DNA from: Endomychus coccineus
Lineage: Eukaryota > Arthropoda > Insecta > Coleoptera > Endomychidae
Reading direction: 5' to 3'
DNA length: 64,000 nt
Assembly (NCBI GenBank): GCA_958510875.1
Contig: OY294068.1
Coordinates: 78,983,978 to 79,047,977 of the forward strand
Part shown: positions 1 to 64,000 of the stretch, piece by piece
Layout: every line of letters begins with the position of its first letter
Position numbering within the stretch: position 1 is the first letter of the stretch
Translations under genes and position numbers: made by a program
The notes under the pieces: model-generated
Told to the model about the DNA's origin: nothing
The model's input: the letters and a program-made list of their open reading frames with translations, nothing else
Databases searched by the model: none

Positions 1-3000
1 CAAGTCCTTTACATGGACTCGAACGGGTTTACGACTAGTTCCATTTTCCAGCTCGACCACTACCGGTGAAATGATTTTCTTCACTTTAAACGGGCCTGCG
101 AACTTCGGGGCCAGTTTAGCGGCGAAACCTTGAGCTGCCGAGGATAGCGGGTGTTCTTTGCACATGACCTCCTCCCCTACTTTAGGTGCCCAATCGCGCC
201 GTCTCAGATTATAGTGTCGACTCTGGATAGTGAAGGCTTTATTCAACTGTAATTTGACGAAGTTGACGGCGTCTCTCAATTTTCCTAACTGTTCCTCATG
301 TCTAGTAGGATCGGGGTTTCCATCATCATCGTCGCTACCCGGTCCCTGAACTTCCCGGAACAAAGTCTTCGGGTGGTCCACTTCTCGACCGTAGTTTAAA
401 TATGCGGGAGTAAATCCAGTTGAGTCATGTCGGGCCGTATTGATGGCAAATATTAATTCCGGCAAATATGCGTCCCATGTACGGTGATCGTCCTCACAGT
501 ATTGCGCAATCATCGTTTTTACCACTCTATTAACTCTCTCTACTGGATTGGCCTGTGGGGTATAGGGAGGGGTGAGTTTATGTTTGATTCCAAACTCTTC
601 TAAGAATTTCCGAAATTTTGTTTGTCGCTAACAAACTGGGCCCCATTGTCACTAATTAACACTCTGGGACATCCGAATCTCATAAGCACCCTATCTTTCA
701 GCACCCTCATGACAGTTTCCGTGTTCGCTGTCCGAATTGCTTGCCATTCTGTCCACTTGGTCAGCCGATCCTGCAGCACTACTAAATAATTGTTGGATTT
801 GTTCGATCGAGGTAGGGGTCCTACTAGATCCACACTCACCATTTCCCATGGTTTGGATATTTTGCTTTGCTGTATGAATCCCGGAAGTGCCTGTTGCGAA
901 GCTTTGTATTTCAAGCAGTGCTCGCATTTCCTCACATAGCGGGATATCTCCCTGAACATACCAGGCCAGTAGTATCTCTGAGCCACCCTTGCGATTGTTT
1001 TATTAATCCCTAGGTGTCCTGCCGTGTTCTCATCATGACATTCGTACAGAACCCATGTTCGGGCATTCTTTGGAACACATAACTTCCATGGTTCGGGGGA
1101 GGCTCCTTCCGTGTAATCATTAGCCTCGTGAAAGTGTCTGTATAGATTACCGTTTTCCACTCGATAATCCGGAAGTAGTTCGGGTTTTTCGTTGACGGCT
1201 TTAACTTTCTTTTCTCACCAGGGATCCGGTATAACAGGCTCGATAAGGGCAATCTCTTCTTCTTCTTCGTGATCCGGCAATGGGGCTCGGGACAGAGTAT
1301 CTGCTACTCTGTTTAATACACCCTTCCGATACACAATCTCGAAGTCATATTGCTGCAGTTCTATGACCCATCTGGCCAGCCTCTGGGATGGGTTTTTCAA
1401 ATCGCGTAACCACTTTAAAGCCCTGTGGTCAGAGATAACGGTAAATTTGTAACCTTCTAAGTACATTTTCATCTTTCGAATTCCAAAGATAATGGCTAGA
1501 CACTCTTTTTCCGTCACGGAATAGTTCTTTTCTGAGGAACTTAGCGTTCGGCTAGCAAAGGCTATTATTTGTTCCTGTGAACCTAATTTTTGAGTGAGGG
1601 CCACCCCAAGCCCGCTATCTGAGGCGTCTGTTTGCAGCGTGAATGGTTTGGAAAAATCAGGACACGTTAGAACCGGAGCCTGCGTAAGTTTTTCCTTGAT
1701 TTTCTCGAAAGCTACCTGTTGCTCGGGAAACCATTGAAACTTCATTTGTTTCTTCAATAGTTTCGTTAAAGGCCCCACCATCTTTGAAAATTCAGGAATG
1801 AACCTGCGGTACCAAGATGCGACTCCCAAAAATCTCCTCAAGCTACGTACATTCGTTGGAGGATTCATTTTCACGATAGCTTCCACTTTCTCTGGGTCTG
1901 TTTTTATCCCTTCTTTTCCCACTACATGCCCTAGATACCGTAGTTCCGGCTTACAAAAGTGGCATTTTTCTGCGTTAATTTGCAGATTGGCCATCCTCAA
2001 TCTTCTCAGCACTTCCTTTAAATGGGCCAAATGTTCCTCAAAGGTTTTGCTAACCACAATTATATCGTCGATATATGGGTACGCATTTGGCTCCATGTCC
2101 GGTCCTATTACTCTATCGAGTAGGCGTTGGAATGTGGCTGGTGCTGAATGTAATCCGAAAGGCATCACTGTAAATTGATATAGTCCTCGGCCAGGGACAG
2201 TGAAGGCAGTGACAGGTTTACTTTCGGGAGTAAGCGGAATCTGCCAATAGCCTTGTTTTAAATCCAGGGTAGACACATACTTTGCTTCTTTCAGCTTTTC
2301 AAGCGTGGCAGTAATATACGGTAACGGATATGCGTCCTTTTCTGACTGGGCGTTAACTTTCCTGAAGTCTATACAGAACCGATGCTTACCCTCTTTCTTT
2401 TTGACGAGCACTATTGGTGAACTCCATGGACTGTTCGATGGCTCAATTACTCCCTCTTCCAACATTTTATTTACCTCCTTGTCCACAATTTCCTGCATTA
2501 CGGGATTCTGTGGTCCATACCGCTGTTTTATAGGGGTGGGATCCTTCAGCTTGATTTGGTGTTTAACCAGCGGCGTACATCCTTTCACGCCTATAAATTT
2601 CCCCAGCTCGTGTTTCAGGAATGCTTTCAGTCTCTCTTCCTGACTAGTCTCCAATTTAGAGATACTACCTATTATTTCCGTTTGGGTCTCAACCGCGTTC
2701 CTGGGCATATCGGGCTCTCGCAGGTCAATGGTTATCTGCCATTTATATAATAAATCCATCCCTAAAATAATCTGGGACATCATTCCCGGTAAGACCAGAA
2801 AATGTCCTTCCTTGTCTTGGTTATCCACAGTACATTTGATATAAAACCCTCGGTTAATTGGTACTGTGGCCCCATTCGCTAAACACGCCCTTTGTCTGAC
2901 CTCTTGTTGTGGAACATTCCATCTTGAACAATGATCGGCCACCTCCTCATTAATATAGGACCTAACTGATCCTGTGTCCACTAGTGCTGAGAACACTTGC

Positions 3001-3191
3001 CTCCCTATTGCAACCTTAAAATGTATCCTCGGGTCCACTGTGCCCTCGGTTGTGGAGGATACATCCTTTATTACAGGTATGTGTTCTATGACGTCCCAGC
3101 GGCTCCTGCTTGTCCGCTGGACGTCCGCTCGTTTCCCGGTTTCGTATTCCTGCATTGGCATTCTCGAGTCAGAATACCCTGTTTGCCACAT
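1..3191 (-). pseudogene. pol: Gypsy-1 pol: protease, RT, RNase H, integrase (broken)
   Basis: The frame opens at 3191 and overlaps the end of gag by about 100 bases, so a frameshift would be needed for Gag-Pol. The protease motif is LVDTGSVRSYI, the RT has YIDDIIVV, and RNase H shows TLQTDASDSG and a later SDHRALKWL. A TGA at 1215-1217 interrupts the RNase H to integrase linker, at a place where Gypsy-2 and Gypsy-3 have WYN; the same frame continues from 1214. The integrase has the HHCC zinc region (HDENTAGHLG, CEHCLKYK), VDLVGPL and ISDNGAQF. A one-base frameshift near 620 then moves the rest of the integrase, with a GPF-type C-terminal module near positions 60-150, into another frame down to the window edge. 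Confidence 0.92.
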
Positions 3192-4063
3192 CGCGAGCAG
3201 AATCGTTTAAAAGTGCCCCTACACTCGAAACGCCGGTGTCCCTTTTCACCGCATCTCCAACATACTTCTTGTTGATCTATATTCCGTGGCAATGCTCTAT
3301 TCGGTTGTATGTAGTTTACAGTCTCTTTTGGTTCTATACTACATTTTCTCCGATCATCCCCTAACTCCTTCTGTAAATTTCCATACTCTTCGCAGAGTTG
3401 GATTAGGTCCGACAGAGAAGAGAAATCCCTAGGCCTAACGTACCGTCGGATTTCTGGCCGCAGGTTTCTATAAATTCTGTTCAATTCCTCTTGTTTGTTT
3501 ATAACTTGACTCCTTCTGCACAGAGTCTGCAAAGCAATTATAAACTTCTTTGTGTCTTCCTGAGGGCCCTGCACCCTTTTTACGATTGAATCTATGATAT
3601 CCTGTCGATAATTATTTGGAAGGAAATATAACTCAAAATCTGTTATAAAATCCGACCATGTTTGCAACTGTGTGTTATTGTTTCTATACCACAATAAGGC
3701 TTGGCCTTTCAATAATTCGGGCAATACCTGCAGACAATCTTCTTCTTCAATTCCATATGCTATCCTGAGCTCGGAAAATCGTTCTGAGAATTCCAGGCTG
3801 TCCCTTTTCCCTTCGAAGTGTACACCCCATTTACGGACCTGATCCATGAGTTTACCTCTGTCATTATTCTTCTCCATTTTGGATTTTCCCTCAGGTATTT
3901 CACTTCGTAAGAATTCGATTAACCGTTTTTTTAATTCGTCTACAGTACCTTTCGTTTCTAATCCCAACTTGGCAAGTTCCACTTCCAATTCGTCTTTTCG
4001 TTTGCTATATACCCACGATACTTTGCTACCGACCCCTGTAATATCTTCCTCTACTTATGACAT
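3086..4063 (-). pseudogene. gag: Gypsy-1 gag (capsid and zinc knuckle)
   Basis: An ATG at 4061-4063 opens the frame, but codon 3 is TAA (4055-4057); after it the frame is open to 3086. The N-terminal part reads VSWVYSKRKDELEVELAKLG followed by a GTVDELKKRL stretch, resembling a SAP-type helix-extended-loop-helix and matching the same place in Gypsy-2 and Gypsy-3 gag. The middle has the retrotransposon capsid signature (LPELLKGQALLWYRNN). The C-terminal part has a CCHC knuckle CWRCGEKGHRRFEC and a second cysteine cluster CSRCGKQGILTREC that lacks the histidine. The capsid and knuckle assignment is firm; the SAP call is inference from a loose pattern. Confidence 0.88.
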
Positions 4064-4118
4064 TTTATTTGGCAATCAAAGAGAGCAATTTCTATCTAGT
4101 TTCCGTTACTTTAAATCT

Positions 4119-4127
4119 CGGGCGCCA
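4119..4127 (-). other. Gypsy-1 primer-binding site core
   Basis: On the minus strand TGGCGCCCG lies three bases inside the 5' LTR end. This sequence is complementary to the CCA end of lysine tRNAs. Homology to the tRNA fades after about 10 bases. Confidence 0.6.
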
Positions 4128-4720
4128 TTTTGTAACCTCCTTCCGCTTGAATGGTGAATTACAAGTGGGGAGGTTGTCACTTACTGTCCTCTTATGACAG
4201 TAACTGACCTGCTCGGGTTTCTTGAGGGTCCAGGTTCCCTTTTTATATAGGTTTTAAAATTGCTGTTTCTCTTTCGTGTGGATTGTCAAATAAAACAGAT
4301 ATTTCTTGCTTAACTAAGTTTATTAATTATCTCTATTTACATTTACACCAGCTATGTACAATCTATTTACAAAATGTTGCTAGGAACAGGCCGTTTTAAT
4401 GTGTTCGTTTTCCGTGTATAAAATAACGCGCTAATTAGATGTTTTCCTATCGTCGGGAGTCTCCACCATCTGCGTGAGATGGTAGACAAGTTTTTGTCCC
4501 TAGGTCTAGAAATGAAATGAATCGCGACAATCTAAATATTTAGTACACTGTTAACTTCGACGGAGCGTGGGTCGTGTATTCGCTCTGACCTGTATTTCAG
4601 ACGTAATTTCTTACGGAACGGGGTATAACGGACTAGGTTGATTTGTCAGCTATCGGCTATGACTGACTTAATAATTTCACAAGTCGGTCTCGGAGAGAAT
4701 CACCACGTAGCCCCTGAAAT

Positions 4721-4890
4721 CAATTCGCAGAAGCTGGATCGTATTCGTCCAAGCTATAAGGCTTGATTTTTCCAGCGGTTTCGGCTGTGACTTTATTAAA
4801 AATTCTACAAATCGGTCTCGGACAAAATCCTAACTTAGTCTCTAGAAAAACAATTCGCAGAAGCTGAATCGTATTCGTCCAAGCTATCAG
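4721..4890 (-). repeat. Imperfect direct repeat inside the Gypsy-1 LTR
   Basis: The motif CAATTCGCAGAAGCTG recurs at 4721 and 4851, a 130-base period, with similar flanking sequence (CGTATTCGTCCAAGCTAT) in both units. Internal repeats also occur in the other two gypsy LTRs and may be U3 regulatory repeats. Confidence 0.7.
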
Positions 4891-5119
4891 GATTGTTTTG
4901 TAGACTATTGAATTTATAAACAAAGTTCGAATTTGAAATCGGACTTATATCCTGGAATGTTAATTCAATGACCTGAATGGATTTTAATCGGCAATTAATA
5001 CTCACTCTCTATTTCTCGGATTTGCACAATAGCAACGGCTTCGGGTTGTTTAGATTACGGCAGGTCAATCTCGGTGCTGGTCTGGCAAGTCAGTTCCCTT
5101 TCGCTATGAAATGGGCTTG

Positions 5120-5127
5120 CTTTTATA
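5120..5127 (-). promoter_or_regulatory. Candidate TATA box in Gypsy-1 LTR
   Basis: TATAAAAG on the minus strand. A second candidate, TATAAAAA, lies upstream at 5188-5195 within a context (TATGTATAAAAA) shared with the Gypsy-3 LTR. Either could drive transcription toward gag. Confidence 0.4.
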
Positions 5128-5307
5128 CAGATCGCGGCGTGTGACGTAACGTGAACAGGTGACCGGCTGGCGAATTCTGTTCACCAGTTTTTATACATAG
5201 ATGTGCACGAAGTTTGATCTCTTAACTTTGCCTATGTAATTCGATTCTACTGAGATATTCAAATTTATTTGTAAGTAATGAAGAATGCTTCATTACAAGT
5301 GTTCAGT

Positions 5308-5450
5308 TGACGTCTGTCACAGTGACAACCTTAAGGTGTCCATACGCCGCACACAAAGGCTACCACGCACTATCCGACTGAACCCTTACAAAGGCGTTGC
5401 ACATAAAATAAACTGTAAACAAGCGGGGCGTAGCCCGTAAAATCAACTAA
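5308..5450. repeat. Dispersed repeat, copy 1 (second copy at 11745-11893)
   Basis: The stretch from GACGTCTGTCACAGTGACAA to GCGGGGCGTAGCCCGTAAAA recurs near 11752-11893 with few differences. Gypsy-1 ends immediately beside this copy, so the element may have inserted into it. The family is not recognised. Confidence 0.75.
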
Positions 5451-8131
5451 TCAACAATAATACTTGCGCTATTGGGTTGGTACCCAAGTTCCTAGAAAAC
5501 TCACTAAGAATATGCGATTTTCGACCTAATCAACGTACATTTTTGAACCCGTAAATCTGAAATAGGCGACGGGATCGAGCCCGGAAAATGGTCGAAACGT
5601 TAACTTCGAACCTTTTTAAAGGTCGCCTTAGCCGCAAACCGGGTCAAAAGCTGTTTTAAAATAGTTTGTTTTCGATAAATCGAATGATGTTCTCGTGAGA
5701 AGCCCGTATCTCGCGAGTTGGAAGAGTGCAAAAGTTAGGAACATATAATTTCTTTACGGGGGCTTTTCGCGTACCGTTTTCGCTCCATGTAGTTAGATTC
5801 AGTCGGGATACGCACCCGACAACCCTTCTTTTTCCCAAAAATGTTGTTCAAATAGGAAAATTTGATTAAAATAGGAACAGGTACTTTGAGGTCTCAGCTA
5901 CGAGCGTCTGACGTGCGACGTACCAAAGGGAATTTTCTAGCTACTAAAATATACCCGAAGCGAGTAAAAGTTGGCGGCCTATAGCCGAAAACACTATTAC
6001 AACTGGCGCCGGCCGCACGGGTCACGAAACGGCCTCAAATTAACAAGATCGAAGTAAAATGTATAAACTCTAACTGACGCGCAGCGAGCTCCTCGAGGTA
6101 TATGTCATAATCTTTTCGTTCGTAGCTTATTACATAGTAAGTTCGGCGTTCATGCAATTGTGTTTTTAGATAATTCGAACCTTCTAATTACGATAGGCCA
6201 CGTGAGAATCTCGGAGCCAAAGGCGCTATCAAGTTCTGATCGTTAAAACTTTCGTATAAAATTGCCAAATTTCGCATTTTTAGAAACTTCACATTAATTA
6301 ATCTGACAGAAGATCTGGGGATATTTATATTCAAATCGATATATTACCAATTTTTGACGGCCATCGTGCATCGATTTAGTTGGTGAATTTTTTACGAAGT
6401 CTGCGGCCGTCACTCTTAAATAGCCGCAAGTACCTTAAAATGAATCATGAAGATTCGTCGTCGTTTGACGGTAACCTATGTAAGGATTATGTGATAATTC
6501 ACGAAAACGACTGATTTCGGAGGTGTATGTATAATAAAACGATGTAGAAATAATGCCAAGTAATGTTAAATAGCTATATACGGCCCAGAAACTTCCAAAA
6601 TGGTCCATGGACGAAGGTATACTTCCGAGGGAAATATGTACATTTCCACATCTATAGTTCATGTGGGGCTACGGAAACCATTTCTATCGTCGCAAGTTTC
6701 TCTTAAAAATGTTCAAGCGAACCTCTATGGTCTCACATAACCTATTTAACCTCTGGCAAGCGTAAGTTGTAAACATCATGTTTCCATTCAAAAGTACTTG
6801 AATATGATTTAAACGAGGGGCCCCATCTATTAAAAACGTTCTAAAGGTAAGTCTAAACAATGTCTAACAATAATATTCAGCATACTTTATTTCAGATTTG
6901 AATATATGAATTACATCAACGTTTGGAACCTACAGATATATTCTTGCAGAAATTAAAGTACATAGGTATTGAAAGAATGACAAAATTATTTAGAAAGGTA
7001 TGTACATCATGAACGAGAAGAGTACAACTGATTTTTAAGGTAGATAACAAGATATCTATCATACTCTACTATAAACGTAGCATCTTCCAGAGTTACGTAG
7101 CAGCACTAACATTGGATTCATACAGAATTACGACAAAGTCATATTTAAAGACTTTCAAAGTAATCGAATAATGTTATTGTAGTTACAATAAAGATATTAT
7201 TATATACATGTGCATGGCTTAGAAATATAAATTGCCATTTCACATGTTCAACGTTGACACAAGGTTTTTTTTTTTGCGAATGCACATATAACAAGAATCA
7301 ATGTAGAAGGAAAGTTTAATAATGACATACTTCCATTCATTCACTTATTCAAGGCATTATAGATTGAATTGGAAGCTGAAAACCTAGCATATAGGCATGT
7401 TTGAGGAATTTTCTCTAAAGTGACAGATAGTCAATGGTTTTGGTACCGATATGTTTGGGAAATGTTATCGAATTGCATACTAACATAGTATATCCTTGAT
7501 GATGTTTAAAAGACAATGTCATTCTGTTTCAGATAGACAAAATGGTGAAGTTTCCTCCACGTGTGATCATTTTATTATAAAATATATTCCTCTGATACTG
7601 TAATTAGCATTAGAAATCATATAAAAAACTGCTTGAGTGATGTACAGTCAAAGTAAATTGCATTTTGCAAGTTAATGATAGAAATTAATTCTTTAGGTAC
7701 CTTTACATTTATAACATATTACATTGTATTTTCTAGATCGTACAGTTTTAATACTTTGAATTGGACTTTACAATATAATATCCCTCCCTCTGAGACTGCA
7801 AGTAGCATTAGAAATCACATAACGAACAACTTGAGTGATGTACAATCAAAAGTGACTTGAATTTTGCATTTTAATAATAAAACTTTGCTTCTGATCTATT
7901 GGTTTATATTTCTTATTTTAATAAGCATTATAATATTGCCTTGGTTAACAAGACAAAATTATTGGTTTAATTATTACATCATTCAACAAAATAAAAGCTG
8001 AAAAATTATCATTACTGTAGTAGTAGTAGAAACATTACAGGTAGGTGGGCAAGACTCCTCACAAAAGTTATCGACTTGCATTCTTACCTCCATTCAAATA
8101 ATAAATGAAAATGATACTCGATCAACATTGG
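5451..8131. other. No gene recognised; AT-rich with a more GC-rich part
   Basis: No ORF with recognisable motifs was seen. About 5451-6260 is noticeably richer in GC and CG dinucleotides than what follows, which may mean an old decayed insertion. Two related segments near 7560-7665 and 7760-7875 share AGCATTAGAAATCA and TTGAGTGATGTACA about 200 bases apart, a diverged direct duplication. Confidence 0.5.
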
Positions 8132-8500
8132 TAAGTAAGTACACGGTTCAAGTATTGTTGGTAGTAAGTATATGTAGATTTTTTTTAAGGCGCTAATGAT
8201 TTCCGAACAAGTTGACACGAGTGCCTCTGTCAATGAACTAAATAAATTTTTATTCTCTTTTGTACGAAGATCAATGATTCACAGACATTTTAGTATTGAA
8301 ACAGTATAGTTGCAATATTTTAATTTGTTGTATAGTATTTAAGGAGCCAAGTAGTAGTAGGGCGACTATATTCTATAAGCATTTTCTTTCGCAATACTTG
8401 AAGCTTCATTGATCGAATTATATAACTTACAATTGGCAAAGTGACGTACGTTACAAATTCAAGAGAGTACTTTAGAACTACAGCTTCGACTAAAATTCCA
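8132..8500. repeat. Unclassified dispersed repeat, copy A
   Basis: This sequence is repeated in the same orientation at 10452-10775 (for example TATTGTTGGTAGTAAGTATA, GAGTGCCTCTGTCAATGAAC and CAATTGGCAAAGTGACGTAC). A shorter third copy lies at about 10318-10452. No coding potential or terminal repeats were recognised. The copies bracket the small gene at 9158-9709. Confidence 0.75.
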
Positions 8501-9157
8501 CTAGATTCTATATTATATTTTATATTCAACAATGAATTTGATACCACAAGGCATACTTTCAACAAAGCATATATCAATTTACAACATTACGAGATATATC
8601 GGGAACGCTTCCGAAGGTTGAAACGTAGAGCATCAATACTAGAAAGAACTGTTTGCAAATACATGTATAACAAGAACTAAGATAGGACGAAAGATTAGGG
8701 GTAAATTTTTATCATTATATATGTGATTGAAAATTCAAAACAGCACGTAGGTAACTATCCTATCAAATATGGAAAAAAATATCAAAAGAATCAAATGCCC
8801 GATTATACGTATGGATATGATTATAAAGCTATTCAAGAATTTACTCATAAGGAATTGATATTTTAATGGTACCTACCTATTTACATTTCGAAAATCAATG
8901 ATAACTTACAAAATAGAATTCATCTTTTTCAAATGATGAAAATTCATCAATCATGTTTAATATACCTACTTCTGATGTTATATGTAAAATGATAGAAACC
9001 TCAATAAAACTGAAATGAACATTTTTCAAACATGGTAAGTACATGTCTGAATAATATCACTTTCCAACTATTACAATTCAATTCAATACCTACATTTATC
9101 AATAAAAATCATAAATAGCTTCAAAAGAATTTATGAAGTAAAAAAAATAATGTCAGT

Positions 9158-9709
9158 TTATTTATCTTCTAAGAGTCTATTTTCTTCCTCATCCATTCCT
9201 GTAAGAAAAATTATATTAATCATTTATAAAATAATATTGAAAGGTATATATGTATAAAGGTAGGTATATACATAGTAGGAAAACATACTTTTTCCTTGCG
9301 GGGCCGGCCCAACGGGTTCCTCATCGCGCTCTTTGGGGATCACGGGTACTCTTTCATCCCTTGCCCGGCCCAGACCCCGACCTCGGCCATCTCTGCCTCG
9401 TCTCCCTTTGCGGATCTTATTTTTACCTCCACCTCTCTGGATCATAATACATTTTTCCTACAACAGAAAATGTATCTATAAAATATTTTTATTTATATCA
9501 AAATACATTATGTATTCGATTAATCGCCAACATTTGACTTGTACAATGAAAAACTTGGAAGGAAATATAATAATTCAATGAGTCAAAATTTCACTTTGAT
9601 GGAAGTGTTACCTCCAAAATTTGAATAAAGCATAAAATATACTTACATAGTAATTATTGATTGTTACGCTGCCACCAGCGGCGTTGTTGACAACGCAACG
9701 TTTATCCAT
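9158..9709 (-). CDS. Small three-exon gene, 90-aa Arg/Gly-rich protein (predicted)
   Basis: A spliced minus-strand model holds together. Exon 1 is 9647-9709 (ATG at 9709, 21 codons, donor GTAAGT). Exon 2 is 9289-9457 (acceptor TTCTGTTGTAG, donor GTATGT). Exon 3 is 9158-9198 (acceptor TTTTTCTTACAG, ending TAA). Phases agree at both junctions, giving 90 residues. Exon 2 encodes a basic RG-rich stretch (GRRGRDGRGRGLGRARDE), then an acidic and proline-containing part. The C-terminus is MDEEENRLLEDK. Exon 2 is GC-rich inside very AT-rich flanks, which suggests selection or recent arrival. No family is recognised; an RNA-binding role would only be a guess from composition. No clear TATA box or poly(A) signal was found. 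Confidence 0.5.
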
Positions 9710-10317
9710 GTTGTGTCATGTTTGATACAAAATGACATTAAAAATTCCGAAAAACAAAAACGAATCATTCCATCTCAACACTTGATTTTTAATCACCCAT
9801 AGATCGTAAATATAATCGAATAAATACCACACGCATAAATTATACTACAATGTTAGTATTCACATTTGAAACTAATATGTATGTATAAGTAGATATGTAT
9901 GTATAAGTAGATGAAATATGTATACATATTTTTTTTTCGCGCGATATATTTTCAAAAGTACAGAGCAGCATAGAGTCTAATCGATATGGTTTGTCTTTCG
10001 ATCATAGAATAAACTGAAATTCAATTTTATAATAATTGTACTTGAATTTGTTGTACGTTGAAACAAACAAATTAGATTGCCCCATTTATGTATTATAACA
10101 AAATAATAATGAATCGATCTCCTATAAATTTCAAATTAAATTACTAAATATATGTTCTATGATATTCATTCTGTGTCACACACATAAAGTAATATCATGG
10201 GTATTATGATAAATTGAAATGTCAAATTATTTGACGCAATTGTTATTTGAATGGGAGACGCTATAAAGACATAATGGTTTTGTCAATCAAGACGCTAAGA
10301 GCAAAATTTTACCTCTG
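9710..10317. other. No gene recognised
   Basis: AT-rich sequence with short TATGTATGTATAAGTAGATG repetition near 9880-9910. No coding signal was seen. It would contain the promoter of the small gene at 9158-9709 if that gene is real. Confidence 0.4.
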
Positions 10318-10775
10318 TACACAGTTCAAGTAACTGTTGTACCTATATGTAGATTGTTTCTTACATGTGTCAATCATTTTTGAACAAGTTGATATTAGAG
10401 TGTGCCTCAATCAATGAACTATTTACATTTGTATTCTTTTTTGTACAAAGATGTATGAATAAGTACACAGCTCAAGTATTGTTGGTAGTAAGTATATGTA
10501 GATTCTTCCTTGAAGCGGTGATGATTTTTGAACAAGTTGATACGAGTGCCTCTGTCAATGAACTAAATGAATTTGTATTCTCTTTTGTACCAAGATCAAT
10601 GATTCAGAGACACTTTAGGTTTAAAAAAGTAGAGTTGCAATATTTTATAAGCATTTTCTCTTGCAATACTTGAAGCTTCATTGATTGAATTATATAACCT
10701 ACAATTGGCAAAGTGACGTACGTCACAAATTCAAGGGAGTACTTTAGAGCTACACCTTCGACTAAGATTTGACAC
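10318..10775. repeat. Unclassified dispersed repeat, partial and full copies
   Basis: A partial copy (about 10318-10452) is followed directly by a fuller copy (about 10452-10775) of the repeat at 8132-8500. Shared motifs include GAACAAGTTGATACGAGTGC and CAATTGGCAAAGTGACGTAC. Confidence 0.75.
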
Positions 10776-11129
10776 CATTCTAATTTTATTCTTTTCTATG
10801 ATCACCTACTACTCTCTATCTATATAACCTATAAATGTCAAAGTGACATACGGTAGATACCATAGAATAACTTGTGAAACGTGCTAATAGTAAAATTTAC
10901 TATGAACGCGTACCTATCCCAATCTAACTTTCTTTTTTTTCTGGTGAGAGGAAATGCTTGATGCACACCGTCAGCTTTTATCTATCACTTCAGATAGTGC
11001 AGGACTCACTCAAGTTTGTTAGAGCGTACCTGCTAAAACCTCTCATATCTTCATCCATATCCCGGGACCGTTTATCACATTGCTTCAGGATATGGACTGT
11101 CTTGTATGTGTCTTCTCATAGTTGGTTCT

Positions 11130-11740
11130 GACTTTTTATCACCCTAGGACAGGTGACCTGTCCATCGTCGAAGTGGAACTTAGCCCAGAAGTTTCTTAAT
11201 ACGTCCTCATCATAGTATGTTTTTCTATTCGTACTCGTGTTCTTCCTCTTCCTTGATCTTTATGATCCTTCTTATGAGGTTAGCGTACTTGATCCATGCC
11301 TCTTTATCCATGATCATGTTGTTCACTATGGTTTTTAGGTCGTTTTGAAGCTCATTTACTTCGCTTCGCTCTGCGGTCCATCTAGGACATTCTATAATTG
11401 TATGATGTGGGGTGTCTATTTCTCCACAATAAACACATTTGTCGTCTTCAGATAATTTAAATCTGTATAAAGACTTCCTAAAGCATCCATGGCCTGTCAG
11501 TATCTGGGTTAGGTAATAATCCACCTGCTCATATTTCCGTTTACACCATGTATCTATGATTGGGATAAGCTCTCGTGTATGAGCGGCTTTTGTGGTGGTA
11601 TCCCACCTTTCTTGCCATCTACTCATCATTGCCTTATAGCCTCCGTTTTTGAGGTTCCTTCATATGTTTCCTTTCGTTCTAGCGCCTTCAGGTGTAATGG
11701 GGGTGAATCTGCCAATACCTCTAGCGCTTCACTAGATGTG
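11130..11740 (-). pseudogene. R1-type non-LTR retrotransposon, C-terminal fragment
   Basis: The open part (11225-11629) encodes the zinc-binding tail typical of R1-clade reverse transcriptase ORFs: YYLTQILTGHGCFRKSLYRF, then CVYCGEIDTPHHTIIECPRW, a CCHC arrangement. Only about 130 codons of coding sequence and adjacent 3' sequence survive, so this is a 5'-truncated, inactive insertion. R1 assignment is from family knowledge of this C-terminal pattern; the RT itself is absent. Confidence 0.8.
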
Positions 11741-11744
11741 CTAC

Positions 11745-11893
11745 AACTGTCAAAGTGACGTCTGTCAGAGTGACAACCTAAAGGTGCCCATACGCCTCAC
11801 ATGAAGGTTACTATGCACTATCCACGACTAAACCCTTACAAAGGCGTTGCACATAAAATAAACTGTAAACAGCGGGGCGTAGCCCGTAAAATC
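11745..11893. repeat. Dispersed repeat, copy 2 (first copy at 5308-5450)
   Basis: Matches the first copy from GACGTCTGTCAGAGTGACAA through AGCGGGGCGTAGCCCGTAAA. It lies between the R1-type fragment and the hAT relic. Confidence 0.75.
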
Positions 11894-12134
11894 ACTTAGT
11901 CCAAAGCTATTGAGAATGAGACACAATTTCCCACAGTGTTGCTAAGAGTGGGTTTTATGTTTTCTGCCATCAAATATATTCGTCTTGTAACCTTTCTTCG
12001 AGACAAACTGATCTTTTCAAATTTTTTACCATTTTCGGAACATAAAATATTTTGGATAGTAGACTTCCGCGGACAGCTAATCTTGAAAAATCTTGTCTTC
12101 CTGATGGATTCCGCGTCACAATAGCTCGACTTGA

Positions 12135-12177
12135 TGCCGACGTTTCGCCAACCATTACAGGTGGCATCTTCAGGGCA
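12135..12177 (-). ncRNA. Hammerhead ribozyme motif, left arm
   Basis: Mirror copy of the motif at 12218-12260. It has core CTGAAGA (12167-12173), GAAA and GTC (12139-12141), with stem I TGCC/GGCA closing it. Stem II pairs GCC..GGC with a loop. Confidence 0.6.
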
Positions 12178-12217
12178 GGCTTGAGGCTTGAACTGAAACT
12201 GTTTCAAGCCTCAAGCC

Positions 12218-12260
12218 TGCCCTGAAGATGCCACCTGTAATGGTTGGCGAAACGTCGGCA
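12218..12260 (+). ncRNA. Hammerhead ribozyme motif, right arm
   Basis: Core CTGAAGA at 12222-12228 matches CUGANGA. It is followed by a stem II (GCCACC..GGTTGGC), GAAA at 12249-12252 and GTC at 12254-12256. Stem I is TGCC (12218-12221) with GGCA (12257-12260). Predicted cleavage is after 12256. There is one extra base between the core and stem II, as also seen in the Penelope-type copies at 19676 and 20374. The very short stem III is typical of minimal type I hammerheads described in Penelope-like elements. Confidence 0.6.
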
Positions 12261-12725
12261 TCAAGTCGAGCTATTGTGACGCGGAATCCATCCGGAAGAC
12301 AAGATTTTTCAACATAAAATATTTGCAACTTCTAGTAAGCACTCTTTTACAAATTCACCTTCTGAAAATGGCTTTGAATGTTCTGCCAATTTTTTACTAA
12401 CAGCATAACTTAATCGAACAATACTTTCTGCGTCTGCATTACGTTTAAAAAAAAATATTTTGCTAACCAGGTAAATTTCTTTTTAGTTTTTCGATGCTGT
12501 CGCTTCTTAATCTGCCTGTTAATCTCCCATATTTCCCCAAATGCTTTATTAAGTAATGTCTTCTCAAATCATATTCTTTTAAAACAGCAATTGCTTTATT
12601 ATCAGACAAATTGGGTTATCCCGTTATATAACAAAAATATTCTAGAGTTCATTTTTCACGAAAGATATGACGTTCTTGATCAACCTTTCTGTATTTACTG
12701 GAAGACAGCCTAGACATATTTTTTG

Positions 12726-15120
12726 ACCAAATATAACTCAAATTATACCTCAACTAACTTACTCTGTGTTAGATCAACTAATTCACTTTCAAAACGTAAC
12801 GAACAATATTCATTACTGATAACACGGGGCCTGGCGGGGGCGGCGATCGCGGATAAATAGAGTGCTTTTAACAATCTGTAAAATTCTCAAATTAATTCAT
12901 CGGTCGGTGCTAGCGACATCTCTATCTCATTGTATCGAACTATCAAAGACCGTATTTTCGGAACTTCGAAGCGTGGCCACGAGATGTTGCAGATGTAACT
13001 ATGAATAATTTGAGCAGTTCGCGATAGAAATCCCTCTTCTAAACGTTTATTTCCTAAACAATCCAAAAGCGGCTGTTTCGGCCAAATCTCCACCTAATTG
13101 AATGAAGATTTTAACGGAAATAGGTCATGTTGGTTACATATTGCTGTTCAGCTAAATATATTGGCTTATTTATTTTGCCCAAATTTTACGGAATTTCCTT
13201 TGCGCCAAAATGAAGCATCACTACGATAGTGTTACTTCAAAATTCCATCTTTCACTTTTGTTTAACTGGCTTATATTAATATGCCCAAAATAATCATCAT
13301 ATAATACTGTAAAATATAGGTATATTGATTAGTATCTTACTCTTAGTAGATATTTATAATTTATTTGATCACTGCAATCTTAGAGCTAACTACTTTGTTC
13401 TTATTTTGACCATATACTTCATAGTTTATATTCAACTTCAATTTTTCTGAAATAATAAAGCTAACCTAACTCATTACATTCTCAGATGATGCAAATATAC
13501 CACCTTTGCATTGTGAGTTCATGAAATATTTGTTATAAGGAGAATTAAATAAGACTTCTGGAGGGTAAAAATAAGCTTCTTCAAACGCTTATTCCAGAGT
13601 GCTACAATAAAGTACATTATTAAACTTCCAAAATTTACTGAAACTGAAAACATACATGGCCAACCATGAGAAGTTTGGGGCAAATTATCTACCTGATCAC
13701 GGAAAACTGACAATAGTGACAATATCTCTCTTACTCTGGCGATTTCAGAAAAAGGAAGTATTCACAAGATTTGTAGGGTTTTGTAGGAATTCCAATACAG
13801 GACGCTTTATTTGGAATGAACAAGTTTTGTTCTACTTAAATAATTTATCAATAACATTTGTTACTATTCGTACACCCTGTATAATTTTGCTAACTGTTCA
13901 TTTTGCAGTTTTTTATTGTCCTCTCTGATAATGATTCCCAAAAGAGTCATTCCAATACGAGATGTCTCCATGTTAAACTCAATGTTTTTCCACAGTAATA
14001 CATATTGCATTATTTGTAAAAAAACTGGAGAAACTCTTAAAGTAGATACCTATGCGTTTTGGAAAAAACATTTTATTACAACATGAACTTCTTCTCTCAA
14101 GCAGTATCGAAAAATCAAATACGTTCTATCTTGAAGAAAATTAAGTTTATACCAACTGCCGGTAGAATCGGAAGTTTGATTCAGTCGGTAATATTTCATA
14201 AAGATAGAACATACCTATACGAAAACCCCATGCCTTAAATTTTAGAGTGAAATTTCTATTGGATTCTGAAAAACGTCTGATAAGCCATCCACTATCTATC
14301 ACTCTATATAATTCAAATATGTTACTTGACGTTATAAGAATTAAGCCCTCCCAATTGCAAAAACTGGGAATATTACTTCCAGTTTCAAATTAAGTAATTT
14401 CAATACAATGTTACTTTGTTACCAGATGAGAAAAATCCTGGTCGAAGGTTTCCTAAGATATTTCGACAATTATGTCATTTACGTCTTACATAATTTTCAC
14501 CACAAAAAAAATGGATAAGATATTTCCATATACCAAGACACCAAAACAAAAATTACAATCTTGCGGAATCTGAAATGCAGTATCCGATTATTGACAACGT
14601 ACAATAATATTCTTTCCATATACATGATTCATTCATTGTTCGATGCCGTAATAAAGAAATTTCGGATATTCCATCTATCTGATTTTATGATCTTTTATGG
14701 CTCAGAGAATTACCCAGTACCCAACGTTTGTTATCCCTTGAAATCTGTTTGTTATATTCATGATATCTGTTCCTGTTATGAACAACTTAGCTAAGTTTTA
14801 CTATGTTTTGTCGAACCATGTCAGAATAGGGCAATACAATATTCGTTTCTGACACTTATCAAGTATAATTTGATTCTATTTGAATTTCATAGAAAAATGT
14901 TTCAACGCAATTACATGGGAAATAATCTCAACCTTTGCTAATCATTTTTTACAAACTGGTCATGATTTCCCTAATTTAGATAGCCTAAGCATTTCACATA
15001 ACCAAACCAGAGATTTTAAATTGAATTAGAATCAATAGAGATTTATAAGGGTGTCAAAAACTTTAATAAAAATATCCTCAATGATCAGTTAGGCCTATAT
15101 CAAAGTGATCTTCTCATGTG
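12726..15120. other. No gene recognised
   Basis: AT-rich sequence. A 68-codon minus-strand frame at 12887-13093 and a 90-codon plus-strand frame at 13656-13928 have no recognisable motifs, splice context or codon pattern that would support a gene. A GC-rich patch lies at about 12825-12855. Confidence 0.4.
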
Positions 15121-15300
15121 TCTTTCAAACCGCTCTCAAAATAATTCTTAGAATATTAAATTATAATCACACTGATTCACAAATTGTTACTATGTTTACT
15201 ATGTACTGTCTTTCAAACCGCTCTTTAAATAATTCTTAGAATATTAAATTATAATCGTACTAATTCACAAATTGTTACATGTTTACTATGTAATACTGTA
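15121..15300. repeat. Two-copy tandem repeat, about 88-91 bp
   Basis: TCTTTCAAACCGCTCT starts at 15121 and again at 15209. The following 75 bases, including AATAATTCTTAGAATATTAA, are almost the same in both units. Confidence 0.85.
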
Positions 15301-15859
15301 CTTTCCTAGGATCTACCTGTTTTTGGAATTTCCGCTCATCCCTTAATCTCAACCCTACTTTACTCTTCTCTATTTATACTTGTTTCATTGATTTCTTCAT
15401 AATTTTCTAATTATTTGATAATGTCACTCCGGTGTTGAAACTATAGTTACGTTTTCACGTTATTATTAATAAAAGTGGTATAAAAACAAAGTAGTTATTC
15501 TTCCATGTAATCAAAATGATAAATTACCATGAAGTAACGGCTTCCACCATCGATTTTTTAAATAATCTAATTCTACCATATATTTCATAATAGTTTAATA
15601 TCATTTGAGTACTTTGTTGAAAGTTTACCAATAAAGGTTGTTTCAGAAAAAATTGGACTCAGAATACTTATCTGATTTCGAAACTTTCATATGTCCTTAC
15701 TTAGAATAGTGAACCACTCTATATTTTATGTTGGGAATGGAATATTTCTGCATAAGCAATAAAAAAAATATTGTATTCGAACAATATATTGAATTACAAC
15801 GGAGTTCTTCATAAAACATAAATAAAGGAAGATTTCATAGATGAATAATATTATTAATG
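15301..15859. other. No gene recognised
   Basis: AT-rich sequence with no coding or repeat signal that could be identified by eye. Confidence 0.35.
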
Positions 15860-16235
15860 AACTTGACGATTTCTCATAATGCTTGACAATTATATTCAGA
15901 TTCAAACTGTTTGCACTTTTCGTTCCTCTCCAAATTTCTAAAATTTCGAAAAAAATTATGATATAGAGTTAATATTACTTTTATTTCAAATAAATATTTC
16001 AAATGTTCATATTTCTTTTTTGTTAGTGGTAACAGTTTCTCATAAAGCTTCTTTGTTGTAATGTCTTTCAAATCAACAATGGTTTTTCTACCTTTTTTTA
16101 GTATATTGACTTTTTCAAATCCTACAGTTTTCTCGAAGCTGTTCTTGACAAAATTTATATTTGGAAATTCCTGATTTGCTTTTATTATTCTGTTTTCATT
16201 CCATATAAGTTTTTCACTGTTTTCTTTTTTCCCAA
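15860..16235 (-). pseudogene. C-terminal relic of an uncharacterised multicopy transposon-like protein
   Basis: Minus-strand frames read NQEFPNINFVKNSFEKTVGF, GRKTIVDLKDITTKKLYEKL and LPLTKKKYEHLKYLFEIKVI, ending near 15870 after one or more frame changes. This style of C-terminus occurs in a multicopy insect protein family whose middle part is partly preserved at 60700-61603 in this window. The relation is from memory of that family, without an alignment. Function is unknown. Confidence 0.5.
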
Positions 16236-16690
16236 TTTAACCAAGTATTACGTTGGAGGTGTTTCATGTCCAAAATATTTTCTTGATCAAGCTCTATAAC
16301 GATATATGGTTGTTCCTTTTTGCACGTCCTTACCAGTAGATATAAATGTGTATAATTCGAGATGATTTTTCAATTACAGAATGGATGGGGTCTCCCTCAT
16401 TTAGAATATGACCTTTTTCGAGAAAGGTGTGTTCTATTTATATTCCATGTTTTTGAGAAATGTAATTATAGAAAGGAAAAAGATATTTATTTTTATTCTA
16501 CCTAGTACAGCTATATGAATAAAAAGAGAATTTGGGAACTCCATTGTCTATATTTTGTTAAATGAAGAGAAGTGGACAGCTCACCATCTCCGAACAACAC
16601 ACAAAAAATGCAATTTTAGTTAGATTTGCTATTTCTCTCAGTCCCTGATAAGAGGACTCTCTTGGGATTAGCTCCCTCCCTGATAACTTT
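16236..16690. other. No gene recognised
   Basis: AT-rich sequence between two transposase-type relics; it may be decayed sequence of the same insertions, but no motif is legible. Confidence 0.35.
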
Positions 16691-16694
16691 TCAG

Positions 16695-16870
16695 GAACTT
16701 TCTATATTTGCAAGAGAACCAAACCCACTTCTATCAGCATTCTACTCCCTTTCATCATTTTCACAATCTTACTGCCAGGTATGACCGACAGCACCACTTT
16801 GAAGATCCATGTTTCATCAAGATAAACAAATTGATATAAGCTTTCATTTTCACTTCCTTCATTATACGTA
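16695..16870 (-). pseudogene. Short DDE-type (DDE_3-like) transposase relic
   Basis: The minus strand encodes LYQFVYLDETWIFK, then in a shifted frame KGGAVGHTWQ. A YLDETW block followed by a GHTW-type block is the start of the catalytic core in DDE_3/Tc1-related transposases seen repeatedly in insect genomes. Only about 50 residues survive, with at least one frameshift. Confidence 0.45.
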
Positions 16871-16979
16871 GCATACAGTGTGACAGAAGTATTATAATCG
16901 TCTCAAAAAGTGTTTCCTGATTTTCGCAGATATTTCCGTTTTGAGCATTTCTGGATCAGTCTAGATTGTTTCTGACATG

Positions 16980-19430
16980 ATTGCTCCTTTCCTATCGATT
17001 TGAAATTTTGCAGATAGCTTGTAAGTGGTGAATAATGTGATGTTTTGGGCGAGGTAGCCCAGTTTCAAGTGGTATTTCTATTCAGTTCTTCAAATGGAAT
17101 TAAGTATTTTATTGAACCGTAAGGACAACCGTATTTTTTTAGCTATGAATATATATATCACACGTATATATTTAACCTGCAGAAGTTACCGAAATTCTCA
17201 TTTTAGGATTCAAGTTACTTTATAGAAGTGTGGAGATGCAGTACGTCTATTTTGTAGACGTGCACGCTACAGTGAGTACACTAGGTAGTGTAATGGTGTA
17301 AATAGATGTCTATGAGTAGTTGAACTGACAGAATAAATGAAGGTTTCAATCCAATAATAATAATACACTATTGATTTTTAGGTTCATATGCTGCATCAAA
17401 GAAAAAATATGATGGAATTTGTACAACGTTAAAACTTTATTTTAACTTCTGCTACTCGTTTTTGTAGTTATGACTTTACAACTAATGATTATTAATTTAT
17501 TCTTGTAACAGTCTAGAAACCTCAAATACCTGATACCTGATGATCAAAAGCACAATTCTGCAAAGCAAGTTGCTGTATCATGAACTTCACATTCACCTAA
17601 TGATTATATGTCATCTTCAAACGATCATGGTATCATTAGTATCCTTCAAATGATATGTAAGAACCTGAATATTGCTTCATAATTTCGTTTTCAAAAAATT
17701 ATTTCATTGAAAATCACAATCAACATCACGAGTTACTTGTTTTGTCAAATTAGAAGTATAAATGAATATTTTACATGTTATAATGTGAATAATGACTTCA
17801 CATAACACTGCCCTTCAGTTTCAGCTCCGTAGAGTATCTCTCGAGGACGCTGGATATACAAAGTTTTTTCTTTCATTTTATATAATTTTATATAATTACA
17901 TAGCTACTTTTTTTCGAACTTTCGGTGAACACTACAACTATTTGGAAATTATACTTAAGCTTCCAAACAATTTGTTTTACTTTACATAATAAATGAAATA
18001 GTAAAAAGAAAACAATTTTGATTGTAATACAATTTATTATATAACGATGCTCCAAATCCGCAATAGCATATGATACCCTATTTAATTATTATGTGAGCAG
18101 AGGATGGTAAGACTCGAATAAAATCAGTGACTACAATTTTCATGTTTTTACTAGCATGATATGATATGATATTTGAGAGTTGAAAGCAGTTGAAGTAAAG
18201 GTAGAACGCAACCTCCTTTGATATCAATCAGATATTGTTCAATATATCTCATGTAGTTAGATGAGTGATACCATACCATACCTAATTGTTGTTAATTTGA
18301 TTTCCAGCTATTTTACTGTAACAGAGTATATCTTGAAGTCTTCCAATAGCGGTTTCTGAATCATTTCCGGAATACCTTATGTTTCTATAATTATAAATTT
18401 GACACGTAGAAGTGTCCGAAACTTATTTTGTTTACAAAAGTAAGAGAAGTCACGTGGTCAATTAATCATAGTTAATTAAGTTTGATATACTGATGTGAAA
18501 AATATACACGTTTTCATTTTGATGACAGGTGGCTCCATTAAGCCACGTAGTGGATCATTATCATACCTACTGTATTTGGAAACAATGTTTTTCAAAACTT
18601 TCCAAATTTTTTCTTTTAGTATGTTTAAAGCTATATGTTCCTCTTTTGTGTATATATCATACATCCATTCCGAATTGCACTGTCAAAATCATCTACATTT
18701 ACAACCCGTAACTGACTTGATTTCGCTTCAACTCTATTTCGTTCAACCGTTATTTTATAGCATGTTGAGACACTCAATTGTAATGCTGAGTCAACTATGT
18801 CTCTGACGACAGTGATAGGGAGATATGGTATCCATTTCTACGTTCTTCTTCGAAGTAATTGATTGATTTATTGAACACTAGATGATAGGGTATTCGGCAT
18901 TTTCGTAGTTTGCGCCCACAACGTGAATGTAGGTTTAATTACAGTCCTGAGACAAACGGTTTCTGTACTATTGGACATTCATTCTATTAAAATTCAGAAT
19001 CATTACCCATATATTAATTGTCAAGTCAATTCAAGAAATCAATAGTTCATATCGGCAACTCTGTAATGTGTTGTCAACTGTTAAAATGGGAGATACCTGA
19101 TTTGACGAAGACAGCGCTGCTTTGGGAGAGTTGTTGGAGTGAATTGGTTCTAAAAGTAACCAAGTATGACGTAATTTTTTCTCAAAGTGAACATAGCTTA
19201 GTTATTAATGAATAAATTGATTCGATTATTATGCAGATTATTGTAACATGAATAGGTTAGATATATATGGATAGTTGTAGTCTCCCAAAAAATTTTGAAA
19301 TTCTCTGTCCAACCAAATCTGGTATGTGAACAATGTCAATTTCAATTTTTCATGATGGTGTATACATAAGAAGAAACATTATTCGATGTTCCTGTGATTC
19401 ATACAATTTCGATATGTTCCGGGACAGTAT
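16980..19430. other. No gene recognised
   Basis: About 2.4 kb of AT-rich sequence without legible protein motifs. Short frames up to about 103 codons (for example 18495-18806) show no domain pattern. Intron or intergenic DNA is the likeliest reading. Confidence 0.4.
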
Positions 19431-19522
19431 ATGATATACGATATACATATAGAAGGTCAAGATTGAGGACAGTATATGATATACTCATATACTGATATAC
19501 TGTCCCCAAAGATACCCTTAGC

Positions 19523-19524
<2 letters not shown>

Positions 19525-19612
<88 letters not shown>
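19525..19612. repeat. (TA)n microsatellite
   Basis: About 44 uninterrupted TA units directly abut the left arm of the Penelope-like element. Frames translated across it as YIYIYI are artefacts. Confidence 0.97.
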
Positions 19613-19614
<2 letters not shown>

Positions 19615-19675
19615 GAACTGGATTCTCGGGTATTGATCCGCGTTGTGTGGTTTCGGTCCTCAAAAGGACCAATTT

Positions 19676-19715
19676 CACGACGTTTCGGCAAAGTCGCATT
19701 TGCCATCTTCAGGTG
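19676..19715 (-). ncRNA. Hammerhead ribozyme motif, left arm of Penelope-like element
   Basis: Mirror image of the motif at 20374-20413. It has CTGAAGA (19706-19712), stem II GGCAAA/TTTGCC, GAAA, GTC (19679-19681), and stem I CAC/GTG. Confidence 0.65.
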
Positions 19716-19813
19716 ATTCGACCGTAGAGTCTGGAAAATCTAGGCGAACTGACGCTTACTTGGAGGGACAGGTATTTATATCCCCCGTTATGCTTGACCT
19801 TTGGACTTTCGAA

Positions 19814-20345
19814 CTATTTCACGCTTGGTTGATTTCTACGTGTTTGGCTCCGAGTGACACGTTTGGATGACGTCATTGCGACGCTGGAATCAGCCGGAAA
19901 GTTTCCGTGACCTGTTGCACGTGCACTGGATACCACATTCTCTCTTGTTTTTGGTTGTATCTTCCGACTTTCTAAAGCGGGTTTCCATGTTGCTGGTAAT
20001 CTTAGTCCGTCATCTCGTTTGTTAAGACTATGTGGACGTTTCTCGATCTCTATTGCCTCCCTGGTTATTCTGGTGTAGAAGTGTTCAATGTTGGCTAGAG
20101 TCTTTGTGCCGCTAAAGTTGATCATATGGCCAGTACTTCTTACATGTTCAGCTAGTGAAGACGTGGTTTCGTTTTTCGACACAGCGTTTGCATGTTCAGT
20201 CTTTCGCCCATCAATGCGTCTGTTGGTCTGTCCGATGTATGTCTTTTCACAATTACCACATGGCACCTCGTACACTCCTTGGCATTCCAGAGGAATTCTG
20301 TCTTTTGGATTCCAAAGAACATTTTTGATTTTCCTATCTGTTCGC
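19814..20345 (-). CDS. GIY-YIG endonuclease domain of Penelope-like element (partial ORF)
   Basis: The frame reads QGVYEVPCGNCEKTYIGQTN, where VYEVPC and YIGQT match the GIY-YIG core. Next come the RRIDGRKTEHANAV helix with its catalytic-type arginine, the SSLAEHVRSTGHMINF block, and EAIEIEKRPHSLNKRDDGLR containing the conserved glutamate and asparagine region. It ends with a basic tail at 19814. This is the target-cleaving domain that Penelope-like elements fuse to the C-terminus of their reverse transcriptase. Here the RT portion is absent, and the open frame extends upstream only into the terminal arm (to 20446), so it is a remnant without an authentic start. Confidence 0.85.
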
Positions 20346-20373
20346 CTAGATTTTCCAGACTCTACGGTCGAAT

Positions 20374-20413
20374 CACCTGAAGATGGCAAATGCGACTTTG
20401 CCGAAACGTCGTG
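20374..20413 (+). ncRNA. Hammerhead ribozyme motif, right arm of Penelope-like element
   Basis: Core CTGAAGA (20377-20383), stem II GGCAAA/TTTGCC (20385-20390 with 20397-20402) closed by a six-base loop, GAAA (20403-20406) and GTC (20408-20410). Stem I begins CAC/GTG. All invariant core positions are present apart from the permitted N and one extra base before stem II. Predicted cleavage is after 20410. Confidence 0.68.
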
Positions 20414-20539
20414 AAATTGGTCCTTTTGAGGACCGAAACCACACAACGCGGATCAATACCCGAGAATCCAGTTCTACACATTACGTCCGCGAGAACCTAA
20501 GAAGAAATATACATATATATATCAAAGTACGTTAAATAG

Positions 20540-20775
20540 TATAAATATCACAAGGCGATAAGTGTAAGAACACTTGTTTCGCAAGATAATTGAATAACTA
20601 AACATTAAAAGTAACGGGTATAAATATTACAAGGCGATAGGTGTAAGAACACTTGTTTCGCATGATAATTAATAACTTAACAGTGAGAGTAACGGGTATA
20701 AATATCACAAGGCGATAATTGTAAGAGCACTTGTTTCGCATAATAATAGAATAACTTAACATTAAAAATATAGAT
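20540..20775. repeat. Three-unit tandem repeat, about 78 bp
   Basis: TATAAATATCACAAGGCGAT recurs with small changes at 20540, 20619 and 20697, each followed by a TGTAAGAACACTTGTTTCGC-like motif. It lies between the Penelope-like element and the LINE 3' end and may be part of the LINE 3' UTR. Confidence 0.85.
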
Positions 20776-20919
20776 AAGTGATAGAATAAAAAGAAGGGAT
20801 TTTAAACAGTGTTACGAAGAAAATTAGGAAAGCCAATACAGATATTATTATTACAAATATATCTAAACTAAAAATAAGAGGGTAGTAAGCCAACACCTTA
20901 TTTATTAATCTTATTTTAT

Positions 20920-21481
20920 TTATATCATATCCGAGATGTTTCGTCGTGGTTGACTCGAGATGAATTGTTTTAGTGATTTTTTAAACGACTGCGAATTACT
21001 TATTTTTTGTATGTGTTGTGGGACGGTATTGTACAATTTTGGTGCTATATATTGATAGCTTCGTTGGCCTATAGCTTTCTGCATTTGTGGAACTACGTGA
21101 TAATATTTTTTCCTTGTAGGGTATGGATGATTGGGTAGGTTAAATCGTATATTTTGGTGATATTTTATATTTATTTGAAGATAAAAAAGTTGGCATATGT
21201 CGAACACTTTGGCTTCGTGGAATAGTGCGTCAGAGGGGTATCTGAACTCTTTGGACATGATAATTTTAAGAAATCTTTTTTGCAGATTTTCTAAGGTACG
21301 AAGATGTGTTTTTAGTGCGCCTCCCCAGCAAATTATGCTATATCGCAGGTGGCTTTCCACCAAAGCATGGTACAAGAGTTGGTAAGGGTAGAATACTTTT
21401 CTAATACTTGAATTTGTGTATGATAGATCTCAATTTGTTGCATATATAATTTAGGTGTGCATCCCATTTGAGATTTGTATC
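20920..21481 (-). pseudogene. LINE ORF2, C-terminal part
   Basis: Continuing from the RT after the copia insertion, the frame reads TNLKWDAHLNYICNKL (the conserved block after YLGVIID in LINE RTs), then LRYSIICWGG, LQKRFLKIIM and RSYQYIAPKLYNTVPQHIQK, ending DMI-stop at 20920. There is at least one break near 21380-21400. Confidence 0.85.
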
Positions 21482-21692
21482 TGATGTTATGAAATAAACG
21501 AACATCACTTCTATAGCAATTAGTTTAATAATTATACAATACAACAACGTCCACGCTTCTACAGATAGAACAACAACAAAAAATAATAATAGAGGTAGTA
21601 TCAACATTACCACCTTTTTGAATACAAGTATACATTCTTTAAATTGCTGCCAACTTAAATACTGTGAATAAACATTGCCATATTTAATAACA
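21482..21692 (-). repeat. Copia 3' LTR
   Basis: Runs on the minus strand from TGTTATTAAATATGG to TTCATAACATCA. It matches the 5' LTR at 25964-26174 apart from a few substitutions. Confidence 0.95.
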
Positions 21693-21705
21693 CCCCTTCT
21701 CAAAG
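21693..21705 (-). other. Copia polypurine tract
   Basis: TTTGAGAAGGGG on the minus strand ends directly at the 3' LTR start, the position where plus-strand DNA synthesis is primed. Confidence 0.7.
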
Positions 21706-21719
21706 TTTATACATATTAA

Positions 21720-24700
21720 ACAAACTAAACTAAATTATATGAAAATGAAATAGCTGAAATATTATCAGTTAAATGTCTCTACCTCTTAGTTTATAATTTT
21801 GACATTGCACTGTATTAGAAACTTAATTAACAAATCGTTACTCAATGACTTTGTTAACATATCTGCCAGTTGTTCACAAGTACTGAATATAAATTAATTC
21901 ATTCTTAATTAAGTCCTTAATGAAGTGATATCTAATGTCAACATGTTTAAGACGTTTAACTGAGTCTGTATTTGAATTTATAATAGCTGACTAATTATCA
22001 CAATGCAACTTAACTGGGCTATCATTTTTAAGACCAAAATCATGCAACAAATTGACAAGCCAGCATGCTTCACTTGCTGCCATACTCATTGAGACATATT
22101 CAGCCTCAGTAGAAGACAAACTTACAGAAGATTGCTTCTTTGAACACCACATAACCAAACAATTTGAAAAGGTAAACAAATAACCAGATGTGGACTTTCT
22201 GTCCCTCTGATCACCTCCCCAATCTTCATCACAGTAGCCTTGCAACACACTATCATTACACTTGTATACTATTTTATAATCTAAAGTATGCTTCACATAG
22301 CGCAGTACTCTCTTAAGCGCACTTAGCAATGTATTATTGGCACATTTTTGATACCTACTTAATAAAGAGACTGCAAAACATCAATCAGGCCCAGTGCCTG
22401 AGACAGCATACATAAGGCAGCCAATCATTTGCCTACGTATTCCCTAAATGTCTTTATCACAATCAGTATTTACATCAAATATCTTAGTATTAAAATTTAT
22501 ATCCAGGGGAGTCAACATGGGTTTGTAATTTTCCATATTGAACCTTTTCAATACATTTTCTAAGTAATTTCTCTGTGATAATATAGTTATGCCATTTTCT
22601 AAGTTTTGATTCACATTTATTCCCAAAAAGTCTGAAACTAACCCTAAATCTTTCATCTTAAATTCTCTGTTTAAGATTGTTTTTAAGTGAGTGATCTCAT
22701 TTTCATTAGTTCCAGAAATTAGTAAATCATCTACATAAATTACAACAAATAATTTATCTTTATCAGTATGCCTTTTATACAAGCATGGATCACATTTAGA
22801 CCTTATAAAGCCTTCTCGAGTTATTACAGAATTAATTTTATTATTCCAGGACTTAGGCGAACTTTTTAACCCGTACAATAATTTATTAAATTTTACAATA
22901 TTATTATCTTCTGCATATTTCCCTTCTGGTTAACTTACATACACATTCTCTTTTATATCACTATATAAGAAAGCCCCTGTGACATCCAGTTGGTATATGG
23001 GTAAGTTATATTAGGTTGCAATTATTACAAATAACCTAAAAGTTGTTAACTTAGCAACTGGGGCATAAATATCATTCAAGTTAATAATATCCTGTTGCTC
23101 GAACCCCCTAGCAACAAGCCTAGCCTTATACTTTTTGACATCATTTACATTTTTAATCTTGAAAACCCATTTGCTACTTATTGGCTTTGCATTTACAGGC
23201 AATTTACAAAATTCCCATGTGTTGTTGGCATTCAGAGTCTCAAGTTCCTTAGCAATAGCTGCACTTCACTTACCAGCATCATTTAGACTCATGGCATCAC
23301 CATATGTAACAGGGTCACACTCACTTTGGTCCAGCTGCACATTATTGCATTTGTAGAAAGCTGTTTGTTTACGCTCAAGCGTACTCCTTTCTCTTGCGGG
23401 TGAACCAATTTCTTCCAATAGGTGTTCATCTTCACTGCATGGCAAGTAGTCACTGTCATTTTCCGAGTTATCTTCTAGGATACTACTTGTGTGTGTTGTC
23501 TCTGCCTCTTGGGGTTCAAGGGTAGCTATCTCATTGCCTGTCACGGGACTATCCTCTTGCATTATCTCCTCTTCAAGGTTTAATGACACTACAGTTTGAC
23601 CTTCACCTCTCTTCACTTGAGGTTTTTCCTTCTCTTCTTCCTGTATAAATACAATGTCCGTTTTTATTTCCACCATGTTCTTCTCAGGGTAGTAGATACG
23701 GTATCCTTTCACATCCTCGTCATACCCGACCATCAACCCTTTCTCTCCTTTGGGATCCCATTTCCTCCTCTTTTCGTTTGGAATGTGTACATATACTTCT
23801 GTACCAAAAGCTCTCAGTCTGTGGATATCATAAGTTTTCCCAGTCCATACCTCAAATGGAGATTGTCCGTCCTCATGGCTCTTGCCAGTCCTGTTCAACA
23901 CGAACACTGCTGTATTTATAGCTTCGGCCCATAGTTTCTTTGGTAAATTTCTCTCATGTATCATTGTTCTGGCCGCTTCCATCAATGTTCTATTTTCTCT
24001 TTCAGCCTTTCCATTCTGTTCGGGGTGTATGGTACTGTAGTTTGATGTGTTATTTCACGTCTTGCAAACATTTCTTTAACATCCCTGTTCACAAACTCCA
24101 GGCCATTATCGCTCCTGGATGTCTTCACTTTGTTTCCAGTATTATTTTCGGCCTTATTTATGAAATCTTCGATGACATACTTGATCTTATCTTTTGTTTT
24201 CACAAAATGCACACTTCTGAAGTTCGAATAGTCATCTTTCAGCACAACAAAGTACCTTGACCCACCAACTGACGGTTCTTCCATGGGACCGCAGGTATCA
24301 ACATGAATTAATTCACATGTCCTAGTACTCTTGTATTCACTTCTTTTAAACGGCAATCTTTGTATTTTTCCAACCAAACAACTCTCACACACCAAGTTGG
24401 ATGTTTGTTTAACCTCAATGTTGTTTTTCCGTAGAATATCTTTTGTTTTTCCGTAGAATATCTTCCACGTAAGAAAAGTTCTGATGCGCCAATCTCTTGT
24501 GCCACTCATTCAGGTCGTTCGGCACTAATTTTGCAGTACTCGCAATATCACAATTATTATTATAGCGTAGTTCCAGATAAAACGAATTTCCAATTCTTTC
24601 CGCAATCGCACAAATTTTATTTGACTTAAAAAATGTGCATGAGCTGTCATTTGTAATCATTACATAACCTTTATCTGTGGTGCGATTCACCGAAAATAAG

Positions 24701-25782
24701 TTTGTTTGCAATTCAGGAACGTACAACACGTTGTCTATGACTATGTCAATCCATTCGTTTCCGTTCGATACTTGAACTGTCATCTGTCCATAACCAAGCG
24801 CATTTATCACTGCACCATTACCTATGATTACAGATTTTGGCGCCATATTTGAAAATGATGTAAACAATGCACGATCCCGGCACATATGTTCACTCGCGCC
24901 AGAATCCACTAGCCACCTGGATTTTTGCAGTTGATGCGACGAGTTAGACACCACAAACGCGTTACTATCAGTTTTATTTTCACTTTTTGACATTTTTTGT
25001 TTACAAAAGCGGCACTGAGACTTGAAATGTCCAAACTTCCCACAATAGAAACAGTTATAATTATTACTGACGTTCCCTCCACTATGACTCTTGCTATTAC
25101 TTTTACATTCAGTTTGATAATGTCCACTCTTATCACATTTGAAACATTTTACAGGTCTTTTATTTTTCACAACGAATGCAGAGGGTGACTGTGCTTCTTC
25201 GTTCTTCCCTTTTACTCTCTCTTCCTCAATTAGTAGTCTGGCCACCAAATTTTCAAATGTTTGTTCGTCGTCAGGCGCAGACTCCCAGGCCGAAACGAAA
25301 TGTTTATATTCGTCCGGTAATGACATTAATACTTTAGTAATTACAAATTTGTCCGAAATTTCTTCACCCATCTGTTTTAATAGGTTTTGCATTTCTTGAA
25401 TCTTAGATAAGAAAACAGACATGTCTATGCCTCTTTCAAACTTATATTGAAAAAATCTCTGCTGTATAATATGCACACTAGTCTCAGTTTTCTGTTCATA
25501 AACACTATGAAGTTTCCGCCATATCCCGGCAGAACTCGTGCATGTAATGATATGCAACATTACCTCTTCGGACATCCGTGTAACCAGCAACGTTTGCGCT
25601 TTGGCATCTTCAGTTTCCCATGCAGGTATCTCACTGGCAACTTCGGGCTTTACCTGTCTTCCCTCCACAATGTCTAACCACCCATTGCCCCTCAACTGAA
25701 CTGTTGTTTGGAATTTCCAGATATTCCAATTTCGGGCCCCTTCTAACTTGATCACATTCACGTTGTTGCTATTACCCTCCAT
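21720..25782 (-). pseudogene. Copia gag-pol polyprotein (broken in RT region)
   Basis: The likely start is the ATG of MEGNSNNVNVIKLEGARNWN at 25782. Gag carries two CCHC knuckles (CFKCDKSGHYQTEC, CFYCGKFGHFKSQC). The protease motif is WLVDSGASEHMC. The pre-integrase block NEWHKRLAHQNFSYVEDI follows, with an imperfect short duplication (KDILRKN region) and frameshift near 24415-24510. Integrase shows HVDTCGPM and SRSDNGLEF, broken near 23985 just before the catalytic glutamate. RT shows SSKWVFKIK, YKARLVARGF, then a gap and frame change around 22880-23010, then VVIYVDDLLISG. RNase H shows YCDEDWGGD and SLSSTEAEYVS. The tail runs to about 21730 with further stops. All copia domains are recognisable but it cannot make an intact polyprotein. 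Confidence 0.92.
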
Positions 25783-25949
25783 TCCAACCTTGTCCTCTCT
25801 CATCAAAGAACAAGTACTCCTCGACGATGTTCCGCAGTACCCGAGCCCGAGCACACCGCAAACTGTAATGAAATAACCTCACTTTTTCCTTCTCGCCGAT
25901 TTTGCTGCCGTAACGTAATGTCAATCTTTTGCTAACAGATATTTTGTGT

Positions 25950-25963
25950 CTGGGCCCATAACC
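25950..25963 (-). other. Copia primer-binding site for internal part of initiator tRNA-Met
   Basis: The plus-strand text CTGGGCCCATAACC lies directly against the 5' LTR. It equals the anticodon-arm sequence of insect initiator tRNA-Met, so the element's minus strand is complementary to the inside of that tRNA and not to its 3' CCA end. Priming from a half-tRNA is established for Drosophila copia. Confidence 0.85.
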
Positions 25964-26174
25964 TGATGTTATGAAATACACGAACAGCACTTTTATAGCA
26001 ATTAGTTTAATAATTATACAATACAACAACGTCCACGCTTTTACAGATAGAACAACAACAAAAAATAATAATAGAGGTAGTACCAACATTACCACCTTTT
26101 TGAATACAAGTATACATTCTTTTCATTGCTGCCAACTTAAGTACTGTGAATAAACATTGCCATATTTAATAACA
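25964..26174 (-). repeat. Copia 5' LTR
   Basis: 211 bases, TG...CA on the minus strand, directly beside the primer-binding site and followed by the GTATC duplication at 26175-26179. Confidence 0.95.
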
Positions 26175-28192
26175 GTATCTATTATAACGCCTAAATATTT
26201 TACTTTCTCCTCTGGCAGAATTTTGTGCTGTTGTCCTGTGGTGTTTATCGTTAGACTTTTAAGAGGTGGAGTGTTTGTTCTGTTGCAATTTAATGGCATA
26301 TAATATGTTTTTCCTAAGTTTACAGTTAGTAACTTGTGTTCTAGTTCTTTAATAAAGGAAAGTCTGATTCCACAATGACTTTCAACTCATGCCAAGTATT
26401 TGCTTTGTAAAAGATGGCTGTATCGTCAGCAAATCCCAATATTTCTCCTCGAATCTTTAACGAAAACATGCCATTCACATAAATACTAAATAGGATAGGG
26501 CCTAATACGGTCCCGTGTAGTACACCATACTCCATTTTTCTCTTGTCACTCTGTACATTGTCTACTCTCACTGATTGGACTCTATTGTGTAGATAATTTC
26601 TAAATAACTCAAGACAATTATTTCTGATTCCAATATCTTCCAGTGTCTGTAAGAGTAGGTCATGACTTACGGAATCGAACGCTTTTGATGAATCGATGAA
26701 AATACACAGGTTTGGCAAATTTTCTTCCAGAGCAGCGTATATCCTTGAGGTAAGTGACAACACAGCGTCTAGCGTGGAAACATTTTCTCTGAAGCCATAC
26801 TGTTGGTCAGATATCAGATTATATTTTGTTAAATGAGCAATAAGTCTTTTCTTGAGAATTCTTTCAAAAATTTTTGTAAGGTGCGTGATTAACGAAATTG
26901 GTCTGAAATTTGTGGTTAGAGTCTCATCGCCTTTTTTTGAATATAACAATAGTTTCCTAAACGCTTCGGGCCAAATTCCTTTTCCATACAATTATCTATA
27001 ATGTAGGTGAGCGGTTCCTTAATATAATGACAAATAGACTTGATAGTTCCAGCTTGGATTTCATCTACGCCGGCTGACTTTCTATTTTTTAAGTCTCTAA
27101 CTACGTTTTCTATTTCATTGCCGTCCGTTGGAAGAAGAACAAAACAATTAATGGAAATAGTTCTGTGCGGTATATAGTTTGGGTCTTTTTGTATTTTTTC
27201 AGCCATTTTTCTTCCTCTTTCAGTGTAGACTTTGTTAAAATTATTTGCGATTTGTATCTTTTCCTTAATTAATTCCCCGTATTCGTTTTTAATTGAAACT
27301 ATATCCATTTCCTTCTTTTTTGTTTTACTAATTTCTCCCACAATTTTCCAAAGTGTTTTTGTATTACTGATATTAGTATTTATTTGGCGTTGATAATAGT
27401 CTTATTTGGCTTTTTTTTATTAATTTTGTTAATTTATTTCTATAATTGTTATAATATGTTCTTAGTTGAAAATTATCAGGATCTCTTCGCGTATTTCTGA
27501 ATAATTTATTTTTTGTGTCAGTTGATTTAACCAGAGCATTCGTGATCCAAGGTGCTATTTTGATATTTTTCCGTTTGACTCTTTTAGTAGTTGTACAGTC
27601 GTTTATAGTACGTGTGACAATTTCTAGGAATTTGTTTGTTGCAGTGTTGGGGTCAGTCTCGTGATACACCGTATGCCAGGAGATATTTTGCAGAGTGTTT
27701 TGTAGTTTTTCATGATTGATATATTTCTTAGAAGTGATTTTGTTAATAGTTGGTTTGTCTTCATCAAGAATCATTTTCAATGCAAAGGTATAATGGTCCG
27801 TAGTATTTGTTTGAACTATCAGAGGCATTATGCGATCTGTTATATTTTGTTCAGATTTGACAAATATGTGATCAATGCAAGAGCCAGTGTTATGTTGTAC
27901 TCTTGTTTCATTATTTATTAGAGAAATATATCCAGATTCGTTCATAGTATTTAAGTATTCACTACAACATTCGTCGTTTTTTAGAATATCGATGTTTAAA
28001 TTACCAATGAGAATGGAATATTTGGTATTTTTAGATCATTAGTTCGTAAATATTGTTGTAAATCCGCAATGAATTCTATTGTATTTAAAGGAAATTTGTA
28101 GATTGCGGTTACCTCCATATTACTATTTTCATTGGACTCAACTTTGAGTTGGATAGCTCTCGTGGCGTTTATTTGTACTACTTTATAAGTAT
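26175..28192 (-). pseudogene. LINE ORF2: end of endonuclease and reverse transcriptase
   Basis: From 28192 the frame continues the endonuclease (EVTAIYKFPLNTIEF; the HTGSCIDHIFVK block holds the conserved SCIDHI-type motif, then TTDHYTFAL with its terminal aspartate-histidine). The RT follows: RPISLITHLTKIFERI, QYGFRENVSTLDAVLSL, SKAFDSVSHDLL, HGTVLGPILFSIYVN and FADDTAIFY with both catalytic aspartates. Frames change near 26950, 27360 and 27960-28030. Domain order and spacing are normal for a Jockey/CR1-type ORF2 of roughly 900 residues in total. Confidence 0.88.
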
Positions 28193-29811
28193 TGTAACGA
28201 AGTTCCTAAATTCTACATCAATGTTATAGATTGTCGATTGAGGCATACGCATATTACTTATAATTCGAAATAATTGAATATTCTAAATCGTCATAAGGTA
28301 ATCAATAAAGGTATTATCCGGTGTAACCATTTGCATTTTAAAAGTCATATTTGTTTTCGTTTAATTCATAAATCGTGTACAGTGAATTCCATTCAAATCG
28401 TAGTAAAACCGTGTCATTGTCAGATAACGAAACAAGCGTCATAGGTAAAAAAGCAGGTTTTCACCAATTCCTCGCCGGCGAGGATATACCGGAGCAGAAT
28501 GTCCACTAGCTGGGAGCATATAAAAGCCAGTCGGTGGCTGTGGAAGTGAGTCGAGTTTAGACAGTCTTACCGAACAAGACAAAATTTGAGAAACCGAAGC
28601 TTAACCGTAAAACTAACAAAACCGAAATAATAGTCAGGTAATTACAAGTCCACTTAAAACAGAGAATCTCACCGTTTCCTCAATTGAGTTTAAAGTATTG
28701 GTTTTTCATTATTAAAGAGAGATAAAACAAAGGTATTGTATCGTGGTGACCGATCGTGTTTCGGTTGAATGAATAAATTTAAAGGTGAAGTTAACACCAG
28801 TTCAGGTTTTCGGGAACCAACGTCTAATCGCTGGGGGTGGCTGTATTTCTAGCGCGACTACCCTGGGGTACAGCCATTAAAGGTGAAAGGGCGGGAAGTC
28901 CTGACAACTGATTAGGTGATAATTTCTATTATATCATTTATAGTGGTGCGAAGATCACTGTCTGACGAAACGGGCGGGCGAACTTTCGGATCTGAAAAGG
29001 GCAGAATTTCTAGGGCGACTACCCTGGGGTTCTGTCTGAAGTAAGTGAGGGGTACGTCCCAGCAACGTCAACAGACGGTAGGTTGGTTACACCATTTCCG
29101 TGAATTGAGAACTTGCAGTCTGACGAAACGGGCGGGCGAACTTTCGGATCTGAAAAGGGCAGAATTTCTAGCGCGACTACCCTGGGGTTCTGTCTGAAGT
29201 AAGTGAAGGATACGTCCCGGCAACGTCAACAAGCTGCCGGTATTTTTTCCGTCGGTATAGTATTTAATATTGTCTGAAGTTGAGGATTGCGAAGCAACAC
29301 TTTGTTCTCTCTCTCGGCAGTAGATATTTTAGGACTGGCCTGTAACAAGGCGTATATTAGTTGAAAAAACTGAATGAGATTTATGCATTAGATTTGCTTG
29401 TTGCTTTACCAATCTTGCTAGTGTTTTCCCGACCGGAGCTTATTACCCGCTTTGCACGCTTTGGTGTTCGTAGTTTCTTTTTAAGACTTAGCCTAATTCC
29501 CCGGCTTAATAGTTAAGAACGCTTCCGCTAGCATTCCCCGCTTACGACCCGTTGGTGTTGGTTATTAATAACTGTAGCTCTACCTGAATAAATGTTTGAA
29601 TAACCTTAGTTATATTAGTGATATATTACATCTTCTCTGTACTATCCCAATTGAGTAATAACCCAGAACCCTACGAGTGGTAAGTAAAATCTACAACTCA
29701 GTAGCTACTTCGAGCCATCTCGAGAACTTTGACCACAGAGAACTCTTCCGGGGAGTAAACCTCGCAAACAAAATCTGGCGCTCGAGACGAAATACCGAAA
29801 AGTAGGTTACA
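28193..29811 (+). repeat. Gypsy-2 5' LTR (1619 bp)
   Basis: Starts TGTAACGAAGTTCC and ends GTAGGTTACA. It contains two copies of a 158-bp tandem unit beginning TCTGACGAAACGGGCGGGCG at 28961 and 29119. Confidence 0.95.
28519..28525 (+). promoter_or_regulatory. TATA box of Gypsy-2 5' LTR
   Basis: TATAAAA in the context GAGCATATAAAAGCC, near one fifth of the LTR length. The same box is at 36580-36586 in the 3' LTR. It is the only strong TATA element in the LTR. Confidence 0.6.
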
Positions 29812-29814
29812 AAA

Positions 29815-29823
29815 TGGCGCCCG
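29815..29823 (+). other. Gypsy-2 primer-binding site
   Basis: TGGCGCCCG begins three bases after the LTR end, with GAGCAGGGAC following shortly after. It resembles the 3' end complement of a lysine tRNA with two extra bases. Confidence 0.6.
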
Positions 29824-29973
29824 CGAGCAGGGACTTTTGAAAATTTACCGAGAGGGAATTTTATTTTTTTTTATTCCGAAAAGTGAATTGTTGAATAATT
29901 TATTGCAATTGAACCGGTAGTCCGTTTTGAATGAAATTTCAGAAATAGTGTGACAGAAAAACAAGCTTCAAGT

Positions 29974-30013
29974 CCCCGACGTTTCGAATACGTTTTCGAT
30001 CCATCCCCAGGAG
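29974..30013 (-). ncRNA. Hammerhead-like relic in Gypsy-2 leader, antisense
   Basis: On the minus strand CTGGGGA (30004-30010) stands where CUGANGA is expected. A stem II of GGATCG and CGTATTC, then GAAA and GTC (29978-29980), follow at normal spacing. One core base is changed (A to G), so self-cleavage is probably lost. The same sequence is in the Gypsy-3 leader. Confidence 0.45.
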
Positions 30014-30365
30014 TTTGTTTTTGAATTTTGGAAATTTGGAAAAGTTTTGACAGAAACTTGTTCCCCGTGCTCACCAAGGTTGTTTGGTGAAATTAGTTTT
30101 TCGATCCACCTCCCCGTTTAAGGGGAAACATCAAGTTTTTAACAGAGAATCTGACTGAAAAATCGATTGTTCCGTGAGGTGTAGAATTGTTAACTACACC
30201 TCAGTGTTTTGCCCAAATTTTGATTTTTACACATATTTTGCCCTTTGATTTTCCCAGTCAACCTTAACCCGGATTGGGCAAGTCATAGCTCCTTTCCCAG
30301 TAAATCGATACCAAGGAAGCCGTTGGTAACATTGAGATTTCTGATTCCGAATTTGATTGGATGAT

Positions 30366-31997
30366 ATGGAGTTCCCTGGGTATACTGGTGACATACTTAA
30401 GGTGCCGCAGCCCACGCCGAGCAATATTGAAGAAATGGTAGCTCATTTTGACGAAATGGCCCAATCGTGGTCAACTGGAGAGGACAGTCAAACAGAAGCA
30501 ACTGGAGTAGACTCAAAAGTCAGCTGGGTCTATTTATTAAAGAAGGAACAGCTTCAGGAAATCCTGGACAATTACAGTATTGATAATACTGGAGACACCG
30601 ATGATTTACGTAGGAGATGCGTAAGAGGGATCCGCAAAGGTACGATACGTCCTCCCCGTGGGATACTAGACGCTCTAGCTAGTACCATGGCATCTCTCAC
30701 AAAGGCGATATCTACAGAAGCAGCATTGAACACAACACCTACATTCAGCCCTGCAGGTGTTGCGTCAAGACCGCCAACGAGGAGTACACCGATCGTTCAG
30801 CCCTCCCATTGGACAACTACATTTACAACAAATACGGTGACATTCACCAGCACCATATCAACCACGTCACCACCAATGCAGCCTACAAATCATTTTTCTC
30901 CGCCGAATGCTATGACTTATTCAAGTTATAGTAGGACCCCGCCGTCGTATGTGATACCGCCGTGGATGCAAGCACCGATCGTTCCGCGAATACCGACAGT
31001 TCCGCAAGCCCCTAAGGTTCCGCATGAACCTAATATTCCGCAAGTACCTGCACACGATGTTCCGGTTACTACACAACAAGGGTACAGCATTCCGGTGCCC
31101 CCTGTTCAGCAACTACCGGGATATAATTTTCAAGCTCCGAACAGTGCTCCAAGACTACATCAGTATCGACTGCAGTTCAATGGAACGTCAGACCCGGCTA
31201 CATTCTTGGAAAGATTAGACGAGATTGCGATGCAGTTAAATACACCGAAAGATGCATTGCTGCTATCATTACCGGAAGTTTTAGAAGGAACCGCACTATT
31301 ATGGTACCGTAATAACCGTGGACGTTGGGCCACGTTTGCTGAATTCCAGAGGGACTTTACTCTATTTTTCATGGATGCCAACTATCACATTGATTTGGAG
31401 GTTCCAATCAGTCGCCGCCATCAAAGAGTAAATGAACCCGCCGCTGCATACGTTGTGGATATGCAGACGTTAATAAGAAGGCATGGTGCCATGACTGCCG
31501 AACGTGAATTATTTTGGTTGCACCGAAATTTATTACCTGATTACAGACAGTTCATCCGACAAGGAACTTTCAACAACGTGTCGTCGTTGATGCTCCAGGC
31601 AAAGGAGTTCGAGAATCTGCAAGCTGAACAGAAACTGATGCAGAAAAGGGCATTTCCGATGCCAGTGAGGGCACAAATGCCGAGTCCGACAGTGAAAATT
31701 CTGGAACCACAGGATCGGCAACCCGTATCTGAACCAGTCAAGTCTGGGGAACCGAATATCCCTGAGTCGACTTGTTGGGATTGTGGCCTACGTGGCCACT
31801 ATAAGACGCAGTGTCCTACCAGACCAAAGGAAATTGTCCCGCAGACCATGTCCTGTTGGAGGTGTGGACAAACCGGACATAGTCGGAATAATTGTAGGAA
31901 TCCACCTAAATTATTCTGCTCTAGATGTCGCCGCCCCGGGATAATGTCACGCAACTGCCCTTGCAATAATCTGGGAAACGCCCAGGGGACTGTGTAG
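30366..31997 (+). CDS. gag: Gypsy-2 gag: SAP-like N-terminus, capsid, three zinc knuckles
   Basis: The ATG at 30366 begins MEFPGYTGDILKVPQP; the frame is open for 543 codons. Residues near 55-95 (WVYLLKKEQLQEILDNY and onward) form a SAP-like helix pair shared with Gypsy-1 and Gypsy-3. A proline-rich part with repeated VPQAP/VPRIP motifs follows. The capsid domain (FNGTSDPATFLERLDE, LEGTALLWYRNN) is of the Retrotrans_gag type. The C-terminal part has CWDCGLRGHYKTQC, CWRCGQTGHSRNNC and a third cluster CSRCRRPGIMSRNC that lacks the histidine. The stop at 31995-31997 lies in a different frame from pol, which is already open upstream of its first ATG at 32009, so Gag-Pol would need a frameshift. 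This is the most intact gag in the window. Confidence 0.93.
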   Translation: MEFPGYTGDILKVPQPTPSNIEEMVAHFDEMAQSWSTGEDSQTEATGVDSKVSWVYLLKKEQLQEILDNYSIDNTGDTDDLRRRCVRGIRKGTIRPPRGILDALASTMASLTKAISTEAALNTTPTFSPAGVASRPPTRSTPIVQPSHWTTTFTTNTVTFTSTISTTSPPMQPTNHFSPPNAMTYSSYSRTPPSYVIPPWMQAPIVPRIPTVPQAPKVPHEPNIPQVPAHDVPVTTQQGYSIPVPPVQQLPGYNFQAPNSAPRLHQYRLQFNGTSDPATFLERLDEIAMQLNTPKDALLLSLPEVLEGTALLWYRNNRGRWATFAEFQRDFTLFFMDANYHIDLEVPISRRHQRVNEPAAAYVVDMQTLIRRHGAMTAERELFWLHRNLLPDYRQFIRQGTFNNVSSLMLQAKEFENLQAEQKLMQKRAFPMPVRAQMPSPTVKILEPQDRQPVSEPVKSGEPNIPESTCWDCGLRGHYKTQCPTRPKEIVPQTMSCWRCGQTGHSRNNCRNPPKLFCSRCRRPGIMSRNCPCNNLGNAQGTV

Positions 31998-32008
31998 CAA
32001 CGAGGGCT

Positions 32009-35000
32009 ATGCAGATTCCCGTTGTGAGAGCCTCGATAAAGGATGAAAAGCAAACTCATCTCGCGACAGTTGGTACCATTGCTCTGGATAAGGAATCTGT
32101 CACGACAGGAAAATGTGAAAATACCGCCGTATGTCCTAAAAGATTAACCGTAAAGTCGTCTGACGGTAAACTTCCGCCCACCGCCGCTGCTAAGAGTTCA
32201 CTGAATGTTGAAACCGCAGATACCGTGCGTAATCCAAACTCACCTAATACCCGTGAAAATTTAGGTGCAGATCACTGTGCTGTTCCGCGATGTGCCCAAC
32301 CGTTTATTATGCGAAATAACATAGAAACCCCTAATTCGATAAATTTTCCGAATTTAGAAAAAGAAAATATTCCAGGCCCATGTGTGAACTCCGAAAGAAT
32401 TATTTTCAAAAATACCGCTGTTATATCTTTTGCCGAAAACCGACCCTTTATAAAAGTGCGTGTACTAGGGAAAGATTTTTCTGCTTTAATTGACACCGGA
32501 GCCACCCGTTCTTTTATGAATGATCGTGTCGCTTGTTTATACCAGACCTCCAAGGTAAAGCCACTTCTTATCAATACAGTTGGTACTAGAATGGCCAATG
32601 GAAATTTGGTGCCTAGCACAACCGCTTACCGAATTTCAGTTAACGTAGGATGTGGTGAAATTGAAGCCGAGTTTGTACATTTACCCACATTATCACCCGA
32701 TATCGTGATAGGAATGGAAATTCTAAGTTCAGGGTTGTTTTCACTGCATCTACCGTCCGCCAGTGTGTATTTTAATGACAATTTGATACCGAGCAATGTA
32801 GATCAGGACACCGATTCGAAGAGTATTTTCCGAGAAACCGATTCAGTTGTTTTACCGAAATCAAAATTAGTTAAACACGTGCACTTTTGGGACGAAAAGG
32901 ATGCCCATCTTGCTACTTTGTCCGCAGTGGAACAGGGAAAATTAAACCGATTTTTAGGAACTGAACTTCCGTTATTTCAGAAGATTCAGGGAACCACACC
33001 ATTCGTACAACATGAAATCAAGTTGACGAAGAAGGATCCGATCAAACAGCGTTACCGACCGCAAAATCCGAGGATGCAGGCAATTATAAACGAGGAAGTT
33101 GACCGAATGCTAGCCAAGAATGTTATCGAACCTTCTAGCAGTCCGTGGAGTTCACCCGTGGTGGTGGTGAAAAAGAAAGATGGCAAGCCGAGGTTTTGCA
33201 TAGATTTCCGGATGATTAATAACATTTCCGTGAAAGATGCTTACCCTCTTCCGTATATCAGTGCCATACTGGACAAACTTCGTAGGGCCCGTTACATCTC
33301 AAGCATAGATTTGAAGCAAGGTTACTGGCAGATACCGCTGTCACCGGAAAGTAAACCCATCACGGCATTCACTGTTCCAGGCCGAGGTTTATTTCAATTT
33401 AAAGTTATGGCGTTCGGATTGCACTCCGCGCCGGCCACTTTCCAACGATTAATGGATGCCATCATCGGACCAGAAATGGATCCTCATGCATCCCATACCT
33501 AGACGATATCATCGTTATGGGAGATTCGTTTGAAGAACACTTGGCCAATTTGAGAGAAGTTTTCCGACGATTACGCCAAGCCAACTTAAAGATCAATCCA
33601 GAAAAGTCTCAGTTCTGCCGTACGTCTCTCAAATATTTAGGACACGTCGTTACCGCCGAAGGTATTCATACTGACCCGGATAAAATAGAAGCTATTATGC
33701 AAATTCCCAGCCCGTCAACTGTAAGAGGCCTCCGTCGTTTTTTGGGAGTCGCTTCTTGGTACCGTCGATTCATACCCTCATTCTCACAGGTTGTAAGTCC
33801 GTTGACCAGCTTATTGAAGAAAAACCGTCGTTGGAACTGGGGTGATGAACAACAAGCAGCATTTGACAAATTAAAGGTCATGTTGACGAGTGCCCCCGTG
33901 TTGGCTTGTCCTGATTTCAGCCGACAATTTACCCTACAGACCGACGCCTCTGATATAGGAATTGCGGCGGCGCTGACGCAAAACATAGAGGGAACGGACC
34001 GAATCATTGCCTACGCCAGTCGAACTCTGGCACCGGCCGAGAATAACTATTCCGTTACCGAAAAAGAATGTTTGGCAATTGTATGGGGCATTAACAAAAT
34101 GAGACCATATTTAGAAGGCTACCGATTTATCGTTCTGACTGACCATCAGTCGTTACGATGGTTACATTCTATCAAAAGTCCTAGTGGAAGATTGGCCCGT
34201 TGGAGCATTTTCCTGCAACAATATGATTTTGAGATCAAATACCGAAAAGGAGTTCTAAACCGTGTTGCAGACACCCTCTCTCGAGACCCTTTACCGTGTG
34301 GAGTTACGACCAGGGAAAGCCGTGATTTGTGTGTACTGGAGGATCCAGTTTCTTGTAATTGGTATAATTCCATGAAAAATAAAGTAAAGGAAAATCCCAC
34401 TGCCTTTCCCGACTACTGCATCCGCGATAAGCGTTTATACAGACATTTCTGGGATTCAAATGATTTAACTGAACCTGATATGTCTGACCCATGGAAAGTT
34501 AGTGTTCCTAAGCCGCAACGTAAGGCTGTATTAGAAGAAAATCATGATGCATCGACCGCTGGACACATGGGGGTTGCGAAAACCATATCCCGTATATCCC
34601 ATAGTTATTATTGGCCGGGGATGTTTCGCGACATAGCTCGATACGTCAGAGTGCTTGCATTGTCAGAGATATAAAATTTTGCAACAGCAACGACCAGGAC
34701 ATATGCAACCGTCCCTCAACCGCTACCCATGGAATACCGTCAGCATTGATCTGGTAGGACCCTTGCCTAGGTCAAGTAAAGGGAACTCGTATATCCTGGT
34801 AATGCAGGACCGGTTCACTAAGTGGGTGCAGTGTAAACCCCTCCGCAAAGCTACCGCGAAATCCGTCCGTGAAGCGCTATATACCGAAATCATTACTAGG
34901 TTTGGTTGTCCCAAAACTATAATATCAGATAACGGAACACAGTTTGAAAGCCGCATCTTCAAAAATATGCTGAAGGAGTTAGGTATTCAACACCGATTAA

Positions 35001-35626
35001 CACCGTCATATACACCGCAAGCTAATCCGGTAGAAAGAACAAACAAAACCATAAAAACGATGATATCCCAACTTTTTGAGACCGACCACAGAAAATGGGA
35101 TCATTACATGTCCGAATTTATGTTCGCCCTTAATACAGCCCGTCATGAAAGCACTGGTTTCACACCAGCCTTTCTGAATTTCGGTCGCGAATTGGTGATA
35201 CCTCCCGGAGTAAATCGCGGTCAACCGACCGATGTCAATTTTAATGAAGTAAACTTACGGGATGATCCCCAAGAAATTAACAAACACGTTAATCTTGTAG
35301 GGAAACTAGATGAAGTGTTTCAATTAGTCCGGATTAACTTAGCTAAAGCTTTTTCGCGGCAGAGTAATTACTATAACCTACGTCGCCGGGATTGGAGATG
35401 TCGGGTAGGGGACCGGGTGATGAAAGTGGAACATCATTTGTCATCCGCTTCACGTAACTTTGCAGCTAAGTTAGCACCGCGTTATTCAGGGCCATATACC
35501 GTGACTAGGGTAGTCTCACCGGTCGTGTATGATTTGAAAGATGACACCGGCAAGAGGGTAAAGCATACCCACATAAAGGATCTAAAGCCTTTCCATTCTA
35601 GATCTGAACATGAACCGTGCCAATAG
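32009..35626 (+). pseudogene. pol: Gypsy-2 pol: protease, RT, RNase H, integrase (two frameshifts)
   Basis: The protease motif FSALIDTGATRSF is at about 32479. RT follows with SSPWSSPVVVVKKKDG and SSIDLKQGYWQIPL. A one-base deletion at about 33490-33494 breaks the frame immediately before the catalytic YLDD (33496-33507). RNase H carries TLQTDASDIG, TEKECLAIVW and LTDHQSLRWL. The integrase zinc region HDASTAGHMG is intact until a second one-base deletion near 34650 inside the CLHC part. The rest (34655-35626) has [20 protein letters not shown] and NPVERTNKT (D, D and E) and a GPY/F-type C-terminal module (LAPRYSGPYTVTRVVSPVVY). Apart from the two deletions, all catalytic residues checked are present. 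Confidence 0.94.
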
Positions 35627-36128
35627 GAAAGCCCGTAAGATGACCCCTATAATGGAGCTGCATCCACTGGCCGCTGAAGGTCGAGAGAAGCAGGCAAGGC
35701 TGGAAGACCGCAGGCAGAAGGCGAAAGATTTGGCCAGGCAAATTAACGACCCCTTTCGTCGGCAATTTGAAATTTTAGCAAACATCGGTGCAGGAGGCTT
35801 TGGGGTTATATTAAAATGCCGGCATAAGGTAACCGAAGATATTTGTGTCGTGGACGTTACCGTCATTAAACAAATAAAGTCCGCCCTAACCGAACCGTAC
35901 CGCAACAAATCAGTTTTGGAAGACCGTTTTTTTTTTATTTTTGGAAAGAAGATCAGTTTTGGAAGACCGTTTTTTTTCATTTTTGGAAAGAAGATTTTAG
36001 TTTTGGAAGACAGTTTTTTTATTTTTGGAAAGAAGATTTTAGTTTTGGAAGACCGTTTTTTTTATTTTTGGAAAGAAGATTTTAGTTTGGAAGAAGTTAA
36101 TTTTTTTTGGAAGAAACCATATATTTGA
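35610..36128 (+). pseudogene. Gypsy-2 accessory ORF: protein-kinase N-lobe fragment
   Basis: The ATG at 35610 lies inside pol and overlaps its last 17 bases in another frame. A charged N-terminal part (residues 1-50) precedes FEILANIGAGGFGVILKC, in which G60, G62 and G65 form a kinase glycine-rich loop. DICVVDVTVIKQ follows as beta-3 with Asp82 where the ATP-binding lysine is expected. At about residue 100 the homology stops and the frame enters the GAAGA-rich minisatellite. It corresponds in place to the full kinase ORF of Gypsy-3. No catalytic loop survives, so it cannot be a kinase. Confidence 0.72.
35915..36125 (+). repeat. GAAGA-rich minisatellite before the Gypsy-2 polypurine tract
   Basis: Units of roughly 45 bases built on TTTTGGAAGACCGTTTTTTT and TTTTTGGAAAGAAGATTTTA repeat about four times with small changes. 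It replaces the rest of the kinase domain. Confidence 0.88.
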
Positions 36129-36240
36129 AGATTTTCATGGAAGAGCATGGAAGTTAATGTTTTGTTTTTGTAGAAATGCCTAATTCGATTTATGTAAGCC
36201 AACGTTGAACGAAAAAAAAAATATTTTTTTTTCTTTCGGA

Positions 36241-36253
36241 AGTAAGGGGGGAA
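36241..36253 (+). other. Gypsy-2 polypurine tract
   Basis: AGTAAGGGGGGAA ends exactly at the 3' LTR start TGTAACGAAG. Confidence 0.8.
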
Positions 36254-38117
36254 TGTAACGAAGTTCCTAAATTCTACATCAATGTTATAGATTGTCGATT
36301 GAGGCATACGCATATTACTTATAATTCGACGTAATTGAATATTCTAAATCGTCATAAGGTAATCAATAAAGGTATTATCCGGTGTAACCATTTGCATTTT
36401 AAAAGTCATATTTGTTTTCGTTTAATTCATAAATCGTGTACAGTGAATTCCATTCAAATCGTAGTAAAACCGTGTCATTGTCAGATAACGAAACAAGCGT
36501 CATAGGTAAAAAAGCAGGTTTTCACCAATTCCTCGCCGGCGAGGATATACCGGAGCAGAATGTCCACTAGCTGGGAGCATATAAAAGCCAGTCGGTGGCT
36601 GCGGAAGTGAGTCGAGTTTAGACAGTCTTACCGAACAAGACAAAATTTGAGAAACCGAAGCTTAACCGTAAAACTAACAAAACCGAAATAATAGTCAGGT
36701 AATTACAAGTCCACTTAAAACAGAGAATCTCACCGTTTCCTCAATTGAGTTTAAAGTATTGGTTTTTCATGATTAAAGAGAGATAAAACAAAGGTATTGT
36801 ATCGTGGTGACCGATCGTGTTTCGGTTGAATGAATAAATTTAAAGGTGAAGTTAACACCAGTTCAGGTTTTCGGGAACCAACGTCTAATCGCTGGAGGTG
36901 GCTGTATTTCTAGCGCGACTACCCTGGGGTACAGCCATTAAAGGTGAAAGGGCGGGAAGTCCTGACAACTGATTAGGTGATAATTTCTATTATATCATTT
37001 ATAGTGGTGCGAAGATCACTGTCTGACGAAACGGGCGGGCGAACTTTCGGATCTGAAAAGGGCAGAATTTCTAGCGCGACTACCCTGGGGTTCTGTCTGA
37101 AGTAAGTGAAGGGTACGTCTCAGCAACGTCAACAGACGGTAGGTTGGTTACACCATTTCCGTGAATTGAGAACTTGCAGTCTGACGAAACGGGCGGGCGA
37201 ACTTTCGGATCTGAAAAGGGCAGAATTTCTAGCGCGACTACCCTGGGGTTCTGTCTGAATTAAGTGAAGGGTACGTCCCAGCAACGTCAACAGACGGTAG
37301 GTTGGTTACACCATTTCCGTAAATTGAGAACTTGCAGTCTGACGAAACGGGCGGGCGAACTTTCGGATCTGAAAAGGGCAGAATTTCTAGCGCGACTACC
37401 CTGGGGTTCTGTCTGAAGTAAGTGAAGGGTACATCCCGGCAACGTCAACAGGCTGCCGGTTTTTTTCCGTCGGTATAGTATTTAATATTGTCTGAAGTTG
37501 AGGATTGCGAAGCAACACTTTGTTCTCTCTCTCGGCAGTAGATATTTTAGGACTGGCCTGTAACAAGGCGTATATTAGTTGAGATAACTGAATGAGATTT
37601 ATGCATTAGATTTGCTTGTTGCTTTACCAATTTTGCTAGTGTTTTCCCGACCGGAGCTTATTACCCGCCGTACAATTACCCGCTTTGCACGCTTTGGTGT
37701 TCGTAGTTTCTTTTTAAGACTTAGCCTAATTCCCCGGCTTAATAGTTAAGAACGCTTCCGCTAGTATTCCCCGCTTACGTCCCGTTGGTGTTGGTTATTA
37801 ATAACTGTAACCCTACCTGAATAAATGTTTGAATAACCTTAGTTATATATTAGTGATATATTACATCTTCTCTGTACTATCCCAATTGAGAAATAACCCA
37901 GAAACCTACGAGTGGTAAGTAAAATCTACAACTCAGTAGCTACTTCGAGCCATCTCGAGAACTTTGACCCCTGGAATTTATTTCTTCACTGAAGTTGCCC
38001 TGGCACAGGCTGTTTAACGCAGTCAGAAGAGACCGTCACCACAGAGAACTCTTCCGGGGAGTAAACCTCGCAAACAAAATCTGGCGCTCGAGACGAAATA
38101 CCGAAAAGTATGTTACA
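36254..38117 (+). repeat. Gypsy-2 3' LTR (1864 bp)
   Basis: It matches the 5' LTR but is longer. It has three 158-bp units (starts 37022, 37180, 37338) against two, a 14-base insertion near 37670, and an extra stretch of about 71 bases near 37967-38038. Confidence 0.95.
37022..37495 (+). repeat. Three 158-bp tandem units in the Gypsy-2 3' LTR
   Basis: TCTGACGAAACGGGCGGGCG starts at 37022, 37180 and 37338, exactly 158 bases apart, each unit containing CTAGCGCGACTACCCTGGGG. A degenerate related motif with CTAGCGCGACTACCCTGGGG also lies upstream near 36910. Confidence 0.95.
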
Positions 38118-38458
38118 GTATATGTGAATTGCGATTTGATGTATAGTATAACACCATCATTTTGGTTATAATTTCCTTCATTATATATTAAGTCGTATCC
38201 CGGAATATTAAAAAGCTCAGGGTTTTGTACAAACCACGTTTCCGTCAATACAACACAATCAATATCCGAATCAACACTATCCATAAATATTTTGAATTCA
38301 TCGAAATTTTTATTGATACTTCTTATATTATTATGGATAATGTTGAACGTTTTATTTTGTTGGTTTATTGCTAAAATTTGATTAAATTCATTGTGATCTT
38401 GTAGGGTGAAGGTTTGTATTTCTTCGGTTTCAAAATCGCGTATGTATTGTGCAAATCC
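38118..38458 (-). pseudogene. LINE ORF2: start of endonuclease domain
   Basis: The frame reads IRDFETEEIQTFTLQDHN and then FNIIHNNIRSINKNFDEF, the N-terminal block of the apurinic-type endonuclease, followed by CVVLTETWF with its catalytic glutamate and YNQNDGVILYIKSQ. It runs into the Gypsy-2 insertion at 38121. Upstream of IRDF the sequence diverges from the copy at 38742-38911, which has an ATG (MEQYIRDF). Confidence 0.87.
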
Positions 38459-39145
38459 CACAGTATAATAATAATATGTATGACCATTAATTAAGAACAA
38501 AGTTGTAAAGGAAATATTGTATACTATGTTTGTAAAATAAAAATAAGGTACGTCAAAGGAAAAAAATGTTAATCTGTCAATTCAACATTTTTTTAAACCG
38601 CGTTGGGAGGTGTAGCATAGGAATCTTCCATTCCTATACGAGTTTACCTAAAATCCCTAAGTTATAGAATTCGACCTTATTCTTATTAAGTAATGTTATT
38701 AAGCATATATTGATAACTCATAACTGACCCACTAACAACTAAATATTTTGAATTCATCGAAATTTTTATTGATACTTCTTATATTATTATGGATAATGTT
38801 GAACGTTTTATTTTGTTGGTTTATTGCTAAAATTTGATTGAATCCATTGTGATCTTGTAGGGTAAAGGTTTGTATTTCTTCGGTTTCAAAATCGCGTATG
38901 TATTGTTCCATATCGGCTCTCTATTGTTGGTGCTACTTATTTTTTTATTTTTTTTCGAAATTAATAAGGAATTATTTTAAACATATATATACGACTAAGA
39001 ACATACAGAAAAAGTGTAGTATAGGAATCTTCCATTCCTATACGAGTTTACCTAAAATCCCTAAGTTATAGAATTCGACCTTATTCTTATTAAGTAATGT
39101 TATTAAGCATATATTGATAACTCATAACTGACCCACTAACAACAT
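38285..39145 (-). repeat. Imperfect tandem duplication within the LINE
   Basis: The ORF2 start (AAATATTTTGAATTCATCGA on the plus strand) occurs at about 38285 and 38743. An upstream block (AGGAATCTTCCATTCCTATA through ACTGACCCACTAACAAC) occurs at about 38618 and 39023. The parts between differ. The second unit retains the ORF2 ATG at 38911. Either unequal recombination between two LINE copies or a tandem insertion would explain it. Confidence 0.85.
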
Positions 39146-39569
39146 GTTGACTATAACACATTGCTTAGCCCAAGATAACCTTGACACACAGAACAGGGTA
39201 TCTCGAGGTAGTTATTGAGTAATCGATGTATATGCTAAAGACTAGAGTATGTAGAACAATAACAATAAACATCACATTAGATTTTAATATATATAGTTAT
39301 GTAGGACATTCATATTCAGTTACATATAGATTATTCATATAATATTCATGTAAGATATTGATGTAAGATGTAGTGTACAAGTTATTATGTAGAGCCAGAC
39401 TTTAAGTTCTACGGGCATCGAGCTCTACCTTAAGTACAGTAACTCTTTTCTAAGTGTGTGTTTCAATCCCCTATGCCTCCATGCACCAGGACCACGGGTC
39501 AGTTTAGGGCAAACAGCAACATTAAGAACTGATCCTCACAGGACGAGCGTAATTTAAGACCTTTCGAGC
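39146..39569. other. LINE inter-ORF region; no gene recognised
   Basis: Sequence between LINE ORF1 and ORF2 with repeated TTCATAT/TATGTA motifs around 39290-39380. No coding motif was seen. Confidence 0.4.
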
Positions 39570-40357
39570 TTATCTGTAAGATCGTGTTCTTGGTTTGATC
39601 ATTTCATTTTCTTTCAAGGGATTTTTGGTAATTGGAACCTTAGGAGTGACTGGATTTTTCTCTGCTGGAGGTAGATTGTTCTTCATAGGGGATGTCTTCG
39701 TAATAGAGGATGAGGTTGGGGTTGCAGGTGCACTATTGTGCTTATTATTGTCCTGTTGATGGTCCTGTTCTAGAAGATCGTCTGCCTTATATGCTAATCC
39801 TTCTACGTAAAGCCTGTCACCCCTGATATAGCAGTCCTTATATTTTTCTTCCTGTTTGGCAAGAAGCAGGTGTTTTCTGAGTATTTTCTGTTCAAATCTT
39901 TGTTTTTGAGTCAAGTCCTGCACGATAGATATGTTTTTGCCTTTCAATTTCTTACAGCTTTGGAGTACGTGCCTTTTTTTAATATTTGACAAGAATTCAA
40001 TCTTGATAGGGCAATTATCTGATTTTCCTAGTGGATAACAGTCGCTGAAATCGATTTCCTTCAATTCGACGTCGAGTAGTCCGTTCAGATCTGTACACAA
40101 TTATGTGGTGTGATTTCTTCCTTTTTCTTGTTCCTACCAAATATTATTATGTTCTTTTTGTTTTGGGTTCGCTTCAGGTATTCTACTCCTTCGTTTAGTC
40201 TTGAGTTTTCTTTTTCCAATTTGGAAGTCGTGTTCTTCAATTCCTCGATTCTAAGTAAAAGTCGGGTTTCAGTTGCTTCTATGTAATTCCTTATTTCCGT
40301 TCTGTTTTTTAATATTTCATCAAGAATTTGTTTATTTGTTGCATGTGTCTCTGGCAT
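39570..40357 (-). pseudogene. LINE ORF1 (coiled coil plus RRM-like nucleic-acid chaperone)
   Basis: The likely start is the ATG of MPETHATNKQILDEILKNRT at 40357. The N-terminal part is a heptad-like coiled coil (EATETRLLLRIEELKNTTSK). KKNIIIFG begins an RRM-type fold, and after a frameshift near 40090 the sequence continues DLNGLLDVELKEIDFSDCYP, PIKIEFLSNIKKRHVLQSCK and LTQKQRFEQKILRKHL. The tail is low-complexity and basic, ending RTRSYR. This layout matches L1-like ORF1 proteins found also in some Jockey/CR1 elements, which coat the RNA in trimeric particles. A poly-T run at 40493-40505 lies upstream. Confidence 0.75.
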
Positions 40358-40659
40358 TTTCCTCAATCCGTATATATTCTCTTTTATGTAGATAAAAGAA
40401 TGCGAGGTGGGCAAAGCGGTTGTTTGGGGTTTTTAAGTAGAGTGCAAGAAATACATACGGTTTTTTGTTTCCTCGTCGACGATTGTCACAGTTTTTTTTT
40501 TTTTTTGGATCACGCACATTAAACGGTACTATTCTGATTTCTTGTTGTTTAATAATTATTCAATCAACAACTTGATAATCTATCGAATGACACCATAAGC
40601 ACGTCCGCTCCGCACAACGGACAGAACTACAAATGATTTAAATTTATCATTTAAGGAAA

Positions 40660-41066
40660 ACACAAACCAATCAGGGCAGGGACTGGAGTAATAAGCGGCG
40701 TACGGTGATTATTCAGATAGTATGATCACTCAAACTGTGAAAATTTGGCCGGTTCGGAAAGTATTGGCCTGCACTAGGTTTGCAATCGTACGATATCATA
40801 TCATTAGTAATAATATTAATTTGACTCAGTTTATTCTGTCAAGTCTACTATTCACAGGCCTATGCTATCAACGGAGTTCCCGGTAATTGTATGACGGTAT
40901 TATACTTCCGGGATTGACAAAGCGTGCACAAATATATCAAAGACACCCCTATTGTCCAAAGACACACCGTACAAGTACTTGAATCTTTCAATTCACGTTT
41001 GACTTCAAAACCTAAACTTTATCGGTGCGCGGTCAGACCTATGGAGGGATAAACTCGAATGTAACA
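40660..41066 (-). repeat. Diverged relic of a Gypsy-3-type LTR
   Basis: Segments such as TTGGCCGGTTCGGAAAGTAT, CCCGGTAATTGTATGACGGT and TATACTTCCGGGATTGACAA correspond in order to the Gypsy-3 LTR (48080-48600), but with many differences. No internal sequence adjoins it, so it is an old solo or truncated LTR. Confidence 0.7.
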
Positions 41067-41199
41067 ATGTAGCAAATGGTTGTGGATATTTCTGAATCTA
41101 GTTTACGTATTCTGAACAAATGTTATCATTGCGCCAACACCTAAAAATGAACAGTTTCTCTGGTAGGAAGGGTTATATTTACATTTTACTCATAATAGA

Positions 41200-41830
41200 C
41201 GGGAACAGTATTTTAACATGCTTGATTCTAGTTCATGTTGCATAATATTGTTCTTCTCCCAAAAATTTTTCAAGGTCTCCTTAACCCCCCCCACCCCTTT
41301 CAAATCTAGAAATATGCCTTTTTCTGGATCACTTCAAAAATCATTGGAAAATGTTTTAATAAGCTGAAATACGGAATCCACACTTGTATATCAAAAATCA
41401 CCCCCCCCCCCTCTGAATAGCGGATATACAATAAATTGCGATGGATTTTTATGCATTTTTGATATGATGTAGTCCATGTCATTCTGAAGAAATTTTAGTT
41501 CTGCGCGAACCCCTCTAATTGAAAAGTTTTTGCTAGTTGGGTTATATCATAACTGACTTATTCATTATTTTCTGAAGGCGAGTACAATATTTTTACATGC
41601 TTTACTCCAGCTTATGTTGCATAATATTATTCTTCTTCCATTAAAAAATATTGAAGTCCCCCTATCCCCCCAAACTTCCATTTAAAAATGAAAAATACAA
41701 ATTCCTGGATCACTTCGAAAACTATTGGAAAATGTTTAAATGAGCTCAGATACGGAAATCGCACTTCTGTATCATAGTTGCGTCCCCCCTCAAAACCGCG
41801 AATGCACAGAATATTAAACATCAATGATGC
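41200..41830. repeat. Diverged direct duplication with C-rich runs
   Basis: The block TTGCATAATATTGTTCTTCT ... CTGGATCACTTCAAAAATCA ... near 41240-41400 recurs at about 41615-41770 with many changes. Each copy contains runs of C (for example 41281-41295 and 41400-41412). The family is not recognised. Confidence 0.65.
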
Positions 41831-42465
41831 GAATTCGAAGCGGTGCTTCATTTGAATTAATTTGTGCAGGTCTGTTGGCGGCATCCATAATTACATCCAA
41901 TAAGGTCGTCCTTGGGTATTTAACATTCGGTTCATGGCGTGAAAAACCCAAGAATCATAACACACTTGCCACATGTGTACATGAGTCCAAAGCTCTTGTC
42001 CCCGCTTTGCATGCAGTAATATCTAAGGATTGACTCATCCTCTTCTTCATCCTGCAAGTTCAGGTTAAAAGCAATCCAAAGCTGGTGTTTGGAAAGCCTG
42101 GTATAACTTGAGTATATGCGCATTCTAATAAACCCATGTTCATTAAAATGATGCTCGTCTATTTGAATAGTCTCGGCGCCATGTCTCTGATACTTGTCTT
42201 GAATGTAGGATGGAACGAGTTCTAGTTGATACACACCTAAAACGAATCTTTCACATAACATTGTGTGAGTAATAAAAAAATATGACAAATTGAATTCCAG
42301 AACGAGTAAATTTTCAGAAAGAAGCGAAAATTGCACTTACAGTCAATCGTTTCAAGTATTCCAAAGTTAGTCGAGGAAATTCGGCAAATCGTCGCTGGGC
42401 TGTGAATAGCTCCAATGTGATAAAAAGTAAATTTCACAGGAGAGTCAAAAAACATTTCTATCACT
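41822..42465 (-). pseudogene. SWIM-type zinc-finger, transposon-associated protein fragment
   Basis: Exon-like sequence reads RRFAEFPRLTLEYLKRLT up to a GTAAGT donor near 42340. It resumes after a TTTTAG acceptor near 42241 with VYQLELVPSYIQDKYQRHGA, then GFIRMRIYSSYTRLSKHQLW, then ESILRYYCMQSGDKSFGLMY. The last block resembles the C-x-C...C-x-H core of a SWIM finger with key residues lost (CMQ for CxC, CGK for CxH). It continues as a degraded C-terminus to about 41825. Such proteins recur across insect genomes with DNA transposons. It is a pseudogene, and the pogo-like element is inserted at its right side. Confidence 0.55.
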
Positions 42466-42479
42466 AGATATCAAAGTTA

Positions 42480-45131
42480 GGGGAGACCGGGGTTAGTAGC
42501 AGCACTTTTGAATTTTTTCAATATATATTTTTATGTGTTTAATGTAAATAAATGTAAATTGGTCTATTGAATACTTTCATGTCTTAGGTGCAATCTGACA
42601 TGCTTGATAATTTTTCAACAACACAAGTTTTTGAAAAAAAAATTATTTTTTTATGAGAAGCACGGTGCGGCAACCTACCCCGCTTTGGGGCAAATTGCCG
42701 CAGCGATGGGGTACGTTGCCGCGGACATCCTTTTTCTTGAAAATTACAAACACATCGAGTCTAAGTATACATTTTTATTTTTTTCAAATATAAAAACACA
42801 AAAAAAGAATAAAAACACAAAATTGTTCATAAATGACTAAAGACTAATTATCGTTCTCGCTTAAACAATTAATACAACGAAAATCAGAGTTATTTCCCTC
42901 GGCGCAGTCACAATGTGCCCACTGGTGACAGGAAACACATTGGATCCAATTTTCGCCAGGTTTACTATTTTTGAATGTATCAAAACAGAACAGACAAGGA
43001 CAGTCTTCGTCATCACTAGTATGATTCAAACTGTTAATTTGTTTGTCTATTGTTGGCTTACTTTTTTTTCTAGGAACATTTTTATTTATGTTTTCCTCAT
43101 AATCCTGTTGAAACACTTTCTTTTTAGATGAGACCTTCTTGTTCTGTTCATCCCTAAGAGCCTCTTTGACAGGGGTATCTGTCAATATTGCCGTTTGGCG
43201 ACATTTTCTCCCTCGTTTCGTTTCTTTTCGTGGACCCGCTTTTGGAAGAGGCTTTAATTTAAGAGGTTTAACTTTTTCAGTAGTGATTTCTGGCGTATGT
43301 TCTCTTATACGATCGTTCGAAGTACCTGGTTGAGATTCTATTTCGAGACTAACTTCACCAATTTGATTACTCTGACCTTGATCACAACTTTCCGTTGGAG
43401 CGTCTCCATTTTTATTCAAATCACTTTGTTTTTCTGGACGATCTGTCGAATATGATGGTAGAAATTCTTCTTCAGGGAATATATCTCTATTCAAGGGATA
43501 TATTCCTGCCACCTGAAAGCCTGCCGTGATATTTTTAGGGGTAACCGCTAGTGGCAATGCAGTTGCAACAATTTTTGGAATGTCATAGATTGACATGGTT
43601 GTACCAGGATGATTTGTAATCCAGGAATCACAGGCTGAGTTAACATATTTTTTTAGTGGCCCATACACAGATCTGTCTAGCGGCTGCAACTTATGGGAAC
43701 AGTGAGGTGGAAAAGACAAAACTGTTACACCATTTTGTTTCAGGAAATCTAAAGCAGCGATGGACAGGTGGGAGTCATGGTTATCGAGGAGAAGAAGAAC
43801 TGGTTTATCTGGGGAACATTTCACGTGTTTAACAAAATGCTTACACCATTCTAAAAAATGTACTGCGGTCATCCATCCCGAAGGATTCGCACCTCCAATA
43901 CTTCCTGGCGGAGCGTTGTTCAACATATGTTGTCTGAAATTTACTCTTGGGAATATAAAATATGGTGGAACGCTATTTCCTATAGCTGATACCGCAACGG
44001 CCAAAGTCACCAACGTGCCTCTTTCTTGGGAAGTAATTCTTCCAATTTGTTTAAAACCTCTTCTGGCTACAATACGGTCTGGTTTTTGTACTGTAGTGAT
44101 CCCCGTTTCGTCGATGTTATATATATATATCTTCGGGTCCAATTTTAAGACGATTCAGAACAGTGCTTAGGTTCTCAAAAAACTTCTCAATATTGGATTT
44201 GTTGAAGCTCGTAGCTCTTGCCAAACTTGTCGCCTCTGGTGTTCGGATGGATAGTTCCCTGTGTCGCTTCATAAAAAACGTAAACCAGTCTTCGCCAGCC
44301 ATTTTTGTTACATTCCATTGTGGCAGGTATTTTGTTTCTAGCGCCACGGCATATTCAAATGCAAAAGCTCTTATTTGTTTCGGTGCTAATCCATAGTATA
44401 TGTCTGCAGCTTGAAGAATGTAACTCGCCAGAAGGGTTTCTTGGATGTCGGTAAAGACCTAAAATTGATATAGCCATATGAAACATAAACCACGCACACG
44501 CACAAAGACACATCTTACCTGTCGTGGTTTGGAATAACCGATACGTGTTGTTGGTATCTCGGCAGACCCATTTAATTCATCTTCTCTTACTTTTAACAAA
44601 AATCTTCTCAGACTTCTCTCGGCAATATCAAAGTCTTTTGCCGCACCCCTAATTGATCTGTTTTCTAATCTTACAAGTCTAGCTGCTCTTAACATGATAT
44701 GAGGCGGTGTGGTACCTCGTTGGGTCTTTCTTTTATATGTTCTCATGTTTCTGAAATTAAATTTCACAAATTAATGAATTGCAATGCACCCCAGGGCATG
44801 TAGCCGAGTGCGGCAATTCACCCCGGAAATAATGCGGCGAATAGCCCCAGTAGTATTTTAGTCATAATTATCATTTTTAACCTCAAATAATAAATGTAAC
44901 GAAAGATATTACAAATATACTGTGATTATAAAAACTTACTTACCCGTTATATATTTGAACTTGTTCACGTGTGCTCCGTACTATTGCTCTGGCATTACTG
45001 AAAATTTCTACACAGTATCTGCCTCTATTAAGCAACACGTAGACATAATATGCAGCATTGCCAGACCTAACGTTTTAAAGATAAACCCGGTGCGGCGATT
45101 TACCCCTGCGGCAAAAAGCCCCGGTCTCCCC
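42480..45131 (-). mobile_element. pogo-like DNA transposon (2652 bp) with TA duplication
   Basis: Terminal inverted repeats GGGGAGACCGGGG occur at 42480 and, inverted, at 45131, flanked by TA at 42478-42479 and 45132-45133. This is the target duplication of the Tc1/mariner/pogo group. Inside is a minus-strand transposase. Subterminal regions carry several GCGGCAA/TTGCCGC and ACCCC motifs (42667-42725, 44800-44850, 45088-45116), possible transposase-binding sites. Confidence 0.95.
42844..44767 (-). pseudogene. pogo-like transposase with PHD-like C-terminal finger (one frameshift)
   Basis: Exon 1 (about 44519-44737, ATG reading MRTYKRKTQRG) has a psq-type helix-turn-helix (SIRGAAKDFDIAERSLRRFL). 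A short intron (GTAAGA to TTTTAG, about 44459-44518) is followed by a CENP-B-like second DNA-binding part (WFTFFMKRHRELSIRTPEAT). The DDE domain shows IYNIDETG, LLLLDNHDSH and SHKLQPLDRSVYGPLKKY. A basic linker ends in a Cys/His cluster CPCLFCFDTF, WIQCVSCHQWAHCDCA and FRCINCL, which resembles a PHD finger. The only clear lesion is a frameshift in a TA run at 44118-44131, between the DNA-binding part and the first catalytic aspartate. The element must be young. Confidence 0.93.
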
Positions 45132-45133
45132 TA

Positions 45134-45440
45134 TATTGTAATTTCCTCATTTCATAATACATAGCTATGTATTTATCAAGTAACACCTGATTCCTTGCTG
45201 AATGAAATTATTTTCAATGAATATCGGAATAAGTTTTACTTTGGAGGTATTGCTTATTCCAGACTAGAGCACATAAGAGATGTTTCATCCCACATAGAAT
45301 TATTATCACTGTTTGTTATTTCAAATTGAAGGTATATAAGAGGCAACTTAGTTACGAAAAAATAAGTTTTAGTTCTTCAAAACAAAATAAAAAAATAACA
45401 TTTTCTTAAAGTCAACTTTATCTTGAGCAAAAATATAACA
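45134..45440. other. No gene recognised
   Basis: AT-rich spacer between the pogo-like element and the end of the split gene at 45440-60139. Confidence 0.4.
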
Positions 45441-47468
45441 TATCACTTTTTTTTATTTTTCTTCTTCTCATAGGGCAAAGAGTCATATAATGAGTGATGG
45501 TCAACCTCAATGACGGTCTATATTTCTTGCAGATGCTAATATTTCTCATAAGAAATTGTAGGTTTTCTTTTGTAAAGGGGTGTTTTATAAATTGTCATGT
45601 TCTGACAGTCACGTCTATGGGGCAATATATGCCACCCTTCAGAGTAGTCCAATGTGAACCAAACATCTTCACTTGATGAATATTTCAATTGTCTTATATC
45701 AACAATCACAGGATCACCTGTTTTTTTTCCTGGTCATATCGAAGGAAAATTGTGTGCAAGTTCATACTGCTTGAAAAATGTATAATCTAGTGATTTGATG
45801 CAATAAGGTTGTTTGTGACGGGCCATACGCGATGTAATCAATCGGCGAATTTATGGGTGGATGAAAATAGTGTTCCAGGGTAGAGTGAACGGAATCTGCT
45901 TCCATCATCGTATGACCCTCCTCTAGGTAAAGTTGTTGAATAGCTATATCTTTTTCTTTTGCAAAATCACTTAGGGCGATGGTTAATGTTTTGTTTCTAT
46001 TTTGGTAGTTACATCCGTCGGATATGAAAATGACTGATTTGAATTCAATTGGGATATAACTGAGATAATCTATCAAACAAGATGTGAATTCATTACATGT
46101 AACGCCACCATTAGCTTCATGCCAAACATATAAAGAGACATTTTCATCATTCAGTGCATATATCGTGAAATTGTGGAGTTGTAATTTCATTTTATAATAG
46201 CTCTGAGATGCTAATACTTTCGGACATGTTAGGACACTCTGTAGATCCAAAGTAACAACTAAAATGTCAGGATTCTTCATCGCCATATCTTTCATTCTTT
46301 GTTTAGCTGCTCTACCTGCTTTTTCTTATCTCGATGTAGCTCATACTCATTTTGAGAAACAGTTCCAACTTTGAATCCAACGCATGTGTCGCACTGGTCT
46401 TTGCGAGGTTTATGAACTGAAATTTTCTCTGATTTCAGAACAGATTTGAATAATTTCAGATTATCAGGTATTTTATTTTTTCCTCTGCACCATTCTTTGT
46501 AAAATTTGAACATGTTTTGCTTGGATATGAAAGCATTATCCACATAATTCATTTTTGAAGTTGCCCTGCAATAATGAGATGGAACTCTGGGTATTATTTC
46601 ATCAAGCCAAAGTTTCACAGAATCTTCTCTATCTTTTCTCTTGACTTCTCTAATCAACCGTGCTCTCTTCGTTGCTGATAGATTAGGAATTTCTTTGTGC
46701 TTTTTTTTTTGGAGTAACTATTGCACTCTCATCTGATGTAGATGTGTTGATATGTTCATCTGGCCTAGTCCAACGTTTCAAAGTATCCTCTCCTACACTG
46801 AGAGTATTTAAAAACAGTACTCTGCAAACTTTAAGACGGTTTCCACTTGATTTTTTCAGGAAATAATCATGACCCATACTTTTCTTCAATGCTCCCTCAC
46901 CTTCCCGTTCCCGTACAGATTTCCTTCTACGTTTCACTGGTCTTGTTCCAACAATCCCTTTAACATAAATTCTCATTTCGTTCCATGACCATAATTTCCA
47001 GAAATATTTGAAAATACTTTCTCTGTCGTTTTCAGAAATGAGATGACACCTAAACGAATTTTCAAGCAATTTTTCTATCTGAGTCACATGCTTATACCTT
47101 TCTTTCATTTTTCTTACTTCCCTTGTGCAATCGTGTGTTATAATTTTTTCCTTGTCTCTTTTATAGCCAACATAGGATTTTCCTTTCAATCTCCTTGATG
47201 CGGTTTCATTCCTTGTTTTTGTTACATTTCCTTCTTTCTGCAACTTCCCTATCTCTATACCCTCCAAATCTTCCACCAATTCCTCTTTATTTATTTTTTC
47301 TTCGTCTTCCGCTGAAATAATTTCATGTACTTCTCCCATAATATTCTGTATGTTTTCGGAATCTTCCGTAAGTTCGGTATATTACATTCCTTCAGTTATT
47401 TGTATAAATTCATTATTGTTTTCCAATGTGGGAATATCGTTTTGGGTCAATTTCAGGTCTTTTAATGT
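45440..47468 (-). pseudogene. Uncharacterised DDE-like multicopy protein, 3' part (split by Gypsy-3)
   Basis: From the Gypsy-3 junction at 47468 the frame reads LKDLKLTQNDIPTLENNNEF, is interrupted by TAA near 47381, then gives NIMGEVHEIISAEDEE and a long charged region to 46683. A frameshift in an A run near 46703 leads to PRVPSHYCRATSKMNYVDNA, and after KDQCDTCVGFKVGT a further frameshift near 46292 leads to VVTLDLQSVLTCPKVLASQS, LYVWHEANGG, VIFISDGCNYQNRNKT and EEGHTMMEADSVHSTLEHYF. The aspartates of LDLQ and SDGC with the acidic EAD motif resemble a DDE/RNase H-like core, but this is inference. The C-terminus degrades to about 45445. Many similar proteins occur in insect genomes without a known function. 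Confidence 0.6.
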
Positions 47469-49418
47469 TATAACGTGACCTTGTCGCTTTTCGGTAAATT
47501 GCTTACTGCGGTAAGCTTCGAATCCTCGGGCGCCAGATTTTCTGAAGTTTAACTCCTTTTGAGGACTTCTGATAGGGTCCCCTCCACAAGGCTTGTCACT
47601 ATGCTATCTAAAGATAGCCTTGTCCCTAGGGTAGCTACAGTGAATTATAACCAGAGTCCAATGGGCAGAAAACAGTATCGAAATTGTAGGCTTTAATTAC
47701 AATTGATACCTGGTTATAACTTAGCTCGTTAAAGATGGAGCAGAAATAATTTAATAAAACAGGGAATTCCAAATACACTTTCAGAATAATCAATTTAAAT
47801 GCAATTGAACGGTATTATTTCACAAAATTTACACCCAGACGGAAAATGTAATGAAGCTCAAACGGTAAATGAAAACTCTTTCAAGAAATCAACTCTACGA
47901 TAAGTTCGGTCACTAAATTCCATTCAGCGGTACGGGATCGGTTGATGAATGATCAATTTGCGGAAAAGTACGAATCAAACAGGTCTCAGCGTAATGAGCG
48001 GTATTCGGTAAATTTTAGATAGCAGCACTAATAAATGAAATGTTCAAATCACACTACGATATATTCAGTTATTAATGCGGTTGGTTCGGAAAATATTGTT
48101 TGCACTAGTTTTCCGATTGTACGATATCAGATTTTACTATGTTTCGGTTAATTACTCTAATTGAGTTTATTCTGTCATCTCACCCACCCTTGTACTAACT
48201 TTCACGGAGTACCCGGTAATTGTGTGACAGTGTTAGATTTTATACACTTTATAGATTCAGAATCAGGGTTTATACTTCCGGGGTGACACAGTGTGCACAA
48301 ACCCTAACTATCACATCTGCAATAACCCCTATATCCACGGCCGAGGACTTCTCATAGTATTAAGGGAATTATTACGATTCTCAATCACACAACCACCCCC
48401 AGCTTATACTTCTGGAGTGACACAGTGTGCACAAGCCGTTGGTGGTTTGGTCGTCTTAGGATATACTTATACTTCTGGAGTGACACAGTGTGCACAAATA
48501 TACCAAAGACGCCCCTGTCGTTCAAACATACACACTCTGTACGCACCACACAATTACTTGAATATTTCAATTCACGCGCGAATTCAAATCGTGCGCGATT
48601 CGACCTAGGATAAACTAGGATAAATTCAAATTCACCAATTCAAATTACTGAATACTACGGAACTCAGGTATCGTACAAACGTTTACCAATTACAATAACA
48701 ATCATAAATTACGGAAATCAATATATCGTAATGCTCAAAAATATAAACTATTTGCTATCATTTACCTTTTTGTAAAATTCACAAACACAAACGGAACACT
48801 ATTGTTACTTCACAGCTTTTAAATATCTGACTCACACTCGAATAAATTCAAAAACACTAGAGAGCTACTTTACTGATCAAAATTCAGAAACACAAGAGAG
48901 AGATCTTTCGGCTGTCACGGCTTTTATATGTTTTCCGAGGTTCTGGACAGGTCTGCTCCACCAAATCCTTATTTTTCTGCCAATGGTTTTTACTTATGCC
49001 CCGAACAATGGTTAAAAGTGACGCTACTTTTCAGATCTAAAATTCGCGCTCATGATATCACACCAGTTCTTCCCGGCGGACTAAACAAGTGTTATCGGAG
49101 TTTTTAGGTTGTTCGCCCTTTTTATACATAAGGCTGCACAAAGTTTGGTGTCTTAACTGGCCAGACCCCTGTTTTTGCAACATATTTTATCGGAATGGAA
49201 TGCAATTTTGAACGGGCATGAATTAGATTCATCTATTTGAATAATTATACTTATTTGAAATTACGGACATTTAGAAAAGTGACAATCACGAAATACACAT
49301 TCGGAATTCATTCATATCTATTGAAATAATGAACTGTTCAAACTGAAATTACATGTAACATCCGTATTTATTGCCTGATCTAAATTGAATAATCTTTCAA
49401 AATTTAAGTTTCGTTACA
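47469..49418 (-). repeat. Gypsy-3 3' LTR (about 1950 bp)
   Basis: On the minus strand it runs from TGTAACGAAACTT to GGTCACGTTATA. It contains three short direct motifs TATACTTC(C/T)GG(G/A)GTGACACAGTGTGCACAA near 48269, 48407 and 48468. The plus-strand frame at 48291-48608 occurs in both LTRs and is a shadow, not a gene. Confidence 0.95.
48921..48928 (-). promoter_or_regulatory. Candidate TATA box in Gypsy-3 LTR
   Basis: TATAAAAG on the minus strand, repeated at 59317-59324 in the other LTR. A second candidate (TATGTATAAAAAGGGCGAAC) lies nearer the LTR start around 49112-49131 and matches a similar block in the Gypsy-1 LTR. The latter is the more conserved. Confidence 0.4.
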
Positions 49419-49430
49419 TCCCCCCCTAAG
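49419..49430 (-). other. Gypsy-3 polypurine tract
   Basis: CTTAGGGGGGGA on the minus strand ends directly at the 3' LTR. Confidence 0.8.
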
Positions 49431-49519
49431 TTCGGTTAAAAATGAAAGAATCTGATTCTTTCATTTTTCAATTCTCATCCGAGAATTCATACGAAAAAAA
49501 AATCTAATACAAAGGTAAG

Positions 49520-50060
49520 ATACCCTAACCTGACGTTAAAACTTGAACTTCCTTCGTCGGGAACATCGCGGAATAGCAATATCTTACTTGGAACATAAAA
49601 TGAAAATTCTGCTGCTGAACGGAGGACTGTACTTCTTCTTTCGGAATGGACAACTTGAAACTTCTTCTGCACGGAAAACAAAACTCCTTCTTCAGAACGG
49701 AAAAACTTAGAACTTCTTCTTCTTCGGATCGGACAACTTGAAACTTCTGCTTCAGAACCGAAATACAAAAACTTCTTCCTCATAATGGAAAAACTCAAAA
49801 CATCTTCGTTGGAACGGAAAACTTAAAACATCTTCGGAATGGAAACACAAACTTCTTCTTCTTCAGAATGGAAAACTCAAAACATCTTCTTCGTTGGAAC
49901 GGAAAACTAAAAACATCTTCGGAATGGAAACACAATTTTGGGAACGGAAAACTTGACATCTTCTTCGAAACGGAACTTCTTCTTCGAAACGGAACTTCTT
50001 CTTCGGCACGGACAAACATGAAACTTCTTCTTTCAAACGAAAAAAAAAAACTTCTTCTTC
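49520..50060 (-). repeat. Degenerate GAAGA-rich minisatellite upstream of Gypsy-3 polypurine tract
   Basis: Irregular units of about 35-45 bases based on GAAGAAGAAGTTT, TTTTCCGTTC and TTTCCATTCCGAAGATGTTT repeat across about 540 bases. Frames read through it give Phe/Arg/Ser-rich translations without a protein pattern. It stands where Gypsy-2 has its GAAGA-rich minisatellite. Confidence 0.8.
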
Positions 50061-50063
50061 TTC

Positions 50064-50686
50064 TTACCATTGGTTTCGCTGACATGGGCACGTTCGGCAG
50101 CGCACGCACCGTGATTTCGGTGGTACCACAATGGCTGGTTTATAGCCGGATATGCATTTTCCTCTTGCCACATCGGAGGGAGCCGGTAACTGCTGTCTCT
50201 GCCTGTTCTGGTCTTTATTTGGGATCTTCTTCGAGGTGGTAGTGTTCAGACAACAACATTGCTTTGACATAACACCTATCTTCACGCAACGTGAGCAAAA
50301 TAGACGCACTGTCCGGCTGCATCTTTCTCTTCGGTGTCCTGGGTATCCACAGCGCCAACATAATTCCCACAACTGGACGGGCAGGTAGATCGGTTCCATC
50401 CGCGTCTGGGTCGTCGGAGCAGCTGGGATTTTCATAATTTGTAGTTCGGACTGTACCTCTTCCGGTTTCGGCGGAGATGATGAGGCATCCAACATGGTTG
50501 ATTTCGGTTGCTCATCCAGATGTCCCGGTGTGGACGGTGAGGATTGGATTTCCAAAGGATCGGGACTTGGTGCGGATTCTATGGAAAGGACTGACATACG
50601 CCGGAGACACACAAACGACGAATCCACCATATTTTGCAGTGCTTCGTCCAGCACTATCTCAATATTTCGGACGGTTCATCTGACAT
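50064..50686 (-). CDS. Gypsy-3 accessory zinc-knuckle ORF
   Basis: An open frame of 196 codons (50064-50654) begins VLDEALQNMVDSSFVC and has an acidic, Pro/Ser-rich first half. It then carries CWRCGYPGHRRERC, a canonical CCHC knuckle, followed by FCSRCVKIGVMSKQC, a histidine-less second cluster of the kind found at the end of the Gag proteins. A Cys-rich, basic tail ends CVRCRTCPCQRNQW. An upstream ATG (MSDEPSEI, near 50686) would be in frame after one base change. It lies downstream of the kinase, separated by a TA array, and has no counterpart visible in Gypsy-2. It looks like a duplicated or captured Gag nucleocapsid module with its own coding capacity, or the former C-terminal part of the kinase protein. 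Confidence 0.6.
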
Positions 50687-50822
50687 ATTATTTCCCTGTG
50701 AACATTGGATCAAAATAAGTAATTATACTGCTACTGACATTTTGTCCATCGGTTTTCTATATTAGTTTCATCACTGGGTAAGCAATTCAACATCTCTGGG
50801 TTCATGGGTGGAATAAGAGACA

Positions 50823-50957
<135 letters not shown>

Positions 50958-50960
50958 CTC

Positions 50961-52064
50961 TTACCGATTTGGTGGGATCACCATCCGCACTGGCAATTTT
51001 CCAGGCAGACCCACGATTTGGAGAAAACGACGCTTATTCCTTGGCCGGTACAGGTTCATCGGTTCTAATAACTGATTAGACCATCCCTTCGGGTCCTCGG
51101 TTTGTACCAGCCAACAGAACGTTCCCGAGGTAAGCTTCGGCTCTTCCGCTGCCTCCCCCAACCAAGGATAGGCAGATGCCTCTTCCACCCCAATTCTTAC
51201 GGTGGATTCACGGCTGAGGAGGAGCGAAAGGTACTCCACAAACTTCAGGGACAGTCTTGCAGGAGGGCATCCAAAATCCACCGCCCCTTCCTCTATTGCC
51301 TTTAAGGTTCCCGTGAGGGTCTCGTCGGCAAAAGGTAGGAAATCCTGGACCAGCTGGTAGCCCAGGACCCCACAAGACCAAACGTCTACTGCGGTTCCAT
51401 ATGGTTTTCCTAATATCATCTCTGGTGCCATGTACCTCGGCGTACCCGCGATTCCATGCCACACGGTGGCATCGGTGATCTCCTTGGCCAACCCAAAATC
51501 GGCTAGCTTGAATCGCGGTTCATTCCGAGTACCGAACACCAGGATATTTTCCGGTTTGATATCCCGGTGTGCAATATTCTGCGAGTGACAGAATACCACG
51601 GCTTGTAAGACCTGGTATAAAATGGTCTTGGCCGTTGATATCTGTAACGGACCCTGCTCCAGCATGTCAAATACACTACCATGTGGTGCTAATTCCATTA
51701 CTAAATAATGGTTTGCCCGCCCTACAAATTCCTCTACCAGCTTTACGATATTTTCATGTTGCAGGCGGGATTGAATTAGCACTTCCTGGGCTGCAGACGG
51801 ATGTGGTCCGGTCTTGGTTCGTTTACCGCTAAAAATTTCAGCGGCAAACTCACCACCCAGGTTACTCAGGCATTTGTGCACAACAGCTTGCCCACCGCTA
51901 CCTAAACGAGGTCCCACGAGGTATCTGTCATGGAATAACGGACGTGTTGGGGGTTTTGGGGAGGCTTGGGGAATAGGAAGTACTAGGAAACTGGGCTGGT
52001 TCGTGCGTTGTCGCTGGTGGGCAACCACCTACCGTAACTCAGGCCTGGTGAATTTACTATTCAT
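50961..52064 (-). CDS. Ser/Thr protein kinase ORF carried by Gypsy-3
   Basis: The natural start seems to be the ATG at 52064, overlapping the pol stop in ATGAATAG. Codon 12 is TAG (52029-52031), and the frame is then open for 355 codons from 52028 to a stop at 50961. Numbered from 52028: glycine loop PRLGSGGQAVV (40-50), beta-3 FAAEIF with Glu64 where lysine is expected, helix-C Glu82, HRDIKPEN (154-161), DFG (177-179), GTPRYMAPE (195-203), DVWSCG (215-220) and a C-lobe ending near YPWL (277-280). The tail of about 75 residues is basic and not recognised. Full-length domain architecture, with a look closest to CAMK/CASK-type kinases by eye. It lies between integrase and 3' LTR, so it is transcribed with the element. 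Catalysis is doubtful with Glu64, and this copy needs the TAG bypassed. Confidence 0.85.
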
Positions 52065-53382
52065 TTCCACTTTCTGGAAAGTTAGGAACATTATACGGCT
52101 TCAGATCTTTGATATGGACTCGTTTCACTTGCTTGCCATCTTCGCCTTTCAGGTCGTAAATGACCGGAGAAATTACTTTGATTACCGTAAACGGACCTGT
52201 ATATTTCGGAGCCAATTTAGCGGCAAAATGTCGAACACTAGAAGACAGGTGATGCTCTACCTTCATTACTTTATCACCCACGTGACAACGCCAATCTTGA
52301 CGACGGAGATTGTAATAACGGCTTTGGTGGGTAAAAACACGGGATAACTGGATACGAACCAGTTGGAAAGTTTCACGTAATTTGTCTAATCTAGTTCGGT
52401 GTTTTGGAATCTGTACCAGATTCGGATCGGTAGGAATATTTTCCTCGGTCTCCACCGGAGCGGTAAAGGAACGGACTATCGAATTTGGAACTTCAAGTTG
52501 TCGGCCAAAATTTAAAAAGGCAGGTGAAAATCCGGTCGATTCATGTGGGGCAGAATTTAAGGCAAATAGAAAATCGGGTAGAAACTTATCCCATTTTCTG
52601 TGGTCTTCATTGCAAAATTGTGCAATCATGGTTTTTAAAGTCCGGTTTGTTCTCTCCACGGGATTGCATTGTGGAGTATATGTAGGAGTGAGGCGATGCC
52701 TAATTCCAAACTCCTTCATGAGTATCTTGAAAACTTTACTTTCGTACTGCGTCCCATTGTCGCTGATAACAGTTTCCGGACAACCAAAACGAGTTATGAT
52801 CTCTTCGTAGAAGGCTTGAGGTACCGCCTGCGCGGTAGCTTTTCTCAACGGCTTACACTGTACCCACTTCGTAAAACGGTCCTGCATGACAAGAATAAAA
52901 TTGTTTCCCTTGGCGGATCTTGGTAACGGTCCTACCAAATCGGTGCTTACACATTTCCAAGGAAACTGATTTACTGTCGGCTGCATAAATCCAGGCTTCT
53001 GCTGTTGAGACACTTTGAAAGCTTGGCACTGCGTACATCCACGCACGTACTTCGCTATATCGCGGAACATCCCCGGCCAATAATACTTGTGGGATATTCG
53101 CGCAATCGTCTTGGCAATACCTAAATGTCCTGCAGTCGGACTGTCATGGTTTTCTTTCAGAACGTTCAACCGGAGCGGTTTCGGAACACAAAGCTTCCAC
53201 GGATCTCTCATTTTCGGTTCGGACAAGTCATTAGAGTCCCAGAAGTGGCGGTACAACCGATTATCTTTAACACAATAATTCGGATACGCTTCTGGACTCT
53301 TTTCAACTTCGGCTTTCTTTGAATTGTACCAGTTACAATTCACGGGGTCATTCAGTACGAATAACTCTTGATTGTCATCCAT
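52057..53382 (-). CDS. pol: Gypsy-3 integrase portion of pol (open)
   Basis: An open frame of 441 codons. After a linker [16 protein letters not shown] come the HHCC zinc domain ([21 protein letters not shown]), the catalytic core ([28 protein letters not shown] giving D, D and E) and a C-terminal GPF-type module ([20 protein letters not shown]) before [12 protein letters not shown]. It ends in TAG at 52057-52059 within the overlap with the kinase start. Integrase itself looks intact, although the reading frame has been disconnected from RT-RNase H by a frameshift near 53390. Confidence 0.93.
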
Positions 53383-55250
53383 TCCTTCCTGTTCGGCAAT
53401 GGATCACGTGACAGGGCATCAGCCACTCGATTTAACACTCCTTTACGATATTTTATCTCAAAATCGTACTGCTGTAGGAAAATGCTCCACCGAGCCAATC
53501 TCCCACTCGGACTCTTTATTGAGTGCAGCCATTTCAATGACTCATTTTATCAATGCCCCACGCAATAGCCAAACATTCCTCCTCGGTAACAGAGTAATTA
53601 TTCTCGGCGGCTGTTAATGTTCGGCTAGCGTAGGCAATGATTCGGTCGGCTCCCTCAATATTCTGTGTCAATGCCGCAGCAATTCCCACATCCGAAGCAT
53701 CGGTTTGTAAAATAAATGGCCGGTTGAAGTCAGGACAAGCCACCACAGGAGCACTGGTCAACATATCTTTCAGTTTGTTGAACGCGATTTGCTGCTCCTC
53801 TCCCCAACTCCAACGTCGATGTTTCCTCAATAAGGCGGTCAATGGACTGATAATTTTCGAGAACGACGGTATGAAACGGCGGTACCACGAAGCTATTCCT
53901 AAGAAACGCCGGAGTGCCCTCACTGTAGACGGGCTTGGAATCTGCTGGATAGCTTCGATTTACTCAGGGTCGGTATGAATACCCTCGGCGGTGATTACAT
54001 GGCCTAAATACTTTATCGACGTGCGGCAGAACTGGCATTTTTCCGGGTTTATTTTCAGATTAGCTTTCCTTAATCGGCGGTAAACCTCTCTTAAATTCGT
54101 GAGATGTTCCTCGAACGTCTCTCCCAGAACAATAATGTCGTCCAAGTAAGGAAAGGCGTGTGGATCCATATCCGATCCGATGATGGTATCCATCAACCTC
54201 TGAAACGTTGCCGGTGCGGAACGTAAACCAGAGGCCATTACCTTAAACTGAAATAAGCCACGGCCTGGTACAGTAAATGTTGTTATGGGTTTACTTTCCG
54301 GTGTCAGCGGTATTTGCCAATACCCTTGCTTCAGGTCAATGCTAGTAATATATCTAGCCCGTCGTAGTTTGTCCAAGATGGCACTTAGATAAGGCAGTGG
54401 ATATGCATCTTTCACGGAGACTTTGTTTATCATCCGGAAATCAATGCAAAATCTCGGTTTTCCATCTTTCTTCTTCACCACCACAACGGGTGAACTCCAC
54501 GGACTACTTGACGGCTCGATGACTTCCTCTGCCAGCATTCGATCAACTTCCTCGTTGATGATTGCTTGCATCCTCGGATTCTGCGGTCGGTAACGCTGCT
54601 TTATCGGATCGGTCTTTGTTAATTTTATTTCGTGTTGAACCAGCGGCGTGGTTCCTTGAATTCCTTCAAAATATTTCATTTCTGTTTTCAGAAATCGGTT
54701 CAGTCTATCCTGTTCAGTTTCCGACAATGTTGCTAGTTGTGTCTCCACTTCATCACAGAAGCGCACACGTTTGACTGCCTTCGGTCCGGAACTAGCTTCA
54801 TTGGAAACTTTTTCACAATTTGTCCCAATCAAATTGTCTTTATAATACACCCCAGCGGATGGTAGATGTATTTTAAACAAACCGGAGCTCAAAATCTCCA
54901 TTCCTATTATCATATCCGATAATAACGACGGTAAATGCACGAATTCTGCTTCAATCTCACCACATCCAAAATGCAATGAGATTCGGTACGCGGTAGTACT
55001 AGGAACCAAACTACCATTGGCCATCCTAGTGCCTACGGCCTTGAGGGGAACTGGTCTTAACCCGGAATCCTCACATAACCTAACAACTGCGTCATTGATG
55101 AAAGAACGGGTGGCTCCGGTGTCCACGAGAGCCGAAAAAATTTAACCTAATACCCGGACTTTTATAAATGGTCGGTTTTCACCTAAAGTTTGAGCAGCGG
55201 TATTTTTAAAGATAATTCTTTCATCACACGGCGCTAAAACACTCTCATTT
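53352..55250 (-). pseudogene. pol: Gypsy-3 protease, RT and RNase H (multiple lesions)
   Basis: Protease LVDTGATRSFIND lies just after an in-frame TAA at 55142-55144. RT shows SSPWSSPVVVVKKKDG, TSIDLKQGYWQIPL and an intact PYLDDIIVL. A TAA at 53960-53962 (HTDPE-stop-IEAI) breaks the RT to RNase H junction. RNase H has LQTDASDVG and TEEECLAIAW, but a deletion of about 50 bases near 53535 removes the segment equivalent to MRPYLEGYRF and the TDH aspartate seen in Gypsy-2. A frameshift near 53390 then precedes integrase. Upstream, 55285-55587 is the degraded pre-protease linker. Confidence 0.92.
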
Positions 55251-55478
55251 TTCACTTTACTGTCTTTCGTCCCCACAGCCGTCTCTACTTTAACTTTACT
55301 TTCACACTTATTCGGTAATTTCGGTTTATTATCGGTATTATCGGTATTACAATCAACGGTATTTTCAACGGCACCGGCGGACTCCTTATATCCGCGGTGC
55401 GGTTCACAACAGTGGTATGGTGAGCGGTTTTCACTTCCTTCGTTGAGGCCTGTTCAACCGGGATCTGCTTCGGCCTCG

Positions 55479-57133
55479 CTACCTCGCAGTCCCGCGGACG
55501 TTTCCCTGTCCCGGACACGGACAATCTCGCGACATTATCCCAGGGCGGCGGCATCTTGAGCAAAATAATTTCGGTGGATTCCGACAATTATTTTTGCCAT
55601 GCCCCGTTTCCCCACATCTCCAACATGAGATGGGCTGTGTTGCGGTATTCGGCTTCAGCCTGGTAGGGCACTGCGTCCTGAAGTGGCCGCAGAGACCACA
55701 ATCCCAACAAGTCTGCTCAGGGATCTTCGGTATCCCAGACTTGACTGGCGATGACGGTTCAGGTGCAGGTTGCCTAACCTGCGGCTCCATAGTCCTTACT
55801 GTCGGACTGGAATTTGTGCCCTCACTGACACTGGGAAAATCTTCTTCTGCATGAGTTTCTGCTCAGCCTGCAGGTTCTCATACTCTTTTGCCTGTAACAT
55901 TAACGACGGCACGTCGTTAAAAGTCCCTTGCCGGATAAATTGCCTATATTCCGGCAATAAATTTCGGTGCAACCAGAACAGTTCCCGTTCTGCGGTCATT
56001 GCAACATGTCTCCTGATAAGTGTTTGCATATCCACAACATATGCAGCGGCGCTCTCATTCATGCGTTGATGCCTGCGGCTGATCTGTACTTCCAGATCAA
56101 TGTGTTAATTGGCATCCATGAACATGAAGTCTCTCTGGAAATCGGCAAACGTAGCCCAGCGGCTACGATTATTCCGATACCACAATAGTGCGGTCCCATC
56201 CAAAACTTCTGGTAACGATAACAATAAGGAGTCTTTTGGTGTATTTAGCTGCATAGCGCTCTCATCTAGGCGTTCCAGGAACGTAGCGGGATCTGACGTT
56301 CCATTGAATTGAATTCTGTATTGATTCAAAGGCGGAGCACTACCCGGAGCTGAGTAACTATATCCAGGCACATGCTGAACATGACTGAACGGGATATTGT
56401 ACCCTTGCGGAAAAACAGTAACAGGAACATAGTGGGCAGGTGCTTGCGGAACAAATGGTACCTGCGGAACCTTAGGGGCTTGTGGAACAAATGGTAACTG
56501 TGGAACCATCGGTAATTGCGGAACGGTCGGTAATTGACTCCACGCCGGTGTCACATCTGACGACGTGGTCCTATAAATCGGAGGGTTCATAGGATTCGGC
56601 GGGGATGAATAGATCAGCGTTTGAATCGGTGGTGCCGTCATTACCACAGTGTTCGTGTATGTTACTGTATTCGTAGTGGACGTAGTTGACCAATACGACG
56701 GCTGTATCCTCGGTGTGCTCCTTATTGCCGGTCTTGTTTGAACCCCCGAAGGACTAAACGTTGGTGTTGTGTTTAGTGCCACTTCGGTTGTCAAAGCCTT
56801 GGTTAGTGTTGCCATGGTACTGGCAATCTTTTCCAACATTCCACGCGGAGGGCGTATTATTCCTTTACGGACCCCCTTTACGCACCTACGGCGTAAATCT
56901 TCGGCGGATCCATTATGGTCAATATCAAGATTGGCCAGGACTTCCTGAAGTTGTGATTTCTTCAGTAAGTAAATCCAGTTGACTTTCGAATCAACTTCCG
57001 TAGTCTCAGTCTGGCTATTCTCGCTATTAGAGTAGAATTGCGCCATTTCGTCAAAATGTGCTGCCATTTCCTCCATACTGGTAGGCGCAGGCTGCGGCAC
57101 CTTAGGTATAGCACCTGTATACCCAGGGAACTC
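55479..57133 (-). pseudogene. gag: Gypsy-3 gag (start lost, stop and frameshift)
   Basis: Colinear with Gypsy-2 gag. The position of the Gypsy-2 ATG is ATA here (about 57133, IEFPGYTGAIPKVPQP). The SAP-like stretch WIYLLKKSQLQEVLANLDID, a proline-rich part with VPQLPMVPQLP repeats, and the capsid (FNGTSDPATFLERLDE, LDGTALLWYRNN) follow. A TAA at 56105-56107 replaces the Tyr of the ANYHIDLE motif, and a frameshift lies near 55795. The knuckles CWDCGLCGHFRTQC, CWRCGETGHGKNNC and CSRCRRPGIMSRDC are preserved. Confidence 0.92.
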
Positions 57134-57614
57134 TATTTTTCCAATCCAATTCAAAATCAAAATTTTCAACCCGAAAAATAAATTACTTTTCTCAGGGGTA
57201 GGTAACGGAAGAGGGTGCGGTAACCAAAACCAGTCCACACCTTCCTTCCAATAAGGCAGAAGCAATCAAATCACTTGCCCCAATTTGGGCAACGTAACTT
57301 TGATTTCGGGAGGTAACTCCAAAACGGTTGGGCCAATCCGCCCAAAAATATTACCAACGGCTTCCTTGGTATCGATTTACTTGGAAAGGAGCTATGACTT
57401 GCCCAATCCGGGTTACGATTGACTGGGAAAATCAAAGGGCAAAATATGGGCAAAAATCAAAATTTGGGCAAAACACATTGTAGTTAACAATTCTACACCT
57501 CACGGAACAATCGATTTTTCAGTCAGATTCTCTGTTAACAACTTGATGTTTCCCCTGAAACGGGGAACAAGTTTCTGTCAAAACTTTTCCAAATTTCCAA
57601 AATTCAAAAACAAA

Positions 57615-57655
57615 CTCCTGGGGATGGATCGAAAACGTATTCGAAACGTCGGGGA
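57615..57655 (+). ncRNA. Hammerhead-like relic in Gypsy-3 leader, antisense
   Basis: CTGGGGA at 57618-57624, then a stem and loop, GAAA at 57643-57646 and GTC at 57648-57650. Identical in this stretch to the Gypsy-2 copy, and again antisense to the element. The core has one changed base. Confidence 0.45.
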
Positions 57656-57806
57656 CTTGAAGCTTGTTTTTCTGTCACACTATTTCTGAAATTTCATTCA
57701 AAACGAACTACCGCTTCAATTGCAATAAATTATTCAACATTTCATTTTTCGGAATCAAAAAGAAACGAAATTCCCTATTTGTCAATTTTCAAAAGTCCCT
57801 GCTCGT

Positions 57807-57814
57807 GGGCGTCA
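57807..57814 (-). other. Gypsy-3 primer-binding site (mutated)
   Basis: TGACGCCC on the minus strand stands where Gypsy-2 has TGGCGCCC, followed by CACGAGCAGGGAC. One substitution lies within the part complementary to the tRNA end. Confidence 0.55.
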
Positions 57815-57817
57815 TTT

Positions 57818-59814
57818 TATAACGTGACCTTGTCGCTTTTCGGTAAATTGCTTACTGCGGTAAGCTTCGAATCCTCGGGCGCCAGATTTTCTGAAGGTTA
57901 ACTCCTTTTGAGGACTTCTGCTAGGGTCCTCTCCACAAGGCTTGTCACTATGCTATCTAAAGATAGCCTTGTCCCTAGGGTAGCTACAGTGAAGTATAAC
58001 CAGAGTCCAATGGGCAGAAAACAGTATCGAAATTGTAGGCTTTAATTACAATTGATACCTGGTTATAACTTAGCTCGTTAAAGATGGAGCAGAAATAATT
58101 TAATAAAACAGGGAATTCCAAATATTAAAATATATAATGATTTTAACAAGTACACTTTCAGAATAATCCATTTAAATGCAATTGAACGATATTATTTCAC
58201 AAAATTTACACCCAGACGGAAAATGTAATGAAGCTCAAACGGTAAATGAAAACTCTTTCAAGAAATCAACTCTACTATAAGTTCGGTCACTAAATTCCAT
58301 TCAGCGGTACGGGATCGGTTGATAAATGATTCAGAATGATCAATTTGCGGAAAAGTACGAATCAAACAGGTCTCAGCGTAATGAGCGGTATTCGGTAAAT
58401 TTTAGATAGCAGCACTAATAAATGAAATGTTCAAATCACACTACGATATATTCAGTTATTAATTCGGTTGGTTCGGAAAATATTGTTTGCACTAGTTTTC
58501 CGATTGTACGATATCAGATTTTATTATGTTTCGGTTAATTACTCCAATTGAGTTTATTCTGTCATCTCACCCACCCTTGTACTAACTTTCACGGAGTACC
58601 CGGTAATTGTGTGACAGTGTTAGATTTTATACACTTTATAGATTCAGAATCTAGACAATTAGGGTTTATACTTCCGGGGTGACACAGTGTGCACAAACCC
58701 TAACTATCACATCTGCAATAACCCCTATATCCACGGCCGAGGACTTCTCATAGTATTAAGGGAATTATTACGATTCTCAATCACACAACCACCCCCAGCT
58801 TATACTTCTGGAGTGACACAGTGTGCACAAGCCGTTGGTGGTTTGGTCGTCTTAGGATATACTTATACTTCTGGAGTGACACAGTGTGCACAAATATACC
58901 AAAGACGCCCCCGTCTTTCAAACATACACACTCTGTTCGCACCACACAATTACTTGAATATTTCAATTCACGCGCGAATTCAAATCGTGCGCGATTCGAC
59001 CTAGGATAAACTAGGATAAATTCAAATTCACCAATTCAAATTACTGAATACTACGGAACTCAGGTATCGTACAAACGTTTACCAATTACAATAACAATCA
59101 TAAATTACGGAAATCAATATATCGTAATGCTCAAAAATATAAACTATTTGCTATCATTTACCTTTTTGTAAAATTCACAAACACAAACGGAACACTATTG
59201 TTACTTCACAGCTTTTAAATATCTGACTCACACTCGAATAAATTCAAAAACACTAGAGAGCTACTTTACTGATCAAAATTCAGAAACACAAGAGAGAGAT
59301 CTTTCGGCTGTCACGGCTTTTATATGTTTTCCGAGGTTCTGGACAGGTCTGCTCCACCAAATCCTTATTTTTCTGCCAATGGTTTTTACTTATGCCCCGA
59401 ACAATGGTTAAAAGTGACGCTACTTTTTAGATCTAAAATTCGCGCTCATGATATCACACCAGTTCTTCCCGGCGGACTAAACAAGTGTTATCGGAGTTTT
59501 TAGGTTGTTCGCCCTTTTTATACATAAGGCTGCACAAAGTTTGGTGTCTTAACTAGCCAGACCCCTGTTTTTGCAACATATTTTATCGGAATGGAATGCA
59601 ATTTTGAACGGGCATGAATTAGATTCATCTATTTGAATAATTATACTTATTTGAAATTACGGAGATTTAGAAAAGTGACAATCACGGAATACACATTCGG
59701 AATTCATTCATATCTATTGAAATAATGAACTGTTCAAACTGAAATTACATGTAACATCCGTATTTATTGCCTGATCTAAATTGAATAATCTTTCAAAATT
59801 TAAGCTTCGTTACA
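57818..59814 (-). repeat. Gypsy-3 5' LTR (about 1997 bp)
   Basis: Matches the 3' LTR with few substitutions. It is longer mainly through a short insertion near 58122-58155 and small differences near 58330 and 58652. It is followed by the ATGT duplication at 59815-59818. Confidence 0.95.
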
Positions 59815-60139
59815 ATGTCTTTTCAGTTCCTAGTTGTAAGATTGTAATCATTCCCGTTTCTGTATCTTCAATACAACTTTCACTAATTTCCTATTCCAAA
59901 TATTTTTCACTGAAAAGAAAACAATAATACAAAAATTCCAAAATGAACTTAAATTACCTAGTTAGAAACATACCTATTGATTGTATCTTGAGAAGTCACC
60001 GTTTCCATAAGTAATGTTCCGTCTTCCAAAGTTCGATAATTGTGAAATCAAATTTGTTCTCTATGTTTATCTCAGTTTTTTCATTATTATTGACATTGCA
60101 GGCATTCTGCAAAACCTTTCTAGTTCTAGACGAAAACAT
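59815..60139 (-). pseudogene. Uncharacterised DDE-like protein, 5' part with exon 1
   Basis: ATG at 60139 (MFSSRTRKVLQNACNVNNNE). After a frameshift, exon 1 ends with a GTATGT donor at 59973. The intron is 59910-59973, with acceptor TTTTCTTTTCAG. Exon 2 reads SEKYLE, a TAG, then EISESCIEDTETGMITILQL up to the Gypsy-3 insertion point, and continues in frame at 47468. It is the start of the gene whose rest is at 45440-47468. Confidence 0.6.
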
Positions 60140-60699
60140 TGTACTGCAAAAGAGATACACCGCTCCTAGGAACACACTCCTCGCCGGATTAATTTGAAAT
60201 AAAAGTTGAGGAGGGAGGTTAGGAGTTTGGCATTTGAGTCGTAATATCTCCTACGTGCCAACACGTATGTAGAAATATCTCCAATGTGCTATTATAAATC
60301 TGATATAAACACATAGGATATATTTCCGTATGTGACATTTTGTTGATTTTATAGTAGACGATAAAAACGTATAGTACTTATGTATCTCTCCTCCAAAACC
60401 CGAGGAATGTTTCTAATAGTAGTAACCGATATCTTCAATCGAACAACCTTGCAATTGTACCTATAGATGGCCTAGCGGATTGGAAAAATGGGTATGAAAG
60501 ATACACTTTGTTTTGCACTTGAAAGCAAACTTTAAAAAGTTTTGCATTTGATCTTATTCACTTGAGACAAATTAATTTTCTCATCAAATTTCAATCATAA
60601 CAAAAAATCCATACATTTTTTATAATTTATTGCAACATAGAACATGAAATAAAAAAAATAAAAAAAGAACAATTTTCCTAAATCTCGACTACTGGTTCT
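60140..60699. other. No gene recognised
   Basis: Spacer between two relics of DDE-like multicopy proteins; it would contain the 5' flank of the gene ending at 60139. No terminal inverted repeat was recognised. Confidence 0.4.
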
Positions 60700-61603
60700 T
60701 CGTCTTCGCTTATGTATTCCTCTTCTCTGTTTCTCTATTTTCTGATTCCGTACTTTTCCTGTCAATTATCTTGTAAAATTCCAAGATTTTCATAATGTTT
60801 TTTCAGTACAATATCAATGGAAGACTCATCCCCTTTCAAAGAATTACCCATTCTCATTTGCTTGGGTTTCATGTTGTCTGCTATTCTATAATTTTTGTTT
60901 GTTACAGTACGAGGGGCCCCTAGATCTGATTTATATAGAACTTCTCTCTAAATGGTTACATTATTGGTCTGAGATTTGGCAAACATGAATCTTTTTGATT
61001 GATTGAACTTGAAATGCCATTGTCCCGGTTTTTTAAGCACTTTATAAGCTTCAGTCTTCCAGTCGTAAATTTCCCATCGATTACTACAATTTGTTAATCT
61101 CAGAGCGGTAGAATATTTCCCTTTCGATCAATAATTACATTTAGTTTTTTTATCTGTTTTTCTACCAAACCAAAAACACGGTCAGAGGGCAAAAAGGAAT
61201 GTCCTACTATGGGAAATGCTATTTCCAATTTTTTTATATGAGCGGGTACTTCCGTCACAAGCCAATAGGCCAACATGAACAATCAGGCGGTGTTTTTATT
61301 CTGCCCACCACAACGATCCGCGAAGTGCTGAACTTTTCCAATTTTTTGTTGGAACTGGTGAGATACCAAAACATGATGAACTGCTCATGCGATAGAATTG
61401 GAATTTTTTGGAAATTCTGTTTCTAACCACACGAAAGATCTTGTATTCTCAGGCAATAATTTACGTTTCGAGTTTCCACAAACGACAGTGAAGCTATACT
61501 GATTTATTGGTTGACAAAAATATGCCGATTGGTCTGGAAGTTTTGGCAAGGCCAAATTTTTTGGCAGTCGAATGCAAATATTTGCACATCTTCTTCAGAC
61601 TTC
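60700..61603 (-). pseudogene. Second uncharacterised DDE-like multicopy protein, C-terminal half
   Basis: From the piggyBac junction leftward the frames read VQIFAFDCQKNLALPKLPDQ, SFTVVCGNSKRKLLPENTRS, a degraded DxCGGQNKN block, MLAYWLVTEVPAHIKKLEIA and FPIVGHSFLPSDRVFGLVEK. Then come YDWKTEAYKVLKKPGQWHFK, SDLGAPRTVTNKNYRIAD and IDIVLKKHYENLGILQDN before the end near 60765. At least four frame changes or stops are present. FDCQ, the CGGQNKN-type block and the GHSFLPSDRVF block parallel the LDLQ, CNYQNRN and GHTMMEADSVH blocks of the gene at 45440-60139, so both are probably members of one broad superfamily. Confidence 0.55.
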
Positions 61604-61620
61604 TTAACCCTTTCACTGCG
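61604..61620 (+). other. piggyBac terminal repeat at TTAA target
   Basis: TTAA at 61604-61607 is followed by CCCTTTCACTGCG. piggyBac-type elements insert at TTAA and their ends begin with CCC. It lies at the 3' side of the transposase and interrupts the relic at 60700-61603. Confidence 0.75.
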
Positions 61621-63360
61621 GGACGTGGATTTGCAGTCAGTGCTCTGTGTGCGGCATTGGGCAGCCTTTGCGGGTTCGTCCGCTTCCCGCAGTTGAACCA
61701 TAAACACGTTTCGTGGATATGTACGCTACCCGCAGTTGCAACAAGTCAATCAAAATTGATTGGGCGGCTAACGCACCACTAGTGTGTGCCTAGGATTGCT
61801 TGAAAATAAAAAAGAAACGCAAATAATCTTCTTTATTCATCACATTATAAAAATAAAAACAGTAGTAAATTTGTATGACAAAAAACCAAATGTCAGTTTC
61901 TAAGTAAAATATATCAAATATTCTTGACAAAAGATATTTTCAAACAAACATAAATTTTACATCAATACTTTTTTTTGGTATGATATTTTTCGAAACATGT
62001 CAAAATGCAAAGTGGCACATTGCACTGGGCACATCTGAATGAAGTCTCTTTTCTAATTTTGTGTCTTCGGCATACCACACATCTCTTGGCAACGACTTTG
62101 TTGTTTTGATTCTTCTCTACGTGGCTGGGAAAATGCCTTGCCACCAGCCTCATTGGCACAGCTTCCCCTACGGTTTTGCTGCTATTGGCTCTAGGCCTAA
62201 CCATTTGATACTTTCATCTGAAACTTCAACAACGGCATATGGTCGCCCGTTTTCACTTTATATATAACGTGAGCATTCAAGACGCTGAGGTCTAGGAGGT
62301 GGAGAAATACTTTCTTGTACCACTTTATGGTTTTTCGTACGGACTCTGTAGAACTAAGCAACATGTCTGTTTTGTCAATGGCTCCCATGTTTTCATTATA
62401 ATTTAAAATACACGATGGCTTTTGTTTATCCTCGCCTTGTAATGTCTTACCACAAATTATCATTTCGTCAGTATGCATTGTCGATAGCATCCTAACTTCA
62501 CGCTTATCTTGCCATTTTGTTGCTAATATATTTTTTGTTGAGTAACATACGTATTCACCCCTTTTCAATTTTTCTTGTAATGGTGGCATGTGCTTTCGAT
62601 TCATCTTTACGGTTCCGCAAGCATTTGTTTTCTTCTCGTGCAGTATTGAGAATAATGATGGACTGGTGTACCAGTTATCAACATATAGGGAATGTCCACT
62701 GTTGAGGTATTTTTCTAATAATGTCAGCACGATACTTCCTGAAATTTCCAACTTCGGGAAATTGAGTTATCTCCGTGTTAGACCCTGTATATATTATAAA
62801 GTCAAGTATGTAACTTGTCTCACAATCGCACAGAATAAACAATTTGATACCAAAACGGTGACGTTTTGATGGTATGTACTGTTTGAATGATATTCGTCCT
62901 TTGAATAGCATCAAACTTTCGTCAATACATACATTTTGAAATGGTTCAAATGAATTTGTGAAGCATTGTCTGAGATGATCAAGTATCAACCTGATTTTGA
63001 ATAACTTATCATTTTGGTTGGGATTATCATTGTCCCCAAAATGCAACATTTTTAGCAGAAGTAGGTGCCGGTCACGTGGCATAATTTGTCCAAATGCAGG
63101 TGTGAGAAGGAATGAGTCAGTGCTCCAATAGTCATTGATTCTTTGTTTTTTTGTAAGTGGCATAAGTAACGTGACAGCTATAAATATATACATTTCGTGG
63201 CGGTCCACAGGAGTCCAGCTTCTAGCACGTGATGAGGCAGAAAATCGTGTTTTAGTGGATAGATGTTGGTAATAATTATTCGTTTCACTCACTATATTGT
63301 CAATAAACTCATGTGAAAAAAATACTTCAAAGCATTCCAAAACGCACACATAAAAATTTT
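61608..63360 (-). mobile_element. piggyBac-type transposon, right end not found
   Basis: Bounded on the left by TTAA and CCCTTTCACTGCG. The transposase covers 61962-63349. No matching GGG-TTAA end was found before the window end at 64000, so the 5' terminus is lost, unrecognised or outside. Confidence 0.8.
61962..63349 (-). pseudogene. piggyBac-type transposase (PGBD4-like), two frameshifts, N-terminus missing
   Basis: Frame 1 (62678-63349) reads VDRHEMYIFIAVTLLMPLTK, YWSTDSFLLTPAFGQIMPRD and CIDESLMLFKGRISFKQYIP with the first catalytic aspartate. Frame 2 (62197-62751) reads HSLYVDNWYTSPSLF with the second aspartate, and NMGAIDKTDMLLSSTESVRK with the third. Frame 3 (61962-62204) ends in the Cys-rich domain KRCVVCRRHKIRKETSFRCA and CNVPLCILTCFEKYH, which binds the terminal repeats in this family. 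Frameshifts lie near 62750 and 62205. The acidic N-terminal region of about 100 residues found in intact members is not visible. Confidence 0.92.
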
Positions 63361-64000
63361 GTTTTCATTCAAACAGAATAAATTTATGTCAAATAAATGA
63401 TCGTTTCATATATAAGCAAAGAAATATATTCTTATAAGAAGATTAATATAAGTTTATATCGTAATATTAGATCTGATCATACTTATATTTATAACAAAAT
63501 TTAATGAGTTTGTTATAAAATTATCTTATACTTCTTCCAAACAAATATATGATTAAAACAAAGTTTCATAATATTAGGTTGATCATTGTAAATTATTTGA
63601 TTCTAACAAATGATTGTTTAAACACAAAACTGTAAAGTCTTCATTTCAAGAAATTCATAATGTTTTGCCAAAAATCAAATGTTTGCCAATAATTCGTAAC
63701 GTTCTTCAAATAAAATATTATATTTTCATTGAAATATTGAATATATCTTGTTTTAAAATATTTAGGTTTTGAATAAAATATTTTTCATAATCTAGTCAAA
63801 TATTTGTCTATTCTTACTCCAAGCATTTCAATGCTTTACTTGAGTTTCTCAAAACCTAAACCACTATACAAGAATATTAGACAGGTTGAGAAAATATTAT
63901 TTTGAATAGAAAGATCTAAATTGTTTCTGATCAAGAGAAGCAGGCTCTGATTCATCCAAATGCAAATATAGGTAACCAACTTCTTAATAGACGATAATAT
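63361..64000. other. No gene recognised
   Basis: Very AT-rich sequence after the piggyBac transposase; no terminal repeat or coding motif was seen. Confidence 0.4.

Follow-up and report, generated by a model that had tools for sequence, protein, structure and literature searches.

The locus analysed here is best compared with LTR retrotransposons and retroviruses that carry genes in addition to gag and pol. LTR retrotransposons of bdelloid rotifers contain captured, family-specific third open reading frames (ORF3) that are described as expressed from spliced messages (Rodriguez et al. 2017, PMC5408684); the types described there include env, a DEDDy exonuclease, a GDSL esterase, and coiled-coil and transmembrane proteins, and a kinase goes unmentioned in the main text of that paper. 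The beetle element likewise has an enzyme-coding frame beside gag and pol, but its enzyme is a protein kinase. Host genes have also been added to viral genes in crocodilian endogenous retroviruses and, as src, in Rous sarcoma virus (PMC4299795), which resembles the present element in carrying a protein kinase; these, however, are vertebrate retroviruses. In insect Ty3/gypsy elements of the MDG1 group, conserved accessory proteins are encoded by the small frames sORF1 and sORF2, the latter transmembrane and fusogen-like (PMC11952523); these frames precede gag, whereas the beetle kinase and its neighbour ORF3 follow pol. Other nearby literature concerns giant elements (PMC6431247) and accessory domains (PMC6338049). 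As in Drosophila gypsy and other errantiviruses, the third gene lies between pol and the 3' LTR, but here that slot holds a kinase and a nucleocapsid-like gene, and no Env was noticed at the loci read. Within the open-licence literature of PubMed Central, and among the top-ranked papers where many matched, we found no family of LTR retrotransposons that retains a Ser/Thr kinase. A signalling enzyme here joins the LTR-element accessory genes so far found described.

The window, a stretch of 64,000 nucleotides from the genome of Endomychus coccineus, contains one such kinase-bearing element. We posit that, in all probability, an ancestral element captured the kinase, selection retained it, and it now forms a facultative module expressed through splicing.

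The window element and its two accessory frames

A Ty3/gypsy element of 12.3 kb, assigned to subfamily A, occupies the minus strand of the window with two LTRs, an ATGT duplication and a polypurine tract. Its parts follow in the order 5' LTR, gag, protease and reverse transcriptase (RT), integrase (INT), kinase, ORF3, polypurine tract and 3' LTR, as listed below.

57818..59814, minus strand: 5' LTR (TGTAACG...GTTATA), from self-comparison and LTR alignment, with a TATA box and a donor-like AAAAG/GTAAATG within it
47469..49418, minus strand: 3' LTR, from self-comparison and LTR alignment
47465..47468, no strand: target-site duplication ATGT, left copy, from alignment and flanks
59815..59818, no strand: target-site duplication ATGT, right copy, from alignment and flanks
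56108..57265, minus strand: N-terminal open frame of gag, 386 codons stop to stop, from the ORF scan; similar to gag of the second element
55482..56104, minus strand: C-terminal part of gag with nucleocapsid zinc knuckles, split over two frames
53963..55141, minus strand: pol, protease and RT frame (Pfam RVT_1, E 2e-35, and gag-asp_proteas)
53534..53959, minus strand: pol, a separate frame between RT and INT in the window copy, RNase H region by position only
52060..53403, minus strand: pol, integrase (H2C2, rve core and SH3-like C-terminus, from Pfam)
52062..52064, minus strand: start codon of the kinase, overlapping the end of pol; an in-frame TAG at 52029-52031 interrupts the window copy
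50961..52028, minus strand: protein kinase frame, 355 codons plus stop (Pfam Pkinase), with Glu replacing the beta-3 Lys at aa 64
50064..50675, minus strand: ORF3, 203-codon frame plus stop, nucleocapsid-like CCHC zinc-knuckle protein
49419..49427, minus strand: polypurine tract AGGGGGGGA, adjoining the 3' LTR

Paired LTRs, a short target duplication and a polypurine tract, together with the pol order of protease, RT and integrase evident from Pfam matches and coordinates, place the element in Ty3/gypsy (Metaviridae). The LTRs are about 2 kb long and, apart from a few indels, differ by about 1% (19 of the 1954 bases aligned), so the insertion is young; its gag and pol frames are interrupted. 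A candidate primer-binding site resembling TGGCGCC follows the LTR in a second element of the window and is imperfect in this one. In the A LTR (57818-59814, 47469-49418) a motif resembling TTGTGCACACTGTGTCAC..GAAGTATAA occurs three times and is a possible regulatory repeat, and long AT dinucleotide runs lie at 19525-19614 and at 50829-50950, the latter directly past the kinase stop and between kinase and ORF3.

The 355-codon frame matches Pfam Pkinase at 187 bits (E 5e-55). Its AlphaFold2 model has a pLDDT of at least 90 at 213 of 355 residues, mainly in the kinase domain, and a low pLDDT in the C-terminal tail, and in Foldseek this model scores best (E about 1e-26) against CaMKII and DAP kinases; by domain and predicted fold, then, the frame belongs to the protein kinase superfamily. 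An earlier note on this DNA, made from its letters, had described a complete Ser/Thr kinase on the coding strand of a gypsy element, between the integrase stop and the 3' LTR, with the same ATGT duplication on the outer sides of both LTRs. The frame itself, its minus-strand placement between the integrase frame (53403-52060) and the polypurine tract (49427-49419) as judged from coordinates and Pfam, and the duplication as seen in the LTR alignment and flanks all stand. The window copy calls for correction. The frame has no start codon at its head, a TAG (52031-52029) separating it from the ATG at 52064, and the beta-3 Lys, present in 118 of the 120 database matches listed (best 120 of 2844), is replaced by Glu, which leaves the set of active-kinase motifs (GxG, beta-3 Lys, alpha-C Glu, HRD, DFG, APE) incomplete. 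The in-frame TAG after the start and the exchange of the beta-3 Lys make it improbable that the window copy encodes a working kinase, and it is probably a decayed or dead representative of a type that is still living. Taken by itself, an open frame says little in a young copy, since in simulations 43% of trials still left it open after 21 random substitutions, and it is the evidence from the family that decides.

The earlier note had also overlooked a second extra frame after the integrase, the zinc-knuckle ORF3 (50675-50067). Its product of ~200 residues has CCHC knuckles that are 51% identical to the element's own nucleocapsid over 37 residues, and comparison with the copy at locus L015 shows that in the window copy the frame opening with the ATG at 50686 is disrupted close to its beginning. 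Database relatives of ORF3 amount to 12 short proteins, two of them from the beetles Gonioctena quinquepunctata and Coccinella septempunctata.

Kinase-bearing copies and kinase-less relatives

The kinase search covered the host genome (906 Mb, 129 contigs) and returned 367 first-look candidates for the window kinase and 330 for a subfamily C kinase, of which 114 and 106 were scored. With the window kinase as query there were 121 genome matches, host kinases among them, falling into identity classes of mostly 75-94% (A), near 47-56% (B) and near 30% (C); the matches of lower identity include some host genes, and a subset of them was read. The C query gave 107 matches, including 14 that span 383 or more of the 388 residues; 8 of the 14 contain no stop.

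A total of 25 kinase loci (12 A, 8 B, 5 C), chosen for their fuller matches, were fetched with flanks. In 23 of them (all but L018 and L021) integrase precedes the kinase on the same strand, and in 24 (all but L028) ORF3 comes after it, L010 having only a 29-residue piece of ORF3. All 12 A loci continue into LTR-like DNA, 6 of the 8 B loci into a polypurine tract followed by TGTAA, and all 5 C loci into both a polypurine tract and LTR-like DNA; integrase also precedes the kinase at two more C loci, L041 and L042, for which the flanks were shorter. The multiple copies with pol-kinase organisation that the earlier note had proposed to look for are thus present in number and on several contigs, with pol, kinase and ORF3 preceding the polypurine tract or LTR. 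The window itself contains a second family member on its other strand.

28193..38117, plus strand: second gypsy element, subfamily C, with LTRs at about 28193-29811 and 36254-38117
35610..35846, plus strand: C kinase remnant, the first 79 codons, truncated by a large deletion, 90% identical to the open C kinase of L030

No ORF3 was found by tblastn after the kinase remnant of this second element, and an apparent Asp at the beta-3 position of the remnant was rejected as a kinase residue, since it comes from the deletion junction. In three other C elements (C2:126837547, C1:171244361 and C3:97024666) the kinase match stops after 43 residues (two loci) or 107 (one); with a well-kept integrase beside it, these are possibly transposing deletion derivatives.

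Integrase searches gave 8077 first-look candidates for the window INT and 8287 for the C INT, of which 94 and 103 were scored, and INT-kinase adjacency in A and C was assessed by comparing coordinates by eye. The 94 A-type INT copies scored are 89-100% identical to the query; a kinase match lies directly downstream in 4 of them and none is listed in the other 90. Among the scored C INT copies, 29 have an identity of at least 89%, with a long kinase match downstream in 19, a fragment only in 4 and none listed in 6. At two A-type loci, L043 and L044, the bases equivalent to window positions 52058 to 50763, containing the kinase, are replaced by 14 unaligned bases, after which the ORF3 acceptor-like site and start codon follow; L043 continues through the whole of ORF3, a polypurine tract and LTR, and L044 diverges from the family soon after the ORF3 start. 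Since a listed kinase adjoins only 4 of the 94 A-type INT copies scored, elements can amplify without the kinase, and as far as these sequences indicate it is a facultative module, conserved yet dispensable. Kinase-bearing and kinase-less sisters within one genome constitute a natural experiment on what a selfish element gains from a phosphorylating enzyme.

Selection, origin and module histories

Substitution was compared among 6 of 13 A copies (window included), 5 of 8 B copies and all 5 C copies; copies with stops or frameshifts were omitted or used for their open part only. A and B kinases are 49-53% identical, and their kinase domains differ with a pN of 0.29-0.32 and a pS of 0.78-0.81, which represents saturation. 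Over the whole frame the A-B pN/pS is 0.43-0.45 with saturated pS, so that the true ratio is lower. Since synonymous sites are saturated while amino acid changes are far fewer, this comparison indicates that purifying selection maintained the A and B kinases through their divergence, and the dN/dS analysis among copies proposed in the earlier note therefore gave an affirmative answer at the level of A against B. In simulations the window frame stayed open in about 2% of 4000 trials with 106 random substitutions and in none with 479, a number equal to 45% of sites, the estimated A-B difference. Pairwise dN/dS inside subfamilies ranges from 0.22 to 0.84, a spread which, as expected, would fit a mixture of selection and decay after insertion. 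The A-C and B-C kinase comparisons (pN/pS 0.65-0.67) have saturated pS, are uninformative in size and constitute little evidence alone. A kinase kept through subfamily divergence will have helped the element at some stage, and we envisage that selection retained it while at least two, and probably three, subfamilies diverged. On this view selection would have kept the kinase within a lineage of insect-type LTR retrotransposons for a time long enough to saturate synonymous sites. The earlier proposal of an ancestral capture retained by a family is accordingly borne out by copy number, by the host matches described below and by purifying selection, with the qualification that the window copy is decayed and the kinase facultative.

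Database proteins matching the element kinases are general eukaryotic kinases, mostly CaMK-like, at 26-39% identity (best 120 of 2844 and best 120 of 2027), with no close relative among the matches listed; the second protein search scored the 7998 candidates that shared most words. CaMKII and DAP kinases are nearest in both sequence and fold (about 29-37% identity), and differ from the A, B and C kinases in that the latter have a tail without known relative. We call the kinase CaMK-group-like by similarity only. In a tree of 52 rows, of the kind the earlier note had suggested, A, B and C group together (SH-aLRT 86, the joining branch not being strongly supported) with A+B at SH-aLRT 98, inside no named CaMK clade and outside the CaMKII clade. 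The six host kinases that were read and used as outgroup look, from their sequences, titin/MLCK-like, MSK-like, PAK-like, TSSK-like, PKA-like and PKG-like, and match the element kinase at 25-33%. No host gene near-identical to it occurs among the genome matches read, for which a part of the weak or partial matches was fetched. A scan of viral contigs with the kinase gave 6 stretches fitting a pattern, none of them a relative, and one with the integrase gave no match; 42 phage records contain kinases, and the 20 listed are 24-31% identical.

Src is a tyrosine kinase, whereas the kinase here is of Ser/Thr type. Src is also near-identical to its host gene, and kinase capture in vertebrate retroviruses, as with the src of Rous sarcoma virus, is a recent event. 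Unlike Src, the element kinase has no close relative that we found and is spread through multi-copy subfamilies; near-identity to one host gene, by which oncogene capture is recognised, is absent from the six non-element kinases read. We suggest that an ancestral Ty3/gypsy element took up a CaMK-group-like kinase coding sequence, intronless in the open copies read, in the slot between pol and the polypurine tract, and that ORF3, with its knuckles like those of gag nucleocapsid, would have entered together with or next to it.

If instead one host mRNA had recently been picked up and the kinase were passive cargo of the window copy alone, the copy might well look as it does, broken by a TAG and the loss of the beta-3 Lys. 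This reading, which the earlier note had tied to a lack of other carriers and to a near-identical host gene, is refuted by the presence of many copies in three subfamilies and on several contigs, with the same slot and neighbours and without any such host gene among the matches read, and we give it practically no credence. Nested insertion or duplication, by which kinase and ORF3 of another element or gene were inserted into gypsy copies, could draw on the relatives of ORF3 that exist as separate short proteins in other assemblies and on the AT repeat between kinase and ORF3 in the window. However, in the loci read INT directly precedes the kinase and a polypurine tract or LTR comes after ORF3, and the order is common to A, B and C although these are strongly diverged; no kinase-ORF3 unit with terminal repeats of its own was noticed in the 25 loci, and we consider this origin very improbable. 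A capture of the C kinase from a source different from that of A and B, in a slot prone to gene capture, accords with an overall identity of A and C kinases of about 26%, with the branch joining them, which is not strongly supported, and with a third gypsy element of the window (G1) that holds a different frame after pol. Against such independent captures stand the A+B+C group in the tree, a weak similarity of the tails and the same ORF3 in all three subfamilies, which leave it unlikely. An alignment of the C-terminal tails of A/B with that of C has P 7.5e-4, but 1 of 60 shuffles scored higher than the real alignment; tail homology was demoted from proof of a single origin to a suggestive observation. 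A single ancient capture is the simplest reading, which we advance with modest confidence.

The abundance of kinase-less A elements can be read in two directions. For the abundant A branch we prefer a loss of the kinase over a gain, since elements of B and C carry it at the same place, ahead of the same ORF3. Alternatively, kinase-less A elements could be ancestral, the kinase-bearing ones having acquired the module through recombination with an element resembling B or C. Among the A-type INT copies scored, 90 lack a listed kinase and 4 have one, and A-B divergence is greater in the kinase than in pol (0.68-0.69 at fourfold sites versus 0.47-0.50 for INT and RT), both of which favour a gain; the slot and ORF3 shared by B and C make loss in one A branch the simpler account, and a gain seems to us a credible if not a probable history. 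Between A and C, fourfold-site divergence is 0.49-0.53 for RT but 0.72-0.77 for INT. As kinase, INT and RT do not have a common history or rate, recombination among subfamilies is likely, failing which the modules would evolve at differing rates. At the C loci L029, L031 and L032, RT is about as near to A as B is and integrase is much farther, an unevenness that may represent a mosaic or uneven evolution inside pol.

Expression, catalytic state and possible roles

Splice-like signals occur ahead of both accessory frames.

52074..52075, minus strand: putative 3' splice site (AG) 9 nt upstream of the kinase start codon, at comparable positions in A, B and C
50696..50697, minus strand: putative 3' splice site (AG of ttcacag) preceding the start codon of ORF3 at 50686

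Across the aligned copies of A, B and C, an acceptor-like AG stands 5-9 nt ahead of the kinase ATG and 1-9 nt ahead of the ORF3 ATG, the strings before ORF3 being ttcacag (A; ttcacaag in the A copy L017), tttttacag (B) and ttcgttacag (C). The window A and C LTRs each contain a TATA box followed about 120-160 bases on by a donor-like AG/GTAA, which is one of several in C; no simple donor consensus was found between LTR and gag in these two elements, the candidates lying inside the LTR. Taken together, these signals suggest that kinase and ORF3 are probably made from spliced subgenomic RNAs. More specifically, a donor in the LTR leader would be joined to the acceptor before each start codon. The env of errantiviruses is made from a spliced subgenomic RNA.

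All motifs checked (GxG, beta-3 Lys, alpha-C Glu, HRD, DFG and APE) are intact in eight copies, namely L009 (A), L021, L022 and L023 (B), and L029, L030, L031 and L033 (C), all of them open and L009 so from start through stop; an active kinase is therefore expected somewhere in the family. Catalytic residues are partly lost in the window copy, L010, L024, L025, L026 and L032. Among open or nearly open copies, L010 has HRDIN, and L025 has HRN, no APE and a changed glycine loop. The C kinase frame of L032 is open with HRD changed to QWD, and its catalytic loop is probably dead. Loss of the beta-3 Lys as a family trait was considered and rejected, as the Lys is kept in the A copies L009, L010, L011 and L014 and in the B and C copies read.

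Possible substrates include Gag, the ORF3 protein and host factors; the earlier note had proposed Gag, integrase or a host factor. We posit that the kinase would most likely phosphorylate either RNA-binding proteins of the element (Gag nucleocapsid or ORF3) or a host factor of silencing or cell state. Enrichment of R/K-x-x-S/T sites in ORF3 was rejected on the counts (3 versus 4.5 expected in A, 5 versus 4.5 expected in C), and these sites thus lend no support to ORF3 as the substrate of a basophilic kinase. The same lack of enrichment favours a kinase that acts on the host (cell state, silencing or immunity) and not on element proteins, comparable to Src of Rous sarcoma virus, and kinases carried by retroviruses offer a precedent (PMC4299795); the present data do not separate host from element substrates, and we rate a host target at slightly below an even chance. 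The abundance of relatives with the same pol and no kinase implies that the kinase would be needed in some settings only, or would act in trans. More speculatively, the element lineage may run its own phospho-regulation, with a captured Ser/Thr kinase and a duplicated, nucleocapsid-like and RNA-binding protein as an accessory pair and with carriers helping the kinase-less majority in trans. Kinase-less derivatives would then outnumber carriers because the kinase works in trans, and the carriers would be the helpers of a much larger element population; we regard this scheme as doubtful.

The third, more divergent gypsy element G1 (window 1-4200, minus strand; L034) has an integrase about 51% identical. 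Its post-pol slot contains a different frame of 172 codons stop to stop with a basic C-terminus, and a strong splice-acceptor-like tttctttccccag directly precedes the ATG of that frame. Elsewhere in the window (42844-44458, minus strand), frames read from their translation resemble a DDE transposase of pogo/Tigger type that has a PHD-like zinc finger at its C-terminus.
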